In this document: one piece after another, positions 1 through 64,000 of the stretch | How positions within the stretch are numbered: position 1 is the stretch's first letter | How the letters are laid out: each line of letters opens with the position of its first letter | Translations under genes and position numbers: made by a program | Notes under the pieces: model-generated | What the model saw: the letters and a program-made list of their open reading frames with translations, nothing else | Told to the model about the DNA's origin: nothing | Database searches by the model: none | NCBI GenBank assembly: GCA_019637075.1 | Contig: JAHBWI010000001.1 | Span: 744,001 to 808,000, forward strand | From: Nitrospiraceae bacterium | Lineage (GTDB): Bacteria > Nitrospirota > Nitrospiria > Nitrospirales > Nitrospiraceae | Direction of reading: 5' to 3' | Length of the DNA stretch: 64,000 bases

Positions 1-1
1 G

Positions 2-307
2 GAGGAGCTGATCGCCTATCGCTGGCCCGGAAATGTCCGGGAATTGCGCAACGTCCTGGAGCGGTTGTTGTTGCTGAGTCCCGGCGGCAATCCCTTTACC
101 GCTGCGGATGTGAGACGGCTGCTTCCTGACTCGACGCCTCCCCTGCATACGGATGCCGCCCAGTTGACGCTCGACACTGTCGAACGTCTGCATATCGAGC
201 GAGTACTCGAAGCCCACGCTGGGAACAAAACCAAAGCCGCGCAGACCCTCGACATCGACTACAAGACCCTGCTCGCCAAGCTCAGACGCTATAGCCTCGA
301 CAACTAG
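2..307 (+). CDS. Sigma-54-dependent transcriptional activator, C-terminal part (partial)
   Basis: The frame is open from base 2, so the gene begins before the window. The first residues include WPGNVRELRNVLER, the conserved end of the AAA+ domain of bacterial enhancer-binding proteins that open sigma-54 promoters. The last 40 residues (IERVLEAHAGNKTKAAQTL and onward) form a Fis-type helix-turn-helix. The receiver or sensor part is missing, so the input signal is unknown. Response regulators of this architecture (PrsR-type) often control exopolysaccharide loci, and this gene ends 72 bp from the convergent end of such a locus. That link is an inference from position. Confidence 0.9.
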   Translation, partial: EELIAYRWPGNVRELRNVLERLLLLSPGGNPFTAADVRRLLPDSTPPLHTDAAQLTLDTVERLHIERVLEAHAGNKTKAAQTLDIDYKTLLAKLRRYSLDN

Positions 308-379
308 ACGAACCTCACCGCTGGGGGTCACACTCACGCGACGGCCCGACTGACTCTTTTCACGGGAGCAGGGATACGC

Positions 380-1564
380 TCAGGCTTCGTGCTGATGCGG
401 GCGTCGCCTGGCGTAGACCATGACGACTTCCGCCCGCCTCGGAGCAAGGAGGAGAAACAATCGGAGGATCGGCCCCCACAGGCACTTGGCCAAGAGCCGG
501 ATCGGGCGGTTGTTGATCACGCCCCGGTCGGCATGGCCGCCGAGCCGCTCGTTCACCCAGTTGTTGAGACTCCACACCCAACAGACCGGCATGGGGATAT
601 AGCGAAACCATTGCACGGTGAACCCGGCCTCCGTGACCAAGGTCTCAAGAGATCGTGAGGAGTATTGAAACAGATGGAACGGCAGTCCCAGCAAGCCCCA
701 ACAACGACCGAACAGAGCATAGGACGCCGCCTCAGCATTGGGTACCCCAATGATGAGAAATCCGCCGGGTTTGACCACACGGGAGGCCTCCCGGAGGAAG
801 CCACGCGGATCGTGGAGATGCTCGAACACTTGATCCAGGCGGAGCACGTCGAACGACCCCGACGGGTAGCGGCCGCTCTCGAGTGTCCCCTGGTCGACCG
901 CAAGCCCAAGAGCCCTGGAGGCATCGACCCCGCTGCGGCTGAGCTCGCAGCCGGCCACACGCCAGCCGAGTTGTTGCATGGACTGCAGAAAGGCGCCGTT
1001 TCCCGCGCCGACCTCGAACAGGGTGCGCCCCGTCGGTTCAAGCGGCAGCAACCGCTTCCGTAGCAGTCTCGCCATCGGGCCGGCGAGCAGGCGGGCCACG
1101 CCATACCTCGGGCCGTAGAGTGCGCCGACCAGGTGCCGCCCCAGCAGGGCCTTCAGCCGTGACAATCGACCGAGTCTGGCAAGGCCGTACGGATATAAAT
1201 CCAGGCGGGAATAGTATGCGTCGATCTCTTCGGCAGACGGCATCGGATCCAGCCGGTCGAGACCGCACCCGACACAACGACTTACCTGGAAGCGGCCGGA
1301 GATCTTGAATTGAAAATCGCGGGAGACAAACAGGCGGGCTGCGTCGGCCCCGCCGCACACCGGGCAGACTAGGCGATTCGTGACACGCGTCTGCTCCTCC
1401 ACGGCGATGGGCTGCGCGACTTTCACGGTGGCTACCCCAGAACCAAGGATCCCGACTTGCTCCTCTTGTTCCAAGACGGCGCCGACTTGATCGGTCGCCG
1501 CCCGGGACTGCTCACGCGGATGCTCACCGCAAGACCGTTTTTTGAGACGGCACCAGAACGACAT
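380..1564 (-). CDS. SAM-dependent methyltransferase with N-terminal zinc ribbon
   Basis: 394 aa. A CPVCGG / CVGCG cysteine pair at about residues 67-101 forms a zinc-ribbon-like head. It is followed by a class I methyltransferase fold with the SAM-binding motif LFEVGAGNG near residue 182 and a post-motif FDVLRLDQVFEHL segment. This two-part layout is common in sugar or lipid methyltransferases of polysaccharide clusters; the substrate cannot be read from sequence. It is the last gene of the minus-strand locus. Its ATG lies 41 bp inside the upstream export gene, so a later start near residue 44 (GTG), still ahead of the zinc ribbon, is possible. Confidence 0.85.
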   Translation of the reverse strand: MSFWCRLKKRSCGEHPREQSRAATDQVGAVLEQEEQVGILGSGVATVKVAQPIAVEEQTRVTNRLVCPVCGGADAARLFVSRDFQFKISGRFQVSRCVGCGLDRLDPMPSAEEIDAYYSRLDLYPYGLARLGRLSRLKALLGRHLVGALYGPRYGVARLLAGPMARLLRKRLLPLEPTGRTLFEVGAGNGAFLQSMQQLGWRVAGCELSRSGVDASRALGLAVDQGTLESGRYPSGSFDVLRLDQVFEHLHDPRGFLREASRVVKPGGFLIIGVPNAEAASYALFGRCWGLLGLPFHLFQYSSRSLETLVTEAGFTVQWFRYIPMPVCWVWSLNNWVNERLGGHADRGVINNRPIRLLAKCLWGPILRLFLLLAPRRAEVVMVYARRRPHQHEA

Positions 1565-2222
1565 CCCCTGGAGCCAGCTCGATGTTCTGCTTTTCGTCGT
1601 CCCGCACCACGATGTCGTCGTAATTCAGCTTGAGCCTTTCGCGGTTCTTGCCGAATCGATAGATCGTCAAGCGGTCGCGCGCGGCTGTATTCGTGAAGCC
1701 TCCCGCCAGCGCGATGCCTTGCAGCAGATTCGTTTTGATCTTGAGGGGATACTTGCCCGGTCGCAGCACCTCGCCGAGCACGAACACGTTGTAGCTGTTC
1801 ACGTCCTTGACGACGATGCTCACCGAGGGATTCTCGACATACTCACGCAACCGGACGCTTAATTCCTTCGTCAATCGCGCCGGCGTCTTGCCCGCCGCCA
1901 TCACGTCATTGATCAGCGGCAGCGAAATCTTTCCATCCGGCCTGACGGTTACGATCTTCGACAGGTCTTGATTCTGCCAGACCGTGATTTCCAGCACGTC
2001 CTCAGGCCCGATCATGTAGTCGGGGGCGACCAGGGAGTAAGGCTCCTCCCCCTGCTCGCCCTGTGCATCGGCGTTCAAAGCCGCCGCCCCACAAGATGAG
2101 CCCACACATTTGGACCCGCCACCGCGACTCTGCGTACTTCCGCCCTCCGCCGCAAACGCGATCCCTACGACGGCGAGGGTCATGACCCCGCCAGCGAGCA
2201 TGCTCCAGATTCTCCCGATCAT
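1524..2222 (-). CDS. Polysaccharide export protein (Wza/OPX type), non-lipoprotein form
   Basis: 232 aa with a Sec signal peptide (hydrophobic stretch, AFA-AEGG) and no clear lipobox. Residues from about 68 match the polysaccharide export domain (DYMIGPEDVLEITVW), followed by an SLBB-type segment (NVFVLGEVLRPGKYPL). Such proteins sit at the outer membrane and pass polymer out with a Wzz-type inner-membrane partner, which is encoded three genes upstream. It is the second export protein of the locus, besides the lipoprotein at 26786. It is short for the family and lacks the C-terminal outer-membrane helix of classical Wza. Confidence 0.88.
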   Translation of the reverse strand: MIGRIWSMLAGGVMTLAVVGIAFAAEGGSTQSRGGGSKCVGSSCGAAALNADAQGEQGEEPYSLVAPDYMIGPEDVLEITVWQNQDLSKIVTVRPDGKISLPLINDVMAAGKTPARLTKELSVRLREYVENPSVSIVVKDVNSYNVFVLGEVLRPGKYPLKIKTNLLQGIALAGGFTNTAARDRLTIYRFGKNRERLKLNYDDIVVRDDEKQNIELAPGDVVLVPSQKTVLR

Positions 2223-2273
2223 GTGCCATTCCTTCCTGAAGGATCCCTGCCAATTGCTCCGTTCGACATTGAC

Positions 2274-2561
2274 CTAGATGACAAATTCCACCAGCAGAAT
2301 GAATACCGCGCTGACCGCAAGAGCGACTCCAGCCACCAAGACCAGATCAGCCAGCAAGGCACGATCCGTACGGGCGAGATTCTGCCTTTTTGCCCGAATG
2401 TCCGCTTCCGTCAGCCAGGCGCCATTGAACGGATACAGCCCGGTGGACAATCCTGCGACGCGCCGCTCCGCTAACGTCGGTTCCCAGAACCGGCGGACCC
2501 GCAGACGCACAGCCTCGTACGGATGGGGTTTCTCACCCCCCTGCTTCTTGAACCACAACAT
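2274..2561 (-). CDS. Small membrane protein of unknown function in the export block
   Basis: 95 aa starting MLWFKKQGGEK, with one strongly hydrophobic segment at the C-terminus (about residues 70-93). No family recognised. The ATG at 2561 is preferred over the upstream in-frame codons because those would overlap most of the neighbouring gene; with this start the gap is 8 bp. It lies between the chain-length protein and an export protein, so a role in assembly of the export machinery is plausible but unproven. Confidence 0.6.
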   Translation of the reverse strand: MLWFKKQGGEKPHPYEAVRLRVRRFWEPTLAERRVAGLSTGLYPFNGAWLTEADIRAKRQNLARTDRALLADLVLVAGVALAVSAVFILLVEFVI

Positions 2562-2569
2562 GGACGCAC

Positions 2570-2824
2570 CTATCTCCAAAATTCGAACTGGTAGTGCAGC
2601 ATGCGGACGAACAACAAATAATTGAAGAAGACGGTGAACGACGCGAGCAACACCGCCATCAGAATGCGCCCCCCCCACTCGAAGACTCCGTGGTAGCGGC
2701 GCACGACTCCCGGAGGCGTGAGAAACTCATGTTCCCGCGCCTCCGCAGACTGCAGCGCATCCATGATGGCACGCCGCTCTTCCAATGCAATGCGCCGGAC
2801 CAACTGGCGACTGAGGACTCTCAT
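2570..2824 (-). CDS. Small membrane protein of unknown function in the export block
   Basis: 84 aa. The charged N-terminal half (RQLVRRIALEERRAIMDAL) looks helical and is followed by one transmembrane segment at about residues 52-74. Its ATG overlaps the stop of the upstream Wzz-type gene by 4 bp (ATGA), a sign of translational coupling. No family recognised. With its neighbour it forms a pair of one-pass proteins between the chain-length regulator and the export protein. Confidence 0.65.
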   Translation of the reverse strand: MRVLSRQLVRRIALEERRAIMDALQSAEAREHEFLTPPGVVRRYHGVFEWGGRILMAVLLASFTVFFNYLLFVRMLHYQFEFWR

Positions 2825-4251
2825 AGCAACTCCACCTCTTTCTCACTGCCTTGCGGGATACCGCCGTTCCGGCGCTCCTTCGCCAGTTCCGCCTCGAGTT
2901 CCTTCATGTCCTCATCGACGCCAAGAGCCATGCGCTCCGTATAATCGATCAGGAAAGCATAGAAAATCCCCCCGACCAATCCCAATCCGATCGCCACCAG
3001 CGTATTGATGACCGGATCCGGGAAAATCGGATTCTTGGGCGGGACCGCACGATCGACAATCACCAAGGACTTCATGTCGTGGCTGCGCTGCGCGGCGATT
3101 TCCTCGATCGTCGTCTGCAAATTGTCCGCCAACCGCTGGTATTGATCGACTCGCCGGCTCAGTTCCTGATAGTTGGCCTGCATAAAGGGCACCGACGCGA
3201 TTTGGCGATCTACGTTCTCAAGCGCCTGGCCGAGTCCGTTGATGCGTGCGTGCAGGGTTTCCTTCTCCACCATGGACCGGACAAGGTCCTGCCGCAGCGT
3301 TTCCACGAAGGTATTGGGGGCCTTGGCGCCGCTCGCCACCACCTTCTTGATCTCCGATTCAAGGTCTCGGCGCTTCATGTTGTATTGCGCGCGCAGGCTC
3401 ACGACCTCCGGATGCGACTCGGTATACCGCGACCTGGCTCGGGCGATTTGGCTCTCGATGTCGGAGATCTGCTTCTGCAGGTTCTCCACGATCGAATTGC
3501 TGCTGAGGGACACCTCGGACTCGCTGAACACCACCGATTCCTTCGCGAATTCCGTCTGCGAACTCGCAATCTTCTGCTCGGCCTGCTTCACCTTGACCTT
3601 CAGGTCTTCGATCTCCTTTTCCAATTCCTGGCGGTACTTGGCGAGGGACTCGCTCTTCTCCTCCACCTTCGCCAGCTTGTTGCTCTTCTGAAAGTTCGCC
3701 AGTTCGGTTCGAGCCGTGGTCAATTTGGTCCTGGTCTCGGCCAGCTGCTTTTCTACTTCCGCCCGCTTGCGCTCCGTGGCCTGCAGGGAATACCCGGCCA
3801 GTGTTTCATCGAACAACTGCACATACATGTTGGCGATGTCGGCGGCCACCTTCGGATCCTTGTCCCGAACGTGGATCTCCACGAGGAAATCGTCCCCGCT
3901 CTCAAAATCCACATCGCGCTTGATCTCCCGCAGGCTCTTCTGGGGAAACTTGGCGTGGACCCGCTCCCGCAAATCGCTCGACTCCAGCATGCCGAGATAC
4001 ACCTTCTGCTGCTCGCCCCTCGCCTCGGGCATCAGCGGCAAGCGCGCCACCTGCCCGGAAGAGTTTTCCGAGTAGAAGGTCATCGAGTCCGGTTTCGAGG
4101 GAACGAAGAAGACTGCCCGCGGCTGGTAGACCCCGGGGAGCAGCCAGCTGAGTCCTGCGGCGAAGATGATCGAAAACAGCACGATCAAATAGATCGTGAC
4201 CCGCTTGCGATACAAAACGTACCAATAATCGTACAACGTATAAGCATCCAT
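2821..4251 (-). CDS. Wzz/GumC-type polysaccharide chain-length determinant
   Basis: 476 aa. A short cytosolic N-terminus (YDYWYVLYRKR) leads into a transmembrane helix at about residues 18-38. A long periplasmic region follows, with extended coiled coil around residues 160-330. A second helix near residue 420 (PVINTLVAIGLGLVGG) is preceded by the proline-rich PPKNPIFPDP motif typical of the family. The tail has no Walker motifs, so the tyrosine kinase domain of GumC/Wzc relatives is absent. The protein should set polymer length and couple synthesis to the export protein. Confidence 0.9.
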   Translation of the reverse strand: MDAYTLYDYWYVLYRKRVTIYLIVLFSIIFAAGLSWLLPGVYQPRAVFFVPSKPDSMTFYSENSSGQVARLPLMPEARGEQQKVYLGMLESSDLRERVHAKFPQKSLREIKRDVDFESGDDFLVEIHVRDKDPKVAADIANMYVQLFDETLAGYSLQATERKRAEVEKQLAETRTKLTTARTELANFQKSNKLAKVEEKSESLAKYRQELEKEIEDLKVKVKQAEQKIASSQTEFAKESVVFSESEVSLSSNSIVENLQKQISDIESQIARARSRYTESHPEVVSLRAQYNMKRRDLESEIKKVVASGAKAPNTFVETLRQDLVRSMVEKETLHARINGLGQALENVDRQIASVPFMQANYQELSRRVDQYQRLADNLQTTIEEIAAQRSHDMKSLVIVDRAVPPKNPIFPDPVINTLVAIGLGLVGGIFYAFLIDYTERMALGVDEDMKELEAELAKERRNGGIPQGSEKEVELL

Positions 4252-4264
4252 GTACTGTGTTACC

Positions 4265-5974
4265 TCACTGCGCCGTCCGGCGGACCACGACGTTGTTCAT
4301 CACCAAAAGATCGACCTCGGTCCGTTGAAAACAAGCCACCGCATGCTCAGGGGTACAGACGATCGGCTCCTGCACGTTGAACGAGGTATTCAACAAGACC
4401 GGCACACCGGTCTTGGCTGCAAACGCCTTCAGCAGGCGCCAGAACCTCGGATTCGTGCGCTCGGAGACGGTCTGTGGCCGCGCCGTCAGATCGACATGCG
4501 TGGTCGCCGGCACCAGCGGAGCCTTCTCAGGATTGACCTTGAACGCGAAAGTCATGAACGGCGACGGATGCGGACTCGCCAGATACTCTGACGCCGACTC
4601 CGCCAGGAACGCGGGAGCAAATGGACGAAACTCCTCGCGCCGTTTTACCTTCACGTTGATGAGCTCGCGCATTTCCGCGCGGCGAGGGTCGGCCAACAGA
4701 CTGCGATTGCCCAAGGCCCTCGGTCCCCACTCCATCCGTCCCTGGAACCAAAATACCAATTGCCCGTCTGCCAACGCCTGCGACACCTCGTCGAACAGCC
4801 GTTCGTCCGGCAACCGGTCGAACGGCAAGCCGGATGCAGCGGCGGCGGCCTCCGCCTCGTCGTTGGAAAACTGCGGCCCCCAATAGGCGTGGTCCATGGC
4901 ATCCCGACTTTCCACGCGACCGACTTCATGCGCGAGATGCAGCGCCGCCCCCAGTGAAGTCCCGGCGTCCCCAGAAGCCGGCTGCACGTAAATTCGTTCG
5001 AAGGGCGTCGCCCCCAAAATCTTGCCGTTGGCCACGCAATTCAACCCAACCCCGCCCGCAATGCAGAGATCCTTGGCCTTGGTCTGCTCATACAGCCATC
5101 GAGCCGAGGCGATGATCTGTTGTTCAATCGCGGCCTGGGCGCTGGCGGCGATATCCATATGCCGCTGCTCAACTGATGCATCCGGCCGGCGAGGAGCCCC
5201 AAGCACTTCGAGCAACTCGGGCACGAACTGTCCGGACCTCGCTGCATGGTAGTCGAGCATCGAGGTATTCAGCACGAACTCCCCTTCAGGCTTCGACTGC
5301 AGCACTCGTTCCCTCAGGAACTCGGCGTAGCGCGGAGTTCCATAAGGGGCCATGCCCATCACCTTGTACTCATCCGATTGCACGCGGAATCCCAGAAACG
5401 CCGTGATGGAGGCGTAAAACTGCCCCAAGGAATGCGGAAGGTTGATGCGCTTGATTTCGTGAATTTTCGTGCCTTCGCCGAGGGAAAAGACCGTCGTGGC
5501 TTCTTCCCCGGCCCCGTCCATAGTCAAGATGGCCGCCCGTTCGAAGGAACTCGGAAAGAACGCGCTGACCTGATGGCAATGATGGTGGTCGAGGTGAAAC
5601 AATTCGAACGACCCCTTACCGAAGTTCGACTCCAGTAGACGGCGCAACCGAAACAGTTGATACCACTCGTTCGTCATCTGCCCCGCGCCCCTGGAGGCTT
5701 TCGCCCGAAACTGCATCATCGATTCCGCCGCGGACTTGACCGCGCACTTGACGCGATGCCCCAGCACCCAATAGCGCCAGGAGACGCCGACGGCGGCCAC
5801 GTCCTGCAGCGTGATGCCTCCTTCTTTGAGGCAGTAGGCGATCGCTTCTTTCGGAAACCCGGAGACGTGCTTCTTCCGCACGAATCGCTCTTCTTCCGCC
5901 GCGGCGACGATCCGGCCGTCACGGACCAGCGCGGCCGACGCATCGTGCATGTTATTGATCCCCAATGTCCACAT
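4265..5974 (-). CDS. NodU/CmcH-family carbamoyltransferase
   Basis: 569 aa. The N-terminus GINNMHDASAALVRDG and EEERFVRKKHVSGFP are hallmark motifs of the family. An LDHHHCHQ histidine cluster and a TMDGAGEE segment follow. The C-terminal carbamoyltransferase domain carries RMEWGPRALGNRSLL and EFRPFAPAFL. The family transfers carbamoyl from carbamoyl phosphate, through a carbamoyl-adenylate, to hydroxyls of sugars or antibiotics. In this locus it most likely carbamoylates a sugar of the polysaccharide. It lies between the O-antigen ligase and the chain-length gene. Confidence 0.93.
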   Translation of the reverse strand: MWTLGINNMHDASAALVRDGRIVAAAEEERFVRKKHVSGFPKEAIAYCLKEGGITLQDVAAVGVSWRYWVLGHRVKCAVKSAAESMMQFRAKASRGAGQMTNEWYQLFRLRRLLESNFGKGSFELFHLDHHHCHQVSAFFPSSFERAAILTMDGAGEEATTVFSLGEGTKIHEIKRINLPHSLGQFYASITAFLGFRVQSDEYKVMGMAPYGTPRYAEFLRERVLQSKPEGEFVLNTSMLDYHAARSGQFVPELLEVLGAPRRPDASVEQRHMDIAASAQAAIEQQIIASARWLYEQTKAKDLCIAGGVGLNCVANGKILGATPFERIYVQPASGDAGTSLGAALHLAHEVGRVESRDAMDHAYWGPQFSNDEAEAAAAASGLPFDRLPDERLFDEVSQALADGQLVFWFQGRMEWGPRALGNRSLLADPRRAEMRELINVKVKRREEFRPFAPAFLAESASEYLASPHPSPFMTFAFKVNPEKAPLVPATTHVDLTARPQTVSERTNPRFWRLLKAFAAKTGVPVLLNTSFNVQEPIVCTPEHAVACFQRTEVDLLVMNNVVVRRTAQ

Positions 5975-5995
5975 ACTCAGTCCCTCACCAATGTC

Positions 5996-7450
5996 TTACG
6001 CCGAGGCCAAGACCGAAGCCGCCGGTATCGAGGCCGTCTCCTCGCGACGCTGTTTGAACACGATGATGATCGCCCCTTCCATCACGCCCATAATCACCCA
6101 AAACGTGCTCTCGTAGGCCATCGGCTCCGTTTGCAAGTGACCCAGCAGAGCCACCCATCCGAGCAACATCCCCTTGAAGATCAACTTCAGCTCCTGATCC
6201 AAACGTCCCCACAAGACGATCGCAAGGCGTACCGACATAAGCGCAACCATGAAGACATACGTCACCCCGCCCACGATCCCGAGTTCCGTCGCCATTTGCA
6301 TGAACGCGTTGTGTACCGGATACTTGAACAGCCACGGTCCTGTCGGAAACAAGTTGCCGGAAAATCGGCCAAAGTTTTGCAGTCCCATCCCGACGAACGG
6401 ATTCCGTTCGAGCGAGGCCATCGCAAGCTCGAGCAGTTCCACGCGAATGGAGCCGGACGTTTTTCCTCCGAACCCCTTCACGATCTCCAGCACCATTTTG
6501 TGAAGCCCGGACAGATAGACCAGGATCCCGCAGAGCAGGAACAACGCCGAGATATGGATACTGAGAGCCGGCCGATACACGAACAGGGCGAGCACGAACA
6601 TCGCCCCCAGGCAAATCAATGCCCCCGCGCTCCAAGTCAACACCACCGCAATGGCCATAAGCCCGACGGCGGACAGATAGGCCAGTTTCCATCGAAGCCC
6701 CTGCGACAGAAACACGAAGGAGAGCGCCAATGCGCAGGCGAATAGGAGATAGGTATTCAACCCGGCCGGGTTCGGGAAAAACGCCATGGCCCTGACGACC
6801 ATGCCCAGCAGGGTCGGCTTCAACATGGCATGGGCCTTCTCCTCCGATGCGCCGATGGTCCAGACGATCCCCCAAAAGAAAAACAGAACGAACTGCACGA
6901 TCGCCACCACCGCCGAGAAGACGCCCACCCACACAATGCATCTGGCGGTGATCGTAATCGACTCCCTGGTGCGCATCAGATCGACCAGGATCAGGAACAT
7001 CAAAATCTTCTCGCCGATCGCGATGTAGCTGGTCACCGGAGGCCGCTGGATGAAATGAAAGATCGCAAGGAACAAAATCCCCATCATCGGGAAAAAGAAC
7101 GGCGTCACCTGCACCGTCCGGTCGACTTCCACAAACGCGCGGACGAGCCAGAACACGACCAGGACCAGAACGGCAAACTCCAATGCGTCGAGTTTGCCCA
7201 GCGCAACCCCGCTGAACTGGGCTGCAAAGATCGTACAGCCGATCGCCCACAGTTCCTTGTGTCTCCACACCCCGTCCATTCCACGAAGGACGACCACGCC
7301 CACCAGTCCGCAGGCGGCCAGCCCGGCCGACAGCATGAAGGGAAACCAATCGAGCCCCAACGCCGCACTTACGATCGGGTCGAGACAGGTCCACACGGCC
7401 AGCATGGCCCCCACCACGATGGTCTGTACGAGCGGCACCTGTTGCGCCAT
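5996..7450 (-). CDS. O-antigen ligase / polymerase (Wzy_C family) membrane protein
   Basis: 484 aa with about ten to twelve hydrophobic segments. The Wzy_C region has NPFVGMGLQNF near residue 325, followed by PVHNAFMQMATELGIVGG, the family's HN...E.G pattern. Such proteins polymerise repeat units or ligate glycans on the periplasmic face of the inner membrane. As the only recognised polymerase-like protein in the locus, it is the candidate Wzy. It begins 15 bp after the stop of the hydrolase gene. Confidence 0.85.
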   Translation of the reverse strand: MAQQVPLVQTIVVGAMLAVWTCLDPIVSAALGLDWFPFMLSAGLAACGLVGVVVLRGMDGVWRHKELWAIGCTIFAAQFSGVALGKLDALEFAVLVLVVFWLVRAFVEVDRTVQVTPFFFPMMGILFLAIFHFIQRPPVTSYIAIGEKILMFLILVDLMRTRESITITARCIVWVGVFSAVVAIVQFVLFFFWGIVWTIGASEEKAHAMLKPTLLGMVVRAMAFFPNPAGLNTYLLFACALALSFVFLSQGLRWKLAYLSAVGLMAIAVVLTWSAGALICLGAMFVLALFVYRPALSIHISALFLLCGILVYLSGLHKMVLEIVKGFGGKTSGSIRVELLELAMASLERNPFVGMGLQNFGRFSGNLFPTGPWLFKYPVHNAFMQMATELGIVGGVTYVFMVALMSVRLAIVLWGRLDQELKLIFKGMLLGWVALLGHLQTEPMAYESTFWVIMGVMEGAIIIVFKQRREETASIPAASVLASA

Positions 7451-7465
7451 CTTCCGCTTGGTCCT

Positions 7466-9421
7466 TTACTTCGTGTGCAGGACGAACAAATTGACCGAGT
7501 AGGGATGCACTTGCGCCTCGAACGACACCCCGCCTGACGCACGCGATACCGGGGGAAGCGACTGCTTCACCAGCCCCACCTCCGGCGAGCGATTCAACGC
7601 AGCGAGCGTCTCTCCGGCCGTCTGTTGCACGAGCCCCTCGACCGTGCGCCGTTGCTCCCCCGAGAGCTTCGGCAAGACCGACTGAATCTCCCGCGCCTGC
7701 CTCGGCGCATCCCACTTCGAAAATTCCCCGCTCGTCAGGCCCCACTGCGTCAGCTGCTCGCCGACCTTGGCCTGAATATTTCCGACCGCCTTGGGTTGCA
7801 ACGCCGCAATCGCCGAGCCTGCCCGGGCCGCATTCCCTCGCTCATCGTCGACCGCATAGACGTCAAGCGCCGCATTGCCGTCGCCGGGTACCCCGTCCAG
7901 GGCAATATGAACGGGCCTCCGGCTGTCGCGCTGGCGATAGAACTCGTCGAGATAGGCAAGTGCTTCGAGTTCTCTCTTCGCCGAATCGGATAGCGCCAAG
8001 CTGCCGATCGATCGCTTCCCCGACTCCACTTCCTGCACGACGCCCGGCGTCAAGACCTTCGCCCAGCCGGCCAGTTCCTGCAAGGAATAGCCGTTCGCGA
8101 TCAGCGTGCGTCCCTTCAGCGCCATCGGAGTTTCGGCCGGCCAATGAAAATTGGCCACGAGTACGTAGACCGCCTCCTCCGTCCTCGACGCCACGACCGA
8201 CAGGTAGGGATCATTCGTAGTTGCCCGCAACCGCGATCCTTCCAACATACCCATCGCCTTGAACGCGTTGAACACAGGCTTTACGATGCCGCTGCGATTG
8301 AAGAGCCCGAATCCCCCGAAAAACTCCTTGCCGCCGAATTCCTTGTCGCGACGGCCCTGCGCCAGGGATTTCCACTGCCAGTTCTCGAAAAGATTGAAAA
8401 AGTTATGGTCCGCAATCCCAGCCTGCTCCATCGCCACCACCGCCTGCACCGCGTACGCGGCAGCAAAGCTCTGATCGCGCTCCTGGCTCAATTCGTTGGG
8501 ATCCTTGCCGAAATTCAGCCAACTGTTCCATGACCCGTTGATGAGCGGCGTCGCCGGATCGTAGCCGCCCTGTTTAAGCCATTCCCGCACAAATCCCACC
8601 GGCACCCGGTACAGCAGCGGGTCCCCCTTGGGATCGGTATTGAATTGATGCCAGACCACGAAGTCGAGCGGGAGCTTCTGTAGCCCAACCTCCTGCGCGG
8701 AGGTGCGCGAGCAGTAATCGATGAAACTCTTGAGCATCGGCTGCTTGCCGTCCGAGCCGGGGCCCTTGGCCCCCCACCAGGACGTGGCCGGCCCCCCGAC
8801 CTTCGCGGCCGGATCTGCTCGGCGCGCCCCCACGACAAAGGCGCGGTACAGCGTAAAATAATCCTGCTCGGTCGCATGCTTCCAAAACATCGGGGAATCC
8901 GGCTCGTCCCACAAGACGAACAAGGCATCGAGCTTCAATGTCTCGTTGAAGAACCGGACGTTTGCCTCCACGAAGTCTGACCAGCCGCTCAGATCGCGCG
9001 GCGGCCGGAGGTATCCGTCCTGGCCGCCTTGCCGCAACCATCGTGGCATCTCCGTGAGCCCCACGATGACCCGCCCCCCTCGAGCGTGAGCCTCCATCGC
9101 CCACTTGGTCGAGGGCAGCGAAGGCAACTGGCGTACGTACTCCGCCAGGGACCCGACATCGAAAGCATCCTTCAAGGGCATGACCTGGATCAGCCCCGGC
9201 TTCAGTTCTGAAAAGAAGGTCTTGAAGGACTGATCGAGCGGATACTCGTTGAGAAACATGCCTGCCCGGAACAGGGACGGCATCGGACCGGTCGCCTCTT
9301 TGGCATTGACGGTGATCGTCGATGTCCCTGCCGGTTCGGCCGCGCGCGTCTCCGGTGGCGAGCCACACCACATGAATGCCATCAACCCCAAGACGGAGAG
9401 TCCCCAGCGTTTACAATGCAT
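7466..9421 (-). CDS. Exported GH39-like glycoside hydrolase
   Basis: 651 aa with an N-terminal signal peptide ending near residue 28 (ETRAAEP). The central region resembles GH39/beta-xylosidase-type TIM barrels: FVLWDEPDSPMFW near residue 168 corresponds to the acid/base WNEP motif, with D in place of N and the glutamate (about E173) kept, followed by KVGGPATSWW. The ATG at 9421 is chosen because the signal peptide starts there; it overlaps the upstream glycosyltransferase by 11 bp. Hydrolases of this kind in biosynthetic clusters (for example PslG) trim or clear nascent polymer in the periplasm. The substrate is unknown. Confidence 0.78.
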   Translation of the reverse strand: MHCKRWGLSVLGLMAFMWCGSPPETRAAEPAGTSTITVNAKEATGPMPSLFRAGMFLNEYPLDQSFKTFFSELKPGLIQVMPLKDAFDVGSLAEYVRQLPSLPSTKWAMEAHARGGRVIVGLTEMPRWLRQGGQDGYLRPPRDLSGWSDFVEANVRFFNETLKLDALFVLWDEPDSPMFWKHATEQDYFTLYRAFVVGARRADPAAKVGGPATSWWGAKGPGSDGKQPMLKSFIDYCSRTSAQEVGLQKLPLDFVVWHQFNTDPKGDPLLYRVPVGFVREWLKQGGYDPATPLINGSWNSWLNFGKDPNELSQERDQSFAAAYAVQAVVAMEQAGIADHNFFNLFENWQWKSLAQGRRDKEFGGKEFFGGFGLFNRSGIVKPVFNAFKAMGMLEGSRLRATTNDPYLSVVASRTEEAVYVLVANFHWPAETPMALKGRTLIANGYSLQELAGWAKVLTPGVVQEVESGKRSIGSLALSDSAKRELEALAYLDEFYRQRDSRRPVHIALDGVPGDGNAALDVYAVDDERGNAARAGSAIAALQPKAVGNIQAKVGEQLTQWGLTSGEFSKWDAPRQAREIQSVLPKLSGEQRRTVEGLVQQTAGETLAALNRSPEVGLVKQSLPPVSRASGGVSFEAQVHPYSVNLFVLHTK

Positions 9422-10562
9422 GGCCACCTCTCTTTTCCATGAGCATCCGGTGGTAGAGCGCGGCATACTGGTCCTGCATCGTGCGTAACGTAAACAGGTC
9501 GAGCAACCGCTGCCGCCCGCGTTGTCCCAATTCTGCAGCCCACTCCGGCCGGCGCAGCAGCGTCAACAATCCTTCCGCCAACGCCTCCACATCCCCGGGC
9601 GGCACCAACCATCCCGTTTCCCGATTCACGACCGCTTCCGGATTGCCCGCCACGGCGGTCGCCACGATCGGCCTGGCCTGGGCCATGGCCTCGAGCAACG
9701 CGACGCTGAATCCCTCCTGCAACGACGGCAGGCAAAACAGGTCGAACAGCCGGAGCAAGGTCGCGGCATCGTTTCGCCACCCGGCGAAGATCACCGACTC
9801 CCCCAGGCCCAATCGCCCGACCAACGCTTCCAGCTCCGCGCGCAAGGGACCATCTCCGACCAACACGAGCCGACAGGTGGGGAACTCCCGCAACACGGCC
9901 GGCATCGCCTCGACGAGAAAGCGGGTGCCTTTCTGGACCTCATGCAGCCCGACTGTCCCGATGACCGGCGCGGTTTCCGGCACACCGAGTTCCCGCCGCA
10001 TCCGCACGGTATCGACGGCTTGCGACAGCCGCTCGGGATCCACGCCGTTGTAAATCACGGCGACCCGGTCGGGATCGACCAATTTTCTGCCGCTCCAGGT
10101 GTCTTTCACATACTGGCAGATCGCGACATACCCGTCGGTGCAGCGATCCATGAGTTTTTCGATCGTCCAGAACAGCGGCCGCAAGGGCGAGCGGTCGAAA
10201 TCCAGCGTCGCGTAGCCATGGAGCGTGAACACGACCATCGGCACACCGGCCAGTCTAGCCGCAACCCTCGCCAACACTCCCGCAATCGAACTGTGCGCGT
10301 GCACGATGTCGAATCGTTCGCGCCGGAGCAATCGCACCAGGTCCAAGAACCCGAGCAGGTTCATCGGATTCATGCCCCTTCGCATCCGGACGGGGAACAC
10401 CTCGATCCCACGGGCGCGAAACTGTTGATCCATCGGATAGCCGGGCCCAAACGCCGCCGCCACCTTGAATTCACGACGATCCAATCCGTCCAAGATGGCA
10501 TACACCACCTGCCCGAGCCCTCCGGCGGTGGTCGTCAGCACATGCAACACGCGCGCGCTCAT
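9411..10562 (-). CDS. GT4-family glycosyltransferase
   Basis: 383 aa, GT-B fold. The N-terminal acceptor domain has the glycine-rich TTAGGLGQVVY segment and DIVHAHSSIAG. The C-terminal donor domain has GTVGLHEVQKG and the E-x7-E motif EGFSVALLE followed by EAMAQARPIVAT. The ATG at 10562 forms a 4-bp ATGA overlap with the upstream glycosyltransferase, which rules out the much longer open frame. Sugar donor and acceptor are not predictable. Probably cytosolic, adding one residue of the repeat unit. Confidence 0.92.
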   Translation of the reverse strand: MSARVLHVLTTTAGGLGQVVYAILDGLDRREFKVAAAFGPGYPMDQQFRARGIEVFPVRMRRGMNPMNLLGFLDLVRLLRRERFDIVHAHSSIAGVLARVAARLAGVPMVVFTLHGYATLDFDRSPLRPLFWTIEKLMDRCTDGYVAICQYVKDTWSGRKLVDPDRVAVIYNGVDPERLSQAVDTVRMRRELGVPETAPVIGTVGLHEVQKGTRFLVEAMPAVLREFPTCRLVLVGDGPLRAELEALVGRLGLGESVIFAGWRNDAATLLRLFDLFCLPSLQEGFSVALLEAMAQARPIVATAVAGNPEAVVNRETGWLVPPGDVEALAEGLLTLLRRPEWAAELGQRGRQRLLDLFTLRTMQDQYAALYHRMLMEKRGGHAL

Positions 10563-11677
10563 CCTCCCACCTCTGCATATACATCCAGGGTACGCCTCGC
10601 CGACGTCTTCCATGAAAACTGCTTCGCCCGGCAAAGGCCGGCCTCCACCATGAGGCGCGACGCAGCGGCATCGCACAGTACCGCCTTCATTCCTTGCGCC
10701 ATGTCCTCGGGATCCAACGGATTCACCAATCGAGCCGAACCGGCTGCCACTTCCGGAAGACCGCCCCGATTCGAAGCCACGACCGGCACCCCGGAGGCCA
10801 TGGCTTCGATGACGGGAATGCCGAACCCTTCGTGGAACGACGGGAGCACGAACAGCGCCGCTCGCCGGTACAGCTCCGGCAATGCCTGATCCGACACATA
10901 GCCCGGCAAGGTAACGTATGATTCCAGCCCCAGTTCTCGCACGCGCGGCAGCGGATCGGGGAAACTCGAGTCGCGCTTTCCCGCCACTACAAGCCGAGGT
11001 GCGGCAGGCATGATCCGGCGGAGATACGCGTAGGCATCGAGCAACCCCATGATGTTCTTGATGGCAGCGAGCACACCCACATACAGAATGTAGGGATCCC
11101 GCGCCGCCGGCCGATCTTGCCCCTGTTGGGCCCCATTCAAGGGAGAGAATTCCTCGCCGACGCCGTTCGGAACGACCAGAATGTCCTCCGCCCTCGCCCG
11201 CATCCAAGGGCAAAACGTCAGGATTTTCCCCTTCACGAATTCGGACACCGTGATGATCCGCGTCGCCTTGCGAATGCCGCGTTTGGTCATGGTCTGAAAA
11301 TACAGTTTGGTCCAACGGGACCGAAAAAACGTCTCTGCCTCGAACCACGCATCATGCACCGTCAAGACCGTCGGCGTGGGAGCCAGCAGCGGCATCCCGT
11401 AGTCGAACGTGATATGCAACAGGTCCAATCGAGCGCGCGTCACCTCGTACGAGAGCGACAGGTGTTCACCCAGCAGAAAAGGTGTGCCTGGGATGGCCCT
11501 CCATTCGATGTTGCTTCTGCCCTTATAGAGCGCGGTCAAGACGTCGAGGTCGCGGGGCTTCACAAACAGAACAAACGTATGCTCGGGGGCGTAAGCCGAG
11601 GCGGCGTCGATCAACTCCCTGGTATAGCGACCGACCCCGGACCGCAGTCCGAGCCGCGCATCAATGCCGATCCGCAC
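10559..11677 (-). CDS. GT4-family glycosyltransferase
   Basis: 372 aa. The GTG start gives MRIGIDARLGLRSGVGRYTRE, typical of mannosyl- or rhamnosyl-type GT4 enzymes, and is preceded by a GGAAGGAACGAGG ribosome-binding stretch. The donor domain has ILYVGVLAAIKN and the motif EGFGIPVIEAMASGVPVVAS. It is similar in layout to the enzyme at 14115 and may be a paralogue. Just upstream, the gene order is interrupted by a divergent GT9 gene, so this gene may have its own promoter in the 69-bp gap. Confidence 0.92.
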   Translation of the reverse strand: MRIGIDARLGLRSGVGRYTRELIDAASAYAPEHTFVLFVKPRDLDVLTALYKGRSNIEWRAIPGTPFLLGEHLSLSYEVTRARLDLLHITFDYGMPLLAPTPTVLTVHDAWFEAETFFRSRWTKLYFQTMTKRGIRKATRIITVSEFVKGKILTFCPWMRARAEDILVVPNGVGEEFSPLNGAQQGQDRPAARDPYILYVGVLAAIKNIMGLLDAYAYLRRIMPAAPRLVVAGKRDSSFPDPLPRVRELGLESYVTLPGYVSDQALPELYRRAALFVLPSFHEGFGIPVIEAMASGVPVVASNRGGLPEVAAGSARLVNPLDPEDMAQGMKAVLCDAAASRLMVEAGLCRAKQFSWKTSARRTLDVYAEVGG

Positions 11678-11708
11678 GGACCTCGTTCCTTCCTTCGTTT
11701 GCGGGACC

Positions 11709-11737
11709 TTGACAGCGCATCGACCTCACACTACTCT
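11709..11737 (+). promoter_or_regulatory. Candidate sigma-70 promoter for the GT9 gene
   Basis: A perfect TTGACA (11709-11714) and a weak TACTCT -10 (11732-11737) are 17 bp apart in the 69-bp divergent gap. The start codon follows only 9 bp after the -10, so transcripts would be nearly leaderless. The -10 matches at only three positions. Confidence 0.35.
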
Positions 11738-11746
11738 TCGCGCGCC

Positions 11747-12910
11747 ATGTTGGGCCGCACCATCAAAGACGTCGCATTCAAAGCCATCGCCGGAATCGGC
11801 ACAACGCTGGCCGGCCCATCCAAACCACTGCATGAGTTCCGCTCGCCGCGCCGCATCCTCGTCTTCCAGGCCGGCGGGGTCGGGGACATCATTCGGATTT
11901 TTCCGCTCCTCGAATCGCTCAAGGCGACGTTTCCTGCCTCCGAGCTGTGCACCCTTTCTCCCTTCCACACCACCGTCTTCGGACTCTTGCCTGACCCCGC
12001 CATCCTTTCGCGATCCTTCGGCTACAACCCCACCAAGGACCATCGCACGCTCGCAGCGAAGCTCGCCCTCGCACGGCAAATCCGAAACGAGCGATTCGAT
12101 CTCATCGTCAACCCAGCCAGAGGACAAGGCATGCTCCAGCATGCTGTGTTGACATTTTTGTTCGGCGCGCCGATCAGGGTCGGCTTCGACCACTCCGGCG
12201 CCGGCTTTGCCAACAACGTCCGAATTCCACTGACCCCGGACGAACCCATCCTGCATCAGAATCTCAATCTCCTTCGCACACTGGGCATCGCACCCCGCGT
12301 GAACCAGATTCGCATCCGCGTACCGGAGTCGGAATGCGCCGCTCTGGATACGCTCTTGGGACATCCGATCGACAGACTGTCTCCGCTGATCGCCCTGCAC
12401 CCCGGCTCCACGTGGGAATCTCGTCTCCAGTGGAATGTCTCGCGCTATGCGGAGCTGCTCTCCTGCCTCCTGCGACGATACGACGGTACGATCCTGTTGC
12501 TCGGGACCGCTCCGGAACGGCACATCGGACAGAAGTTGACAGCGCATCTTGCCTCGCCGCGAGTCGTCAATCTCATCGGAACCACCACGCTGCCCCAAGT
12601 CACGGCGCTCATTTCTCGCTGCGCACTGTTCATCGGCAATGATTCCGGCCTGCTCCACATCGCCCTCGGGCTTCGCACTCCATCCATCGGGCTCTTCGGC
12701 TACACATCGCCGCGCCAAGTCATCTGCCCCGATGGGCCTTGTGTCGCCTTGCATAAGCCGGGGGAATCCCATCTCTACGAACACCAGCCGTTCTTCACCT
12801 TGGAGCAGCCGGGACCGAATCCTCTCGATCACATTCAGGTCACGGACGTTCTGGAAGCAGCCGCGTCGCTGTTGGGTGACGAGGCAGCATCTTCTCCAAG
12901 CGACTGGTAG
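11747..12910 (+). CDS. GT9-family (ADP-heptose:LPS heptosyltransferase-like) glycosyltransferase
   Basis: 387 aa. RRILVFQAGGVGDIIRIFPL at residues 34-53 is the GT9 N-terminal motif. The donor half has IALHPGSTWESRLQW and later FIGNDSGLLHIALGLRTPSIGLFG, the classic D-S-G-x-x-H signature. The family moves heptose or a related sugar onto a lipid-linked core. The ATG at 11747 is chosen because the family N-terminus begins soon after; the open frame upstream is antisense to a real gene. It is the only plus-strand gene inside the locus, and its 3' end overlaps the convergent GT4 gene by 76 bp. Confidence 0.9.
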   Translation: MLGRTIKDVAFKAIAGIGTTLAGPSKPLHEFRSPRRILVFQAGGVGDIIRIFPLLESLKATFPASELCTLSPFHTTVFGLLPDPAILSRSFGYNPTKDHRTLAAKLALARQIRNERFDLIVNPARGQGMLQHAVLTFLFGAPIRVGFDHSGAGFANNVRIPLTPDEPILHQNLNLLRTLGIAPRVNQIRIRVPESECAALDTLLGHPIDRLSPLIALHPGSTWESRLQWNVSRYAELLSCLLRRYDGTILLLGTAPERHIGQKLTAHLASPRVVNLIGTTTLPQVTALISRCALFIGNDSGLLHIALGLRTPSIGLFGYTSPRQVICPDGPCVALHKPGESHLYEHQPFFTLEQPGPNPLDHIQVTDVLEAAASLLGDEAASSPSDW

Positions 12911-14118
12911 GAAGCCTGCCCCGCTTGTCCCTCGCGCCTGGCCCTCGCTTGCCGGTAGACCACCAACGTCTCTCCGGCGATCCTCTCCCAGGAATAGCGC
13001 GGCTGACTCACCGCCTGAAAGCCGATCGTTCCCATCTCCGGTAGCCTGCTCCGCGCGGCAATGGCCCGACGAAAAGCTTCCGTCAGGGCCCCGGCATCGC
13101 CCGCTGCTGCAACGAAACCGGTTTTCCCTTCGACGACCAGATCGCGGAAGCACGGCAGGTCGGACGCAATCACCGGCCGTTCGAACGCATAGGCCAAGTG
13201 CACCGCCCCGCTGGTCGTGCCCTTGATGTAGGGCAGCGCAACGATGTCGTGCCGCCGGTACTGTCGCTCGATCTCCCCGTTCGGAACATAGCCGGCCTCC
13301 AATCGCACATTGGGCAATTCCTTGATACGGTCCAGCAAATCCTCGTCACCGGTGTTGACACGGCCGATGATCGTCGCCGTGACGGCCTCGCCGGCGGCGA
13401 GCAAGCGACGCATGGCCTCCAGAAAGGCCTCGATCCCCTTATGTCGCTTCACGCCCATGAACAACACCCGCAGCGGCGCGCCAGAGTCGTCAGGAACCGA
13501 CTCCTCGCACGCCGCACCGGAGCGAAAGCAGAGATAATTGCCGTGAGGCACCACCGCGGCATCTTTGGTGCCAAGAAGCGGGGCCAGGCGCAGGCGTTGC
13601 TCCTGGTCATGCACGATGGCCACGTCCGCCAGCTTGAGTTGCACCGCACCCAACGCCTGCTCGATAGCCGTCGGTGCCCCAACCCGTTCGGCCGTCGTCA
13701 ATTCATGGACCGTGCGGACGACCGGGATGCGCAGCACACGATACGCGAGCAGCAACGCCGTATCGAACCAAGGCCAGCCCGTGCCCGTATGCAAATGGAC
13801 GATACCCTGCCCTGCTCGGCGAATCTCGCGAAGGTGCCGCCGCCAGTTCGTAAAGAATTGCCGATACCGCCGTAGCCTCGACCCACCCGCCGGCCCCAAT
13901 ACTTGAAACTCGAGGCCTGGTGCGAACAACCGCCGCTCATCGTCGGGAACCGTCGGGTTGCTTCGGTCCTCAAACAGCGCCACGAGCCTCACGGCACATT
14001 GGCCCGTCCCCACCAGCGCATTACCGAGTTGCACGCAGTAATGCAAATACGCGCCGATCGGCATATCGATAACGAGAAAGACCGTGGGATGCGGTTGTAT
14101 GCTCGCACTGCTCGTCAT
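12835..14118 (-). CDS. GT4-like glycosyltransferase
   Basis: 427 aa. The N-terminal domain has HLHTGTGWPWFD and VVRTVHELTTAERVG. The donor domain has VLFMGVKRHKGIEAFLEAM and a variant signature, GTTSGAVHLAYAFERPVIAS, in place of the usual E-x7-E. This variant is seen in some GT4 branches. The ATG at 14118 makes a 4-bp ATGA overlap with the upstream gene. The last 25 codons run antisense to the end of the GT9 gene and encode a low-complexity Ala/Ser tail. Confidence 0.87.
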   Translation of the reverse strand: MTSSASIQPHPTVFLVIDMPIGAYLHYCVQLGNALVGTGQCAVRLVALFEDRSNPTVPDDERRLFAPGLEFQVLGPAGGSRLRRYRQFFTNWRRHLREIRRAGQGIVHLHTGTGWPWFDTALLLAYRVLRIPVVRTVHELTTAERVGAPTAIEQALGAVQLKLADVAIVHDQEQRLRLAPLLGTKDAAVVPHGNYLCFRSGAACEESVPDDSGAPLRVLFMGVKRHKGIEAFLEAMRRLLAAGEAVTATIIGRVNTGDEDLLDRIKELPNVRLEAGYVPNGEIERQYRRHDIVALPYIKGTTSGAVHLAYAFERPVIASDLPCFRDLVVEGKTGFVAAAGDAGALTEAFRRAIAARSRLPEMGTIGFQAVSQPRYSWERIAGETLVVYRQARARREGQAGQASYQSLGEDAASSPNSDAAASRTSVT

Positions 14119-15263
14119 GCCAGCTCCTGATAAAGCGCCATCGTTTCGCGGGCCATTTTCCTCCACGAAAACCGCTGCGCATGACGCAGGCCCGCCTCTC
14201 GCATCGCTGTTCGACGCGTCGCGTCAGTGAGGACGATCGACAATCCATCCGCGATTGAATCGGTCTCCGCCGGATCGACAAGGAGCGCGGCGGGACCGAC
14301 GATTTCCGGCAAGGCGGCAGCCTTCGAGGCAATGACCGGCACGCCGCAGGCCATGGCCTCGAGGGGCGGAATTCCGAACCCCTCGTGCAACGACGGAAAC
14401 GCGAAGGCCCTGGCACCCGCGTAGACTGCCGGCAGATCGCTTGCGGTAATCACCCCCGGAAGACACACCGCATTGCCCATCCGTAGCTCGGCGATCCGAC
14501 GGCGCAGGGCCGGAGTCACAGGCCCGAACGGGCCTGCCAAGACGAGTTGATGCGGCTCGGACACCCGCCCCTGCAGCAAGGCAAAGGCATCGAGGAGACG
14601 GAGGAGGTTTTTCTTTTCCTCATGGAACCCCACGAACAAGACATAGGGAGCCCGCAACCCATACCGCGTCGCCGTCTCACGAATCGAATCGACCTGTTGG
14701 TCGGGATGGAACTCGTCGCCGATTCCCGGATAGATCACGCGAATGCGCTCCTTCGGACAATTCAGGCGCTCGGCCAGATCATTCTGGGTAAAGCACGACA
14801 CCGCGACCACAACATCGGCCCTCTCCAGCGCATCGACCGTATGCCGCCGGAACTGCTCCGCACCGGCTCGGTCTCCGGGTGAATAGAGGTCCGGATCCAA
14901 GAACTTCAGATCATGCACGGTGACCATCGAACGCTTCGCATAACGCCCCGGCGGTAACCGGAACGTGGGGCCGTGAAACACATCGAACCGGCCGACGAAT
15001 CGATCGACCGGAAAGGAACAGGCATCGAGGGCGCTCAACAGGCGGAAGGGCACACGGCACAGCCGCTTCTGCACGTTGGCTGCAACGGAGTAGCGATGGA
15101 TGGTCTCCTCTATGGTCTGACTACGCCAGTTGAAAAACAGCAATGAATAGCTGTGCGACCCGCCCGCCTCGCTCAGTCCGTGCACGAGCCGATGCGTATA
15201 CTGGTAGAGACCCGCCTGATAAGACGGGCTCTGTAACGCCACCCCGTCAATTCCGATACGCAT
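14115..15263 (-). CDS. GT4-family glycosyltransferase
   Basis: 382 aa starting MRIGIDGVALQSPSYQAGLY. The donor domain contains YVLFVGFHEEKKNLLRL and the motif EGFGIPPLEAMACGVPVIAS. The ATG at 15263 overlaps the upstream gene by 17 bp; the longer open frame would extend the overlap without adding family sequence. It shares its N-terminal pattern with the enzyme at 10559. Likely adds one sugar of the repeat unit at the cytosolic membrane face. Confidence 0.92.
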   Translation of the reverse strand: MRIGIDGVALQSPSYQAGLYQYTHRLVHGLSEAGGSHSYSLLFFNWRSQTIEETIHRYSVAANVQKRLCRVPFRLLSALDACSFPVDRFVGRFDVFHGPTFRLPPGRYAKRSMVTVHDLKFLDPDLYSPGDRAGAEQFRRHTVDALERADVVVAVSCFTQNDLAERLNCPKERIRVIYPGIGDEFHPDQQVDSIRETATRYGLRAPYVLFVGFHEEKKNLLRLLDAFALLQGRVSEPHQLVLAGPFGPVTPALRRRIAELRMGNAVCLPGVITASDLPAVYAGARAFAFPSLHEGFGIPPLEAMACGVPVIASKAAALPEIVGPAALLVDPAETDSIADGLSIVLTDATRRTAMREAGLRHAQRFSWRKMARETMALYQELA

Positions 15264-16383
15264 AGGCCTCCGGCACCGCCCCCATCGAACCGTTTCGGGC
15301 GGCCTTCTCATAGACGCGCAGGAGCGAGTGGATGTGAGGCGCTACGCGGAAACGTTCCTCCACCAGTCGTTGCCCCGCCTCCCCCATGGCCCGAGCCCGC
15401 TCCGGATGCTGCAGCACCTCGTCGATCCGCGTAGCCAAATCGGACGGATCCCCCTGCCTCACCAGATAGCCGGTTTTGCCGTCCTGGAGCCATTCGCGGA
15501 TTCCGCCGGCATCGAACGCGACTACCGGCTTGCCGAATGCCATGGCCTCGATTCCCACCAGACCGAACGCTTCCTTCACCGTCGAGGGCACCGCCAACAC
15601 CGCCGCCCGCTCATACTCACGATCCAGATCGGCCCCGGACAACCACCCGGCAAATCGGACGCGATCTGCCAGTCCTTCCTGCACGACACGCTGTTTCGCC
15701 GGCGCCTCCAATGGTCCCTCCCCGATGACGACGGCGCGCCAGGATTGCGCGCGAAGCAGCGGCAGCGCATCAAGGAAGACTTCGATGCCCTTCTCGGCGC
15801 TGAGTCGTCCCACGAAGAGAATGGTCTCTCCCTCGGTCCGATCATCCCGACTCGACGGCCGCTTGTCCGTGAAGTGCGGTACGACCGTGACCCGCTGATA
15901 ACCTTCCCCTCGAATTTCCTCCGCGAAGGCCTCGCTGGGAGCGATCCAACTCGCCAACCGCCGAAGCGCCGGTCGCATGACCCGCCGAAGCAACCGCTCG
16001 TACTGCCCCAGAGCCGTCATGGGCTCGCATCCGCTTCTCCGAGGGAGCAGATGCAGACTATGCAACGTAAACACTGTCGGCACCCGTTTGCACAACCACG
16101 CCAGGCTGACCGGACTGAATAAACAGTGGCAATGCACCACATCCGGCTTGATGGTCTCGAGCAGTGGTTCAAGCCATCGGCGCATGCCAAATCCACTGAA
16201 CAGGCCGTGGGGCTTCCGCTCGCACCACATCTCCTCCCCCGGATCGCATTCCGACCCGGTCGGGGTGAGATACAAGACGGGGCACTGATGGCCCTGCAGT
16301 CTGAGTCCGGCGCGCAGCTGAGCCAGGTAGACTTCTCCGCCTCCATAGCGCCCTGCGCGATCATGAATATGTAGAATCGTCAC
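15247..16383 (-). CDS. GT4-family glycosyltransferase
   Basis: 378 aa with a GTG start at 16383, preceded by AGGAG at good spacing. The N-terminal MTILHIHDRAGRYGGGEVY is followed by DVVHCHCLFSP. The donor domain has ILFVGRLSAEKGIEVFLDAL and the motif EAFGLVGIEAMAFGKPVVAF. It overlaps the upstream deacetylase by 23 bp. Pairing of a PIG-L deacetylase with a GT4 enzyme is common where an N-acetylated sugar is added and then deacetylated, but the pairing here rests on position only. Confidence 0.92.
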   Translation of the reverse strand: MTILHIHDRAGRYGGGEVYLAQLRAGLRLQGHQCPVLYLTPTGSECDPGEEMWCERKPHGLFSGFGMRRWLEPLLETIKPDVVHCHCLFSPVSLAWLCKRVPTVFTLHSLHLLPRRSGCEPMTALGQYERLLRRVMRPALRRLASWIAPSEAFAEEIRGEGYQRVTVVPHFTDKRPSSRDDRTEGETILFVGRLSAEKGIEVFLDALPLLRAQSWRAVVIGEGPLEAPAKQRVVQEGLADRVRFAGWLSGADLDREYERAAVLAVPSTVKEAFGLVGIEAMAFGKPVVAFDAGGIREWLQDGKTGYLVRQGDPSDLATRIDEVLQHPERARAMGEAGQRLVEERFRVAPHIHSLLRVYEKAARNGSMGAVPEAYAYRN

Positions 16384-17251
16384 GGATCTCCTGCAGTCCT
16401 GCGTGCCGTCGATACAGGCCTAGAAACTCCGCCGCACGGCCCATCCAATAGGCCTCGGCGAAACCGGTACCGCCCAATGCCATATGCCGATATGCGTTGA
16501 GACCGAATACGCCGGACACCAGATCGTTGTCTTTCAACTGGCTTCGATAGGCCTGCAGCGCCTCTCGCTTCGTCGCCGCGGTGTCCGATATGTCCACCAA
16601 CACGTTTGGAAACAGCGGCGTCCAGACCTCGTAGGCGAGGCACATGAACGCCGGCCGCCGCTCCGCGATCAGGTCGAGCAGGATGGCCGCCGTCGCCTTA
16701 TGATCCGCGTGCTCGTCCGTAAAGAACGGGGTCAGGACAAGATCGGGGTTCACGTCATCCAGCAACGCGGAGACCGCCTGTCTTACCGTCTCGGTCGAAC
16801 GCAAGCGTGCATCCTCCTCATCCAAAAAATACTCCGCCGACACACCCAAGACACGGCATGCGCGCTTGGCCTCTTCTTTTCGCGTCGCGACCAATTCCGC
16901 CTGATGGGCAACCTGTTCCGCCCCGGACAACTCCGCCAACCGGCGGTCACCCTGCCGCCCGTCCGTCATGAAGAGGACGCGGACATCCTTGCGGGACTCC
17001 GTCATCTTCCGGATGAGGCCGCCACAGCCGACGGTTTCATCATCCATGTGCGGCGCCAATACGACCACCCTGGAACCGGGCACCTCCGTCAACAACTCCA
17101 CCCCCCGATCCCACCGGCTCCCCATGGTGGCCGCACCCAGGTACCGCGCAAGTCGCTCCGTGTAGTTCACGCCGCGCAGCCAAGCTCCGACCTGCTGTCG
17201 GACGCTGCGCTTCGCTTCTCCCCCTGCGTGATCCGCTTCCCGCCCGTTCAT
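16361..17251 (-). CDS. PIG-L family deacetylase
   Basis: 296 aa. VVVLAPHMDDETVGCGG near residue 65 is the zinc-binding PHxDDE motif, and DEHADHKAT later supplies the family's HxDH ligands. PIG-L enzymes remove acetyl from N-acetylglucosamine-type groups. The ATG at 17251 lies 14 bp after the permease stop; the longer open frame is a shadow of the permease gene. Probably cytosolic, acting on a sugar nucleotide or lipid-linked sugar of this pathway. Confidence 0.88.
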   Translation of the reverse strand: MNGREADHAGGEAKRSVRQQVGAWLRGVNYTERLARYLGAATMGSRWDRGVELLTEVPGSRVVVLAPHMDDETVGCGGLIRKMTESRKDVRVLFMTDGRQGDRRLAELSGAEQVAHQAELVATRKEEAKRACRVLGVSAEYFLDEEDARLRSTETVRQAVSALLDDVNPDLVLTPFFTDEHADHKATAAILLDLIAERRPAFMCLAYEVWTPLFPNVLVDISDTAATKREALQAYRSQLKDNDLVSGVFGLNAYRHMALGGTGFAEAYWMGRAAEFLGLYRRHAGLQEIRDDSTYS

Positions 17252-17265
17252 CTCGTTGTCCAGCT

Positions 17266-18069
17266 CTAGTACTGCCCCAACGTACCGGTCGCTTTGGTCC
17301 AATTCACGGCGTAGGAGAATACCGCCAAGCCGAGAGGGAAGAGCACCAGGCCGAACAACGCCAGCGCCGCGATCTGCGGTATCAGTTGCTCGATCGAAGC
17401 TCCCCGCATCAAGGCTTCTCGCATCCCCTGCACGGAATGGGTGATCGGGAGCAAGGCCGAGAGCGGCCTGGTCCACGACGGCAACACCTCGGGTGGAAAG
17501 ACCACGCCGCCGAGAAATACGGAGGCAAGGCTCATCACCACACTGATATCCGCCTTCTTGAACACCATGACGAACGCCGCCATGAGAATCCCCACGGCTG
17601 CAAAGGACAGGATCGAAAAGAACAAGATCAGACCCGCACCGGTCAGATTCGGATTCTCCAATCGAAAACCGTAAAACGCTCCGCCCACGGCAAGGATGAA
17701 TAGAAATCGGAGCAACGCCAGCATATAGCTCCAGAGCGAGGAGTAGATCAGCAACGCCGGTACTTTGACTGGCGAGAGCAAGATCATCTCCAGCGTTCCC
17801 ATCATTTGGTTGTCCCGGATACTCACGTTGAACGTCGCCAAGCTGACGTTCAGAAAGTCGACGAAGGCCACGCCGACCAACAAGAACGCAAAATAGTTGC
17901 CGCCGTAGTTCTTGAGCAGAGGGCTTTGGCTCAGTCCCAACACCTGTCCCGCGTAGTACAGCACCGACACGCCCCCGAAGAGCAGCAGCATCTGCGAAAG
18001 AAACGCGGTTCGATAGCTGGTGGCCATGAGACAGTCGCGCTTGAGAAATGCCCACGCCGTGCTATTCAT
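17266..18069 (-). CDS. ABC-2 type transporter permease
   Basis: 267 aa with about six transmembrane segments. The N-terminus NSTAWAFLKRDCLMATSYR is typical of ABC-2 exporter permeases, as is the PPEVLPSWTRPLSALLPITH loop. Its start overlaps the end of the ATPase gene by 8 bp, so the two form one transporter. The cargo may be a polysaccharide or glycolipid intermediate. As no Wzx flippase was found in the window, this transporter could take that role, which is an inference. Confidence 0.87.
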   Translation of the reverse strand: MNSTAWAFLKRDCLMATSYRTAFLSQMLLLFGGVSVLYYAGQVLGLSQSPLLKNYGGNYFAFLLVGVAFVDFLNVSLATFNVSIRDNQMMGTLEMILLSPVKVPALLIYSSLWSYMLALLRFLFILAVGGAFYGFRLENPNLTGAGLILFFSILSFAAVGILMAAFVMVFKKADISVVMSLASVFLGGVVFPPEVLPSWTRPLSALLPITHSVQGMREALMRGASIEQLIPQIAALALFGLVLFPLGLAVFSYAVNWTKATGTLGQY

Positions 18070-19078
18070 GCTCCTCGCGGCCTCCTTCTCGGATCAAATC
18101 GCAGAACACTTCTTCGAACTTCGATTCTTCGGCCGTACAAGCCAACACGCGTCCTCGACGCCCCACGATGAATTCGATCACTTCGGGAAACACCGCCCGA
18201 TCGCGAGGAAACGTCACCTCGAGGGTCCTGATGCCGTTCATGCGCACCGCCTCGGCGCAGTCCACGATCCCGTCGATCGCCGCCAAATCCCGCACATCCT
18301 GTTCGGAAAGCCCACCGATTTTGAGGAGATACCGTTGTAGGCTGTGGACCGACTCACGGATTTCACCGATGGTCCCGCAGGCCAGCAGTCGCCCGCGATT
18401 CATCACCGCCACCCGATTACAAATCTCCTCCGCTTCCGTCAGAATATGGGTCGTCATCAGCACGGTCTTCTTAAACGTACCCGCCACCCGTTCCCGGATC
18501 AGCCCGAGCAAGATTTGCGCATTGATCGGATCGACGCCCTTGGTCGGCTCATCCAGGAAGAGGACCTGCGGCTCGTTCAACAGCCCGCGCGCGATGGCCA
18601 GACGCTGCCGCATACCGGTGGAGTAGGAATCGAACCGTTGTTCAACGGCGTCTTTCAACCCCAACGCGTCCACCAGCTCATCGATTCTCCGGTCCACCTC
18701 TTTCCCGAAGATGCCGTGGAGCGCCCCGAAGAAACGCAAGTTCTCTCGCCCGCTCAATCGCCAATAGAAACTCCGCTCGTCGCTGGCCACGAGGCCGATC
18801 AGGGTCCGCACCTTGGCGCCCTCGGCTACCACATCATGCCCACAGATGGCGGCCCGCCCCGACGAAGGCCGAAGCATCGTGCTGAGCATCTTCACCAGCG
18901 TGGTTTTTCCTGCCCCGTTCGGGCCAAGCAAACCGAAAATCTCTCCCGCTTCGATCGAGAGCGAGACGCCCGCCACCGCCGTCTTCTGACGTTGAGAGCC
19001 CCCCGACAGCCACTGTCGTAACCCCAGGCGTGACGTGAAGTGCTTGGTCAGCTCAACGGCTTCGATCGTCATGCTCAT
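18062..19078 (-). CDS. ABC transporter ATP-binding protein
   Basis: 338 aa. The Walker A motif is GLLGPNGAGKTTLVKM, the signature is YSTGMRQRLAIARGL and the Walker B is VLFLDEPTKGVDP. Residues beyond about 240 resemble the short C-terminal domain of drug or lipid exporter ATPases and lack the carbohydrate-binding domain of Wzt. It works with the adjacent permease. The start overlaps the FemAB gene stop by 4 bp (ATGA). Confidence 0.92.
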   Translation of the reverse strand: MSMTIEAVELTKHFTSRLGLRQWLSGGSQRQKTAVAGVSLSIEAGEIFGLLGPNGAGKTTLVKMLSTMLRPSSGRAAICGHDVVAEGAKVRTLIGLVASDERSFYWRLSGRENLRFFGALHGIFGKEVDRRIDELVDALGLKDAVEQRFDSYSTGMRQRLAIARGLLNEPQVLFLDEPTKGVDPINAQILLGLIRERVAGTFKKTVLMTTHILTEAEEICNRVAVMNRGRLLACGTIGEIRESVHSLQRYLLKIGGLSEQDVRDLAAIDGIVDCAEAVRMNGIRTLEVTFPRDRAVFPEVIEFIVGRRGRVLACTAEESKFEEVFCDLIREGGREEHE

Positions 19079-20175
19079 GACGCGCCCCTTTGTCTCGTTG
19101 CCACGGCACCGGTCAGCAAGTGCCGAACGCCCCGACTACGCTCCACAATTTGCACCCGCCAGCTCGGTCTGTGCAGGTGGAGGGCATACTGTGTCCTGGC
19201 ACCGGTCGCCCAATGTGCCTTGTAGGCTTCCTCCCCGCGCAAAAAGTTGTATTCGCTGATCCCTTGGAAGATCGCGTGCTCCAGAACCCGTGCCTGCATG
19301 ATCAGCGTCGTGCCCTCGCGCGACCACTCGACGTCGTAGCAGGAGTTGTACGCATACAGCGTGGTCCCGCCTCGCAGACACAGTTCCGCCGCCACGGTGA
19401 GTCCGTTGAGCTTCAGCACGAACAGGATCAGCCAGCCGTTCTTCGCAAACAGCCGCGCCATCTCGCTGCGAAACGCCCGATACTCCTTCGACGTCAGCAG
19501 CGGATAGTCGGCAAAGCGTTTGGCGTAGAGATCCAGGAATGTCGGGAACTCGCGCTCGATATCGTCGGGATCGGTCAGAGGCAGGAATTCCAGACTGTGC
19601 TTCTTCGAGAGGCGGTTGCCGTAGTATTTCACGTTCCGTTGGGTGCTCGTCCCCCGAGTCGCCAAGAACTCCGACCAACCCTTCGGCAAGGCTACGAACG
19701 GCAACTTGCCGGTGGGGCCTTCACTCAAACCACGCAGGGTGCGCAGGGATGCCCGATAGGTGCGCAGAGGCGACTCGTCCGGCAATTCCGGCAGATCGAG
19801 ATAGTCGATTCCCTGTTCAGCGATCGCGGCGGTGATCAAGTCGACGACTTCCGCCTCGTAGCCTGGTCGCGCCAGAATGTCCTGCATATCGGTCAGCGGC
19901 GCGCCCAGCAGCGTCGCGCGCGACACGAAGGCCAGGCCTACGGCCCCCATGACTCGGATTTGCAGTGGGCAGGCTCCGACGAGCCGCCCGCCCTCCGCGC
20001 GCACCAGCAGCACGCACAAACGCGTGGAACCGCCATAGTGCGTCCAATAGGTGCTCAACCACTCGTGAGTACTGAACGGCGACTTCCCCGCGTCGCGAAC
20101 GAGGGCGTTCCATTCGTCCCGCAGCCCAGCGAAGGCCGAAGCCTCGTGCAAGACGGTTACGCCGAAGGTTGCCAT
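19075..20175 (-). CDS. FemAB-like / GNAT acyltransferase (third copy)
   Basis: 366 aa. The N-terminal pattern GLRDEWNALVRDAG then FSTHEWLSTYWTHYG matches the two related proteins at 21305 and 24949. The C-terminal half (NGLTVAAELCLRGGTTLYAYNSCYD, QARVLEHAIFQGISEYNFLRG) fits the FemAB/Acetyltransf_6 fold. Such proteins transfer amino-acyl or acyl groups to amines and are frequent in exopolysaccharide loci. The ATG at 20175 overlaps the aminotransferase gene by 19 bp. It could acylate the amine made by the neighbouring enzyme. Confidence 0.8.
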   Translation of the reverse strand: MATFGVTVLHEASAFAGLRDEWNALVRDAGKSPFSTHEWLSTYWTHYGGSTRLCVLLVRAEGGRLVGACPLQIRVMGAVGLAFVSRATLLGAPLTDMQDILARPGYEAEVVDLITAAIAEQGIDYLDLPELPDESPLRTYRASLRTLRGLSEGPTGKLPFVALPKGWSEFLATRGTSTQRNVKYYGNRLSKKHSLEFLPLTDPDDIEREFPTFLDLYAKRFADYPLLTSKEYRAFRSEMARLFAKNGWLILFVLKLNGLTVAAELCLRGGTTLYAYNSCYDVEWSREGTTLIMQARVLEHAIFQGISEYNFLRGEEAYKAHWATGARTQYALHLHRPSWRVQIVERSRGVRHLLTGAVATRQRGAS

Positions 20176-21308
20176 TGCTCGATTTCCTTCGCCATCCACT
20201 GCATATGCTCCACGGTCAAGTCTTGATGGATGGGCAACGCGACCGCCCGCTGTTTCAACCACCCCGCCGAAGGGAATCGCTCGGCGGGCCACTGTGCGTG
20301 CGTCTCGCGCCACAAGGGAGCGGCTTCAATCCCGCGACGGCGCAAATAGTCGATCAAACCGTCGGCATCGTCCACGACGACTGGACAGAGCCACGGGCAG
20401 GCTCCGTCCGGCAAGGCGGTGAACAGTGGCCGGACCAGCCCGGTGGAACCGATTCGCCCGATCAACTCCGCGAAGTTGGCCCGGCGACGCCGAACGACCG
20501 CGGCGTGATCCGTTCGTTCGACGATCCAGCGTGAAAGTGTCGACATGCCCCAGTCGGCGCCCGCAACTCCAAAATCGAGCGAAGGATCATTGGCCCTCGG
20601 ATGCCTTCGCCGACCGGTCAGCCTGTTCCAGAAGGCGAATGGAATGCCTGCCGTTCCCGCCGCCCGCGCCATCACTCGACGCCGCATCGGGATGCCGACG
20701 CGATGCGCGCTCCGTTGGGCCTCGAACCGCAACATGCTGAATGTTTCTTCAGCCGGGGGTGGAACGGCGCTGTCGGACACGGAGGCCGATCGCAGGGCTC
20801 CGCCCTCCGGAACCGGAAGAAACTTCCTCAGGCTATAGACCGCCATCGCTCCCGACTGGCCGCAGGCTTGATTGCGGAGATCCCGGCTGTACAGCGCGTG
20901 CGCGCAGTCTTCAATCAAGGCCAGCCCATGTTCCCGGCACAACGCGTGCGCGGGCTCCAGTTCGACGGGAAATCCAAAATAATGGATCACGAACAGCGCG
21001 CGCGTCCGGGCATCCACCAGCCGATGCAGGGCCGTCCAATCGATCGACAGGCTGGGATCGACATCGTAAAACGCGATGTTCAATTCGGCTTTCACACAGA
21101 CATCCAGTTCGGCTCCGCAGTGGTAGGCAGGAAACAGCACCCGGTCGCCTGGTTTCAGCCCCAACTGCCGAAGGCCTTGCCACAGGGCATTGCTGGCGCT
21201 GAACTGCAGGCTGATCGCGCGGTCCAATAACACTGGGGGCATCCCCATGGCCACGGACGACCACGTTTCGCCGAACAGCACTGGAGCGGCCTGCACCTTC
21301 AACGTCAC
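20157..21308 (-). CDS. DegT/DnrJ/EryC1/StrS-family aminotransferase (copy 2)
   Basis: 383 aa. RVLFPAYHCGAELDV and LALIEDCAHALYS (the aspartate that binds the PLP ring nitrogen) are family motifs. AVYSLRKFLPVPEGGAL carries the presumed PLP lysine. These enzymes aminate keto groups of sugar nucleotides or similar substrates. The GTG at 21308 is chosen because it forms a 4-bp GTGA overlap with the upstream FemAB stop. It is homologous to the enzyme at 23733, differing around the lysine. Substrate unknown. Confidence 0.87.
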   Translation of the reverse strand: MTLKVQAAPVLFGETWSSVAMGMPPVLLDRAISLQFSASNALWQGLRQLGLKPGDRVLFPAYHCGAELDVCVKAELNIAFYDVDPSLSIDWTALHRLVDARTRALFVIHYFGFPVELEPAHALCREHGLALIEDCAHALYSRDLRNQACGQSGAMAVYSLRKFLPVPEGGALRSASVSDSAVPPPAEETFSMLRFEAQRSAHRVGIPMRRRVMARAAGTAGIPFAFWNRLTGRRRHPRANDPSLDFGVAGADWGMSTLSRWIVERTDHAAVVRRRRANFAELIGRIGSTGLVRPLFTALPDGACPWLCPVVVDDADGLIDYLRRRGIEAAPLWRETHAQWPAERFPSAGWLKQRAVALPIHQDLTVEHMQWMAKEIEQWQPSA

Positions 21309-22420
21309 GATTCCGCTCCCGTCCCGCGCCGGCCCCTCCACAGACGCACCAGCCGTTTCAGGCCCAATAAGGTTCGCGAATAGGCCGAAGAATTGAACAC
21401 TTCCACATGGTGGTGCCGACGTGTATGGGTCTGCCAGCGACTGGTGAAGTGGGTTTGCTGATCGAGATCGATCTCCTTGGCGAGACCTTCGCGGAATGAC
21501 TGCTCGATCGCGTGACGAATCACCCCGCTTCCTGGAGACGCCTTGTCTACTCCGGCCACATAGGTGGTCTTTTCCGCATAGAGCGTTCCCTCGTAAAGCA
21601 GACCGAAAATCGTCGCCATCGGCCGATCGTCGATCTTAAGCACCCACGCACGCCAAGCCTGACGCTCCGCATGTCGTCGAATGATCTCCCGGTAGAAGGC
21701 CTTGAATTCATCCCGCTCCGACAGCGACTCTCCATGCCGCACTTTCCAACTCTGCGCCTCGATGCCAAGGAAGTGATCCAGATAGGCCTCCACCTGTTCC
21801 GGTGCGTCATAACGGTCGAAGGCCAACCTGCCCAGACTCTCCAGGATTTGCAGTTCCTTTTTGGCGCGTTTGCGATGGTGCCCCGTTTTGGCGGCGAAGT
21901 ACGCATCCCATCCGCCTCCGAGGTCAACAATGGCATTCTCCCAGGTCGCGATCGGCAAGACCGACCAGCCTCTCCTATGGTTGGCGAACGACAGTCGCAT
22001 GAGTGTCTCCGAAACGCCCGATGAATCCGACATGCCGTAGAGCGAGAGGATATCCCACTCCGCTCTGGCATCGGCCAGGTGGTCTAGGATGGCGGAGACG
22101 CACTCATCCGCTTGCTCCGGGGCTATGACGAAGTTTCCCCGGACATTGCAACGGTTCAGCAAGAATCCCAATTGCCGCACCGGCAAGCCCTTCACTGTCT
22201 TGGTAGTCCGCATGAGCGGGGCGACGCCGACGAGTCGGTGCCCGTCCCGAACCAGCAGCACACATAACTCGCCGTCCTTGACGAAGTGCTCGCACCAGAG
22301 GCTGACCCATTCATGGGTTACGTAGAGATCGGGGTTGAGTGAGTGCGCGACGAGACGATCCCACTCCTCCTTGAGAGGAATGAGATCGCGCACCGCCGTC
22401 ACTCGTTCAATCTGCAGCAT
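21305..22420 (-). CDS. FemAB-like / GNAT acyltransferase (second copy)
   Basis: 371 aa. Starts MLQIERVTAVRDLIPLKEEW and has YVTHEWVSLWCEHF, LLVRDGHRLVGVAPL and, in the second half, the Acetyltransf_6 core (DRPMATIFGLLYEGTLYAEKTTY, ASPGSGVIRHAIEQ). It is clearly related to the protein at 24949 of nearly equal length. It lies between a GNAT and an aminotransferase in the same order as the other copy. The likely role is attaching an acyl or amino-acyl group to an aminated precursor. Confidence 0.82.
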   Translation of the reverse strand: MLQIERVTAVRDLIPLKEEWDRLVAHSLNPDLYVTHEWVSLWCEHFVKDGELCVLLVRDGHRLVGVAPLMRTTKTVKGLPVRQLGFLLNRCNVRGNFVIAPEQADECVSAILDHLADARAEWDILSLYGMSDSSGVSETLMRLSFANHRRGWSVLPIATWENAIVDLGGGWDAYFAAKTGHHRKRAKKELQILESLGRLAFDRYDAPEQVEAYLDHFLGIEAQSWKVRHGESLSERDEFKAFYREIIRRHAERQAWRAWVLKIDDRPMATIFGLLYEGTLYAEKTTYVAGVDKASPGSGVIRHAIEQSFREGLAKEIDLDQQTHFTSRWQTHTRRHHHVEVFNSSAYSRTLLGLKRLVRLWRGRRGTGAES

Positions 22421-22441
22421 GTCAGACCTTGAGCCGCTCGA

Positions 22442-23179
22442 TTAGGAACCCGGCACGTGCGGGGACACCGATGCGCCGACTTCAACGACCGCCGCCGGTT
22501 TCAGGCGCTCGTCCCGCTTGGGGCGCTTCCGACTCTCGAAGGAGGGATCCGGTTCGATATACAGCAGTCTCGGACGGCGCCGAATCATCGCGGTTCGCCG
22601 CGATGTGATTCGCTGAATCTCACGAAATCCAAAATGGGCAGACATGTTCAGCGAGGAGACATTCGTGGTTTGCGTAATCGTGATGCATTTTCTGTAGCCT
22701 TGCTCCTTGAAGGAGAGAAACGCGTACTCGAGCAACGCTCCCGTCACCATAGACTTGCGATACTCCGGGTCGACTACCAATCCGTTCCCGTAGACGGTCG
22801 TGGGCCCCAGATCAAATTCGAGGCCGATCTGCCGGAGGTGATACCGCTCCACCCCCATTCCCAGGTGCCCGACAAGGCGGCCCCCGTCGAAGGCTCCGAA
22901 ACCGATCTCGTGGGCTCCCCGGAACAGAAAGTAGTAGAGCTTTTGTTCGAGGCTCATCCGCGGCGCCAATATCGGATAGTCGGCCTCCGTCAGTCGACGA
23001 ATCGTGTAGCGGGAACGAGCCGTGTAGCGCGGTAGGATGGTGGTCAAATCCAACTCCAAACACAGAAACTCTTCATTCAACCGCACAAACCGTCGCATCC
23101 GCCAGGCGACTCGATCGACAAGCCCCTGCCAGCCTTCGTTAGCCAGCACCTCGCCCAATTTCTTCACCCGTCTCAACAT
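22442..23179 (-). CDS. GNAT-like N-acyltransferase (module copy 2)
   Basis: 245 aa. The segment LDLTTILPRYTARSRYTIRR at about residues 43-62 is shared with the GNAT at 26103. The GNAT core follows, with a GNGLVVDPEYRKSMVTGALL acetyl-CoA-binding region and NVSSLNMSAHFGFREIQR. The ATG at 23179 is the start that overlaps the upstream VOC gene by only 7 bp; the longer open frame is a shadow. The C-terminal 35 residues are charged and low in complexity. Likely acylates an amine in the pathway. Confidence 0.78.
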   Translation of the reverse strand: MLRRVKKLGEVLANEGWQGLVDRVAWRMRRFVRLNEEFLCLELDLTTILPRYTARSRYTIRRLTEADYPILAPRMSLEQKLYYFLFRGAHEIGFGAFDGGRLVGHLGMGVERYHLRQIGLEFDLGPTTVYGNGLVVDPEYRKSMVTGALLEYAFLSFKEQGYRKCITITQTTNVSSLNMSAHFGFREIQRITSRRTAMIRRRPRLLYIEPDPSFESRKRPKRDERLKPAAVVEVGASVSPHVPGS

Positions 23180-23736
23180 CGGCAATGATCTCTTTTCCCG
23201 TCGGCGGAAACCCGATCGTAGGTCACCGGAGTCTCGGCCAATTCGAGGAGGACTCGTTCTCGGGTGTAACAGAATGCGATCCGTGCCCCGTGAAAGCCGC
23301 AGGCTTCGACAGGGGGGCACACCACGCGCGCGCCCTCCGATTTAAGCCGCACCATCTCAGCATCCAGGTCATCGGTCTTGAAGCACAGGTGGTGGACGCC
23401 CCCGCCGGTTTTTTGGAGAAAGCGTGTGATCGGCGAGGCGGCACCCACCGGTTCAATGAGTTCGATGCGACGACCCAAGGACGGCTGAAACAAAAACAGG
23501 GCCGACACTTTCTGCAGGGGATCGGTCAGCACGGGTGAGTCCACTTCCGCCCCGATCGAACGGGCGATCGCTTCATAGACCGCGTGGATCGACGGCACCG
23601 CGATGCCGACGTGATGAAGGGCACCGCCCGACACACCCGACACACCCCGCGCTCCGACATCGAGCACTCTGTCCAGTTCCCGTGCCCATTCGCTGTTCAT
23701 CTCGTCGGGCGCGTCGATCCCATTGATGCCGCTCAT
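23173..23736 (-). CDS. VOC-family protein, methylmalonyl-CoA-epimerase-like
   Basis: 187 aa. The motifs ALHHVGIAVPS, RIELIEP, GGVHHLCFKTDD and RVLLELAE supply the two histidines and two glutamates that bind the metal in methylmalonyl-CoA epimerase and related VOC proteins. The second ATG (23736) makes a 4-bp ATGA overlap with the aminotransferase stop and is preferred over 23742. An epimerase of a CoA ester or keto compound between two aminotransferase modules suggests that a chiral precursor is prepared here; that is an inference. Confidence 0.82.
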   Translation of the reverse strand: MSGINGIDAPDEMNSEWARELDRVLDVGARGVSGVSGGALHHVGIAVPSIHAVYEAIARSIGAEVDSPVLTDPLQKVSALFLFQPSLGRRIELIEPVGAASPITRFLQKTGGGVHHLCFKTDDLDAEMVRLKSEGARVVCPPVEACGFHGARIAFCYTRERVLLELAETPVTYDRVSADGKRDHCRC

Positions 23737-24956
23737 ACGCATTGTTCCGCCGTAACGGTTTGTGGCGAGCCGAGGGTGTGAGACTCACGACCCCGATCCC
23801 AGGCCGTCAATGCTTCCCTCGTCACCGACCAAGCCGGCGAATCGAGGTGTTGATGCACGGGAAGCGCCACGACATGCGCACGGAGAGAGGCTTCCTCAGA
23901 AAACTTCTCCGCGGGAAACAGAGGATGAAGCTCCCGCCACATCATGAAAGTCTCCAGCCCCCTTGCGCGGAGGAAGCGCCGAAAGGCTACCGGATCCTCC
24001 ACGGTCACGGGGTAGTACAGGGGGCACGCACCCGCTGGAAGGTCACTCAAGAGCGGAGCCACGCAAGAAAGCGTGCGAACGAATGAATCCATCGTGAGAT
24101 AGTTGCGCCGGCGCGCCATTCGAATCGCCTCATGATCCGCGGTCAAGAATAAATGCCTGGAGACCGCCGTCATGCCCCATTCGCCGCGCTCAACCGCGAA
24201 TAGGGGCACCCACAAGGGTTGCTTCCGCCAGGAATCATGCGAGGTCTTCGCACTCACGCCGCGTGCCGCCCGCGCCAAGGGCTCCAGACATTTGCGCACC
24301 CCCTCGAACCACCCGGTCCCTCGAAACTCCATTTCCAGCAATTGCTTGGTTGCCCGCAGGACCTCATACCCGCTTGGAGGCTGCCCAGGCTCGGGCATTT
24401 GCAGATCCGGATTGTTCACCACCAGAGCGCCGCCGAACGGCATAGCTACGCTCTTCCAGAGGCTGAATACGGCCACATCGCCATCGCCTCCGACAGGCCT
24501 ACCCTCACGTCGGCTATAGAGGGCCATGGCGCAATCCTCGATGAGCGCGAGGCGGTGACGGCGGCAGAGGGCCAGAATCTCGGTGAGGTCCTGCGGGATT
24601 CCGTAGTAGTGAATAACGTACAAGGCTCGCGTTTCCGGCCCCACCTGCTGTTCGATGGTCCGTGCGTCGAGCGTCAGGCCCCGTCCCACACCATAGAATG
24701 AAATGCCCATGCCGGCAGCCGACAACACGTCGAGTTCGATCCCGCAATGATAGGCCGGAAAAAGCACCTGGCTGCCGGCTTCCAATCTGAGAGCTTTGAG
24801 CGCATGCCACAGGGCGTTGCTTCCCCGAAAATAGAAGCGGGTCCGCTCCGGCGTAAACGGTTCGGGCCACAGGCGCGGCCGAAGGGCGGACTGAACCGCC
24901 TGCTTCGTCAAGCGCGGGAGCGGATGGGCATGAATGGGCGGATTCGAGTCAGTCAT
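23733..24956 (-). CDS. DegT/DnrJ/EryC1/StrS-family aminotransferase (copy 1)
   Basis: 407 aa. Shares QVLFPAYHCGIELDV and LALIEDCAMALYS with the copy at 20157. The presumed PLP lysine is in VFSLWKSVAMPFGGAL. The ATG at 24956 is chosen because it overlaps the upstream FemAB stop by 8 bp. The sequence is clearly homologous to copy 2 but well diverged, so the two probably act on different substrates or steps. An aminated sugar or small acid is the expected product. Confidence 0.87.
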   Translation of the reverse strand: MTDSNPPIHAHPLPRLTKQAVQSALRPRLWPEPFTPERTRFYFRGSNALWHALKALRLEAGSQVLFPAYHCGIELDVLSAAGMGISFYGVGRGLTLDARTIEQQVGPETRALYVIHYYGIPQDLTEILALCRRHRLALIEDCAMALYSRREGRPVGGDGDVAVFSLWKSVAMPFGGALVVNNPDLQMPEPGQPPSGYEVLRATKQLLEMEFRGTGWFEGVRKCLEPLARAARGVSAKTSHDSWRKQPLWVPLFAVERGEWGMTAVSRHLFLTADHEAIRMARRRNYLTMDSFVRTLSCVAPLLSDLPAGACPLYYPVTVEDPVAFRRFLRARGLETFMMWRELHPLFPAEKFSEEASLRAHVVALPVHQHLDSPAWSVTREALTAWDRGRESHTLGSPQTVTAEQCV

Positions 24957-26067
24957 ATACCCCGGCTTCTTGCGTGGGCGTCGCTCTCGGCCGGAGCAAG
25001 TCACGCACGACGCGGGCGCCGCGCAGCAACCTCGAGCGGGCTCCCTCGTGAAAACATTCGATCTTGAGATACCGTTCCGCGTGCGATGTCCACCGTTGAA
25101 CGTAGGGCCACGTCATCAAACAGTCGATTCTGTCCGCACCGCTGCGCCAGGTGTCGCGCAGATACTCCTGCATCATCACCATTCCCGGCGAATGTTTCGC
25201 GAACTGGACGTTGTGTTTCGTGACAAGGGCGAACGAGGTGCGCCCCAGGTCCACGGAAAACCAGCCGGCTACGGGCTTGCCGTCCACCGTCATGAGTCTC
25301 ACTTCGGCCGCGCCGCTCCTGGAGAATTCCTTCCCGAGAAACAAACCCGCTTCGGCCGAGACCCGGTCGCTCTCCGGCGACTGCTCCTGTTTGTGCCGGT
25401 GATTGTCCTCCTGAAGGCTGTAGACGATCCGAAGCTGCCGATCGACTTCGGCGGGTTCCCTCGTACAGTGAAACTCCAGGGCACCGGCCCGCCGCAAACG
25501 GTTCTCGTTATTGCGCAGATGCTTGCGGAAGTGCACCCCGCAAGAATGCAGAAAATCTTCCCACTCCCTTTGGATCGGCATCACCGAAGCTTGATTGAAC
25601 GATTCCCACGCGCCTAGGGACAGTCCGTTCGGAAGACCGAGCCGGGGCAACGCCGCCACCGTACGCGATTGTTCGGCCACCCCCTCGAACCGGGCAAGAT
25701 CCCAATCCTGCCGATGCTCGGACAGGTACGCCAACATGGCCGCAAGCACCTGATCCGACTCGTCCGCCACCACGAAATCGCCTCGATACCAGGGCAGGCT
25801 TTCGTGCAAAAAGCACAATTGCCTCAGTGTGATGCCGCAACGCATTACTCGGCGAATCTGGAGGGGTGCGAACCCGACGAGGCGACCGTCCTGCCGGACG
25901 ATCAGGACGTACAGCTCGTGCTCCGAGCAAAACCACCGCCGGCACATCGTGAACCACTCATGCGTCAGCAACAGATCATGCTGCTTCGAGTCCCGCAGCA
26001 ATGCGTTCCACTCATTGCCGACCGCAGAGAACTCTCCGTCAGTCGCGAGGCGCGTGACCGTCAGCAT
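24949..26067 (-). CDS. FemAB-like / GNAT acyltransferase (first copy)
   Basis: 372 aa starting MLTVTRLATDGEFSAVGNEW, with LLTHEWFTMCRRWF and LIVRQDGRLVGFAPL aligned to the copy at 21305. The second half (KPVAGWFSVDLGRTSFALVTKH, AKHSPGMVMMQEYL) is a typical Acetyltransf_6/BioF2-like domain. The ATG at 26067 fits the family start; the upstream extension is low-complexity. It sits 35 bp after the GNAT gene and overlaps the aminotransferase by 8 bp. Confidence 0.82.
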   Translation of the reverse strand: MLTVTRLATDGEFSAVGNEWNALLRDSKQHDLLLTHEWFTMCRRWFCSEHELYVLIVRQDGRLVGFAPLQIRRVMRCGITLRQLCFLHESLPWYRGDFVVADESDQVLAAMLAYLSEHRQDWDLARFEGVAEQSRTVAALPRLGLPNGLSLGAWESFNQASVMPIQREWEDFLHSCGVHFRKHLRNNENRLRRAGALEFHCTREPAEVDRQLRIVYSLQEDNHRHKQEQSPESDRVSAEAGLFLGKEFSRSGAAEVRLMTVDGKPVAGWFSVDLGRTSFALVTKHNVQFAKHSPGMVMMQEYLRDTWRSGADRIDCLMTWPYVQRWTSHAERYLKIECFHEGARSRLLRGARVVRDLLRPRATPTQEAGVYD

Positions 26068-26102
26068 ATCTGGCCTGCTTCCTAACTCTTCGAACCGGAA
26101 CC

Positions 26103-26759
26103 CTACACCTGTGCGTGTGTCCGCCTCGGCGCGCGTTGCCCCCGTTCCCGCTGAATCGGCCCCTGGTGCTCCGCGTCCAAGACGGTTACCCAACGCATCC
26201 CCAAGACCTTCTGCACGCGAACGCGACGTACCTGCCGAAACTCGAAGTGCCGCGCCAGAGCCAACGAACTATGGTTGAGGGTCTCGATCCCCCCCAGAAC
26301 ACGTTTGAACCCTTCGTCTTTCAGACGCAACATGACGGTTTCTTTCAAGAACCCCGCCGCTTTTCCGCCCCTGTAGCGGGGCTCGACCTCGATGGCAAGA
26401 TTGACGATGTGTCGGTCGTCCGGCGGAATCGGGTAACAAAATTCACGATTCACCGGTGAGTATTGTCTCCCGACCAGCATCCACCCCGCCCAGGCCATCC
26501 CGTCATACAGCGCAAACACCCGGCAGCCCTCCCCGATCGCATCCAGGAGCACCTGCCGATCCGCTTCGGGCAATGGGCAGGCCTGCGAACCGAGGTCCGT
26601 CGCGCCGACTTCCCGAACCGTAAATGAGGGATGTTTCGTATAGCGCGGCAAGAGCGTATCCAGGGACCGCTCGACATGGATCAACTCCTTGGAGTCATAC
26701 ATCAGCTCGAACAGTCGGCTCATCCGCCGCCGTACTGCTCCCCATAACTCTTGCCCCAC
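26103..26759 (-). CDS. GNAT-like N-acyltransferase (module copy 1)
   Basis: 218 aa. The GTG at 26759 follows a GGGAGGAG ribosome-binding site; an ATG at 26723 is an alternative. The segment LDTLLPRYTKHPSFTVRE matches the GNAT at 22442. The core has VNLAIEVEPRYRGGKAAGFL (acetyl-CoA-binding loop) and ETLNHSSLALARHFEFRQV. It opens the first GNAT-FemAB-aminotransferase module. Acyl donor and acceptor are unknown. Confidence 0.78.
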   Translation of the reverse strand: MGQELWGAVRRRMSRLFELMYDSKELIHVERSLDTLLPRYTKHPSFTVREVGATDLGSQACPLPEADRQVLLDAIGEGCRVFALYDGMAWAGWMLVGRQYSPVNREFCYPIPPDDRHIVNLAIEVEPRYRGGKAAGFLKETVMLRLKDEGFKRVLGGIETLNHSSLALARHFEFRQVRRVRVQKVLGMRWVTVLDAEHQGPIQRERGQRAPRRTHAQV

Positions 26760-26785
26760 GCCGCCGCTCCTCCCGGTCCCAGTCG

Positions 26786-27583
26786 CTACCGCACCGCCGG
26801 AGTGATAATGACCGTCTGCGTAGTCTTCCCGCTCGCGCCGGTCAAGGCGTCGCGCACCTGCGGACCCAGCACGATGGCCTGTTCGAAGAACACCAGCGGG
26901 AACAAGGCCTGCAGGACATGGCCGAAGAACTTGTCCATGTCGGCCACGAAGCTCCTCGGGACGAATATCACGTCGCCCGGCTGCAGCTGCACGTTGGGCG
27001 TGAGCTTGTTCCCCTCGAAAAACTCGTCCATGTTCAGCCGCTGCAAATCCGGTTTGCCCGCCTTGTTGCGGACGAGCACGACACTCGTCCGGTCGGCTCC
27101 GTCGGTAAACCCGCCGGCTTTGGAAATGACCTCCGCCGCCCGCATCGAACTCTCCAGCGTAAAGACCGACGGCGCTTTGACTTCGCCGAGCACGTAGACT
27201 TTATGGCTCTTGATCGAACGTACCGAGAGGCTGACCTGTGGATCGACAATGCGATCCTTGAGCCGATCCTGGATCACCCGCCGCAATTCCGTGACGCCCA
27301 GCGTCTTCACGTCGATCTCGCCGACGAGGGGATAGAAGATGATCCCCGACCCAGGGACCGTGATCTTTCTGGTGAGATCGTCGTACTGATACACCTCGAC
27401 TTCTACTTCGTCGCCGGGCCCGAGGGAGAACTCGCTGAACTCAAAGGCGGGCTGTCCTCCGGGCGGCTCTTCCGGCTCATGCGCCATCTCCACCACCTTG
27501 CTGGCGCACCCGATCCCGAACTGAGTACAAAACACCGCGATCACCAGCCACACCGCCGCCCGCATCCGCCACGTATTGCGCAT
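26786..27583 (-). CDS. Polysaccharide export lipoprotein (Wza/OPX type)
   Basis: 265 aa. The signal peptide ends in the lipobox IGCAS (cysteine near residue 26), so it is likely an outer-membrane lipoprotein. The export domain starts at FSLGPGDEVEVEVYQYDD and is followed by an SLBB segment (KVYVLGEVKAPSVFTLE) and a C-terminal hydrophobic stretch near residues 220-236. Together these resemble true Wza-like exporters more than the protein at 1524 does. The ATG overlaps the upstream stop by one base (TGATG). Confidence 0.9.
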   Translation of the reverse strand: MRNTWRMRAAVWLVIAVFCTQFGIGCASKVVEMAHEPEEPPGGQPAFEFSEFSLGPGDEVEVEVYQYDDLTRKITVPGSGIIFYPLVGEIDVKTLGVTELRRVIQDRLKDRIVDPQVSLSVRSIKSHKVYVLGEVKAPSVFTLESSMRAAEVISKAGGFTDGADRTSVVLVRNKAGKPDLQRLNMDEFFEGNKLTPNVQLQPGDVIFVPRSFVADMDKFFGHVLQALFPLVFFEQAIVLGPQVRDALTGASGKTTQTVIITPAVR

Positions 27584-29274
27584 CAGAAGTATCCCAGCCC
27601 CTTTAGACTCGCCATGATCTTTTCCGCATCTTCAGTCAGCATGTCCTCGCCCTTGGCCTCGAATGGCTCGGCGGCCTCGCTCCACTGCACCGACCGGTTG
27701 GCCAGGCACGCGTCGGTGAATACGTCCTCCAACACCCTCCCATCGAGGTCGGCCGGTACCGGCACGTCGAGGGCGTACAGCATCGTGGGGAAGAGATCGA
27801 TCAGCCTCGCGTCCGTCATTCGCCGATGTCGAATGTTGGTCCCATGCGCGACCAAGACGCCATCCATTCGATGGTGTGCCGAGAACCACGGCCACTTCGG
27901 CTTGGCCCAGAGCCCCCGACGAAAGACCCCGAATCCCAGCACCCCGACCCCGTACGTTTCGAAATCGTTGAAGCACAAGATGATGTCCGGCGCCGCTTCG
28001 ACGAACGGACCGTCATAGACCTCTTCGCGTCGTTTCGCATAGGTCAACAACGGCTGCCCGGTGCGCGGGTGAACGACCTTCCGCAGCGCGGCGATGACGC
28101 GATCCCTCACCTGCTCGTACTGCTCGGGCGGCACACTGCCGTGCGGCTCCCGGCCTCGCAGGTTGATATAGATTCCCTGCTGATCGTCCAAGTCCATGAA
28201 CGCGACCGTCCGATCCCAATCCACGCACTCGATGAGATGTGTCTCGGATTCGGCATTGCACTCCGCCGACGCGCGGTCTTCTTCCGCCGCAGCCGATCTG
28301 CGTACACCGATTCGCTCCAAGACCCGCCCCGCCTTCTGTACGACCCGATGGCTGCGGATCTGGTCCTGAATGAGATTCGACAGATAGACGCCTTCCTTCA
28401 CCGTCAGGAATCCTTCTTGAGCCAGCCACCGGTTGGTCAGGAAAAAATCGGTGGTCGGGCCAAAGCCGTGATCCGACACGATGAACAGGGAAGTCTCCGG
28501 CCCGGCGGCCTCGCGCAGGGCACCCAGATGTTGATCCATACGGACGAAAAATTCGTCGAGCAACCGCCGCACTTCCGCGGCATTCGGCTCGCGGTCCGCT
28601 TCGGGATCGTTGAACAGGAAATTGCCGAAGGCATGTTGCAGCCGATCGGTCTCGGTGATCGTGGTCATGAAGAACTCCCAGGGCTTTTCCCGCATGAGAT
28701 ACAGGGAGATCTCCTGACGCCGATCCATGCAAGCGATCATGTCCCGCAGAATTTGCGGCTTCTCGTTCGCCCGGTAATTGGTCCACCACACGTCGGTGGA
28801 AAAGGTCCCGAAGCGCGCCGTGAGCTCCTTGTACAGTTCAGGCGGATGCGCCTGACGAGCCTCGGCATCCGGCGGGGTAAGCATCCCCGTCAGCATGAAC
28901 CCGTCGACGGGGTATGGGGGAAAGGTGATCGGCACGTTGATGGCGCCCACCTTTTTCCCGTGTGTCGTGAGAACTTCCCACAGGCTGCGCGCATGGATGT
29001 CACGAAAGCTGATGATGCGCTTGCCTTTCCGGCCCGGCGCAAACTTGTAGAAGTCGTAGATCCCGTGACGGCCCGGATCTTTCCCCGTCATGAACGACAC
29101 CCACGCGGGCCCCGACACGGGCGGCACGACGGAACGCAACGGCCCGCTCACGCCTTCGCCGATCAGCTTCGCAAGATGAGGCAACAATCCGCGATGCATC
29201 ATGGGGGTGAGCACATCGAACGTCGCCCCATCGAGCCCGACCACCAACACCTTCTGTGTCCCTGTCTCGACCAT
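27583..29274 (-). CDS. Alkaline-phosphatase-superfamily phosphodiesterase/phosphohydrolase (COG3379-like), copy 1
   Basis: 563 aa, good ribosome-binding site (AAAGGGGG). VLVVGLDGATFD holds the first metal aspartate. SGPAWVSFMTGKDPGRHGIYDF carries the presumed nucleophile serine near residue 54, and FIVSDHGFGPT the D-H metal pair. No signal peptide is visible, so it appears cytosolic. Relatives hydrolyse or transfer phosphate or sulfate esters; the true substrate is unknown. It lies directly after the CysD/CysN-like pair, and a second homologue lies directly before that pair. Confidence 0.85.
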   Translation of the reverse strand: MVETGTQKVLVVGLDGATFDVLTPMMHRGLLPHLAKLIGEGVSGPLRSVVPPVSGPAWVSFMTGKDPGRHGIYDFYKFAPGRKGKRIISFRDIHARSLWEVLTTHGKKVGAINVPITFPPYPVDGFMLTGMLTPPDAEARQAHPPELYKELTARFGTFSTDVWWTNYRANEKPQILRDMIACMDRRQEISLYLMREKPWEFFMTTITETDRLQHAFGNFLFNDPEADREPNAAEVRRLLDEFFVRMDQHLGALREAAGPETSLFIVSDHGFGPTTDFFLTNRWLAQEGFLTVKEGVYLSNLIQDQIRSHRVVQKAGRVLERIGVRRSAAAEEDRASAECNAESETHLIECVDWDRTVAFMDLDDQQGIYINLRGREPHGSVPPEQYEQVRDRVIAALRKVVHPRTGQPLLTYAKRREEVYDGPFVEAAPDIILCFNDFETYGVGVLGFGVFRRGLWAKPKWPWFSAHHRMDGVLVAHGTNIRHRRMTDARLIDLFPTMLYALDVPVPADLDGRVLEDVFTDACLANRSVQWSEAAEPFEAKGEDMLTEDAEKIMASLKGLGYF

Positions 29275-29334
29275 AGGCCCCCTTTCTCTGCTCCTCCCGG
29301 CGGATTTCCGCCCTGTCCCGACCGTCCCCTATAG

Positions 29335-30594
29335 TCAGGTCGAGGCGAGTACAATTCCACCTGCGATAGGTTCTCCGTGATGCTCCAACGTGAACCGCCC
29401 CATAGCCGCAATGGCTCCGAACGCATCGGCCACGACCGGTGCGTCCAGTTCGAGCTCGACCTCCGCCACCTCGGAGGCTTGGATCTCTCCGGCATCCGCC
29501 TCCACAAGCGCCAACTCCGCCGGATCGAATCGCTTGGCGATCCTGGCAATGCGCGCCGTCGTTTCCTGCGTCGTGCCTTTCCAGGTGGCCCGATCGCCGA
29601 GCCGGCCCGGTCGATCCGACAGCCACAGCAAGGAGGCTCGCAGGCGATCGCGACAGACGACGGGCCCCTGATCGACGAGCACCTGTCCACGGCGCCACTC
29701 CTGCTCCGGCGCCTCGATACCGACGCAATCTCCTTCAGGCGCCTCGGTCACATTGGGCGCGAGAAATTTTCTGATGCCCCATGTGTCCGGCAGGCGCAAC
29801 CCCTCGGGCATCACCCACAGCGGGCACCCCGTGCGCAATACGCCGGACTCGACTCGACCCACCCCGATGCGGCATCCCTCAACGTCGTAGGAGTCCTGGA
29901 TCGGCAATCGCAAGGCCTCGCTCATCCGCTGGGCCCGCTGAAACCCACCGAGCGTCTCCACCACCGTCGGCCCCTGGTACCAAGGCATCTCTTCCGAACG
30001 GGTGACCAGGTTGTCCCCCAACCGCGCGGCGATCGGAATCACCTCTGCCGCGCAGACACCGCAGGCCCGCAACACGCGCTCGACTTCGCTCTTCATCTCG
30101 GCAAACGCGCGTTGCGAATAACCCACCAGATCCATCTTGTTGACGACGACGGCAATCGACTTGATCCCGAGCAGTCCGAGGATGTAGCAGTGCCGCCAGG
30201 TTTGCTCCTTGATCCCTTGCGTGATGTCCACCAACACCAGCGCCGCTTCCGCCTGAGACGATCCCGTGACCATGTTCTTCAGGAACTCCCGGTGCCCCGG
30301 GGCGTCGATGATCACATAGCGACGGCCTCCGTGCTGGAATTGCATTTGCGCCGAATCGATCGTGATCCCCTTCTCGCGCTCCTCGGCAAAGTGATCGAGG
30401 ATGTGCGCATATTCCCACTGAACGCCTTGGCGTTCGGCCGCAGCTTGAATTTCCTCGAGCTTGCCGATGGGCAAGGAATCGGTATCGTGGAGCAGGCGGC
30501 CGATCAGGGTGCTCTTTCCGTGGTCGATATGGCCGACGATGACGACGTGAAGCGCTTGCTCGCTGAGCTGGTGAGGAGTCTGGTGATCGGTCAT
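29335..30594 (-). CDS. CysN-like sulfate adenylyltransferase GTPase subunit, divergent
   Basis: 419 aa, no APS-kinase (CysC) domain. G1 is GHIDHGKSTLIGRLL, switch II is IDAPGHREFLKNMVTG and G4 is NKMD. Canonical CysN has VDDGKST and DTPGHEQ, so this chain mixes CysN features (GRLL, EREKGITID, RRH.....LLGIK) with EF1A-like ones. The beta-barrel domains follow and the total is about 50 residues shorter than E. coli CysN. In the standard pair the GTPase drives APS synthesis from ATP and sulfate by CysD. The ATG overlaps the CysD-like stop by one base, so the two are coupled. Confidence 0.8.
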   Translation of the reverse strand: MTDHQTPHQLSEQALHVVIVGHIDHGKSTLIGRLLHDTDSLPIGKLEEIQAAAERQGVQWEYAHILDHFAEEREKGITIDSAQMQFQHGGRRYVIIDAPGHREFLKNMVTGSSQAEAALVLVDITQGIKEQTWRHCYILGLLGIKSIAVVVNKMDLVGYSQRAFAEMKSEVERVLRACGVCAAEVIPIAARLGDNLVTRSEEMPWYQGPTVVETLGGFQRAQRMSEALRLPIQDSYDVEGCRIGVGRVESGVLRTGCPLWVMPEGLRLPDTWGIRKFLAPNVTEAPEGDCVGIEAPEQEWRRGQVLVDQGPVVCRDRLRASLLWLSDRPGRLGDRATWKGTTQETTARIARIAKRFDPAELALVEADAGEIQASEVAEVELELDAPVVADAFGAIAAMGRFTLEHHGEPIAGGIVLAST

Positions 30595-31397
30595 CACATG
30601 TACCCCAGCGCGCGAAGTTTCTGCATCGTAAACGCGTCCTCTTTGTCTTGCGCCCGTCCCGCTCGTTCGGCCGTCGTAGTCGTCTGCAGCTCGATCAGAA
30701 TATCGGCGACGCTCGCGGCGTCGGAATCGACCGGGGTGCAGCAGTGGGTACACCCGATGCTCCGATACCGCTTGCCGCCGTCGCTCATGTAGAGGGAGGT
30801 CATGGGGATGCGTTCCCGTTCGATGTAACGCCAGATGTCCAATTCGGTCATGTGCAGGATCGGATGGACCCGCACATGGCCGCCCTCGTCCGAGACCGAG
30901 CGGTATTGGTCCCACAACTCGGCGGGCTGATTGACGTAATCCCAGGTGAATTTGTCGTTCCGTGGCGAGAAGACCCGTTCCTTGGCGCGGATGCCGTGCT
31001 CGTCGCGGCGAATGCCCAGCAACAGCGCCTCGAATCCGTATTTCGCAATGGTCATCTTCAACGCGTCGGTCTTCAACGCCGAGCAGCAATCGAGCTTGGC
31101 ACCCTTCCACGGAGCCATGCCGGCGTCGATCGCCTCTTCATTGCGCCCCACGATGAGATTGAGGTTCCACTTCCGGGCGTACTCATCCCGAAATCGATAG
31201 ATCTCCGGAAACTTGTAGCCGGTGTCGATATGAATGACCGGAAACGGAATACGCCCGAAGAACGCCTTGCGGCACAGCCAGAGCATGGTCGTGGAATCTT
31301 TACCGATCGACCACAACATGGCCATGTTCTTGAATTGGGCGTAAGCTTCCCGAATGATGTAGATACTTTTATTTTCCAGAGCGGTCAGATGATCCAT
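30594..31397 (-). CDS. CysD-like ATP-sulfurylase / PAPS-reductase-superfamily protein with extra cysteines
   Basis: 267 aa, preceded by TAGGAGG. It aligns with CysD over most of its length: LWSIGKDSTTML (PP-loop), PFPVIHIDTGYKFPE, RRDEHGIRAKER, TELDIWRYI and the ERAGR...LRALGYM tail. It lacks the loop that CysD has between the TELDIW helix and the GC motif. Unlike CysD it has CC at 104-105 and CTHCC at 216-220, which recall the CC...CxxC iron-sulfur ligands of APS reductases. It may make APS, or it may do a related reaction. The partner is the CysN-like GTPase. Confidence 0.8.
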   Translation of the reverse strand: MDHLTALENKSIYIIREAYAQFKNMAMLWSIGKDSTTMLWLCRKAFFGRIPFPVIHIDTGYKFPEIYRFRDEYARKWNLNLIVGRNEEAIDAGMAPWKGAKLDCCSALKTDALKMTIAKYGFEALLLGIRRDEHGIRAKERVFSPRNDKFTWDYVNQPAELWDQYRSVSDEGGHVRVHPILHMTELDIWRYIERERIPMTSLYMSDGGKRYRSIGCTHCCTPVDSDAASVADILIELQTTTTAERAGRAQDKEDAFTMQKLRALGYM

Positions 31398-31405
31398 TCG
31401 GCCTC

Positions 31406-32782
31406 CTAACAAGACACTCCACAGGGTTTGGTGAGGCACTCGAGAATCGTGCCCGCCAACTGCTCGATGTGCAGTCGGCCGTCGACGGCAAGCGCCTCGG
31501 GCAACAGGCAATGGCCGTCGTATTGGGTATGCATGCCGGTCATCGGGCCCTTGCGGAAAATCACCGGCTGGGTGACGTTCGCTTTCAGATCAAACCCGTC
31601 CTGAGGCACACACACCAAGTCCGGCGCCGTCGAGGTGGCTTGACCGTGGTACAGCGCGTCACCGAGATAGATGTCCCGCACGACCGGCCGCCCGTCCGGC
31701 GCCCGCAATCCCGCCAACGCACCGGCCAACTCCTCGAGCACGGACTGCTTGTCGATAGCCGACACCGTGCCCCGAGGATACCGGCCCTCGACATGCACGA
31801 AGAATCTCCCAGGGTCCATCGCAAACACCCGCGTCTCGTCCGCAATGCGATCGAACCATTGCCCCTGTTCGCGCAACCGCAGCCACCCTTCCTGCTGCAG
31901 CCAGGCATTGAGATTGACCTCTTGGTCCAAAACCGTGAATCCATGATCCGACAACGTCAGGAACAGCCCCTCCCCATCCGTCATGTCCATGAAGCGATGG
32001 AACAACCGGTTCACGACGGCATCGACATGCCGGTACAGCTCGAGAAACGGTTCGTGGTGGGGATGAGCCGGATTCCGCGCCGCGTCGAAGAAAAAGTGCT
32101 GCAGCCGGTCCGTTTCGGTGATAACGCCGAGGAAGAGGTCCCAGGGTTCACGCTCCAGGAAATGGAGAAACGCTTCCTCTCGTTTCTGCAGGGCGTAGCG
32201 GATATCCTTCAGGAAGGCCGGCTTATCGGTGACGGCCTTCCCCGCATCGACGTCGGCCACGTAGTCGATCGATTTCAGGTACTCGTAGGCCGCCTCCGGA
32301 TAGGTGCCCTTCTGAAGATCAGGACAGACGAATCCCGCTGTCATGATCCCGTTGATCGGCCGTGCCGGATAGGTCTGAGGAATGTTCAGCACGATCGATC
32401 GCAAAGGTTCGGGAAACGCCCCTTCGAGCCGCGCGGCCAAAGAGGAGGTTCGCCCTCCCGCCGTTCCCCCGACGATGTCCCACATCGTCGGCGCCTGCAC
32501 GTCTCGCGCACTGGGGAAAAAGAGCTGGTAGCTGCGGGGCCGGAGATCCATGAACCCATAGATGCCGTGTTCGCCGGGATTGACCCCGGTCATGAACGAC
32601 GTCCAGCAGGTGGAGCTGATTTCCGGAATGGATACCTGCATCTGGTGCAACCGATAGCCCCGCCCGGTGATCTCCCGGAAACCGGGGAGAATGCCTTGAT
32701 CCATATATTCCTGCAGCAGCGACGAGGGCACCCCATCGAGACCGATGCCCATGACCTTTCTGCGCGTGGTTTGTTCCGACAT
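31406..32782 (-). CDS. Alkaline-phosphatase-superfamily phosphodiesterase/phosphohydrolase (COG3379-like), copy 2
   Basis: 458 aa starting MSEQTTRRKVMGIGLDGVPS. SSTCWTSFMTGVNPGEHGIYGF aligns with the nucleophile region of the copy at 27583, and LTLSDHGFTVLD with its metal motif. It is about 100 residues shorter than copy 1. No signal peptide is visible. The ATG at 32782 is chosen because the family sequence starts just after; the longer frame is low-complexity. It precedes the CysD-like gene by 8 bp, so it is probably cotranscribed and functionally linked. Confidence 0.84.
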   Translation of the reverse strand: MSEQTTRRKVMGIGLDGVPSSLLQEYMDQGILPGFREITGRGYRLHQMQVSIPEISSTCWTSFMTGVNPGEHGIYGFMDLRPRSYQLFFPSARDVQAPTMWDIVGGTAGGRTSSLAARLEGAFPEPLRSIVLNIPQTYPARPINGIMTAGFVCPDLQKGTYPEAAYEYLKSIDYVADVDAGKAVTDKPAFLKDIRYALQKREEAFLHFLEREPWDLFLGVITETDRLQHFFFDAARNPAHPHHEPFLELYRHVDAVVNRLFHRFMDMTDGEGLFLTLSDHGFTVLDQEVNLNAWLQQEGWLRLREQGQWFDRIADETRVFAMDPGRFFVHVEGRYPRGTVSAIDKQSVLEELAGALAGLRAPDGRPVVRDIYLGDALYHGQATSTAPDLVCVPQDGFDLKANVTQPVIFRKGPMTGMHTQYDGHCLLPEALAVDGRLHIEQLAGTILECLTKPCGVSC

Positions 32783-32903
32783 GTCCGCTGATTCTCCTAT
32801 CCGCTGACGTATACGAAAACAGTTCTCTCTGGAAGCGGCACAGCAGGCGTTCAGCCGAGACAACCGTCGGCCTGGTCGATAGCCCAACCGAGGATCACGG
32901 TCC

Positions 32904-33941
32904 TCAGCGCTTGGCTTCGGCGTCGACTCGCTGAGTGCTCGGCGGGCGCATGGCGGGAACCGCGTACGAGGACGACGTTCCGGCCCCCCCACTCGATGAG
33001 TGGGGGGCCTGTGTCAGCAGGGTGCGGCGTTCGAGCGATTGCACTAAGTGAAACAGAAGCCGGTTGACCGGCACGGACAATCCCAACCGATCCGCTTCGC
33101 GAATGACAGCGCCGTTGATGGAATCGATCTCCGTTTTGCCGCGACGCTCCAAATCCTGAAGCATCGTGGTCTTATTCGGTCCGATCCCCTGGAGAGCCCG
33201 AAACAACGGCCGGACCGGGTCGTTGGCTTCATCGATGGCCAAACCCTTGGCGCTGGCGACCGCCGCCACCTCGCGCACCGCCAGGCTCATGATTTCCTGG
33301 AGATGCTGATCTTCCAGCATTTCCCGGCAAGACAGGCCGGTGATCGCCGAAAGCGGATTGGCCGCCGCGTTCATCAGAAGCTTATTCCAAAGAGACGCCT
33401 CGGAATCCTTCACCACCTCGACCGGAAAACCCGTCTGCTTGAAGACTTCGGCCACTTCGAGGAATCCCGGCTCGTTCACATTGTCGAACTTGGCCAGCCG
33501 CAAGGCTCCGCTTCCGCCGGAAAACCGAATTCGATTCTCGGCCAGCGGCATCGAACTGTAGGGCAGGGATCCGCAGAAGATGCGCTCCTTTGCCACGACC
33601 TCTCCGATCACTTCCATGTTTCCCACACCGTTTTGGAAGGACCCTACGTAAGTCTCAGGCCCGACGACGTGATTAGTACAGTTCACGGCGGCCCTGGTGT
33701 CATACGTCTTCACGAACAACAGGAGCACATCGACGGCTCCCTCGAGCCGCGGCCCGAGCGTAATCGGCACCCGGACGTTTCGCTCCACGCCCTCCGGGTC
33801 CACCAGCCAGATCCCCTTGGAGCGGATAACACGAATCGTCTTTCGATTACGCTCCACCAGAGTCACATCTTGGCCGCTTTCCTTGAGCAAACAGGCGAAC
33901 AAGCTCCCGAGGGCGCCCGCTCCGACGATGGCGATTCTCAT
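32904..33941 (-). CDS. 2-dehydropantoate 2-reductase (KPR) family protein
   Basis: 345 aa. The Rossmann motif IAIVGAGALGSLFACLL is at the N-terminus. LLFVKTYDTRAAV, SFQNGVGNMEVIG and the lysine-containing LWNKLLMNAAANPLSAI are family motifs, the last holding the catalytic lysine. It ends with a Ser/Gly/Pro-rich tail. Members reduce 2-keto acids such as ketopantoate with NADPH. Location in a polysaccharide locus next to an acyl-CoA synthetase suggests production of a hydroxy acid for decoration, though a housekeeping panE role cannot be excluded. Confidence 0.85.
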   Translation of the reverse strand: MRIAIVGAGALGSLFACLLKESGQDVTLVERNRKTIRVIRSKGIWLVDPEGVERNVRVPITLGPRLEGAVDVLLLFVKTYDTRAAVNCTNHVVGPETYVGSFQNGVGNMEVIGEVVAKERIFCGSLPYSSMPLAENRIRFSGGSGALRLAKFDNVNEPGFLEVAEVFKQTGFPVEVVKDSEASLWNKLLMNAAANPLSAITGLSCREMLEDQHLQEIMSLAVREVAAVASAKGLAIDEANDPVRPLFRALQGIGPNKTTMLQDLERRGKTEIDSINGAVIREADRLGLSVPVNRLLFHLVQSLERRTLLTQAPHSSSGGAGTSSSYAVPAMRPPSTQRVDAEAKR

Positions 33942-33961
33942 CTTGTCACCTGCCCTTTCGA

Positions 33962-35581
33962 TTACGCATCCGCGACCGACGACCGCTGCGTTTCTTCGAA
34001 CCGGCGCAACAATTCGGCCCGCACAATCTTGCCGCTTGGATTCCGGGGCAACGAGTCGACCGCCTGCACATGCCTGGGGACCTTGAAGCTGGCCAACCGC
34101 TCCGAACAAAACCGGCGAATTTTCACGAATTCCATGGGCGCTCCCGCTTTGGGCACGACGAACGCAGCCACCACTTGGCCGCGCACCGGATGCGGCACAC
34201 CGACGACTGCAGCGTCCTGAATATCCGGATGCGCGTACAGCACCTCTTCCACTTCCTGTGGATACAAATTCTCCCCGCCCGTGATGATGAGGTCGTCTTT
34301 CCGGCTCACGAGGAAAAGAAAACCTTCGTCGTCGAGATACCCCATGTCTCCGGTATGGAGCCATCCATTCACGATCTTCAGTACCGTCTTTTCCGGATCG
34401 CGATGGTACCCCTTCATGACATGCGCTCCTCGGCAGCAGATCTCGCCCACGGTCATCGGCCGAAGCGGACGGTGGTCCTCGTCAAGAATGGCGATCTCTA
34501 CGCCACGGACAGCCTTCCCAACCGACCCGGCTTTACTGAGCGCATAGTGTGGTTCCAAAAAGCTGATTGCGGGGCAGGTTTCCGACTGTGCGTATGCGTT
34601 ATAGAGAGCGGCGCCTGGGCAGACCTGGCTCAAACGCTTGATCACCTCCACCGGCATCGGCGCGGCGCCGTAGACCAAGGTGGTCAACGAGTTCAAATCG
34701 GATGGATCAGCCCCCTCGAGCAGGGTGATATAGATGGACGGAGTGGCGAACATCAGGGTGGGCCGGCATGCGGCGATGGCGGCCACCAGAGATTTCATTT
34801 GAAACGACTCCACCAGGACCGAGCTGCCCCCCGCCCGAAACAGAGTGACCACGAATGCATTGAAGGCATTGTGGAAAAACGGTGTGACCATCAAGGAGCG
34901 ACTTTCGGAATCGATCCGCAGCGCCTCGATCCATCCGTCGATCGCGGCAAGGCAATTCCGGTGCGTACAGACGGCGCCTTTCGGTTTTCCCGTTGTCCCC
35001 GATGTATAAAACATCAGGGCCTCGTCTTCCGCCCGCACCACCACTCCGGGTTCCGTACGCGGATGACGCCCCAGCAACTGTCCGTATCGCGAGTCCTCCC
35101 CGTGGTCGAAGTCCGTCCGCATTCCAGGCCTCGGCGGCATGGACTCGACCCATATCACCCGTTCGAGGCCGAGAAGCTCCTGCTTGACAGGCGCAAGCAC
35201 GTCCCGAAACTCCTCACCGAGAACCAACACCGCGGCATCCGAATGGTCGACGACGTAGCGCAACTCCTCCGCCTTGTATTTCACGTTAACCGGGACACAG
35301 ACCGCGCCGGTCTTCAGGACGCCGAAAAAACACACAACAAACTCGACCCGGTTGCCGATGAGCAGCGCAACTTTGTCGCCGGGCTTTAGCCCGCCCGCCA
35401 AAAGACCGTTGGCGAACGCATTCGAGGCTTGATTGAGTTCCCGGTAGGTATACTGGGAATCTTTCGTCACGATGCAGGGGGTTTCGGGATAGGCAGCGGC
35501 GCTTTCAGGCAAGATCCCCGCCAACGTCGTTGCGGTACGTGAGATCTCAACCCGGTCGAGCACGCTCGGCTTCTCCTGCAT
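33962..35581 (-). CDS. Acyl-CoA synthetase (AMP-forming ligase)
   Basis: 539 aa. MFYTSGTTGKPKGAVCTH is the P-loop of the adenylate-forming family. GWLHTGDMGYLDDEGFLFL and RKDDLIITGGENLYPQEVEE are its hinge motifs, and PRNPSGKIVRAEL carries the catalytic lysine. It should activate a carboxylic acid as acyl-AMP and acyl-CoA. In this locus the product could feed the several acyltransferases. The gene begins 6 bp after the sugar-transferase stop; ATG 35581 or GTG 35584 are both possible starts. Confidence 0.9.
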   Translation of the reverse strand: MQEKPSVLDRVEISRTATTLAGILPESAAAYPETPCIVTKDSQYTYRELNQASNAFANGLLAGGLKPGDKVALLIGNRVEFVVCFFGVLKTGAVCVPVNVKYKAEELRYVVDHSDAAVLVLGEEFRDVLAPVKQELLGLERVIWVESMPPRPGMRTDFDHGEDSRYGQLLGRHPRTEPGVVVRAEDEALMFYTSGTTGKPKGAVCTHRNCLAAIDGWIEALRIDSESRSLMVTPFFHNAFNAFVVTLFRAGGSSVLVESFQMKSLVAAIAACRPTLMFATPSIYITLLEGADPSDLNSLTTLVYGAAPMPVEVIKRLSQVCPGAALYNAYAQSETCPAISFLEPHYALSKAGSVGKAVRGVEIAILDEDHRPLRPMTVGEICCRGAHVMKGYHRDPEKTVLKIVNGWLHTGDMGYLDDEGFLFLVSRKDDLIITGGENLYPQEVEEVLYAHPDIQDAAVVGVPHPVRGQVVAAFVVPKAGAPMEFVKIRRFCSERLASFKVPRHVQAVDSLPRNPSGKIVRAELLRRFEETQRSSVADA

Positions 35582-35587
35582 CACGCC

Positions 35588-37309
35588 TCAGTGCGCGCCG
35601 ATCCGGCGCGCGACTACCAGCACGGTTTTAGCCAACACCTTCACATCCAGCCGCAGGGAAAAGTTGCGGACGTAATGCATGTCGTAACGAATCCAGTCGT
35701 GAAAGGCCGCCTCGCTCCGGCCGTTCACCTGCCACAGCCCGGTAATGCCCGGCTTGACGCTCAGACGCGCATCGCGCCAACTGGGGGAGAATCGCATCTC
35801 TCCCATGGCAAGGGGGCGCGGCCCCACCAGGCTCATTTCGGAGCGCAGCACGTTGATCAACTGAGGCAATTCGTCCAGGCTCGAGGATCGTAAAAATCCG
35901 CCGACGCGGGTGACCCGAGGGTCTCGAGCCATCTTGAACATCGGCCCATCCACGCTCTTCTGCGCCCAGAGTTCGGCCTGCCGCGCTTCGGCATCCATCC
36001 GCATTGTTCGAAACTTGATCATGTCGAATTCCCGTCCCCCCAGCCCAGAGCGGCGCTGGCGGAAAAAGACGGGACCGCACGAATCCAGTTTGATGGCCAG
36101 GGCAATCAACAACAGGAGGGGCGAGACGGCCAACAAAATCAGTGCCGACACAACGACGTCAAAACTGCGTTTGCAACTCTTCCGGTAGTTACAGGTCACC
36201 GTCGCGGGCAACACACGTCGTCGCCGGGGCCAGGGATGCGCATTGTCGGCAATCGTCAACTTGGAGGCCGGTTGATCGCAGGTCACGACGCAGTCGCGAG
36301 TCCTTCCGTGCTCCTCGGTTCGATAGCCATCACCCACGACCGAGTACTCGATTTTGGACGCTCTCGCGACCACCACGGACTGTCCGAGAATACTTTCCCG
36401 GACCAAACTCCCCTCCGACACCCGCACTCCGTCCCCGATCACGGCCGGCCCAATCACATACGCGTCATCGGCGATCACACAATTTCGGCCAAGCACGACC
36501 GGTCCGATGACGTGCGCACTGGGTGACACCTGAGCATCCTTGTCGCACCACACGCGATCTCCGAGTGGGATGAAGCGGCTCTCGTCGAAGAGAGACTGAT
36601 GCAGAACGATCTGATGCACTTTGAGGTATTCGCTCAGTCCATTGATCTCGGAATGAAAGCCGCGGATCGGCCGGAGATTGACCGCCAAGCCTTTGCCGGC
36701 GAGAGCCGGCAACAGTTGTTCCTTGATATCGACGTAACCTCGCGCCGCAATGTGTTCGAAAATTTCAGGCCGAAAGGCGTAAATCCCCGCAAACCGGTGC
36801 TGTTTTCGGCGATCACGAGAGGGGTGCAAGATTTCGAATCCCCTGATCAGCCCTTCCTCGTTAGAGAGCACATTCTCCAGCGGTTTAGGCTCCGGAACTT
36901 CGCGACCAAGGACCCCCAACGTGGCGATCCCCCCGACGGCAAGATGACTGCGCAGAAAACCCTTCAGATCAATCGAATTCAGGTAGAGATTCCCGTTCAC
37001 GACGCAAAACGACTCTTTCCCGACGAACTCTTCACACTGTTTGATGCACCCGGCGGGACCGCGAGGAACGGTATCCACCACGTAATGAATACGGAGGTCC
37101 GAGCTCGATTCCTCGGACGCGAGAATCGCCTTCACGGAATCGACCTCCTGAGCCGCGATCGCAATCGCTACTTCAGAGATACCGTTCCGGCACAGCACAT
37201 CGAGTTGATACGTGATGAGCGGGCGGTTCAAGAACGGGAGACAGGGCATCGAATGCTGAATGGGAAAGCAGTGTCGACTATGCCAACCAGCCAGCAAGAT
37301 CGCCTTCAT
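35588..37309 (-). CDS. Fusion: degenerate nucleotidyltransferase - hexapeptide repeat - sugar-phosphate transferase
   Basis: 573 aa. Residues 1-235 resemble a sugar nucleotidyltransferase, but the G-x-G-T-R loop is AGWHSRHCFP, the P-K motif is MPC and the metal-binding NGD is NGN, so catalysis looks lost. Residues 245-330 are hexapeptide repeats (VSPSAHVIGPVVLGRNCVIA). Residues 378-573 are a bacterial sugar transferase: one membrane helix, then FFRQRRSGLGG, KFRTMR, SLDELPQLINVL and SLVGPRPL. That domain links the first sugar phosphate to undecaprenyl phosphate. It is the promoter-proximal gene. A TTG at 37342 is an alternative start. Confidence 0.87.
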   Translation of the reverse strand: MKAILLAGWHSRHCFPIQHSMPCLPFLNRPLITYQLDVLCRNGISEVAIAIAAQEVDSVKAILASEESSSDLRIHYVVDTVPRGPAGCIKQCEEFVGKESFCVVNGNLYLNSIDLKGFLRSHLAVGGIATLGVLGREVPEPKPLENVLSNEEGLIRGFEILHPSRDRRKQHRFAGIYAFRPEIFEHIAARGYVDIKEQLLPALAGKGLAVNLRPIRGFHSEINGLSEYLKVHQIVLHQSLFDESRFIPLGDRVWCDKDAQVSPSAHVIGPVVLGRNCVIADDAYVIGPAVIGDGVRVSEGSLVRESILGQSVVVARASKIEYSVVGDGYRTEEHGRTRDCVVTCDQPASKLTIADNAHPWPRRRRVLPATVTCNYRKSCKRSFDVVVSALILLAVSPLLLLIALAIKLDSCGPVFFRQRRSGLGGREFDMIKFRTMRMDAEARQAELWAQKSVDGPMFKMARDPRVTRVGGFLRSSSLDELPQLINVLRSEMSLVGPRPLAMGEMRFSPSWRDARLSVKPGITGLWQVNGRSEAAFHDWIRYDMHYVRNFSLRLDVKVLAKTVLVVARRIGAH

Positions 37310-37351
37310 AGCACCGCAACTCTCAATCGTCGCACCCAACAAGACCTACGG

Positions 37352-37381
37352 TTTATACGTATACTTACATATATAGAACAA
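37352..37381 (-). promoter_or_regulatory. Candidate sigma-70 promoter for the polysaccharide locus
   Basis: On the minus strand a TATAAA -10 (37352-37357) lies 18 bp from a weak TTGTTC -35 (37376-37381). It would give a leader of about 35 nt to the ATG at 37309. The surrounding AT-rich sequence supports a promoter, but the -35 is poor. Confidence 0.35.
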
Positions 37382-37644
37382 ACCATGACGTAATCAGGCG
37401 CAGGATATTACCTAATGAACAGAAAGTAATGCTAGGGAAAAGTGGCTCTGGGCAACATCTTTTCGGTCACCGCCTTCAGCCACTTATCCACAGACTGCAA
37501 ATCCATACAGTACATGTCGTAGCAGACACGATGACGATAAGACTTGTGTCAGATGACATCCATGAAGAACCATCGCCACAAGCTACCCTCAATTGTTTGT
37601 TACGTAGCAGGTGGCGGAACTGCCCTGAGACGAGCCAGGCGGCA

Positions 37645-37660
37645 CGCAATCGTCGTGCCG
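37645..37660 (-). promoter_or_regulatory. Candidate sigma-54 promoter for the polysaccharide locus
   Basis: On the minus strand CGGCACG-ACGA-TTGCG matches the -24/-12 consensus TGGCACG-N4-TTGCW with correct GG-to-GC spacing and two mismatches. The start site would be near 37634, leaving a leader of about 325 nt to the first gene. The same bases also form an inverted repeat (GGCACG-N7-CGTGCC), so an operator is an alternative reading. Confidence 0.45.
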
Positions 37661-37772
37661 TCGAGCATCGCAGCAGAGAAACTCCGCGGTGGCAGGGCAC
37701 GCAGCTGTGCATCGTCCGTGGACAGCGCGGCGAAAAATCCCCGTCGCACTGTATGCTTTTGTGCTAACAGCT

Positions 37773-37784
37773 ATCCGAATGGAT
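37773..37784. promoter_or_regulatory. Inverted repeat ATCC-GAAT-GGAT, possible activator site
   Basis: A perfect inverted repeat with 4-bp centre, extended by one more pair to TATCC...GGATA. It lies about 118 bp upstream of the sigma-54-like element, a usual distance for an enhancer site. The same half-sites recur at 37867. Confidence 0.4.
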
Positions 37785-37866
37785 ACAGAAGAGAATTGCT
37801 CATGAGATCTGAGTCGTGAGCGGAAACAGAGGGATGTCACCACGTCCCGGCGAATCGGCCACGTGC

Positions 37867-37878
37867 ATCCGGCCGGAT
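37867..37878. promoter_or_regulatory. Inverted repeat ATCC-GGCC-GGAT, possible activator site
   Basis: A 12-bp perfect palindrome with the same half-sites and spacing as the repeat at 37773. The centres are 94 bp apart, close to nine helical turns. It lies just upstream of the end of tex. Confidence 0.4.
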
Positions 37879-37955
37879 CAGTCCGAGGTTCAGAGACGAA
37901 CGGATGGAGACGGATGTCTGAAGCGAATCCGAATTCCGGAAGCCTTGGTCACCGA

Positions 37956-40343
37956 TTATTGTTTGGCCCTGGCCTTTGCGAGTGCAAGGGCCATCGCGCC
38001 AACCGGCTTGGGAACGGCGCCAGACTGGCGAGGCGCGCTAGGAGCGCCAGACCGCTGCGCACCGGCAGCAGCCGCCGGCTGCAGTGCAGCACCGGCTGGT
38101 TCGGTCAACCGCATCGTCAAGGAGATGCGCTGGCGCTTTTGATCGACGTCCAGGACCTTCACCTTCACAACCTGACCGGGCTTCACTACTGAGTGCGGAT
38201 CTTTCACGAAGGTGTTGGCCAGCGCAGAGACATGGACCAACCCATCTTGATGGACACCGATATCCACGAAGGCACCGAAGGCAGCGACATTCGTCACTAC
38301 CCCCTCGAGCACCATGCCGGGTTTGAGGTCCGAGAGGGACTCCACCCCCTCTTGGAACGTGGCGGTCTTGAATTCCGGCCTCGGATCCCGGCCGGGCTTT
38401 TCCAACTCCGTCAGAATGTCGCGCACGGTCGGGAGCCCGAAGCTCTCGTCCACAAACTCCTCGGGCGCCAGGCCGTGCAACATCGCCGGCCTACCCATGA
38501 TTTCGCCGATATCCTTTCCAAGACGCGAGAGGATGCGCTGCACGACCGGATAGGCCTCGGGGTGCACGGCCGACCGATCGAGTGGATTGTCGCCGTGGTT
38601 GATGCGCAAAAATCCAGCCGCCTGCTCGAAGGTCTTCTCTCCCACCCGCGGCACCTTCCGCAGCAAGGTGCGGTTGGCAAACGGGCCGTTGGCATCGCGG
38701 TAGTCCACGATATTCTTGGCCAGCACGCGATTGAGGCCCGACACTCGCGCCAGCAAAGCCGATGAGGCCGTGTTCACGTCCACTCCCACCGCGTTGACGC
38801 AATCTTCGACCGTGGCATCCAGCGACCTGGCGAGCGCACGCTGATTGACGTCATGCTGGTATTGCCCGACCCCGATCGACTTGGGATCGATCTTTACCAA
38901 TTCAGCGAGGGGATCCTGCAACCGCCGAGCGATCGACACGGCCCCGCGCAGACTCACGTCCAACTCCGGAAACTCAGCCGCAGCAAGGGCCGAGGCGGAA
39001 TACACCGATGCGCCTGCTTCGCTCACGACGATTTTGGCAAGCGTTCGCTCCGGCTGCTGATCGGCTACCAGCTTTACCAACTCGGCGGCCAGTTTATCCG
39101 TCTCCCGGCTGGCGGTGCCGTTGCCGATCGCGATCAATGCCACGCCATGCTGGACGACCAGACGGTTCAACGTCGCGAGAGCCCCTTGCCAATCGTTTCG
39201 AGGGAGATGCGGATAAATCGTGGTCGTCTCCAACAACTTGCCGGTCGCATCCACCACGGCCACCTTGCAGCCGGTGCGCAACCCAGGGTCCAAACCCAGG
39301 ACGGCCTTGGGACCCGCCGGCGCTGCAAGCAGCAGGTCGTGCAAATTGCGGGCAAAAATCTTGATCGCCTCCGCTTCCGCAGCCTCGCGGACCTGAAGCA
39401 AGAGCTCCGTGCTCAAATGCAAGTGCGCCTTGACCCGCCAAGTCCAGAGACAGACGTCCGAGAGCCACTTGTCGGCCCGGCGGCCGCGCTGTTCGATTCC
39501 AAAATGCGCGGCAATCATCGCGACGCAGGGATGCGGCACCAGAGCCTCGCGTTCTTCGCCCAATCCCAGATCGATGGCCAGGACCCCCAGGGCTCGACCG
39601 CGAAACAGAGCGAGGGCACGGTGCGAAGGGATCATGCGGAGCGGCTCGGCGTGCTGATAATAGTCCCGGAATTTTTCCTCTTCCGCGCTCTCCTGGCCCT
39701 TCACCACGGTGGAAGAAATGACGCCCTGTTCCCATAGGTGGGTTCGCAGCTTCGTCAGCAGGTCGGCAGTCTCCGCGAATCGCTCGACCAGGATGTCTCG
39801 AGCCCCCTCCAGTGCGGTCTTGGCGTCCGGCAGATTGATCCCCTCGCCCCCCTCGGTCGCCGGCTGAACACGGATGTACTTACTCGCTTCCTCTTGGGGA
39901 TCGAGCGTCGGATCGGTGAGCAGCGAATCGGCCAATGGTTCGAGCCCCGCCTCTCGCGCAATCTGGGCTTTGGTCCGGCGCTTCGGCTTATAGGGAAGAT
40001 ACAGGTCCTCCAACTCAGCCTTCGTAGGCGCCGCCTCGACCGCCGTGCGCAAGGCATCCGTCAACTTGCCTTGTTCTTCAATCGAGGAGAGAATCGCCGT
40101 CCGCCGTTCCTCGAGTTCACGCAGATAGAGTAATCGTTCCTCCAACGTGCGCAGTTGCGTATCATCGAGATTTCCGGTCACTTCTTTGCGATAGCGCGCA
40201 ATGAACGGCACTGTCGCGCCTTCATCGAGCAAGGTGACGGCTGCACCGACCTGCGCAGGCACCACCGCCAGTTCCTTGGCAATCACCTGAACGATCTTCA
40301 TCTTGGCAGTTTCGTTGGCAGGGACAGAAGATGAGGTGGTCAT
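37956..40343 (-). CDS. tex: Tex-family RNA-binding transcription accessory protein
   Basis: 795 aa. The N-terminal helical domain has [18 protein letters not shown]. The YqgF-like domain has [18 protein letters not shown] near residue 345. Helix-hairpin-helix motifs follow ([21 protein letters not shown]), then an S1 domain near residues 655-725 ([19 protein letters not shown]). An Ala/Pro-rich tail ends the protein. Tex is a cytosolic nucleic-acid-binding factor linked to transcription and RNA turnover. It is a stand-alone gene, not part of the polysaccharide locus. The ATG at 40343 matches the usual N-terminus. Confidence 0.95.
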
Positions 40344-40513
40344 GCTGGTCGTCGAAGCCTTTCCGCACGGGAACCGACAGGCAATAGCCGTCCGATCGCC
40401 GTCTCATAATTTGTATCTGGATAAATCGAATGTCGTGAGTGGTCGAGACAAAACGGGAATCTACCAGAAGCCTCGCGGCAGGTCCAGATTGCCCTTCGCT
40501 CTATACAACGCCG

Positions 40514-40978
40514 TCATCCGCCGCGGGAGAATCCCACTTGCCGCCAAGCTTCATAGACCACGACCGCAACCGCGTTGGAAAGGTTCAAGCTGCGGCTCCC
40601 GTGAACCATCGGGAGCCGGATGCATTGCGCATCAGGCACACTTGCCAATAGCTCGGCCGGGAGCCCGCGGGTTTCCGGACCGAAGAGAAATGCGTCCTCC
40701 ACCCCATAGGCATTGGCATCGTAGCAACGACAGCCTTTGGTCGAGACGGCAAAGATGCGGCGGCCGGCAAATCGGATGGCGCAGGCCTCCCAGGTTTCAT
40801 GCACCGTGACGGCCGCGAATTCGTGATAGTCGAGCCCGGCGCGCCTGAGAAGCCGATTCTCCAAGGAAAAGCCCAACGGTTTGACGAGATGGAGCGCCAT
40901 CCCCGTATTCGCACAGAGCCGTATGATGTTGCCGGTGTTTGCGGGAATCTCCGGCTGATAGAGGATGATATCGAACAT
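40514..40978 (-). CDS. trmL: tRNA (cytidine/uridine-34-2'-O)-methyltransferase TrmL
   Basis: 154 aa. A SPOUT-family enzyme that methylates the ribose at wobble position 34 of leucine tRNAs. LYQPEIPANTGNIIRLC, LVKPLGF, FGPETRGLP and RLPMVHGSRSLNLSNAVAV are the characteristic motifs, the last forming the trefoil-knot SAM site. The length is normal for the family. ATG 40978 is chosen over an upstream TTG. The gene stands alone, with 170 bp before the tex start. Confidence 0.93.
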   Translation of the reverse strand: MFDIILYQPEIPANTGNIIRLCANTGMALHLVKPLGFSLENRLLRRAGLDYHEFAAVTVHETWEACAIRFAGRRIFAVSTKGCRCYDANAYGVEDAFLFGPETRGLPAELLASVPDAQCIRLPMVHGSRSLNLSNAVAVVVYEAWRQVGFSRGG

Positions 40979-41030
40979 GAACAATGAATGCGGTCGAGGT
41001 CAGCAACGCCCCGGCGATAAGACTCCCCTG

Positions 41031-41606
41031 CTACAGGCGAGCCATGACGACGCGACCGAAGCCTTCGAAAATCTTGAGGGCCGCGGCCCGTTCCCGCTCG
41101 GCCAACTCCGGGGCATTGATCAGGATGAGGCGAGATCCCCGCTGCATTACGAGAAACGCTACGTTGCCCAGCACTCCCCTCAGTTGGTCGCCGGGCTCCA
41201 CCACCGCAATGGCCTGCTCCCCAACTGAGGAGAGGGCTTCATATCGCAGCGCCTCGCGCGCCCCGGCCTTGCTCGAGTCAATCGCCACCTGCCCGAATCC
41301 ACGCGCCTCACGGTCGACCGAGTGCGGAGCGCCGTCATAGACGACCAGGTGCAGAATGACCAGCCCTTTGCCGTTGCGCCACTGGCAACCGCTTGCACCA
41401 TCTTTCTCCACGCGCTGGTTCCGCTCGCCCGGCTTCGCTTCTGGAAAAGCGCGGCGGACGTCGTCGTCACGGAGCAGTGAGCAGGCATCGGGGGGCTTCT
41501 GGGATGCTTGGCTCAAGCCCGATTCTGGCTGCGCTTCTGTCATTCCGGGACGAACGAGCCACAGCGCCGCCCCCACGAGCCCTATGGTGACAACGATCCG
41601 TGTCAT
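41031..41606 (-). CDS. Exported protein of unknown function (DUF3558-like)
   Basis: 191 aa with a signal peptide (IVVTIGLVGAALWLV...TEAQPE). The mature part begins DACSLLRDDDVRRAFPEA and has a second cysteine in GASGCQWRNGKG, a pattern like that of DUF3558 and similar small exported domains with one disulfide. No enzymatic motif. It is divergently oriented from the monooxygenase-like gene, with 130 bp between their starts. Function unknown. Confidence 0.7.
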   Translation of the reverse strand: MTRIVVTIGLVGAALWLVRPGMTEAQPESGLSQASQKPPDACSLLRDDDVRRAFPEAKPGERNQRVEKDGASGCQWRNGKGLVILHLVVYDGAPHSVDREARGFGQVAIDSSKAGAREALRYEALSSVGEQAIAVVEPGDQLRGVLGNVAFLVMQRGSRLILINAPELAERERAAALKIFEGFGRVVMARL

Positions 41607-41736
41607 GTCACCGCTACGATACGCTTCCTTATCAGCCGGCGCAACGGTCTCCCGGATTGGAGCGGCTCTTCGCGACCAATCCAAAACCCATGGTCTGCCG
41701 TAGAACCAGCAAGGAATCCAACGAAGGAGGATATGT

Positions 41737-42060
41737 ATGGAACGGGGAAACATTCGAGTCGTCGCAAGGGTCACGGCAAGACCGGACAAGGTCGAGGAAC
41801 TGAAGCATCTGCTGGCAACCTTGGTCGAACCGACCAGGCAAGAGTCCGGTTGCCTGTCTTACGACCTACTGCAGGGTACCGCAGACGACAGAGACTTTAC
41901 CTTTGTGGAGCAGTGGATCGATCAGACCGCCATCGATCGCCATATGCAATCGGCCCATGTTCAGGAGGTGTTGGCGCTGGTGTCGGAGTTGACCGCGGCG
42001 CAGCCGGATATCCGCTGCTATAGATGTATCGAACAGGAAATGCCGACGGCCAGACGTTAG
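41737..42060 (+). CDS. Antibiotic-biosynthesis-monooxygenase (ABM) domain protein
   Basis: 107 aa, preceded by AAGGAGG at good spacing. VVARVTARPDKVEELKHLL, TRQESGCLSYDLLQ and FVEQWIDQTAIDRHMQS are typical of the small ABM/YgiN quinol-monooxygenase fold, which acts as a dimer. Real substrates of most members are unknown. The stop overlaps the convergent glycosyltransferase gene by 4 bp. Confidence 0.88.
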   Translation: MERGNIRVVARVTARPDKVEELKHLLATLVEPTRQESGCLSYDLLQGTADDRDFTFVEQWIDQTAIDRHMQSAHVQEVLALVSELTAAQPDIRCYRCIEQEMPTARR

Positions 42061-43136
42061 GCGGCGAGGAGCGGGGCCAGTTGCCGACGGATCGTCGTGG
42101 CGAGGAATTGGTACTGTTCGGCAACTCCGCAGAAATACCGTCGTTTGGATTCCTCGGTCATCCGTTGAGCGGCCTGTAGGAACTTTCGCGCGGAGCTTTC
42201 ATAGACCGATGCAAGAGACCATTGAATCTGCAGCTGTCGGCCGGCGCGTTTCGAGACTGCAACGGAGATCGTCCCGCTGACCACGGCATCCACAATCGCC
42301 TGGGCCCGGTGCAGACTGGTATGGGCCGCCATCACAGCCTGGTAGCCTCGCTCAGCCACGGCCGCGCGCTCGTCGGCATGACTGCGGTAATGCTCGGTCA
42401 GTTCGATCACCTGCTCGACATTGCCTGAATCGTAGAGGGCACAGTGTACGCCATCTTGGAACAGCGCTCCAAAACCATTCTCCACTCGCTCGCTCAACAG
42501 AAGCGCACCACAGGCCATGGCCTGAAACGTCCTGAAGTTCACATCGCCGGCTGCTGATTGGTTAAGTACGACCATCGAACGATTGAAGGTCGTGAGATAG
42601 CTGCCGGACTCGATCACGATCGGATATCGAGCTTGGATCTGTTGAATCAACTCCACGCGCCGGGGATTCCAAGACTGGTTCAACGTCCCAATGAATGAAA
42701 GCGGAAGGTCGCGTACCAAACCCAACCGATAGTCATCCTGGGAGCGACAGAAGAGCGGCTGCCACATCACGGTTTGCCGATCCGGGTCGGCCCGATACAA
42801 CCGCTCCCAATCTCTTTGCGCAACGAAGATGACGTCGAATACCGACGCATAATGTTGGTGCCAATTGGCATGGAGATGGGAATCGATCGCGTACCAGACC
42901 AGCGGAACCGGAAGCGATTCCAACTTCAGCACCACCGGCTGCGTACTGTCGTCGCCCAACAAGACGAAGTCCGGAGACCAAGCCGGCTCGATCCGAGACA
43001 GCAGCTCCTGCACCGATTCCAACGGCCGCCTCAAGGGAAGATCAGCCGCCCGGTCGTGCGCGGCCCATTTCACATCGTGCCCGAGCTGACGCAGTTCCTG
43101 CACGAAATAGGGATTGCCGAGATGCAGAATTCTCAC
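42057..43136 (-). CDS. CgeB-like glycosyltransferase
   Basis: 359 aa with a GTG start and GGAG upstream. MRILHLGNPYFVQELRQLGH and WYAIDSHLHANWHQHYASVFD resemble the N-terminal half of CgeB-family (DUF3880) proteins. The C-terminal half has VNFRTFQAMACGALLLSERV followed by LFQDGVHCALY, the family's glycosyltransferase-1 signature. Relatives glycosylate surface structures. It stands apart from the main locus and its acceptor is unknown. Confidence 0.8.
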   Translation of the reverse strand: MRILHLGNPYFVQELRQLGHDVKWAAHDRAADLPLRRPLESVQELLSRIEPAWSPDFVLLGDDSTQPVVLKLESLPVPLVWYAIDSHLHANWHQHYASVFDVIFVAQRDWERLYRADPDRQTVMWQPLFCRSQDDYRLGLVRDLPLSFIGTLNQSWNPRRVELIQQIQARYPIVIESGSYLTTFNRSMVVLNQSAAGDVNFRTFQAMACGALLLSERVENGFGALFQDGVHCALYDSGNVEQVIELTEHYRSHADERAAVAERGYQAVMAAHTSLHRAQAIVDAVVSGTISVAVSKRAGRQLQIQWSLASVYESSARKFLQAAQRMTEESKRRYFCGVAEQYQFLATTIRRQLAPLLAA

Positions 43137-43369
43137 CGTGGGCCTCTCCGACCTGGGATCACCTACTCGGTATCGGCAATCTATGGTAAGGACTTGAGGA
43201 CGAACTGGGACGCAGGCTCGGCGTTGGCCGAGAGAATTCGGTCCCGCGAACGACAGCAGAGGATCAAACAGGCCGACGGCAGCCGCAGCCGGGGCATTTC
43301 ACTCAGCCGCACCTGCCAACCATAGCTGCTGAAGAATTGACCAACCCCGATAGGAGAGACGAGAACACA

Positions 43370-43396
43370 TTCGCCGGAGCCTCGTTGTCCGGCGAA
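43370..43396 (-). terminator. Hairpin after the exported-protein gene at 43404
   Basis: A perfect 9-bp stem (TTCGCCGGA / TCCGGCGAA) with a 9-nt loop lies 7 bp after the stop. On the minus strand it is followed by TGTGTTCT, a moderately T-rich tail. Probably a rho-independent terminator. Confidence 0.6.
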
Positions 43397-43403
43397 CCGA
43401 GCG

Positions 43404-44567
43404 TTACTTCGGCGCAGTCTGCGCATCCTGCAGGACATGGCCGGTCATAGACTTCTCGACGATGTTCTGTTGGATTTCGAGGGCGATGACCTTCGCCAAT
43501 TGTTCGGACGAAAGTGCTCCCATCGGCAGACCTTTGGTTTCTGCCGCAAAGGGGTCGTCAGCAGCCGCGCGCCGGTGCAGGTTGATGAGGACGGTGGCCG
43601 GTTGGATTCTCCTTTCGGCGGAGCCGACGACCACAGCCTTTTCCTCGGACAGAACCCTCGTACGTGTGGCCCAGTCCCGTTGATCGATCTTCGCGAAGGC
43701 AACGGTCCAGATTTTCCCATTCAGGAGGCTCCTCACCGCCTGCGGCGTCCGCTCAACAAACCAGGGATCCTGCATGATCGTGTGTAGGGCCTTGCGAACC
43801 AGCAGATCATATCGTTTCACCGTTGAATCCGGTTGCGCCGGTCGCACCACCGTCGTCGTTCCTTCCTCGTAATAGGCCTCCGCCTCCAAACTCTTTTGTT
43901 CATCGACCGTCTTGAGATAGGTTTCGATTAAACCCTGCAGGGCCTGACCCCGTTCCTCGCGGGACATGGCCGCAATCTCAGCGTCGTTGCGAATGGGCGC
44001 GCCTTTCAGGTCCCGCTCGACAATGCTCGTTTTCACCTTCGGCGCCGTATCGGCCTTACTCACCACCCACTGAAACTCACCGGCCAGCGCGGTCGCCAAA
44101 CGATCGGGGTGGTGCAAATAATCCTTCGCCTGAAGGGCGGCCGCATTGATGAGCAGCTTGACCCGGCCTGGCGTCGTCGTGCGCGCCACCAGGAACGTAA
44201 ACTCCTGCCCGTCACGGTTGAGCACGCGCGGCTCGATCACGACCTGCCGAAGTAAGTTCCTGTTGAGGCTCTCGTCGAAGCGAGGAAAATCCGCGCGATG
44301 CTGCAGTAAGAGGGTGAACGCGTCCGAGACCGTCCGGACCGCGGCATCGGCAAGATCCGGCTGCCAGCCTGCTCCAGCCAAAACCAGTGGAACGGTCATT
44401 CCTGGAATTACGTGAGGGGTACCGGTCGAGTCATCGGCCGCATCCTTCCCTGGTGCGGCATGCCCCGAATGGTCCGCATGGGCAATGGACAGAGCGCCGG
44501 ACCAAGGCTCCGTGCACAGCAACCCCAGGACGAGGAGAATTCGGCAAAATCCCATGCTCCTACGCAT
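43404..44567 (-). CDS. Exported protein of unknown function
   Basis: 387 aa with a signal peptide (ILLVLGLLC...SIAHADHSG). The mature N-terminus is rich in His, Asp and Gly (HADHSGHAAPGKDAADD). The rest is mixed alpha/beta with no recognised motif. Periplasmic or outer-membrane location is expected. It is divergent from the TPR gene, with 136 bp between their starts. No function assigned. Confidence 0.7.
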   Translation of the reverse strand: MRRSMGFCRILLVLGLLCTEPWSGALSIAHADHSGHAAPGKDAADDSTGTPHVIPGMTVPLVLAGAGWQPDLADAAVRTVSDAFTLLLQHRADFPRFDESLNRNLLRQVVIEPRVLNRDGQEFTFLVARTTTPGRVKLLINAAALQAKDYLHHPDRLATALAGEFQWVVSKADTAPKVKTSIVERDLKGAPIRNDAEIAAMSREERGQALQGLIETYLKTVDEQKSLEAEAYYEEGTTTVVRPAQPDSTVKRYDLLVRKALHTIMQDPWFVERTPQAVRSLLNGKIWTVAFAKIDQRDWATRTRVLSEEKAVVVGSAERRIQPATVLINLHRRAAADDPFAAETKGLPMGALSSEQLAKVIALEIQQNIVEKSMTGHVLQDAQTAPK

Positions 44568-44703
44568 ATCAATATTCTACACAGATCCGGTCTCCCTGCG
44601 CCGAGATTCTTCGGCCGTCCCCTGGTAAACAGCCGGCCATATGTTATGGTAAACGAAAGGGGCCGTGGCGCCCCAGAGACTGGGGAATGAATCGGCCTCC
44701 CGT

Positions 44704-46383
44704 ATGAGTACCCGCCTACGGTCAGCTCTACTCGCACTCTGCGGCACCTTGGCTGCGGTCCAGCCGTCGATCGCCGATCCCTTGTCGAACCGCTCCGAGG
44801 CACAGGTTCTTGAAGAGGCCAAAGCCATCTGGGACAGCGGTTCCCCGAGCCGCGCGCTCGACCTCCTGGATGAAGGGCTGCAAGACCACCCAAATGCACT
44901 GATGCTGCACAAGCTCCGTGGCGACATCCTTACGGCATCACGCCGTCCCAAGGATGCCGTGCGGGCCTACGACTCGGCTCTTGCCGAGCAGCCCTCTGCC
45001 CTGAATGCGCGTTGGGCAAAATGGAGCACCTTGTTACGCTGGGGGCAGCAGGCAGATGCCGCCGCCGAACTTCAGCGGATCGCAGACATCGACCACCAGA
45101 ATCCACTGACGCATCTGCGACTGGCACAGGAACTCCGCCGACTTGACCGTCTCGAAGAATCGCTGGAGTCCTACCAAAAGGCCGTCGACTTGGTTCCGGA
45201 TGTGCTGAGTTGGCGCCTCGCAATGGCGAGAGCCCGCTTCGACGTCTTGGATATCGAAGGTGCAGACCGAGATGTTCGTCATGTCCTTCAGCACGTCCCC
45301 CCGGGATCACCGCTGGAATCACCGGCCCGCAACCTGCTGGCGGTTCTCTACGGACCGGAGCGAGGCCGCCGGTTCATCCGTAGCTTTGCAGCCGACGGCA
45401 CGCCGGCGCAGCGGAAGGAATGGGCCGCGATCCGCGCCGATGCTTGGAACCTCTTTTCCATCGGCCGCTTCGCCGAAGCCGAACCGATCTATCGCCGCAT
45501 CCTTGCGCTCAACCCGATGGATGCGAACGCCGTGCATCAGCTCGGCCTCAGCCTGATGAAACTCGGCCGCTGCAGCGAGGCAATCACGGTGTTTCGCAGC
45601 GTGGCAAATCTCGAGATCGGTGACGAGGAATACGCCGACACGGTCTTCCGAATGGGGCAATGCTTGGTTGAACTTCAGCGGTGGGAGGATGCCTTCGTCC
45701 ATTTCCAAATTCTGTACGACGCGGCCGTAGAGTTTGAAACGAACAATAAGAACATCGACTTACCTCCCGGCATGCGGGTCCTGAGCAAAGACAAGCTGGG
45801 AGAGTGGCTGGCCAAGGTAAAACCCCATGTACCGGATGCCGATAGCATGGTGGCCAAAGAGCAGCCCTTTGCCAAGACCGTATCGGAAGACGAGCTCTAC
45901 GCGAAGATCGCTGCGATGCGGTTGACCCACAAACCGCTGGAGACTCGCGCCTCGCTCATGGGACGCGACTCCGACTTTAGCTGGTTTCGCTATGTCATTC
46001 CTGCAACCAAGGTACTGCGGGATGATTTTCCAACCGGTGCCCACGATTTCGTGCCGATCAACCCAAGTGACACCTTCCCTGCCGCCCAATCGGAAATATT
46101 CCTGGTGTTCGGATTGGTGTCGGATTCATACGATGCGGTGCCGCTTTCGACGAGCTGCTACCTCGAGCGATCAGAAACGACAGGGGAACAGCAACCAGCC
46201 GCGCAAGACCGGGTCGTAATGGCGATGAGCGATCAATCCGGCTATTTTCGATTATCCCGTCCTCAGGGGGGATGGTTGCCGGGCCTCTACCGCTGCGGCC
46301 TCTTCGAGGGAGAGTATACCTCCGCGTACGACCAGGTAGATGAGACTCGTTTTCGCATCGTGATGCAGGATCAGTCCTCGTAG
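44704..46383 (+). CDS. Exported TPR-repeat protein
   Basis: 559 aa with a signal peptide (ALLALCGTLAAVQPSIADP). Residues about 38-320 are tetratricopeptide repeats, clear in ALDLLDEGLQDHPNALMLHKL, LEESLESYQKAVDLVP and AEPIYRRILALNPMDANAV. The C-terminal 180 residues have no recognised domain and may be a beta-rich binding module. The ATG at 44704 is chosen because the signal peptide begins there. TPR proteins act as scaffolds; the partner is unknown. Confidence 0.82.
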   Translation: MSTRLRSALLALCGTLAAVQPSIADPLSNRSEAQVLEEAKAIWDSGSPSRALDLLDEGLQDHPNALMLHKLRGDILTASRRPKDAVRAYDSALAEQPSALNARWAKWSTLLRWGQQADAAAELQRIADIDHQNPLTHLRLAQELRRLDRLEESLESYQKAVDLVPDVLSWRLAMARARFDVLDIEGADRDVRHVLQHVPPGSPLESPARNLLAVLYGPERGRRFIRSFAADGTPAQRKEWAAIRADAWNLFSIGRFAEAEPIYRRILALNPMDANAVHQLGLSLMKLGRCSEAITVFRSVANLEIGDEEYADTVFRMGQCLVELQRWEDAFVHFQILYDAAVEFETNNKNIDLPPGMRVLSKDKLGEWLAKVKPHVPDADSMVAKEQPFAKTVSEDELYAKIAAMRLTHKPLETRASLMGRDSDFSWFRYVIPATKVLRDDFPTGAHDFVPINPSDTFPAAQSEIFLVFGLVSDSYDAVPLSTSCYLERSETTGEQQPAAQDRVVMAMSDQSGYFRLSRPQGGWLPGLYRCGLFEGEYTSAYDQVDETRFRIVMQDQSS

Positions 46384-46410
46384 TCCTCCTCCGAGCCATT
46401 GCCGCCTTCC

Positions 46411-46431
46411 CTGCTCATCGTGACTGAGCAG
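46411..46431 (+). terminator. Weak hairpin after the TPR gene
   Basis: A perfect 7-bp stem (CTGCTCA / TGAGCAG, 7-nt loop) lies 27 bp after the stop. No T-run follows, so termination is uncertain. Confidence 0.35.
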
Positions 46432-46469
46432 CATTGAGTCCCCCCTCGTGGATGTGCTTTGATGGCGCC

Positions 46470-47015
46470 ATGCCCTCATTTCCCATCCTTACGACACAGC
46501 GGCTGTCCCTCAGACAGTTCACCCAGGCGGACGCCGGAGATATCCAGCATCTCGTGTCCTCGAAGGAAGTCGCAGCAGGCACCTTTCTCCCCCATCCCTA
46601 TGAAACGGGATTTGCGGAGCAATGGTTGGCGGAACGGCAGACCGCCTACGAGCAAGGCATCGCAATTTCATTCGCCATCGTCCTGGCAAGTCCGCAACGC
46701 CTCATCGGGTCGATCAGTCTCGACATCGTCTCGCCGCACCAGCACGCACGGATGGGTTACTGGCTGGGCATCGCCTATTGGAATCAAGGGTACTGTACCG
46801 AAGCCGTCAAGGCCGTGCTGCAGTACGGATTCACGGGACGCCAACTGCACAGGATTTATGCTCCGCACTTCAAGGGAAACGAAGCCTCGGGCCGCGTGCT
46901 GCAAAAGGTCGGCATGACCTACGAGGGGCGGATGCGCGAACACTATGTCCGGTTCGGACAGTATGTGGATCTCGAACTATACGGGATGCTGCGGCGAGAG
47001 TTCGGATTGCTGTAA
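46470..47015 (+). CDS. RimJ/RimL-type GNAT N-acetyltransferase
   Basis: 181 aa. The order LTTQRLSLRQFTQADAGDIQ, RLIGSISLD, MGYWLGIAYWNQGYCTEAV and NEASGRVLQKVGMTYEGRMR is standard for this subfamily, with the acetyl-CoA loop at about residues 93-105. Substrates range from ribosomal proteins to small amines and cannot be told here. The ATG at 46470 is the start that matches the family; an earlier in-frame start at 46434 would add a short odd extension. Confidence 0.9.
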   Translation: MPSFPILTTQRLSLRQFTQADAGDIQHLVSSKEVAAGTFLPHPYETGFAEQWLAERQTAYEQGIAISFAIVLASPQRLIGSISLDIVSPHQHARMGYWLGIAYWNQGYCTEAVKAVLQYGFTGRQLHRIYAPHFKGNEASGRVLQKVGMTYEGRMREHYVRFGQYVDLELYGMLRREFGLL

Positions 47016-47043
47016 TCAACAGACGTCGAGTCGCGCAGTCAGG

Positions 47044-47071
47044 AGCTCACACTCGGTTCGTGTGAGCTTTT
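47044..47071 (+). terminator. Rho-independent terminator for the GNAT gene
   Basis: A perfect 9-bp stem, AGCTCACAC / GTGTGAGCT, with a 7-nt loop, is followed directly by TTTTCC. It overlaps the last codon of the convergent DUF2127 gene. Confidence 0.75.
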
Positions 47072-47535
47072 CCCTCACGCAGGGTATGGGCCCGCAGCTG
47101 GCCGATCAAATAGAAGACGATGCCCACATTCACGAACAGGACCGCTACGCGCACAACAGAAGGCCGTTCGACGAGTTCATACAGCTCAACCGGTACCAAC
47201 AGACTCGTCGAGAGCACCGTGAGGTAGGCGGCCCAGCCGAACTCCAGCCACAGCCCGACCCCCTCGACTGTGAGTAGCGCGGCATAAGCCAGGCTGACCA
47301 GTGCGGCGACTTGCAGGCTGTGGGGTTGGAGCGCGTCGACTCTCAGCACCATTCCATGAATGAAGCGCGAATCCGCATCGAGGTGGAGCGCTTCTATCAG
47401 CAGCGAAAATACCGTGGCGACTTCGACATGAACCAGCTTCAAGAGCCCCAAGCCGAGGGCCAGCAGCAGACCGCCCTTCAGAAGTTTGAACAGGGCGATC
47501 GCGGCCATCCCAGGATGCTGTCGCCGGGAATTCAT
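47047..47535 (-). CDS. DUF2127 integral membrane protein
   Basis: 162 aa with four hydrophobic segments: near residues 10-30, 60-80, 85-105 and 120-140. AIALFKLLKGGLLLALGLGLL and PVELYELVERPSVVRVAVLF are typical of the DUF2127 family of inner-membrane proteins of unknown function. The ATG at 47535 is preferred over a GTG 48 bp upstream because the family starts with the first helix. The terminator of the convergent gene overlaps its 3' end. Confidence 0.82.
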   Translation of the reverse strand: MNSRRQHPGMAAIALFKLLKGGLLLALGLGLLKLVHVEVATVFSLLIEALHLDADSRFIHGMVLRVDALQPHSLQVAALVSLAYAALLTVEGVGLWLEFGWAAYLTVLSTSLLVPVELYELVERPSVVRVAVLFVNVGIVFYLIGQLRAHTLREGKAHTNRV

Positions 47536-47594
47536 GTTGAGGTTTGCCGAAGGTATCGAGAGAGAGGGCGTCACCCCCTGCACCGATTGCCCGT

Positions 47595-48572
47595 CTAAAA
47601 TCCGAGCTCCTTCTCGAGATCCCCCTTCTTCTTGTCGAACTGCCGCTGCTCGGCCTGGCTTTGTTCCTTGATCGCGCCCTTTACCTGCTCGCCGGATTTT
47701 TCCATGGCATGACGCGAGGCATCGATCTTCTTCTGAAGCTGAGCTGCCTTCTCGTTCGCCTTCGACGACCCGGCAAATTTGTAGTATCCGGCAGCATTGG
47801 CTTGGGTAAACGTCGAGTCGGATCGCGCAATAATCGTATCACCACGTTGTTCGGCCCGCTCTCGAGCAGACTTGTCGCCCCCAGGCAAGAACGCCATCCA
47901 TTGCGCAGCGGTCCGCAGTTTTTCAAGTGACTTGGCAGCGGCCATCCCGACTTCCACGCCGCTGCCTGAGAGGCCCTTGGCATCCTGTTCTTCAGCCTTC
48001 ATGAGTCGATCCGCCGCGGAGGAAGCCATTCGTTGCAACTCTTGTCGATAAGCAGGAGGCGAGGCAAAGGGTTGGCGCTGCCCGGTCTTCGAATCCGGGG
48101 CGTTCCATCGGTTGTGATCCACACTTGAGGCGACCTTGAACAGAGCGAGATCGTCCGCCTTCGCCTGCAACGCCTTCAGCATCACCCGGTTGGCTTCGCC
48201 ATACTCACCGATCGCCTCGAAGTATTGAAACGCCGAGGCCTGGCCGTCTGAGCGCACCGGGTCGGACGAATACCACAGGCCTTTTGCCTCGGCCGCCTTG
48301 GCCAGCTCACGCCCCAACTTGGGCACGTTCGCCTTCGCCCGATCCCACGCACTCTTGTCATACTGGTCGATACAGTCATTCCCCAGGATCGAACGATAGA
48401 CCACGAACAATTCACCCGGCTTTCCGGCCTGTTCAGCCCTCTTCAGTGCGGCGGCCGCCGCCTTGGCGTTTTTCTGTTCTTCATCGCCCAGACAGGGGTC
48501 GTCCGCTCGCGCCGCAGACAGGGGCAGCGCGACCAGCAATGAAACACAAACCATGATTCCGGTGAGTCTCAT
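47595..48572 (-). CDS. Exported helical protein of unknown function
   Basis: 325 aa with a signal peptide (VSLLVALPLSAARADDP). The mature protein is largely helical and charged, with DDPCLGDEEQKNAKAAAAAL at the start and a predicted coiled coil at the C-terminus (KANEKAAQLQKKIDASR and EQSQAEQRQFDKKKGDLEKE). No enzymatic motif. It is followed in the same direction by no close gene and preceded by the DUF4412-like gene 11 bp away, so those two are probably one operon. Confidence 0.72.
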   Translation of the reverse strand: MRLTGIMVCVSLLVALPLSAARADDPCLGDEEQKNAKAAAAALKRAEQAGKPGELFVVYRSILGNDCIDQYDKSAWDRAKANVPKLGRELAKAAEAKGLWYSSDPVRSDGQASAFQYFEAIGEYGEANRVMLKALQAKADDLALFKVASSVDHNRWNAPDSKTGQRQPFASPPAYRQELQRMASSAADRLMKAEEQDAKGLSGSGVEVGMAAAKSLEKLRTAAQWMAFLPGGDKSARERAEQRGDTIIARSDSTFTQANAAGYYKFAGSSKANEKAAQLQKKIDASRHAMEKSGEQVKGAIKEQSQAEQRQFDKKKGDLEKELGF

Positions 48573-48583
48573 TGTGTTCCTCC

Positions 48584-49330
48584 CTATCGTCCGAACAACC
48601 CCTTCAACATCTTGTTCATATCGACGGGAGCCTCCTCTTCACTTGTCTTCCTCTCGCTGCGCTCCCGCGACGGCCGGCGTTCTCTCGGCTGCTCCTCGCG
48701 CGCCCCTTTCATCATCTCTTCGAGGTTGGGCATGCCGCTTTGGCCCATCATCGCACCCATATCATTTTTCGTGAGCCCGGGTGGGATTTCGAACAATGCC
48801 GGGTCCTGCTTCTCGATTTTGACATTCGACAGCTCCAACGCAATCCGTACCTTTCGATCGCCCTCCTTCGAGAGCATATCGGTCTTGACGACGACTCCCT
48901 CTTTCGTCGTCCAGAAGAATCCTCCGAACTTCGACCCATCCTTCTTGACTGCAATCACCTTCGTCTTCGTCGTCTTCATGCCGTTGATGACTTCCTGGCC
49001 GACCTCGGTTTGCTCCTGAATATCGAACCCCTCGAGCCCGGAAGACTTCGACTGGTCGAACGGCATTTCCATGTACATATCGCCGATGAGCTGCCACATG
49101 ACTTGCTTATCTTTGCGGATGATGGTGACACCCCCCTCCGCCCCACCCATTTCCATCCGCTGTTTCCCAGGCGCCTGATAGAGGCGAGACTTCACCGTCA
49201 TACCACCCTCGGTCTCCATCACACTGTCGGCCGAATACTCGACCGTAGACTCCACAGGCGGCATAGCCCAGCTCGTCAGGGGGACAAGCAACAATGCAAC
49301 AATCGCGGCGGCGAGACCAGACAATTTCAT
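48584..49330 (-). CDS. Exported DUF4412-like protein
   Basis: 248 aa, preceded by GAAGGAGGA. The signal peptide ends at SWA-MPPVES. The mature part (VEYSADSVMETEGGMTVKSR, KQRMEMGGAEGG, QVMWQLIGDMYMEMP) follows the pattern of DUF4412/LolA-like beta proteins. These often bind hydrophobic molecules in the periplasm. The C-terminus is a charged low-complexity stretch (REEQPRERRPSRERSERK). It is cotranscribed with the helical exported protein. Confidence 0.75.
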   Translation of the reverse strand: MKLSGLAAAIVALLLVPLTSWAMPPVESTVEYSADSVMETEGGMTVKSRLYQAPGKQRMEMGGAEGGVTIIRKDKQVMWQLIGDMYMEMPFDQSKSSGLEGFDIQEQTEVGQEVINGMKTTKTKVIAVKKDGSKFGGFFWTTKEGVVVKTDMLSKEGDRKVRIALELSNVKIEKQDPALFEIPPGLTKNDMGAMMGQSGMPNLEEMMKGAREEQPRERRPSRERSERKTSEEEAPVDMNKMLKGLFGR

Positions 49331-49592
49331 GGCAAATCCTCCTTCAAGCAAGGTTCGGTGCGTCGCACGGAGAAAGGCTACGTGGGTTCACGTGACGAGT
49401 CAATATGGCGAGCCGAGGCCTGCTTGGCTGCCGTCGGATCCACGCTGCAAGGCAATCCGGCAGACAGGCGTTGACGAGCATTATTGGACAGGGTGACTGC
49501 AATTGTCTCCGCTGAGCGAGTAAGCGGCGGGAGCGCCAATCAAATACCCCATCGTAAATACTCGTTTCCTTGGGGTTGGACAGAGTGGGCAT
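49331..49592. other. Intergenic region between divergent exported-protein genes
   Basis: Together with the next 80 bases this is a 343-bp gap. I see no gene in it. Its right end holds the sigma-54 element for the small exported protein; the left end should hold the promoter of the DUF4412-like gene, but no convincing sequence stands out. Confidence 0.5.
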
Positions 49593-49608
49593 GGGCACGA
49601 GGATTGCT
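49593..49608 (+). promoter_or_regulatory. Sigma-54 promoter of the small exported protein gene
   Basis: GGGCACG-AGGA-TTGCT (GG at 49594-49595, GC at 49606-49607) matches TGGCACG-N4-TTGCW at all but one base, with exact spacing. The start site would be near 49620, giving a 54-nt leader. Confidence 0.6.
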
Positions 49609-49625
49609 CTCTCCCAGACCATTGG

Positions 49626-49653
49626 GGGCGGCACTGCCGAATCGGCGCCGCCC
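49626..49653 (+). other. Strong hairpin in the 5' leader of the small exported protein gene
   Basis: Two nested stems, GGGCGGC / GCCGCCC outside and GCCG / CGGC inside, occupy most of the leader between the predicted start site and the GAGGAGGG ribosome-binding site (about 49660). It could stabilise the mRNA or control its translation. Confidence 0.5.
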
Positions 49654-49673
49654 GTTATAGAGGAGGGACACTC

Positions 49674-50021
49674 ATGGTAGTGACCGGAACAACTCGTTTG
49701 ACGGCAGCGACACTGACCTTCGGCTTGGCAGCACTGCTTGTTGTCAACATCGCCAAGGCGGAATCACCGCAGGCATCAGAGCAAATGGACACGGCCCCGG
49801 GGCCGGCATATGCGATGGTGGACGGGAAGGTCACCAAAATCGACGGTGACGTGTACACCGTGGAAAGCGGCGGGGCTGCCTATCTCGACAGTGGAATCAA
49901 ACCAACGGAGATGCGCATTTACGTGGGCCAGCAGACCCAGAAAATAAGGGGCGAGAAAAAGGTGGGAGACAAGATTCGCGCCGAAGTTACGCGTGGGGGC
50001 TTCGCAAACTTCATTCAGTAA
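49674..50021 (+). CDS. Small exported protein of unknown function
   Basis: 115 aa, ribosome-binding site GAGGAGGG. The signal peptide (LTFGLAALLVVNIAKAES) is followed by a short linker and a compact domain (DGKVTKIDGDVYTVE, EMRIYVGQQTQKIRGEKKVGDKI). That domain looks like a small beta-barrel of the kind seen in other short periplasmic proteins. It is monocistronic: a sigma-54-like promoter and leader hairpin precede it and a strong hairpin follows it. Probably abundant and conditionally expressed; the role is unknown. Confidence 0.75.
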   Translation: MVVTGTTRLTAATLTFGLAALLVVNIAKAESPQASEQMDTAPGPAYAMVDGKVTKIDGDVYTVESGGAAYLDSGIKPTEMRIYVGQQTQKIRGEKKVGDKIRAEVTRGGFANFIQ

Positions 50022-50029
50022 CCGCTGAC

Positions 50030-50067
50030 TGAGGCCCGAGGCGGCCGCAGCGCCGGCTCGGGCCTCA
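50030..50067 (+). terminator. Strong hairpin after the small exported protein gene
   Basis: A perfect 11-bp stem, TGAGGCCCGAG / CTCGGGCCTCA, with a 16-nt GC-rich loop, begins 8 bp after the stop. No T-run follows. It lies between two convergent genes and may serve both. Confidence 0.6.
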
Positions 50068-50098
50068 CGACCACACGCCTCAGAACCCCTTTCAGCCA

Positions 50099-50494
50099 TC
50101 AATATTCCGACAACTGCTCGACGGCATCGGAGAGGCCTCGAAATGCAGCAATCGTGTTGCGCATCTTCAACCATTCGATGAGTTCGAGGCGAAGCGTCCG
50201 ATTCAGGCGCTGCTGAGCCTCGAGAGGAAGCCGAACAAATTCGACCCCGAAGTGATGGCCGTTGACCCAGGTGATCCTGCCACGCTCGATTGGGAGCGCG
50301 GCTGCCTGATCATCCATCAACAGGCTCACGCGAACCTCACTGCCACACAACACCTCGCGATCGCAGCTGACCGAACAACCTTTGAACGACAGGTTCATCA
50401 GGATCCCTTCACCGACGAAGGGGGCCCCGCCGAAGATCACCGGATAGTGCAGGGGAAAGCGGTAGTAGTTTCGAACGTAGCCACGCGGAGCCAT
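50099..50494 (-). CDS. PilZ-domain protein
   Basis: 131 aa. RNYYRFPLHYPVIFGG at the N-terminus and EGILMNLSFKGCSV match the PilZ pattern RxxxR...(D/N)xSxxG, though the first motif is RNYYR and the second has N in place of D. PilZ proteins bind cyclic di-GMP and adjust motility or polysaccharide synthesis. The ATG at 50494 is chosen because the domain begins directly after it. A link to the polysaccharide locus is possible but is only an inference. Confidence 0.78.
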   Translation of the reverse strand: MAPRGYVRNYYRFPLHYPVIFGGAPFVGEGILMNLSFKGCSVSCDREVLCGSEVRVSLLMDDQAAALPIERGRITWVNGHHFGVEFVRLPLEAQQRLNRTLRLELIEWLKMRNTIAAFRGLSDAVEQLSEY

Positions 50495-50599
50495 CTCCAC
50501 CTCCAGACGACGGATGGTATCGGCAGCGGAGGTCCCGCGGTATCCTACCTTAGAAGGGACAAACCCGTTTCCATTCAACCGAACCGGTCAAACGGATCG

Positions 50600-50974
50600 C
50601 TAGAACAAAAACCCCATCATGGTCCTCGTTTGCCATTCAGCCCTCAGGTCGGAATGGACGACGTGGTAGTAAGCCTGCACGGAGACGCTCATCGACTGAC
50701 GATCCCATACAAACGCGCGCCCGACTTCTCCTCCCACGGGCGCGATCCACCTGTTTCGCGCAGCCCCCTCCCAATCTGCCGTGATGATTGGGGCGGATGT
50801 GAGGAACCAGCCCTGCGCGAGGTTGTAGTTCGCAAACGGCTGCAGGAGGAACTGGCTGACTCCGGAATGACGGGCCCCGCCGGAAAAAGACCACCGTTCA
50901 CGGGACTCATCCTGACCATCAGGACCGCCGAGTCCGGTCGCCGTGCCGGCACCGGTGCCGGTCCACTCCTCTTG
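50600..50974 (-). pseudogene. Remnant of an outer-membrane transporter-like protein (C-terminal part)
   Basis: The minus-strand frame from 50974 to the stop at 50600 reads GVSQFLLQPFANYNLAQGWF, then LTSAPIITADWEGAARNRW and APVGGEVGRAFVW, and ends TRTMMGFLF. This matches the C-terminal third of a family of outer-membrane beta-barrel 'transporter' proteins often annotated as MetA-pathway-of-phenol-degradation-like. An in-frame stop lies just upstream (50975-50977), further stops follow, and no start codon or N-terminal barrel is found. It is therefore a decayed gene. Confidence 0.65.
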
Positions 50975-51245
50975 CTATTCGCCGATGTGGGAATGTTGGT
51001 TCATTGCGGAGATCCCAGCCTAGTAGCGAACCATACGGAACGCGGGGATCGGTGTGGCCCGGCCGGCGCATTGCCTACCTTCTCTTCTTGTCACGCAATG
51101 GACTGAGGGTGCAGATTGACGCATAGGCGAAGTCCGCCCGACCGTCCCGGTTGCGATGTCGGACGGATCTCAGTAGGCTGCGAACCATCTCATCATCGAG
51201 GTCATGAAATCGACGCCCCCTAGACAACCAGAGAAAGGGATGAGC

Positions 51246-51794
51246 ATGGGCAAGATCAACGCACGGAACGTAGCAGGCCGATTTTCAGCATTAGGGTACT
51301 GGCCTCAAATCCTCCTGTCCGTCCTACTGATCACTCTCCAGGGCTGCGTAGGGCTCGGGGCCTGGACCCTCGGCACTCGCACCAGCATGGAGGACAACCA
51401 GGCCATTCAGCCGACGAGAGGCACGGTTGCTCCACGTAAGACAACGCCCGAACCAATCATCGTTTCTGCGACTGATCTCCAAACCCATTGGGGCAAGCCG
51501 GATGAGATAACGACCCGGAAGGACGGCAGCGAAGAGTGGATCTATAAAATCGATGGGCTGCGCTGGTCCGGAATGGTGCTCTATGTCGTCATCATTCCCC
51601 TCCCCGCGATGGTCCCAGTCGGTTCACAATACCTTTCTGTTCTCATGGATCACGGACAAATCGTACGAGTCACAAGAGTCGACTGGGCATTCAAAGGGGG
51701 AGCCTACTGCGGGTACTTCGGCATGATGTATGGGCACCTTGGCTGCGGCACCGGCTCTTTCGAGGAATCACAGGCGTCAGGACATGAGTCATAG
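51246..51794 (+). CDS. Putative lipoprotein of unknown function
   Basis: 182 aa. The signal sequence ends in the lipobox LQGC (cysteine near residue 34), so it is likely an outer-membrane lipoprotein. The mature part has LQTHWGKPDEITTRKDGSEE and WIYKIDGLRWSG, recalling small SmpA/BamE-like lipoproteins, and a hydrophobic stretch (VLYVVIIPLPAMVPVG). ATG 51246 is chosen because GAGAAAGGG lies 6 bp upstream; 51204 and 51240 are alternatives. Function unknown. Confidence 0.7.
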   Translation: MGKINARNVAGRFSALGYWPQILLSVLLITLQGCVGLGAWTLGTRTSMEDNQAIQPTRGTVAPRKTTPEPIIVSATDLQTHWGKPDEITTRKDGSEEWIYKIDGLRWSGMVLYVVIIPLPAMVPVGSQYLSVLMDHGQIVRVTRVDWAFKGGAYCGYFGMMYGHLGCGTGSFEESQASGHES

Positions 51795-52120
51795 CCGAAT
51801 AATCACCTGCCATGGACGGCGGGCAAATGTGGCTCTTTCATAAGCCGGCTCAGGACCGGATGCTCCATCGAACGCATTCCCCCAATTCCACCACCGGTCG
51901 ATCCGCTCTCTCTTGAATATCCAAGCGATCGGCCGATCGAAACATCCTCCTGTGGAGTTTTTCCATGCCGCTCTGGAAATTCTCCCCACTCCATCAGGCA
52001 CGCACGGCTTATCACTTTACCTACTTCATTACATATAGCTCGCAATACATGGATTATATTGACAACTATAAATCATCACCTCAAAGATTCTCCAGGCATG
52101 CTCCGTGCTGATGCTGTTAC
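51795..52120. other. Intergenic region upstream of the RND operon
   Basis: No gene seen in about 326 bp. It becomes AT-rich from about 52010 onward, fitting a promoter region. It contains a 14-bp perfect palindrome, CGATCGGCCGATCG (51926-51939), of unknown meaning, about 185 bp ahead of the response-regulator gene. Confidence 0.5.
52043..52071 (+). promoter_or_regulatory. Candidate sigma-70 promoter of the RND operon
   Basis: TATAAA (52066-52071) is preceded at 17 bp by a weak AATACA (52043-52048). A start near 52078 would give a 46-nt leader. The AT-rich context supports it; the -35 is poor. Confidence 0.3.
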
Positions 52121-52123
52121 TTG

Positions 52124-52561
52124 ATGACACTTCATCCCTGCATACTGCTGGTCGACGACAGTCCCGGCGAATGCGAACTCTTCGGTCGAGCCCTTGTCCA
52201 GGCCGGGGTCCAGGCCGAACTGGTGGTCACCGACGGCAACCGCTCCGCCATGAAATACCTCAACGATCACATCAACGGAGATGAGCCAACCCTCGTATTG
52301 CTTGATCTGAAACTGAGAGGAGAATTGGGACTGGATACCTTGCGGCAGATCAAACAAGACATCCGCTTTTTGCACATCCCGGTCGTCATCCTGACCAGCT
52401 CCGACGATGCTCGAGACCTGCAATCCTGTTATCGCGCCGGGGCCAATGGCTATGTGATCAAACCCAGCACCTTCGACGAATTGGTTCAGTGCACCGGAGA
52501 TCTCTGCCGATACTGGATAAATCGAAACCGTACCCCTGACATAACGGAAGCCCGATGTTGA
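52124..52561 (+). CDS. Single-domain response regulator (CheY/Rcp1-like)
   Basis: 145 aa, receiver domain only. D11-D12 bind the metal, D61 (LVLLDLKLRGELG) is the phosphoryl acceptor, and T91 and K113 (YVIKP) complete the active site. The layout (LKLRG..GLDTLRQIK) is like Rcp1-type regulators, which pair with phytochrome or hybrid kinases. No output domain, so it must act through a partner. The start is ATG 52124 (a TTG lies one codon upstream). Its end overlaps the RND pump gene by 7 bp, which is an unusual arrangement. Confidence 0.9.
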   Translation: MTLHPCILLVDDSPGECELFGRALVQAGVQAELVVTDGNRSAMKYLNDHINGDEPTLVLLDLKLRGELGLDTLRQIKQDIRFLHIPVVILTSSDDARDLQSCYRAGANGYVIKPSTFDELVQCTGDLCRYWINRNRTPDITEARC

Positions 52562-55500
52562 CACGTGCTGCACTCAAAAACCCCTACGCCGTTTTCGCGC
52601 TCTGCATGATCGCCCTCATTCTCGGGGGCGTCTCCTATCAAAAGATGCGCATCGACATCTTCCCGGAGATCCGTCTTCCCTCGATCTTAGTCACCACTTT
52701 CTACCGCGGTATGAGTCCAAGCGAGATGGAAGGCGGCATCACGCTGAAGATGGAACAGCGGTTCGTCGAGGCCAGTTATGTGGAACATATCGAATCCCAG
52801 TCGCTGGCAGGAATGAGCTACATCAAGGTCTTCTTCCAGCCGGAGTATGGGATCGACAGCGCCCAGTCCGAGTTGACGAGTCTGGCCTACAGCATCATCC
52901 GGTTGCTGCCGCCCGGAGTTTACCCACCCTCTGTGTTCAAATTCGGCGTGTCGAGCCTGCCGATCGGCTACCTGTCGATCAACAGCGATACGCTCGGCCC
53001 AAAGGAAATCCGGGACCTCGCCTACTTTACGATACGACAACAGATTGCCACGATCCCCGGCGTCTCTTTCGGCCCACCATTGGGCGGTAAGGTCCGCCAA
53101 GTCACGATATTCCTCGACCAACAACGATTGCTGGCCCGCGGTATTTCCCCCTCGGAAGTGGTCAAGGCCATCAATGCCCAAAGTGCCATTATCCCCGCCG
53201 GCGACATCAAGATCGGAGACCTTGACTATTACGTGTACTCCAACAGCCTGATCGACGCGGTCGAGAAGATCAACGATATCCCCATCAAGGTCGTGAACGG
53301 CACCCCGGTACTGGTGCGCGATATCGGGACGGCGGCGGACAGCGCCGCCATCCAAACCTCCATCGTCCGCGTGAACGGCCGCGAGGCGACCTACATTCCG
53401 ATCACCCGGCAAGAAGGTGCCAACACGCTCGAGGTCACGGACGGCATCCGCGCCAAACTGCCGCATCTCACGGAGATTCCCGCCGATACCGCGGTGAAGT
53501 TTCTCTACGACCAATCGCTGTATATCCGGCAGGCGATCGCGAATCTCCAAAAGGAAGGGTTGCTCGGAGCAGGACTGGCCGGCATCATGATCTTCCTATT
53601 CCTGCAAAGCGTGAAGGCTGCCCTGGTCGTCGGCCTGGCCATTCCCCTCTCGCTGACCGCGGCGCTTGTATGCCTGTACCTGACGGGACAGAGCGTGAAC
53701 ATCATGACCCTCGGAGGGTTGGCGCTCGTCATCGGCACCCTGCTCGACAACAACATCGTGGTGCAGGAAAACCTCCATCGCCACCTCGAGATGGGCAAGG
53801 ATGGCCGGTCTGCGGCCGAGGATAGTGCGACCGAGCTGACCCTGCCGATCTTCGTGGCTACGGTCTGCATCCTGATTGTGTACCTGCCGATCATGTTTTT
53901 CACCGGCATCATCAAGTATCTCTTCGTCCCGATGGCCATGACCGTTGCCTTCGCCATGCTGGCGGACTACGTGGTATCGATGTCGGTCACACCAGTCATC
54001 TTGGCCCGGCTGTATCAGACGGGAAACGGAAAGTCTTCCCACGACGACTCCGCAGACGAAGGTTGGTTCAGATATGTGCTGGCGATCTATGAACCGACCC
54101 TCCGCACAGCCGTGCGGTTCAGGGCCCTGGTGGCCGTAGCTGCGTTGCTGGCCTTGATCGGCGTGGGAGCGCTATTCATCCCTCGGCTGCATACTGAGTT
54201 CTTTCCCAAAGTGGACGCGGGTAACTTCACCCTCCTCGTCAGCGCACCGGAGGGCTCGCGTATCGAAAAGACCTCCGCCATCGTGGGGCAGATCGAGCAA
54301 TTGATCCACGACGTGATCCCCAAGGAAGACCTGGAAGAGGTCATTTCCAACACGGGCCTCTATTTTGGAGATGCCGCCCGGTTCGCACCCAACACCGGCA
54401 ACCACACGGCCTTCGTGCTGGTGAACCTGGTGGGGGGCCATCACGGTAAGACGGATGACTACATCGCCGAGTTGAGGAAACAGTTACGCGCCTCGCTGCC
54501 CGGCGTCGAAATCGCGTTTCAGACCGGCGGCATCATCAGCGATGTCCTGAACTTCGGGCTCAAGGCGCCGATCGACATTCAGGTCAAGGGACCGAGCCTG
54601 GACGTGATCCGGCCCGTGGCCGAGCGCATCCAGCAACAGGTTGCCCAGGTGCCCAACACCGTCGACGTCCGTATCAAACAAGGGAAAAGCTATCCGGAGC
54701 TGCACATCGATGTCGATCGCACCAAAGCAGCCTATTACGGCATTACCCAAGACAAGGTGATTGTCGACGTCATTACGGGCATCAGCTCGAACATTGCGCT
54801 CTCGCCCAACTATTGGCTCGATCCCAAGACAGCCAACGGGTATTTCCTCCTGGCACAGTACCCGGAGCAATCGTTGACCAAGACGGAAGACTTACTCAAC
54901 ATCCCGATCATCGGGGCCCGGACCCCCTTGCTCCCGACGGCAAGTCTGACCAGCGGCATGGCCGGCTCTACCTTAGCCCTACAGAACACGCCGTTTGCCG
55001 GTCGGAACCTCGATCTGTCCGCTGGGTTTTATGCCTCGGGAGACGAACGCCGTGGTCCACCCGTGCTTCTGCGCGACGTGGCCAGCTTGCGGTTCAAGAC
55101 AGGTCCCGACTCGGTCGACCACTACGATCTCTCCCGGCTGATCAACGTGCTGGTGACTCCGGTCGGCAATGATTTGGGGCGAGTGGCTAGAGATATCGAA
55201 AAGGTCCTCGCCGGCATCCACCTGCCGAAGGATGTGACCGTGCAGTTGCGCGGCGAAGTGGCCAACATGCGGAATGCCATTCAAAACTTCGCCCTGGCGC
55301 TCCCTCTGGCTGTACTCTTGATCTATCTCGTCATGGTCGGACTGTTCCGGTCGTTCGTCGATCCGACAATCATCCTCGTGGCGGTACCGCTCGGCTGGAT
55401 CGGCACCGTCCTCATGCTGCAGCTGACCGATACCTCCGTAAACGTCGAATCGATGATCGGCACCCTGATGATGATGGGGATCGTGGTTTCGAACAGCATC

Positions 55501-55818
55501 TTACTGGTGGATTTCGCCAACCGCATGGTCTCACACGGTGCCTCGGCCGAACGAGCCGTACTCGAGGCGGGCAAGCGCCGCATTCGGCCGATTCTCATGA
55601 CGGCGCTGGCCACGATCTTGGGACTGTTGCCGCTGGCCCTTGGATTCGGCGAAGGGAACGAAACGATGGTGCCGCTTGCCCGCGCGGTCGTCGGCGGCCT
55701 GGCGGTCAGTACGATCATGACGCTCGTGGTGGTGCCCGTCATGCATTGCATGGTCTTGCATCGTCGAGAAAGGCCGCCGATATCGGCGACGCCCGGTGCG
55801 ACTGCGGAGGAGATTTGA
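52555..55818 (+). CDS. RND-family efflux transporter permease subunit
   Basis: 1087 aa with the RND plan of 12 transmembrane segments and two large periplasmic loops. The N-terminus KNPYAVFALCMIALILGG and IDIFPEIRLPSILVTTFY are typical. TM4 reads LLDNNIVVQEN (D398, N399), so the AcrB D407 equivalent is present and D408 is Asn. TM10 reads VVSNSILLVDFANR, without the AcrB K940 lysine. This pattern marks a subfamily seen in many environmental bacteria rather than a broken pump. Substrate unknown. It is followed by its adaptor and channel genes. Confidence 0.92.
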   Translation: MLTRAALKNPYAVFALCMIALILGGVSYQKMRIDIFPEIRLPSILVTTFYRGMSPSEMEGGITLKMEQRFVEASYVEHIESQSLAGMSYIKVFFQPEYGIDSAQSELTSLAYSIIRLLPPGVYPPSVFKFGVSSLPIGYLSINSDTLGPKEIRDLAYFTIRQQIATIPGVSFGPPLGGKVRQVTIFLDQQRLLARGISPSEVVKAINAQSAIIPAGDIKIGDLDYYVYSNSLIDAVEKINDIPIKVVNGTPVLVRDIGTAADSAAIQTSIVRVNGREATYIPITRQEGANTLEVTDGIRAKLPHLTEIPADTAVKFLYDQSLYIRQAIANLQKEGLLGAGLAGIMIFLFLQSVKAALVVGLAIPLSLTAALVCLYLTGQSVNIMTLGGLALVIGTLLDNNIVVQENLHRHLEMGKDGRSAAEDSATELTLPIFVATVCILIVYLPIMFFTGIIKYLFVPMAMTVAFAMLADYVVSMSVTPVILARLYQTGNGKSSHDDSADEGWFRYVLAIYEPTLRTAVRFRALVAVAALLALIGVGALFIPRLHTEFFPKVDAGNFTLLVSAPEGSRIEKTSAIVGQIEQLIHDVIPKEDLEEVISNTGLYFGDAARFAPNTGNHTAFVLVNLVGGHHGKTDDYIAELRKQLRASLPGVEIAFQTGGIISDVLNFGLKAPIDIQVKGPSLDVIRPVAERIQQQVAQVPNTVDVRIKQGKSYPELHIDVDRTKAAYYGITQDKVIVDVITGISSNIALSPNYWLDPKTANGYFLLAQYPEQSLTKTEDLLNIPIIGARTPLLPTASLTSGMAGSTLALQNTPFAGRNLDLSAGFYASGDERRGPPVLLRDVASLRFKTGPDSVDHYDLSRLINVLVTPVGNDLGRVARDIEKVLAGIHLPKDVTVQLRGEVANMRNAIQNFALALPLAVLLIYLVMVGLFRSFVDPTIILVAVPLGWIGTVLMLQLTDTSVNVESMIGTLMMMGIVVSNSILLVDFANRMVSHGASAERAVLEAGKRRIRPILMTALATILGLLPLALGFGEGNETMVPLARAVVGGLAVSTIMTLVVVPVMHCMVLHRRERPPISATPGATAEEI

Positions 55819-57095
55819 TGGACGACATACAGCCCCCACCATTCGATCGACGATCGGCTCAACCTTGGAAGGCCTTCGTGTGGATCGGCCTTGCTGCCTT
55901 TGCCGTCGGCTTTGGGCTCTATGTCTTTGTGCAGGAGACGCCTTCGCCGGAACATGGGCAACAGGCCAAAACCGCAACCGCCTCCACGGCGGAACATGAT
56001 GCAGGGCCCGCGAAGCCTGAGATAGATCCGACGCCGGTCGATGTGCAGGTCACGAAACCCACCAGACGCGACCTCACGTACACGGTCACCCTTCCCGCCA
56101 ATATCGCGCCGCTGTACCAGACGACGCTCTACGCGAAGGTGTCCGGGTATTTGAAATGGATCGGGCCGGACAAAGGCGACGTGGTGAAGAAAGATCAGGT
56201 CGTTGCGATCATCGATGCCCCGGAGGTCGAGGAGCAGTATCACCAAGCGCTGTCGGACTACAAAATCAAGAAGGTTACCTACGAGCGGCTCGCAAAGGTT
56301 TGGAATGAATCGCCGGACGTGATCGCCAAACAGGACGTCGATGTCGCCGAAGCGGCCTACCAGGGAGCCAAACACCTGATGGAACAGCGAGTCGTGATGC
56401 GCGACTACACAAAGGTTCGTGCCCCATACGATGGCATCATCACGGCGCGCTTTGCCGATCCCGGGGCCTTGATCCAAGTCGCCACATCCTCGGCCACCAG
56501 CGCGATTCCCCTCTTCACGATCATGGATCTCAATACGGTCCGCGTGTATACGAACGTGCCGCAAGACGACAGTCCCTGGATCGCGCCGGGAAAAACCAAA
56601 TCCACGGTCACGGTCAAAGAACTTCCCGGACACTCGTTCTCAGGGACGGTCACCCGCTCCACGCTTGCGCTGGATCCCTCCACCCGCAGCCTCTTGGTCG
56701 AGATTGATCTCCCCAACGGGGACCACGCACTCCGCCCCGGCACCTTTGCGGAGGTCGGGCTGGGCCTCCGCGAAATCCCCCAAGCCTTAGTCCTCCCTCC
56801 GCAAGCGATCGTCGCTGGCCCCAAAGGCAAGTCGGTCTTCATCATCGACCAGGGCAAGGCCAAGTCCGTCGCAGTCCAAACCGGCATCACCGACGGTCGC
56901 TGGATGGAGATTACTTCGGGTTTAAACGGCGACGAGGACGTGGTCGTCGTGGGCAAGCGCAAACTGCTCGAAGGGGCTACCGTTCAAGCCTCCCCCTTCA
57001 AGCTCCCCGAGGCCAAGCCTTCGCAACAGAAATTCGAACGCAAATCACCGGGACCGCCGCCCTCGGCCCCACCCGGGAATGGAGCTCAATCATGA
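55818..57095 (+). CDS. RND efflux periplasmic adaptor (membrane fusion protein)
   Basis: 425 aa. One N-terminal membrane anchor (FVWIGLAAFAVGFGLYVF) is followed by a Pro/Ala-rich linker. The barrel-sandwich domain comes next (LYQTTLYAKVSGYLKWIG, TKVRAPYDGIITARFADPG), with a helical hairpin between its halves. The beta-barrel and membrane-proximal domains complete it. The ATG at 55818 overlaps the pump stop (TGATG). It links the pump to the outer-membrane channel. The Pro-rich C-terminus (SPGPPPSAPPG) is unstructured. Confidence 0.92.
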   Translation: MDDIQPPPFDRRSAQPWKAFVWIGLAAFAVGFGLYVFVQETPSPEHGQQAKTATASTAEHDAGPAKPEIDPTPVDVQVTKPTRRDLTYTVTLPANIAPLYQTTLYAKVSGYLKWIGPDKGDVVKKDQVVAIIDAPEVEEQYHQALSDYKIKKVTYERLAKVWNESPDVIAKQDVDVAEAAYQGAKHLMEQRVVMRDYTKVRAPYDGIITARFADPGALIQVATSSATSAIPLFTIMDLNTVRVYTNVPQDDSPWIAPGKTKSTVTVKELPGHSFSGTVTRSTLALDPSTRSLLVEIDLPNGDHALRPGTFAEVGLGLREIPQALVLPPQAIVAGPKGKSVFIIDQGKAKSVAVQTGITDGRWMEITSGLNGDEDVVVVGKRKLLEGATVQASPFKLPEAKPSQQKFERKSPGPPPSAPPGNGAQS

Positions 57096-57115
57096 CCGGC
57101 TCGAGAGGAGACACT

Positions 57116-58555
57116 ATGCGCATCCCGACTCCACATCAGCTGTTTGCCGGCTTCGCCGTCCTCCTGTACAGCCTCGGCTCTTGGATCTCTTCCACGGCCG
57201 CAGAGAGCGCTTCTGCGCCTAGCCTCAACAACGGCGGATTTCTCAGCGTGCAGCAAGCCGTGGATCTGGCCATGAAGTACCATCCGTTCGTCGCCGAAGG
57301 GACGGCAAATTTGAAAGCCTCCCAGGCTCGAACGGAACAGGCTCGTTCGCTGTACTTCCCACAGGTCTACGCCAACGCCAACACCGTGGCCGGGGCGGGA
57401 GTGACGAACCCACGCTTCCTCATCGGAGGCGGCCTGCTGCGTGAGAATCAGACGACGTTTACGGGCGGCGTCATCGCCAACCAACGCGTGTACGACTTTG
57501 GGTACACCAGCAACCTGGTCGAGTCCAATCAGCTGGCGGCCCGGTCGGTGGAACAGGACGTGAACGCGCGGCGGGCCCTCGTGTTCGTGCAGGTCGAGCG
57601 GGCATATCTGACGAGTTTGAAACGCAAGCGCCTCGTCCAGATCGCCGAGGAAACCGTTCGGGAACGGGGACAGATCGCCGGACAAATCGAGACCCTGTAC
57701 CGGCAACAGTTGAAATCCAAGCTGGATTTCGACTTGGCTCACGTCGAACTGGTGAACGCGCAATCCCTTTTGGTGAAAAGCCGTAACGATCTCAAGGCCA
57801 GCTTCGCGGATTTGAATCGAACGATGGGCATCGCCGGGGCGGAAGACTATGTGCTCGAAGACGTTTCCGTTGAGGTACGGCCGCCCCAAGCGCTCAATAA
57901 CCTGATCAACCAGAGTCTGTCGCACCCGGAGGTCAAACGCGCCAGGGAACAAACCGCAGCCGCGGACGCCAAGTTGACCGCCGCAAAACGGCAGTATCTC
58001 CCGACGGTTTCGGCTATCGCGAGCGGCGGCACCTTCGATCCGTTTGACCCTCGGCAAAATCAGCAAACGGGCGGATGGTGGATGGCCGGAGCCATGGTCT
58101 CGATGCCGTTGTTCACCGGATTTCTGATCGAGAACCAGGTGGCTGAGGCCAGTGCGCAGCGAGAAGCCGCCTCCGCCGCCACCACGGGAATCGAGCAGGC
58201 CCTGACCCAGCAAGTCACCAACGCCTACCTGGATACGATCACCCTGGCCCAACAGATCAAGCTGGCGGAGGAGCAGGTCAAGACGGCGCAAGAGGCGCTG
58301 CAACTCTCGAAGCAGCGCTACAAATTGGGTCTCGGCACCGTCGTCGAAGTCACGCAGTCGGAAGTGGCGTTGACGGCCGCGCAAACCAGGCTGGCAGACA
58401 CCCAATTCGACTACAAGATTGCGGAGGTCACGCTGGCCTACTCGGCTCGCGGTTATGACCCCGACCTCAAACCGCTGTTGATCAGGCACGATTCGACGGG
58501 CAAGGTGTCCGAAGGCCCTGCCGTATTGGAAGGCAGCTCAGAAAGAAAATACTAG
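57116..58555 (+). CDS. TolC-family outer-membrane efflux channel
   Basis: 479 aa with a signal peptide (LFAGFAVLLYSLGS...STAAESA). LSVQQAVDLAMKYHPFVAEG opens the first outer-membrane-efflux repeat. The second carries TAAQTRLADTQFDYKIAEV near the end. Long helices between them (QALTQQVTNAYLDTITLAQQ) form the tunnel. ATG 57116 has GAGGAG at the right distance; ATG 57092 would overlap the adaptor stop by 4 bp and is an alternative. It completes the three-part pump. Confidence 0.9.
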   Translation: MRIPTPHQLFAGFAVLLYSLGSWISSTAAESASAPSLNNGGFLSVQQAVDLAMKYHPFVAEGTANLKASQARTEQARSLYFPQVYANANTVAGAGVTNPRFLIGGGLLRENQTTFTGGVIANQRVYDFGYTSNLVESNQLAARSVEQDVNARRALVFVQVERAYLTSLKRKRLVQIAEETVRERGQIAGQIETLYRQQLKSKLDFDLAHVELVNAQSLLVKSRNDLKASFADLNRTMGIAGAEDYVLEDVSVEVRPPQALNNLINQSLSHPEVKRAREQTAAADAKLTAAKRQYLPTVSAIASGGTFDPFDPRQNQQTGGWWMAGAMVSMPLFTGFLIENQVAEASAQREAASAATTGIEQALTQQVTNAYLDTITLAQQIKLAEEQVKTAQEALQLSKQRYKLGLGTVVEVTQSEVALTAAQTRLADTQFDYKIAEVTLAYSARGYDPDLKPLLIRHDSTGKVSEGPAVLEGSSERKY

Positions 58556-58604
58556 GCAACCACGAGAGCGGCTGCAGGGGATATCGGCCGCGAGCAAAGA
58601 GATT

Positions 58605-59288
58605 TCAGACCGCCTGACCGGGAAACACCTTGGTGAGATCGATGACGAGTTCGTCTTTGGAGTTGGCCAGCAGCCAATCCCAGAAACTGGATTCCTGCTG
58701 GACGATGGCGGGATCGAAGTCAAAGTGGAGATCAAATCCCTTCGAGACTGTCGGGTTCATGGGATAACGACGGTCATAGATCATGCCGTAGGCCGGAATC
58801 CCGTACACGATCTGCCAATTCCCGACGATCACGTGGAGATCGGTCCCTTTCACATAGAACCCGCCTGATGTGATGACACGCTTCACCGACGTCTGCGGTT
58901 GACTCAGGTAAAAGGTCACCCGCTCGTTCTCCCTGGCCTGTGCCAACGCCTGAACCAAGTGCGGAACGAGCAGCTCGATCTCGTCGTCACGGAACACCGG
59001 CACCCGGCGGGCTTCGCCTTGCAGCCAGCGCTGCAGAGCCACACGGTGTTCCTGAACCGTGAACCCTCGCAACAACCGCCTCCATTGTTCCTGGGTGAAC
59101 AACGCCGGGTGGGTGAGATAACTCGGCTGCCACTCCGGCAGGACCGTCGAATCCAACTCCAAGCGCACGAAGTTGACCGGGTCTTCATAGACCGTGCGCG
59201 AGGGCACCTGGGGAATGGCACAAGCCGTGGCAACGAGGCACAGCAGCGCGCTTCGAAAGACGCGAGACGCGAGACGCGAGACGGCCAT
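58605..59288 (-). CDS. Exported protein of unknown function
   Basis: 227 aa starting MAVSRLASRVF with a signal sequence (ALLCLVATACAIP) whose cysteine suggests a possible lipoprotein, although the lipobox is imperfect. The mature part has RLELDSTVLPEWQPSYLTHP and GIPAYGMIYDRRYPMNPTVSK. No family recognised. A GTG at 59330 is an alternative start. A 7-bp tandem repeat lies in the signal-peptide coding region. The gene is convergent to the TolC gene and in the same direction as the cyclophilin. Confidence 0.7.
   Translation of the reverse strand: MAVSRLASRVFRSALLCLVATACAIPQVPSRTVYEDPVNFVRLELDSTVLPEWQPSYLTHPALFTQEQWRRLLRGFTVQEHRVALQRWLQGEARRVPVFRDDEIELLVPHLVQALAQARENERVTFYLSQPQTSVKRVITSGGFYVKGTDLHVIVGNWQIVYGIPAYGMIYDRRYPMNPTVSKGFDLHFDFDPAIVQQESSFWDWLLANSKDELVIDLTKVFPGQAV
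59258..59283. repeat. 7-bp tandem repeat (CGCGAGA, more than three copies)
   Basis: Three exact head-to-tail copies of CGCGAGA (59261-59281) plus partial copies on both sides, inside the signal-peptide coding part of the exported-protein gene. Seven is not a multiple of three, so loss or gain of a copy would shift the frame. Confidence 0.9.
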
Positions 59289-59345
59289 CCGAACGGGCAA
59301 TGAGTTCGCCTTCACGATCTTACGTCCCACCTTTCCCGTCTCACA

Positions 59346-59855
59346 CTATTCGGCGACCGTCACCGTCATTTCCACACGCTCCAACGGATTGTCCCGACCG
59401 TCGCGCTTCGCGCTCACCACGCGATCAGCGACGTCCATGCCGCTTTCGACCTCGCCGAACACCGTGTATTGCCAGTCGAGGAAGTTCGCGGCGTTCACGC
59501 AAATGAAAAACTGTGAGCCGGCGCTGTCGGGATCGTTCGCACGCGCCATCGACAGCGTCCCCCGCTTGTGCGGCTTGCTGTTGAATTCGGCCTTGACCCG
59601 ATGGCCCGGTCCGCCCATGCCGTGGGACGCCCGGTCGGCACTCTTGCTGTTGGGATCACCCCCCTGGATCATGAAACCAGGGATGACCCGATGAAAGGTC
59701 GTACCGTTATAGAATCCCTGCTTGGCCAACGTCGTGAAATTCTGCACATGATTGGGTGCCACCTCCGGGAAAAAACGGAGGACGATTTGTCCCCAGGGCT
59801 CCCCCTTCGATGTGATATTGATGATTGCCTTCGGTCCGTTGCCTTGTCCGCTCAT
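59346..59855 (-). CDS. Cyclophilin-type peptidyl-prolyl cis-trans isomerase
   Basis: 169 aa. FFPEVAPNHVQNFTTLAKQG, YNGTTFHRVIPGFMIQGGDP and SMARANDPDSAGSQFFICV are the core cyclophilin motifs, including the catalytic arginine (FHRV) and the QFFI segment. No signal peptide, so cytosolic. It accelerates proline isomerisation during protein folding. The gap to the BNR-protein gene upstream is 22 bp, so the two are probably cotranscribed. Confidence 0.95.
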   Translation of the reverse strand: MSGQGNGPKAIINITSKGEPWGQIVLRFFPEVAPNHVQNFTTLAKQGFYNGTTFHRVIPGFMIQGGDPNSKSADRASHGMGGPGHRVKAEFNSKPHKRGTLSMARANDPDSAGSQFFICVNAANFLDWQYTVFGEVESGMDVADRVVSAKRDGRDNPLERVEMTVTVAE

Positions 59856-59877
59856 GATCAGTCTTCTCCCTCCCGAA

Positions 59878-60957
59878 TCAAAATTTGAAGGGGGCCACCG
59901 TGCCCCCTTCCAAGCCCTGGCTCATCGCCATCCATGACGCGCCATCGTCATCGCTCCGGAACACACCCGAACTCGTGCCGGCATACAACACACCCTTCTC
60001 CCCCTCGATGAACACCTGGATCGAGAGATTGCTGAGTCCCTTGTTCAGCGGCATCCATTGCTTTCCCTGGTTCTCGCTTTTGAAAATGCCACGGCCGGTT
60101 GCGACGTATACTCCCCGCTCATTGCTGATGACGCCGCGAATCGAATCGTTCGGCAGTGCCCGGCTGATCGGCAACCAACTCTTGCCGCCGTCGCCGCTGC
60201 GAAACACCCCGCCGTCGAATGTGCCGGCGAAGATGCCGTTTTCCTTCTTGTCCACCGTGAGGACTCGAATGAAGTTTTCCACCAGCCCTTCATGATCGCG
60301 AAGCCCCTGCCTGAGCCTCACCCATCCCGCCGGCTGCTCCTTCTCCTTGTACCGCATGACGCCCTTCCCGGACGTCCCGGCATAGAGGGCCCCATCGGGG
60401 GTACGGGCGAGGGCATGCACCAGAATATCGTCGAGACCGGTGGTCACCACCGTCCAGTTATCCTTGGCACTGTTCAGCACGTAGACGCCATCCCCGGTCC
60501 CGGCATAGAGTCCCTTGCCGTCCGCCATCAAGGCCTTGACTTCCAGGCGCTTCAAACCGCCATTGACTGCCTGCCAAGTTTTTCCGGCGTCACGGGAACG
60601 GAACACACCGCCGCGGAAAGTGCCGGCATAGACCGTTCCATCCTTGGCCGTGGTTAAACACAACACGAACAGATCAGTCAGACCGTCGTTGGCCGACACC
60701 CAGGTACGGCCGCGGTCGCTGCTCCGGAAAATTCCCATGCCGAACGACCCCGCGTAGACCGTCCCATCCAGAGTCGCTGTCAAGGCCTGGATGCTGGCGG
60801 TGCCACCTTCTATGGGTCCTCCCGGTGCCTGTTCGGGATGGCCCTGTTGAATGCCTGGCACATTTTGTATGGGGAAGGCCGTTGGTTCGACGGCCCAAAG
60901 TACGCCGCTCCACAGGGTCAGCGCGAGCACCGCAAGAACAACTGTGCGCGAAGCCAT
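59878..60957 (-). CDS. Exported BNR/YCF48-like repeat protein (beta-propeller)
   Basis: 359 aa with a signal peptide (VLAVLALTLWSGVLWA). At least six repeats of the form GTVYAGTFRGGVFRSRDAGK-W run through the mature part, each with the Asp-box S-x-D-x-G-x-x-W. These form a beta-propeller. Relatives range from sialidases to photosystem assembly factors; nothing here indicates catalysis. ATG 60957 is preferred to upstream GTGs because AGGTAGGG precedes it at 7 bp. Probably periplasmic. Confidence 0.85.
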   Translation of the reverse strand: MASRTVVLAVLALTLWSGVLWAVEPTAFPIQNVPGIQQGHPEQAPGGPIEGGTASIQALTATLDGTVYAGSFGMGIFRSSDRGRTWVSANDGLTDLFVLCLTTAKDGTVYAGTFRGGVFRSRDAGKTWQAVNGGLKRLEVKALMADGKGLYAGTGDGVYVLNSAKDNWTVVTTGLDDILVHALARTPDGALYAGTSGKGVMRYKEKEQPAGWVRLRQGLRDHEGLVENFIRVLTVDKKENGIFAGTFDGGVFRSGDGGKSWLPISRALPNDSIRGVISNERGVYVATGRGIFKSENQGKQWMPLNKGLSNLSIQVFIEGEKGVLYAGTSSGVFRSDDDGASWMAMSQGLEGGTVAPFKF

Positions 60958-60994
60958 CACCACGCCCTACCTTTCTGGATCGATGTGTGAGGGA

Positions 60995-61765
60995 TCAACG
61001 AACTCGATGTCCAGCTGTCTCAATCGGTATATCAGGATCGAGCGGCAAATTCACGCCCGAGGTGGGCCCCCCGCCGCGCCCGAAAATCTTGGCGCCCAAA
61101 ATCCCGATCTCGTAGAGCACCATCAAGGGCACCGCCATGAGCAACATCGTAAACATGGTCGCGTCCGGTGTGACGATCGCCGACACGATCAGAGCCGCCA
61201 TGATCGCGTGTTTTCGATAGGCGGCCAAGACGGTGGACGTCACGACTCCGACTCTGGCCAGGAGGGTCAGCACGAGCGGGAGCTCGAAGGCGCATCCGAA
61301 GATGAGCAGGAATTTCACGTTGAAGTCGATGTAAGTGCCCACCCCCAATGCCGGGGTAATATCGCGGTCCATACCGAAGCTGACGAAGAAGTCGATGACG
61401 AGAGGAAGAATTACGAGATTACAGAAAACGAGTCCGAGGCCGAACAGGAATCCCGCCAACAGAAACAGGGGAATCGCCCAGCGCTGCTCCTTGGGGAGCA
61501 GCGCTGGTTCGATGAACTTCCAGAAGTGGTAAAAAATAATCGGCAGGCTGAGCACGATGCCCGCCAGAAACGACACCTTGATCGAGGCGAAGAGCGCCTC
61601 GGTCGGTCCATAGAACACGAGTTGGTTCGGAAACGGCCGGTTGAGCCAGGCGACCATTTCGGCCGAATAGGCAAACGCGGCGGCGAACGCCGCGCAGAGC
61701 GTGACCGCGACGATGATCAGACGCCGTTTCAGCGTTTGGATATGTGTAGCAAGCGGGGCGAGCAT
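60995..61765 (-). CDS. tatC: Sec-independent protein translocase subunit TatC
   Basis: 256 aa with six transmembrane helices. LKRRLIIVAVTLCAAFA, FSVLF-type helices and the conserved FYHFWKFIEPALLPKEQR loop, then VIDFFVSFG and TPDATMFTMLLMAVPLMVLYEIG, mark TatC. It binds twin-arginine signal peptides in the inner membrane and works with TatA/B, which are not in this window. The length is normal, with a Gly/Pro-rich C-terminal tail. Confidence 0.95.
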   Translation of the reverse strand: MLAPLATHIQTLKRRLIIVAVTLCAAFAAAFAYSAEMVAWLNRPFPNQLVFYGPTEALFASIKVSFLAGIVLSLPIIFYHFWKFIEPALLPKEQRWAIPLFLLAGFLFGLGLVFCNLVILPLVIDFFVSFGMDRDITPALGVGTYIDFNVKFLLIFGCAFELPLVLTLLARVGVVTSTVLAAYRKHAIMAALIVSAIVTPDATMFTMLLMAVPLMVLYEIGILGAKIFGRGGGPTSGVNLPLDPDIPIETAGHRVR

Positions 61766-61860
61766 CCCATTCCTTGATCACCGCACTGACTCTCCGCTGT
61801 TTCGAACAGCCTTCGTAACCGTCTCCCTCTGCGGGTCGGTCCACTGCGCCGAGAAGGTCG

Positions 61861-62076
61861 CTAGCGGAAGGTTCGAATCAGTTCGGCCATTCGGTCTTTC
61901 TTGGCCAGTTTTTCCTTTTGCAGTTGGCGCTTGGTCAGTTCTTCAGCCGGCGTCAGGACGTGACGCCGTTGCAGTTCCGCCAATTCAATGTCCAACTGGT
62001 GGTGAGTGGCTTCCAATTCGCGGAACTCCGTGTTGGATTGGCGCAACCGGTCTGCGATCGCTGTCTCCGTCAGCAT
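61861..62076 (-). CDS. DUF465 / YdcH-family small protein
   Basis: 71 aa, preceded by AGGAGGTG. The sequence is a charged helical hairpin (LEATHHQLDIELAELQRRH and LTKRQLQKEKLAKKDRMAEL), exactly the pattern of the YdcH/DUF465 family. Function unknown in all members. It lies 27 bp downstream of rimI. Confidence 0.85.
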   Translation of the reverse strand: MLTETAIADRLRQSNTEFRELEATHHQLDIELAELQRRHVLTPAEELTKRQLQKEKLAKKDRMAELIRTFR

Positions 62077-62103
62077 GAGGCACCTCCTGGTTGAATGAAT
62101 GAG

Positions 62104-62673
62104 CTAGATGGCGACGACCGTACTGCCTGGCGCTGTATGACTTCCCTGCCCCGCGAGGCAAGGCGCGTCCAGTCGTAAAGGAATCAAATCCATCAATACT
62201 GCATCTTCTTCCGGGCTGACATAGTATCGCACTCGCGTTGAGGTTTGACGGAAACCCACTTTCCGGTACAGGGCCTGGGCCTCCTGATTCGATGCACGAA
62301 CTTCCAACATGGCTCTGGTCGCTCCCTTTGCCAACCCCATCCGCAGGGCTGCGCAGACCAGCTGCCTCGCCACTCCGCGGCGGCGAAACTCCGGTACCAC
62401 GGCCAGGTTCATGAGCCGAAGCTCCTCGAACACGATCCAAAAACAGAAATACCCGGCGATGACCGCCGGTGTACTTGGGAAACCGACGGTACGCGCCACC
62501 AAAAAGTTCGCGAATGGATTGCCGGACAATTCGGCAGAGAGCATTTTGCGCGTCCAGGGGGAGGAGAAGCAAGCCTGTTCGATCACCAACAATTCATCCA
62601 GCATGTCCATCGTCGCCGGTTCGATGACGATCGCGGTGGGACCGGAATCCTGACCCGATTGAGCCTGTGTCAT
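62104..62673 (-). CDS. rimI: Ribosomal-protein-alanine N-acetyltransferase RimI
   Basis: 189 aa GNAT. DELLVIEQACFSSPWTRKML at the N-terminus, LMNLAVVPEFRRRGVARQLV (acetyl-CoA loop) and LEVRASNQEAQALYRKVGF are the standard RimI motifs. It acetylates the N-terminus of ribosomal protein S18. The usual partner tsaB lies 12 bp upstream, an arrangement conserved in many bacteria. The C-terminal 20 residues (PCLAGQGSHTAPG) are an extension beyond the family core. Confidence 0.93.
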   Translation of the reverse strand: MTQAQSGQDSGPTAIVIEPATMDMLDELLVIEQACFSSPWTRKMLSAELSGNPFANFLVARTVGFPSTPAVIAGYFCFWIVFEELRLMNLAVVPEFRRRGVARQLVCAALRMGLAKGATRAMLEVRASNQEAQALYRKVGFRQTSTRVRYYVSPEEDAVLMDLIPLRLDAPCLAGQGSHTAPGSTVVAI

Positions 62674-62685
62674 TGCTTCCGTTCC

Positions 62686-63495
62686 TTATGCGCGCGACGC
62701 GGACTCGGTCCCGCCTCGTCCGGCCTTGTATCGCCTGGGCTGCGTGAGCTTCTTCGCCACCCGCTCCCGCCGCCGTTCTGACGAGGACTGCCCCTGGCGC
62801 CGATCGAACTGAACCTCCGCCTCCGTCCGCTGCACGTAGCGCGGCGTGACGCCAGTTCCTGCGATCTCCTGCCGTTGGAAGCGACTCTCTGCCGCCTTTG
62901 CAACTGCCAAGGCCGAGGGGCGGTGGAGGTCCACTTCACGGACAGATACCGCCTTCGCCCCCATGAGGCACCTCGTTTCCGACCCGTACGCCAACCATCC
63001 ATCTCCGTAGACCGTAACCTCCCCGGCTTCGAGCAGGGATTTTGCCAGCGATTCCAGTGGGCCAACCTGCTCTGCGCCCCAGGGTTTCAAGCCGCCTCCC
63101 GGCAACCATTCATATACAGCCCAATAGACCTCGTTCTTTCGACTCTTGAGCACGGGAACAACCAGTCCAGCACAATCTTTTCGCCGCCAGGCCATCCCCT
63201 CCAATGTCGGCACGAGTGCAACAGGAATCTCCAACACCGATCGGAAGCCGAGGACGGTCGCGAGTCCGACCCGCAGACCTGTGAACGACCCAGGGCCGAT
63301 TGAGACGGCCAAGCCTCCAAGGTCCCGAAGACCGATACCTGCCTCTTTCAATGCGCGATCGATCGCCGGCATGAGCAGCCTGGTATGGGAGCCGTCGGCA
63401 TCCTGCTCGACCAGGGCCAAGGTGCGTCCCTGCTCCGTGACGGCCACGCTCTGCCAGGATGTCGCCGTTTCAATGGTGAGCACTGTCATTGCCAT
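62686..63495 (-). CDS. tsaB: tRNA threonylcarbamoyladenosine biosynthesis protein TsaB
   Basis: 269 aa. VLTIETATSWQSVAV at the N-terminus and LGGLAVSIGPGSFTGLRVGLA are the defining motifs of this ASKHA-fold protein. It partners TsaD and TsaE in making t6A37 on tRNAs that read ANN codons. The C-terminal 40 residues are highly charged (SSSERRRERVAKKLTQPRRY) and exceed the usual length. Start ATG 63495 or 63489. It overlaps neither neighbour. Confidence 0.93.
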   Translation of the reverse strand: MAMTVLTIETATSWQSVAVTEQGRTLALVEQDADGSHTRLLMPAIDRALKEAGIGLRDLGGLAVSIGPGSFTGLRVGLATVLGFRSVLEIPVALVPTLEGMAWRRKDCAGLVVPVLKSRKNEVYWAVYEWLPGGGLKPWGAEQVGPLESLAKSLLEAGEVTVYGDGWLAYGSETRCLMGAKAVSVREVDLHRPSALAVAKAAESRFQRQEIAGTGVTPRYVQRTEAEVQFDRRQGQSSSERRRERVAKKLTQPRRYKAGRGGTESASRA

Positions 63496-63508
63496 CGCCT
63501 GCCCGCGT

Positions 63509-64000
63509 CTACACGTGACCGAGTTCGCCCGGTTTCATCGGCTCGTTGGAGATCAGTTCGAGAAACGTCACCTGCAACGTGCCGGATCCCTGACGGTCCT
63601 TCATGGAGATTTTGAACGGCCGGAGTACCCGTCTATCGATCGCACCAGCCGGTCTCACCTCGTCGCCATCCGGCCCGACCGCTCTATAGTCCTCGAACTG
63701 CATCGAGGCCTCCACCTCACCGGACGGCGAGAGACGCTCTTCCTCCACGACCAACAGACTCCGCCGCTCGAACCAAATGCGTCGACTGAGAACCGTTGCA
63801 CTGCTGTCGGCCTGGTTGTGCGTCAGGACGTCCAGCCGATACCGGTCACCATCCTCGCTGAGCCGGACCGATTCGCCGGCCCCCACGGCTTGCGAACCGA
63901 TCACTCCACCCATAGCCCATACACTCAATTGAAACGGCCTGGCCAAATTGCCCATACGCTCCGTCTGCGACGGCCGGCCCGACACTTCTCGTCCCATGGT
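63509..64000 (-). CDS. Exported LolA/DUF4292-like protein (partial)
   Basis: The frame is open through the end of the window, so the true start is beyond 64000. About 163 C-terminal residues are visible. The pattern RRIWFERRSLLVVEEERLS followed by MQFEDYRAV, and a final LQVTFLELISNEPM, is like LolA/DUF4292 beta-sheet proteins in which a substrate-binding sheet contains such repeats. Without the N-terminus I cannot confirm a signal peptide or the family. It lies 13 bp upstream of tsaB. Confidence 0.6.
   Translation of the reverse strand, partial: TMGREVSGRPSQTERMGNLARPFQLSVWAMGGVIGSQAVGAGESVRLSEDGDRYRLDVLTHNQADSSATVLSRRIWFERRSLLVVEEERLSPSGEVEASMQFEDYRAVGPDGDEVRPAGAIDRRVLRPFKISMKDRQGSGTLQVTFLELISNEPMKPGELGHV

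Follow-up and report, generated by a model that had tools for sequence, protein, structure and literature searches.

FemABX aminoacyl-tRNA-dependent transferases, such as FemX of Weissella, FemA of Staphylococcus, Orf11/Sba18 and DhpH-C, have a tandem-GNAT fold. Both F304 and K305 of FemX are essential residues, and a role in stabilising the intermediate is attributed to K305 (PMC4964394); in DhpH-C, an F328-K329 pair is in use (PMC12945691). FemAB-like proteins also occur in environmental exopolysaccharide clusters, where they have no known role. We analysed a 64,000-nucleotide stretch of Nitrospiraceae DNA (the window) that carries three such genes, FemAB1 to FemAB3. Like FemABX, FemAB2 has the tandem-GNAT fold (Z 20-21.6), and FemAB3 and most relatives examined here retain the aromatic-Lys motif of FemX and DhpH-C. 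Unlike FemABX, the window FemABs are encoded in an exopolysaccharide cluster and adjoin DegT aminotransferase genes; their sequence identity to FemABX is about 10-15%, and FemAB1 and FemAB2 lack the lysine. A literature search found no description of this gene arrangement. New here are a lysine-less FemAB clade with a link to GNATs and the FemX fold of FemAB2.

Two further described systems offer partial parallels. The window DegTs share with the DegT/DnrJ/EryC1/StrS sugar aminotransferases (PF01041) the large-domain match, at 81.5 and 95.3 bits against a cut-off of 19.8, and the PLP lysine, Lys184, which is invariant across an 18-row DegT alignment and kept by both DegT1 and DegT2. However, the Pfam and solved-structure matches cover their first half only, and the C-terminal half is divergent. 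The Wza-type export and chain-length proteins of the window resemble TIGR03027 and TIGR03007 of exosortase A (XrtA) clusters, and its ligase resembles TIGR03098, in each case below the curated cut-offs. No exosortase was seen among the cluster genes scanned, and the NCBIfam model of the XrtA/PEP-CTERM-associated FemAB gave no match to FemAB1-3 at E 1e-3.

Organization of the eight-gene module

The eight module genes, all minus-strand, form part of an exopolysaccharide cluster at about positions 380-37342 of the window. Following transcription, they are GNAT1 (26103-26759), FemAB1 (24949-26193, likely start 26067), DegT1 (23733-25004, likely start 24956), a VOC-family gene (23173-23742), GNAT2 (22442-23320, likely start about 23179), FemAB2 (21305-22420), DegT2 (20157-21341, likely start 21308) and FemAB3 (19075-20313, likely start 20199 or 20175). 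Open reading frames and domain matches confirmed this order, which the initial annotation had proposed within 20157-26759, limits beyond which most of FemAB3 lies. From likely starts with ribosome-binding-like sequence, the FemAB-DegT junctions overlap by 8 nt in copy 1 and 4 nt in copy 2. The FemABs match PF13480 and GNAT2 matches PF00583. GNAT1, which had no Pfam match at 1e-3, is a GNAT by fold only: its model (pLDDT 82) matches GNAT structures, with a Foldseek E of 7e-8 to one of them. The VOC protein (PF13669) is methylmalonyl-CoA-epimerase-like and scores 73.9 bits with TIGR03081, under the cut-off of 114.95.

Past FemAB3 follow, also on the minus strand, an ABC transporter ATPase (18062-19078, PF00005), an ABC-2 permease (17266-18069, PF12698/PF01061) and a protein with a C-terminal PIG-L deacetylase domain (16361-18055, PF02585), together with several GT4 glycosyltransferases. 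The upstream flank is formed by a Wza-type polysaccharide export protein (26786-27583, minus strand, PF02563), and this side also holds two AlkP-superfamily phosphodiesterases, CysD, CysN and a ketopantoate-reductase-like protein. Further upstream lie the genes for an AMP-forming acyl-CoA ligase (33962-35584, minus strand, PF00501) and a sugar transferase-nucleotidyltransferase fusion protein. Scanning of the cluster genes revealed no recognisable nucleotide-sugar (4,6-)dehydratase.

Two side observations concern the cluster as a whole. It encodes two distinct Wza-type export proteins, the second at 1524-2222. In addition, CysD and CysN, which act in sulfate activation, lie between the two AlkP-superfamily phosphodiesterase genes (29335-32992); this placement suggests that sulfur activation is tied to the polymer, and no sulfotransferase was recognised in connection with CysD/CysN in the exopolysaccharide cluster.

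Two diverged copies of a GNAT-FemAB-DegT set

Pairwise protein comparison established that the two trios are paralogous and have one gene order. DegT1 and DegT2 are 38.7% identical over 341 aa (E 2e-67), FemAB1 and FemAB2 27.6% over 370 aa (E 3e-36), and GNAT1 and GNAT2 25.1% over 191 aa (E 8e-15), the last alignment taking in the N-terminal LPRYT region. FemAB3 is 23-27% identical to FemAB1 and FemAB2 (E about 1e-18). The motifs initially listed as shared are present, with LPRYT in both GNATs and FPAYHCG..LDV in both DegTs; THEW occurs in all three FemABs, but is not specific to the locus because it is close to LTHEW, the near-consensus of the whole FemAB family. At the DNA level, similarity between the copies is almost nil (best 95 nt at 67%, E 0.002). 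Since DNA similarity is nearly gone and protein identity is 25-39%, the copies are old, and a recent duplication is ruled out.

This divergence also bears on how many products the module makes. The two trios might act sequentially on one sugar, for example to give a diamino sugar, or one trio might be a partly redundant back-up, so that the polymer would have a single type of acylated residue. The genes all lie close together or overlap on a single strand, as would fit a set expressed together, the catalytic lysine is kept in both DegTs, and no separate export or glycosyltransferase set was seen for each trio. Nevertheless, we consider a single product rather unlikely, as identities of 38% between the DegTs and under 30% between the FemABs and GNATs are of a kind that usually accompanies different substrates.

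We asked how the copies relate to genes elsewhere. FemAB1 and FemAB2 form a clade (99/92) with one FemAB from G454, a member of the window's family (locus L109), and the FemAB of G502, an Acidobacteriota metagenome-assembled genome; DegT1, DegT2 and the G502 DegT form another (96/84). In a concatenated FemAB and DegT tree, in which WIN1 and WIN2 are window copies 1 and 2, the topology was WIN1,(G454,(WIN2,G502)), with supports of 98/95, 90/86 and 94/92. The FemAB-only tree points in the same direction, with copy 2 nearer the relatives, and a nine-row GNAT tree gave no resolved branching. Forcing the window copies to be sisters costs 8 log-likelihood units (concatenated, AU p 0.10); for FemAB alone and DegT alone, AU p is 0.22 and 0.49. 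The proposal of a segmental duplication followed by divergence is thus upheld as regards paralogous trios in one order with joint FemAB and DegT clades, but the copies are old and the trees do not establish them as each other's closest relatives: copy 2 groups with G502 (94/92), although strict sisterhood is compatible with the data (AU p 0.10).

G502 is also informative through its gene neighborhood. Its contig C336 (L157, 1-20000) carries a cross-phylum syntenic counterpart of this polysaccharide cluster, with a sugar transferase-nucleotidyltransferase fusion 43% identical over 585 aa, Wza (39%), ABC ATPase (41% over 332 aa), ABC permease (45%) and PIG-L protein (33%), as well as two GT4s, a phosphodiesterase and Wzy, in an order resembling that of the window. 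In G502, the ABC ATPase comes directly after wza, at the very point that the eight genes occupy in the window. The one FemAB and one GNAT of this genome are several kilobases apart on the same contig, and a single DegT ends another contig. A syntenic cluster in a second phylum means that inter-phylum transfer happened at some point.

The doubling is ancient, and the sequences are compatible both with a duplication that preceded transfer or loss and with recruitment of the copies one after the other. Because copy 2 is nearer to the single genes of G502 and G454 than copy 1 is (90/86, 94/92), one copy may come from outside. Acquisition of the trios separately from one cluster family, as xenologues, with no duplication in this lineage, is a real though tentative possibility. 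It agrees with the tree topologies and with the inter-phylum transfer implied by the syntenic cluster, and two adjacent copies were found in no other genome of the order. On the other hand, the sisterhood of the copies is not rejected in any of the three comparisons, and the longer branch of copy 1 can artificially push it outwards. A foreign base composition of the module was looked for and not seen, as it matches that of the remaining cluster, and a single duplication explains the identical three-gene order more easily. An old duplication of GNAT-FemAB(A)-DegT is the history that we tentatively prefer. G502 speaks in its favor, with one GNAT, one same-clade FemAB, one same-clade DegT and nothing inserted after wza ahead of the ABC ATPase; the GNAT copies, just 25% identical, speak against it.

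The recurrent FemAB-DegT-FemAB unit

The initial annotation suggested looking for the three-gene GNAT-FemAB-DegT unit in other genomes. The unit that recurs, as a single copy in the window's phylum and in Acidobacteriota, is instead FemAB(A)-DegT-FemAB(B). As in the window, a DegT of this subfamily stands between an A-type and a B-type FemAB; these loci differ in being single-copy and in lacking the VOC gene and a separate GNAT gene. Compared with the usual unit, the window thus has an extra FemAB(A)-DegT pair, a GNAT ahead of each pair and the VOC gene. By order and similarity FemAB2 is of the A type, and in the FemAB tree FemAB3 falls in the B-type clade (98/97), which rules out a third duplicate. 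Given this placement, FemAB3 is, on phylogenetic grounds, the partner from the older FemAB-DegT-FemAB unit.

A profile of the DegT subfamily matched in about 4-9% of genomes of the window's phylum, class and order, almost always with one copy per genome, and a search of the order's genomes recovered two adjacent copies in the window genome only. In Acidobacteriota, the subfamily was present in 11 of 396 sampled genomes. The sole match in a scan of named genome contigs was an Acidobacteriota locus, L010, from G502, the nearest foreign relative, and matches in a plasmid collection were merely generic for DegT, weak for FemAB and absent for GNAT2. One Acidobacteriota genome, G521, has two FemAB-DegT-FemAB loci (L135 and L137) on different contigs.

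In the DegT neighborhoods of the relatives examined, no unfused GNAT gene adjoined the DegT. A GNAT lies beside DegT only once, in G405, as part of a 608-aa FemAB-GNAT fusion directly upstream of it (L066:4077-5903); otherwise GNATs are paired, fused or dispersed. G268, from the same family as G405, encodes a 577-aa FemAB-GNAT fusion (L064:16040-17773), and L117 has an adjoining GNAT-FemAB gene pair. By analogy, these fusions support a possible functional link between the GNAT and FemAB of each trio.

FemAB fold, lysine loss and predicted function

The best structural match of the FemAB2 model (pLDDT 92) was FemX (Z 21.6, 303 aligned residues, rmsd 4.1), followed by aminoacyl-tRNA-dependent streptothricin enzymes (Z 20-20.5; Sba18 20.5), and acyl-CoA-dependent tandem GNATs scored Z 17 or less; this ranking concerns the families named in the match lists, and absence from the lists excludes no family. 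We infer that FemAB2 residue 326 is equivalent to FemX K305, from the fit of the motif and the ends of the structural alignment, which stops at model residue 357, paired with FemX 336, and so sets 326 on 305 if it is gap-free between. At the place of the FemX F304-K305 pair, the lysine is present in 42 of the 47 rows with a letter there in a 49-row alignment, a count of sequences, some of them near-duplicates, and not of independent lineages. FemAB3 is among the 42, with YK at 364-365. The exceptions are FemAB1 (V365), FemAB2 (Thr326), the G454 protein L109_14368 (Val), the G502 FemAB (Ile) and one more G454 protein (Gly), of which the first four are all the members of the 99/92 clade. FemAB3, with its FemX-type lysine (K365) in place, is the strongest candidate in the module for aminoacyl transfer that depends on aminoacyl-tRNA.

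The loss raises the question of what FemAB1 and FemAB2 do. They might no longer be catalysts but acceptor-binding or scaffold partners, with acylation carried out by the GNAT. The lysine is gone throughout their clade, each has a GNAT gene ahead of it, and FemAB-GNAT fusions exist in G405 and G268. We regard this as unlikely: the lysine is kept in the two GNAT-associated FemABs that were checked, the fused one of G405 (L066) and the paired one of L117, so its loss characterises a single clade and does not follow generally from the presence of a GNAT. Moreover, the fold is intact, and other chemistry is possible, for example with acyl-CoA as in tandem GNATs. A more far-reaching proposal, which we offer as speculative and improbable, is that the lysine-less, polysaccharide-linked FemAB sub-lineage and a dedicated GNAT form a two-part N-acyltransferase within a modular GNAT-FemAB-DegT unit, doubled for a second N-acyl amino sugar in the exopolymer.

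The doubled three-gene set probably makes and decorates amino sugars. In the reading that we favor, while holding it to be somewhat short of an even chance, the eight genes are an amino-sugar-making and N-acylating cassette in a Wza/ABC-transporter exopolysaccharide cluster, which grew from FemAB(A)-DegT-FemAB(B) by the old duplication and yields two N-acyl amino sugars. Each DegT would aminate a keto-sugar precursor, as its family and kept PLP lysine suggest, and the partner GNAT and A-type FemAB, probably jointly, would acylate or aminoacylate the amine, to judge from operon order, the FemX fold and the fusions elsewhere. FemAB3, the most FemX-like, would act as the candidate aminoacyltransferase, and the PIG-L protein may be a source of free amine. 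More speculatively, the VOC protein and the AMP-forming ligase might have a part in forming the acyl donor, with the ligase as its possible supplier. The absence of the FemX-essential lysine from FemAB1 and FemAB2 counts against this cassette model, as does the failure to recognise a nucleotide-sugar dehydratase in the scanned part of the cluster. Two different acylated amino groups on the polymer, as initially suggested, are plausible and fit the gene content; with copies so far diverged, two different N-acyl amino sugars would be the simplest outcome. The FemAB-DegT-FemAB unit, the GNAT fusions and the lysine-less sub-lineage together lead to concrete predictions on amine decoration of bacterial matrix polymers, for which two diverged copies in one cluster provide a natural internal comparison.

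Other genes recur near these loci. An AMP-forming ligase gene lies near the DegT genes in L060, L061, L062, L110, L111, L112 and G502 (L158:6134-8966); a G502 ligase is 38% identical to that of the window. A protein of about 435 aa usually comes after this ligase; in G502, the gene after it encodes an ornithine/DAP/arginine-decarboxylase-type enzyme, and the pair is near FemAB. Finally, in G502, FG-GAP/ASPIC-UnbV repeat proteins adjoin the FemAB/GNAT genes and also occur just upstream of DegT (L158:8854-11403, L010:7116-9917).
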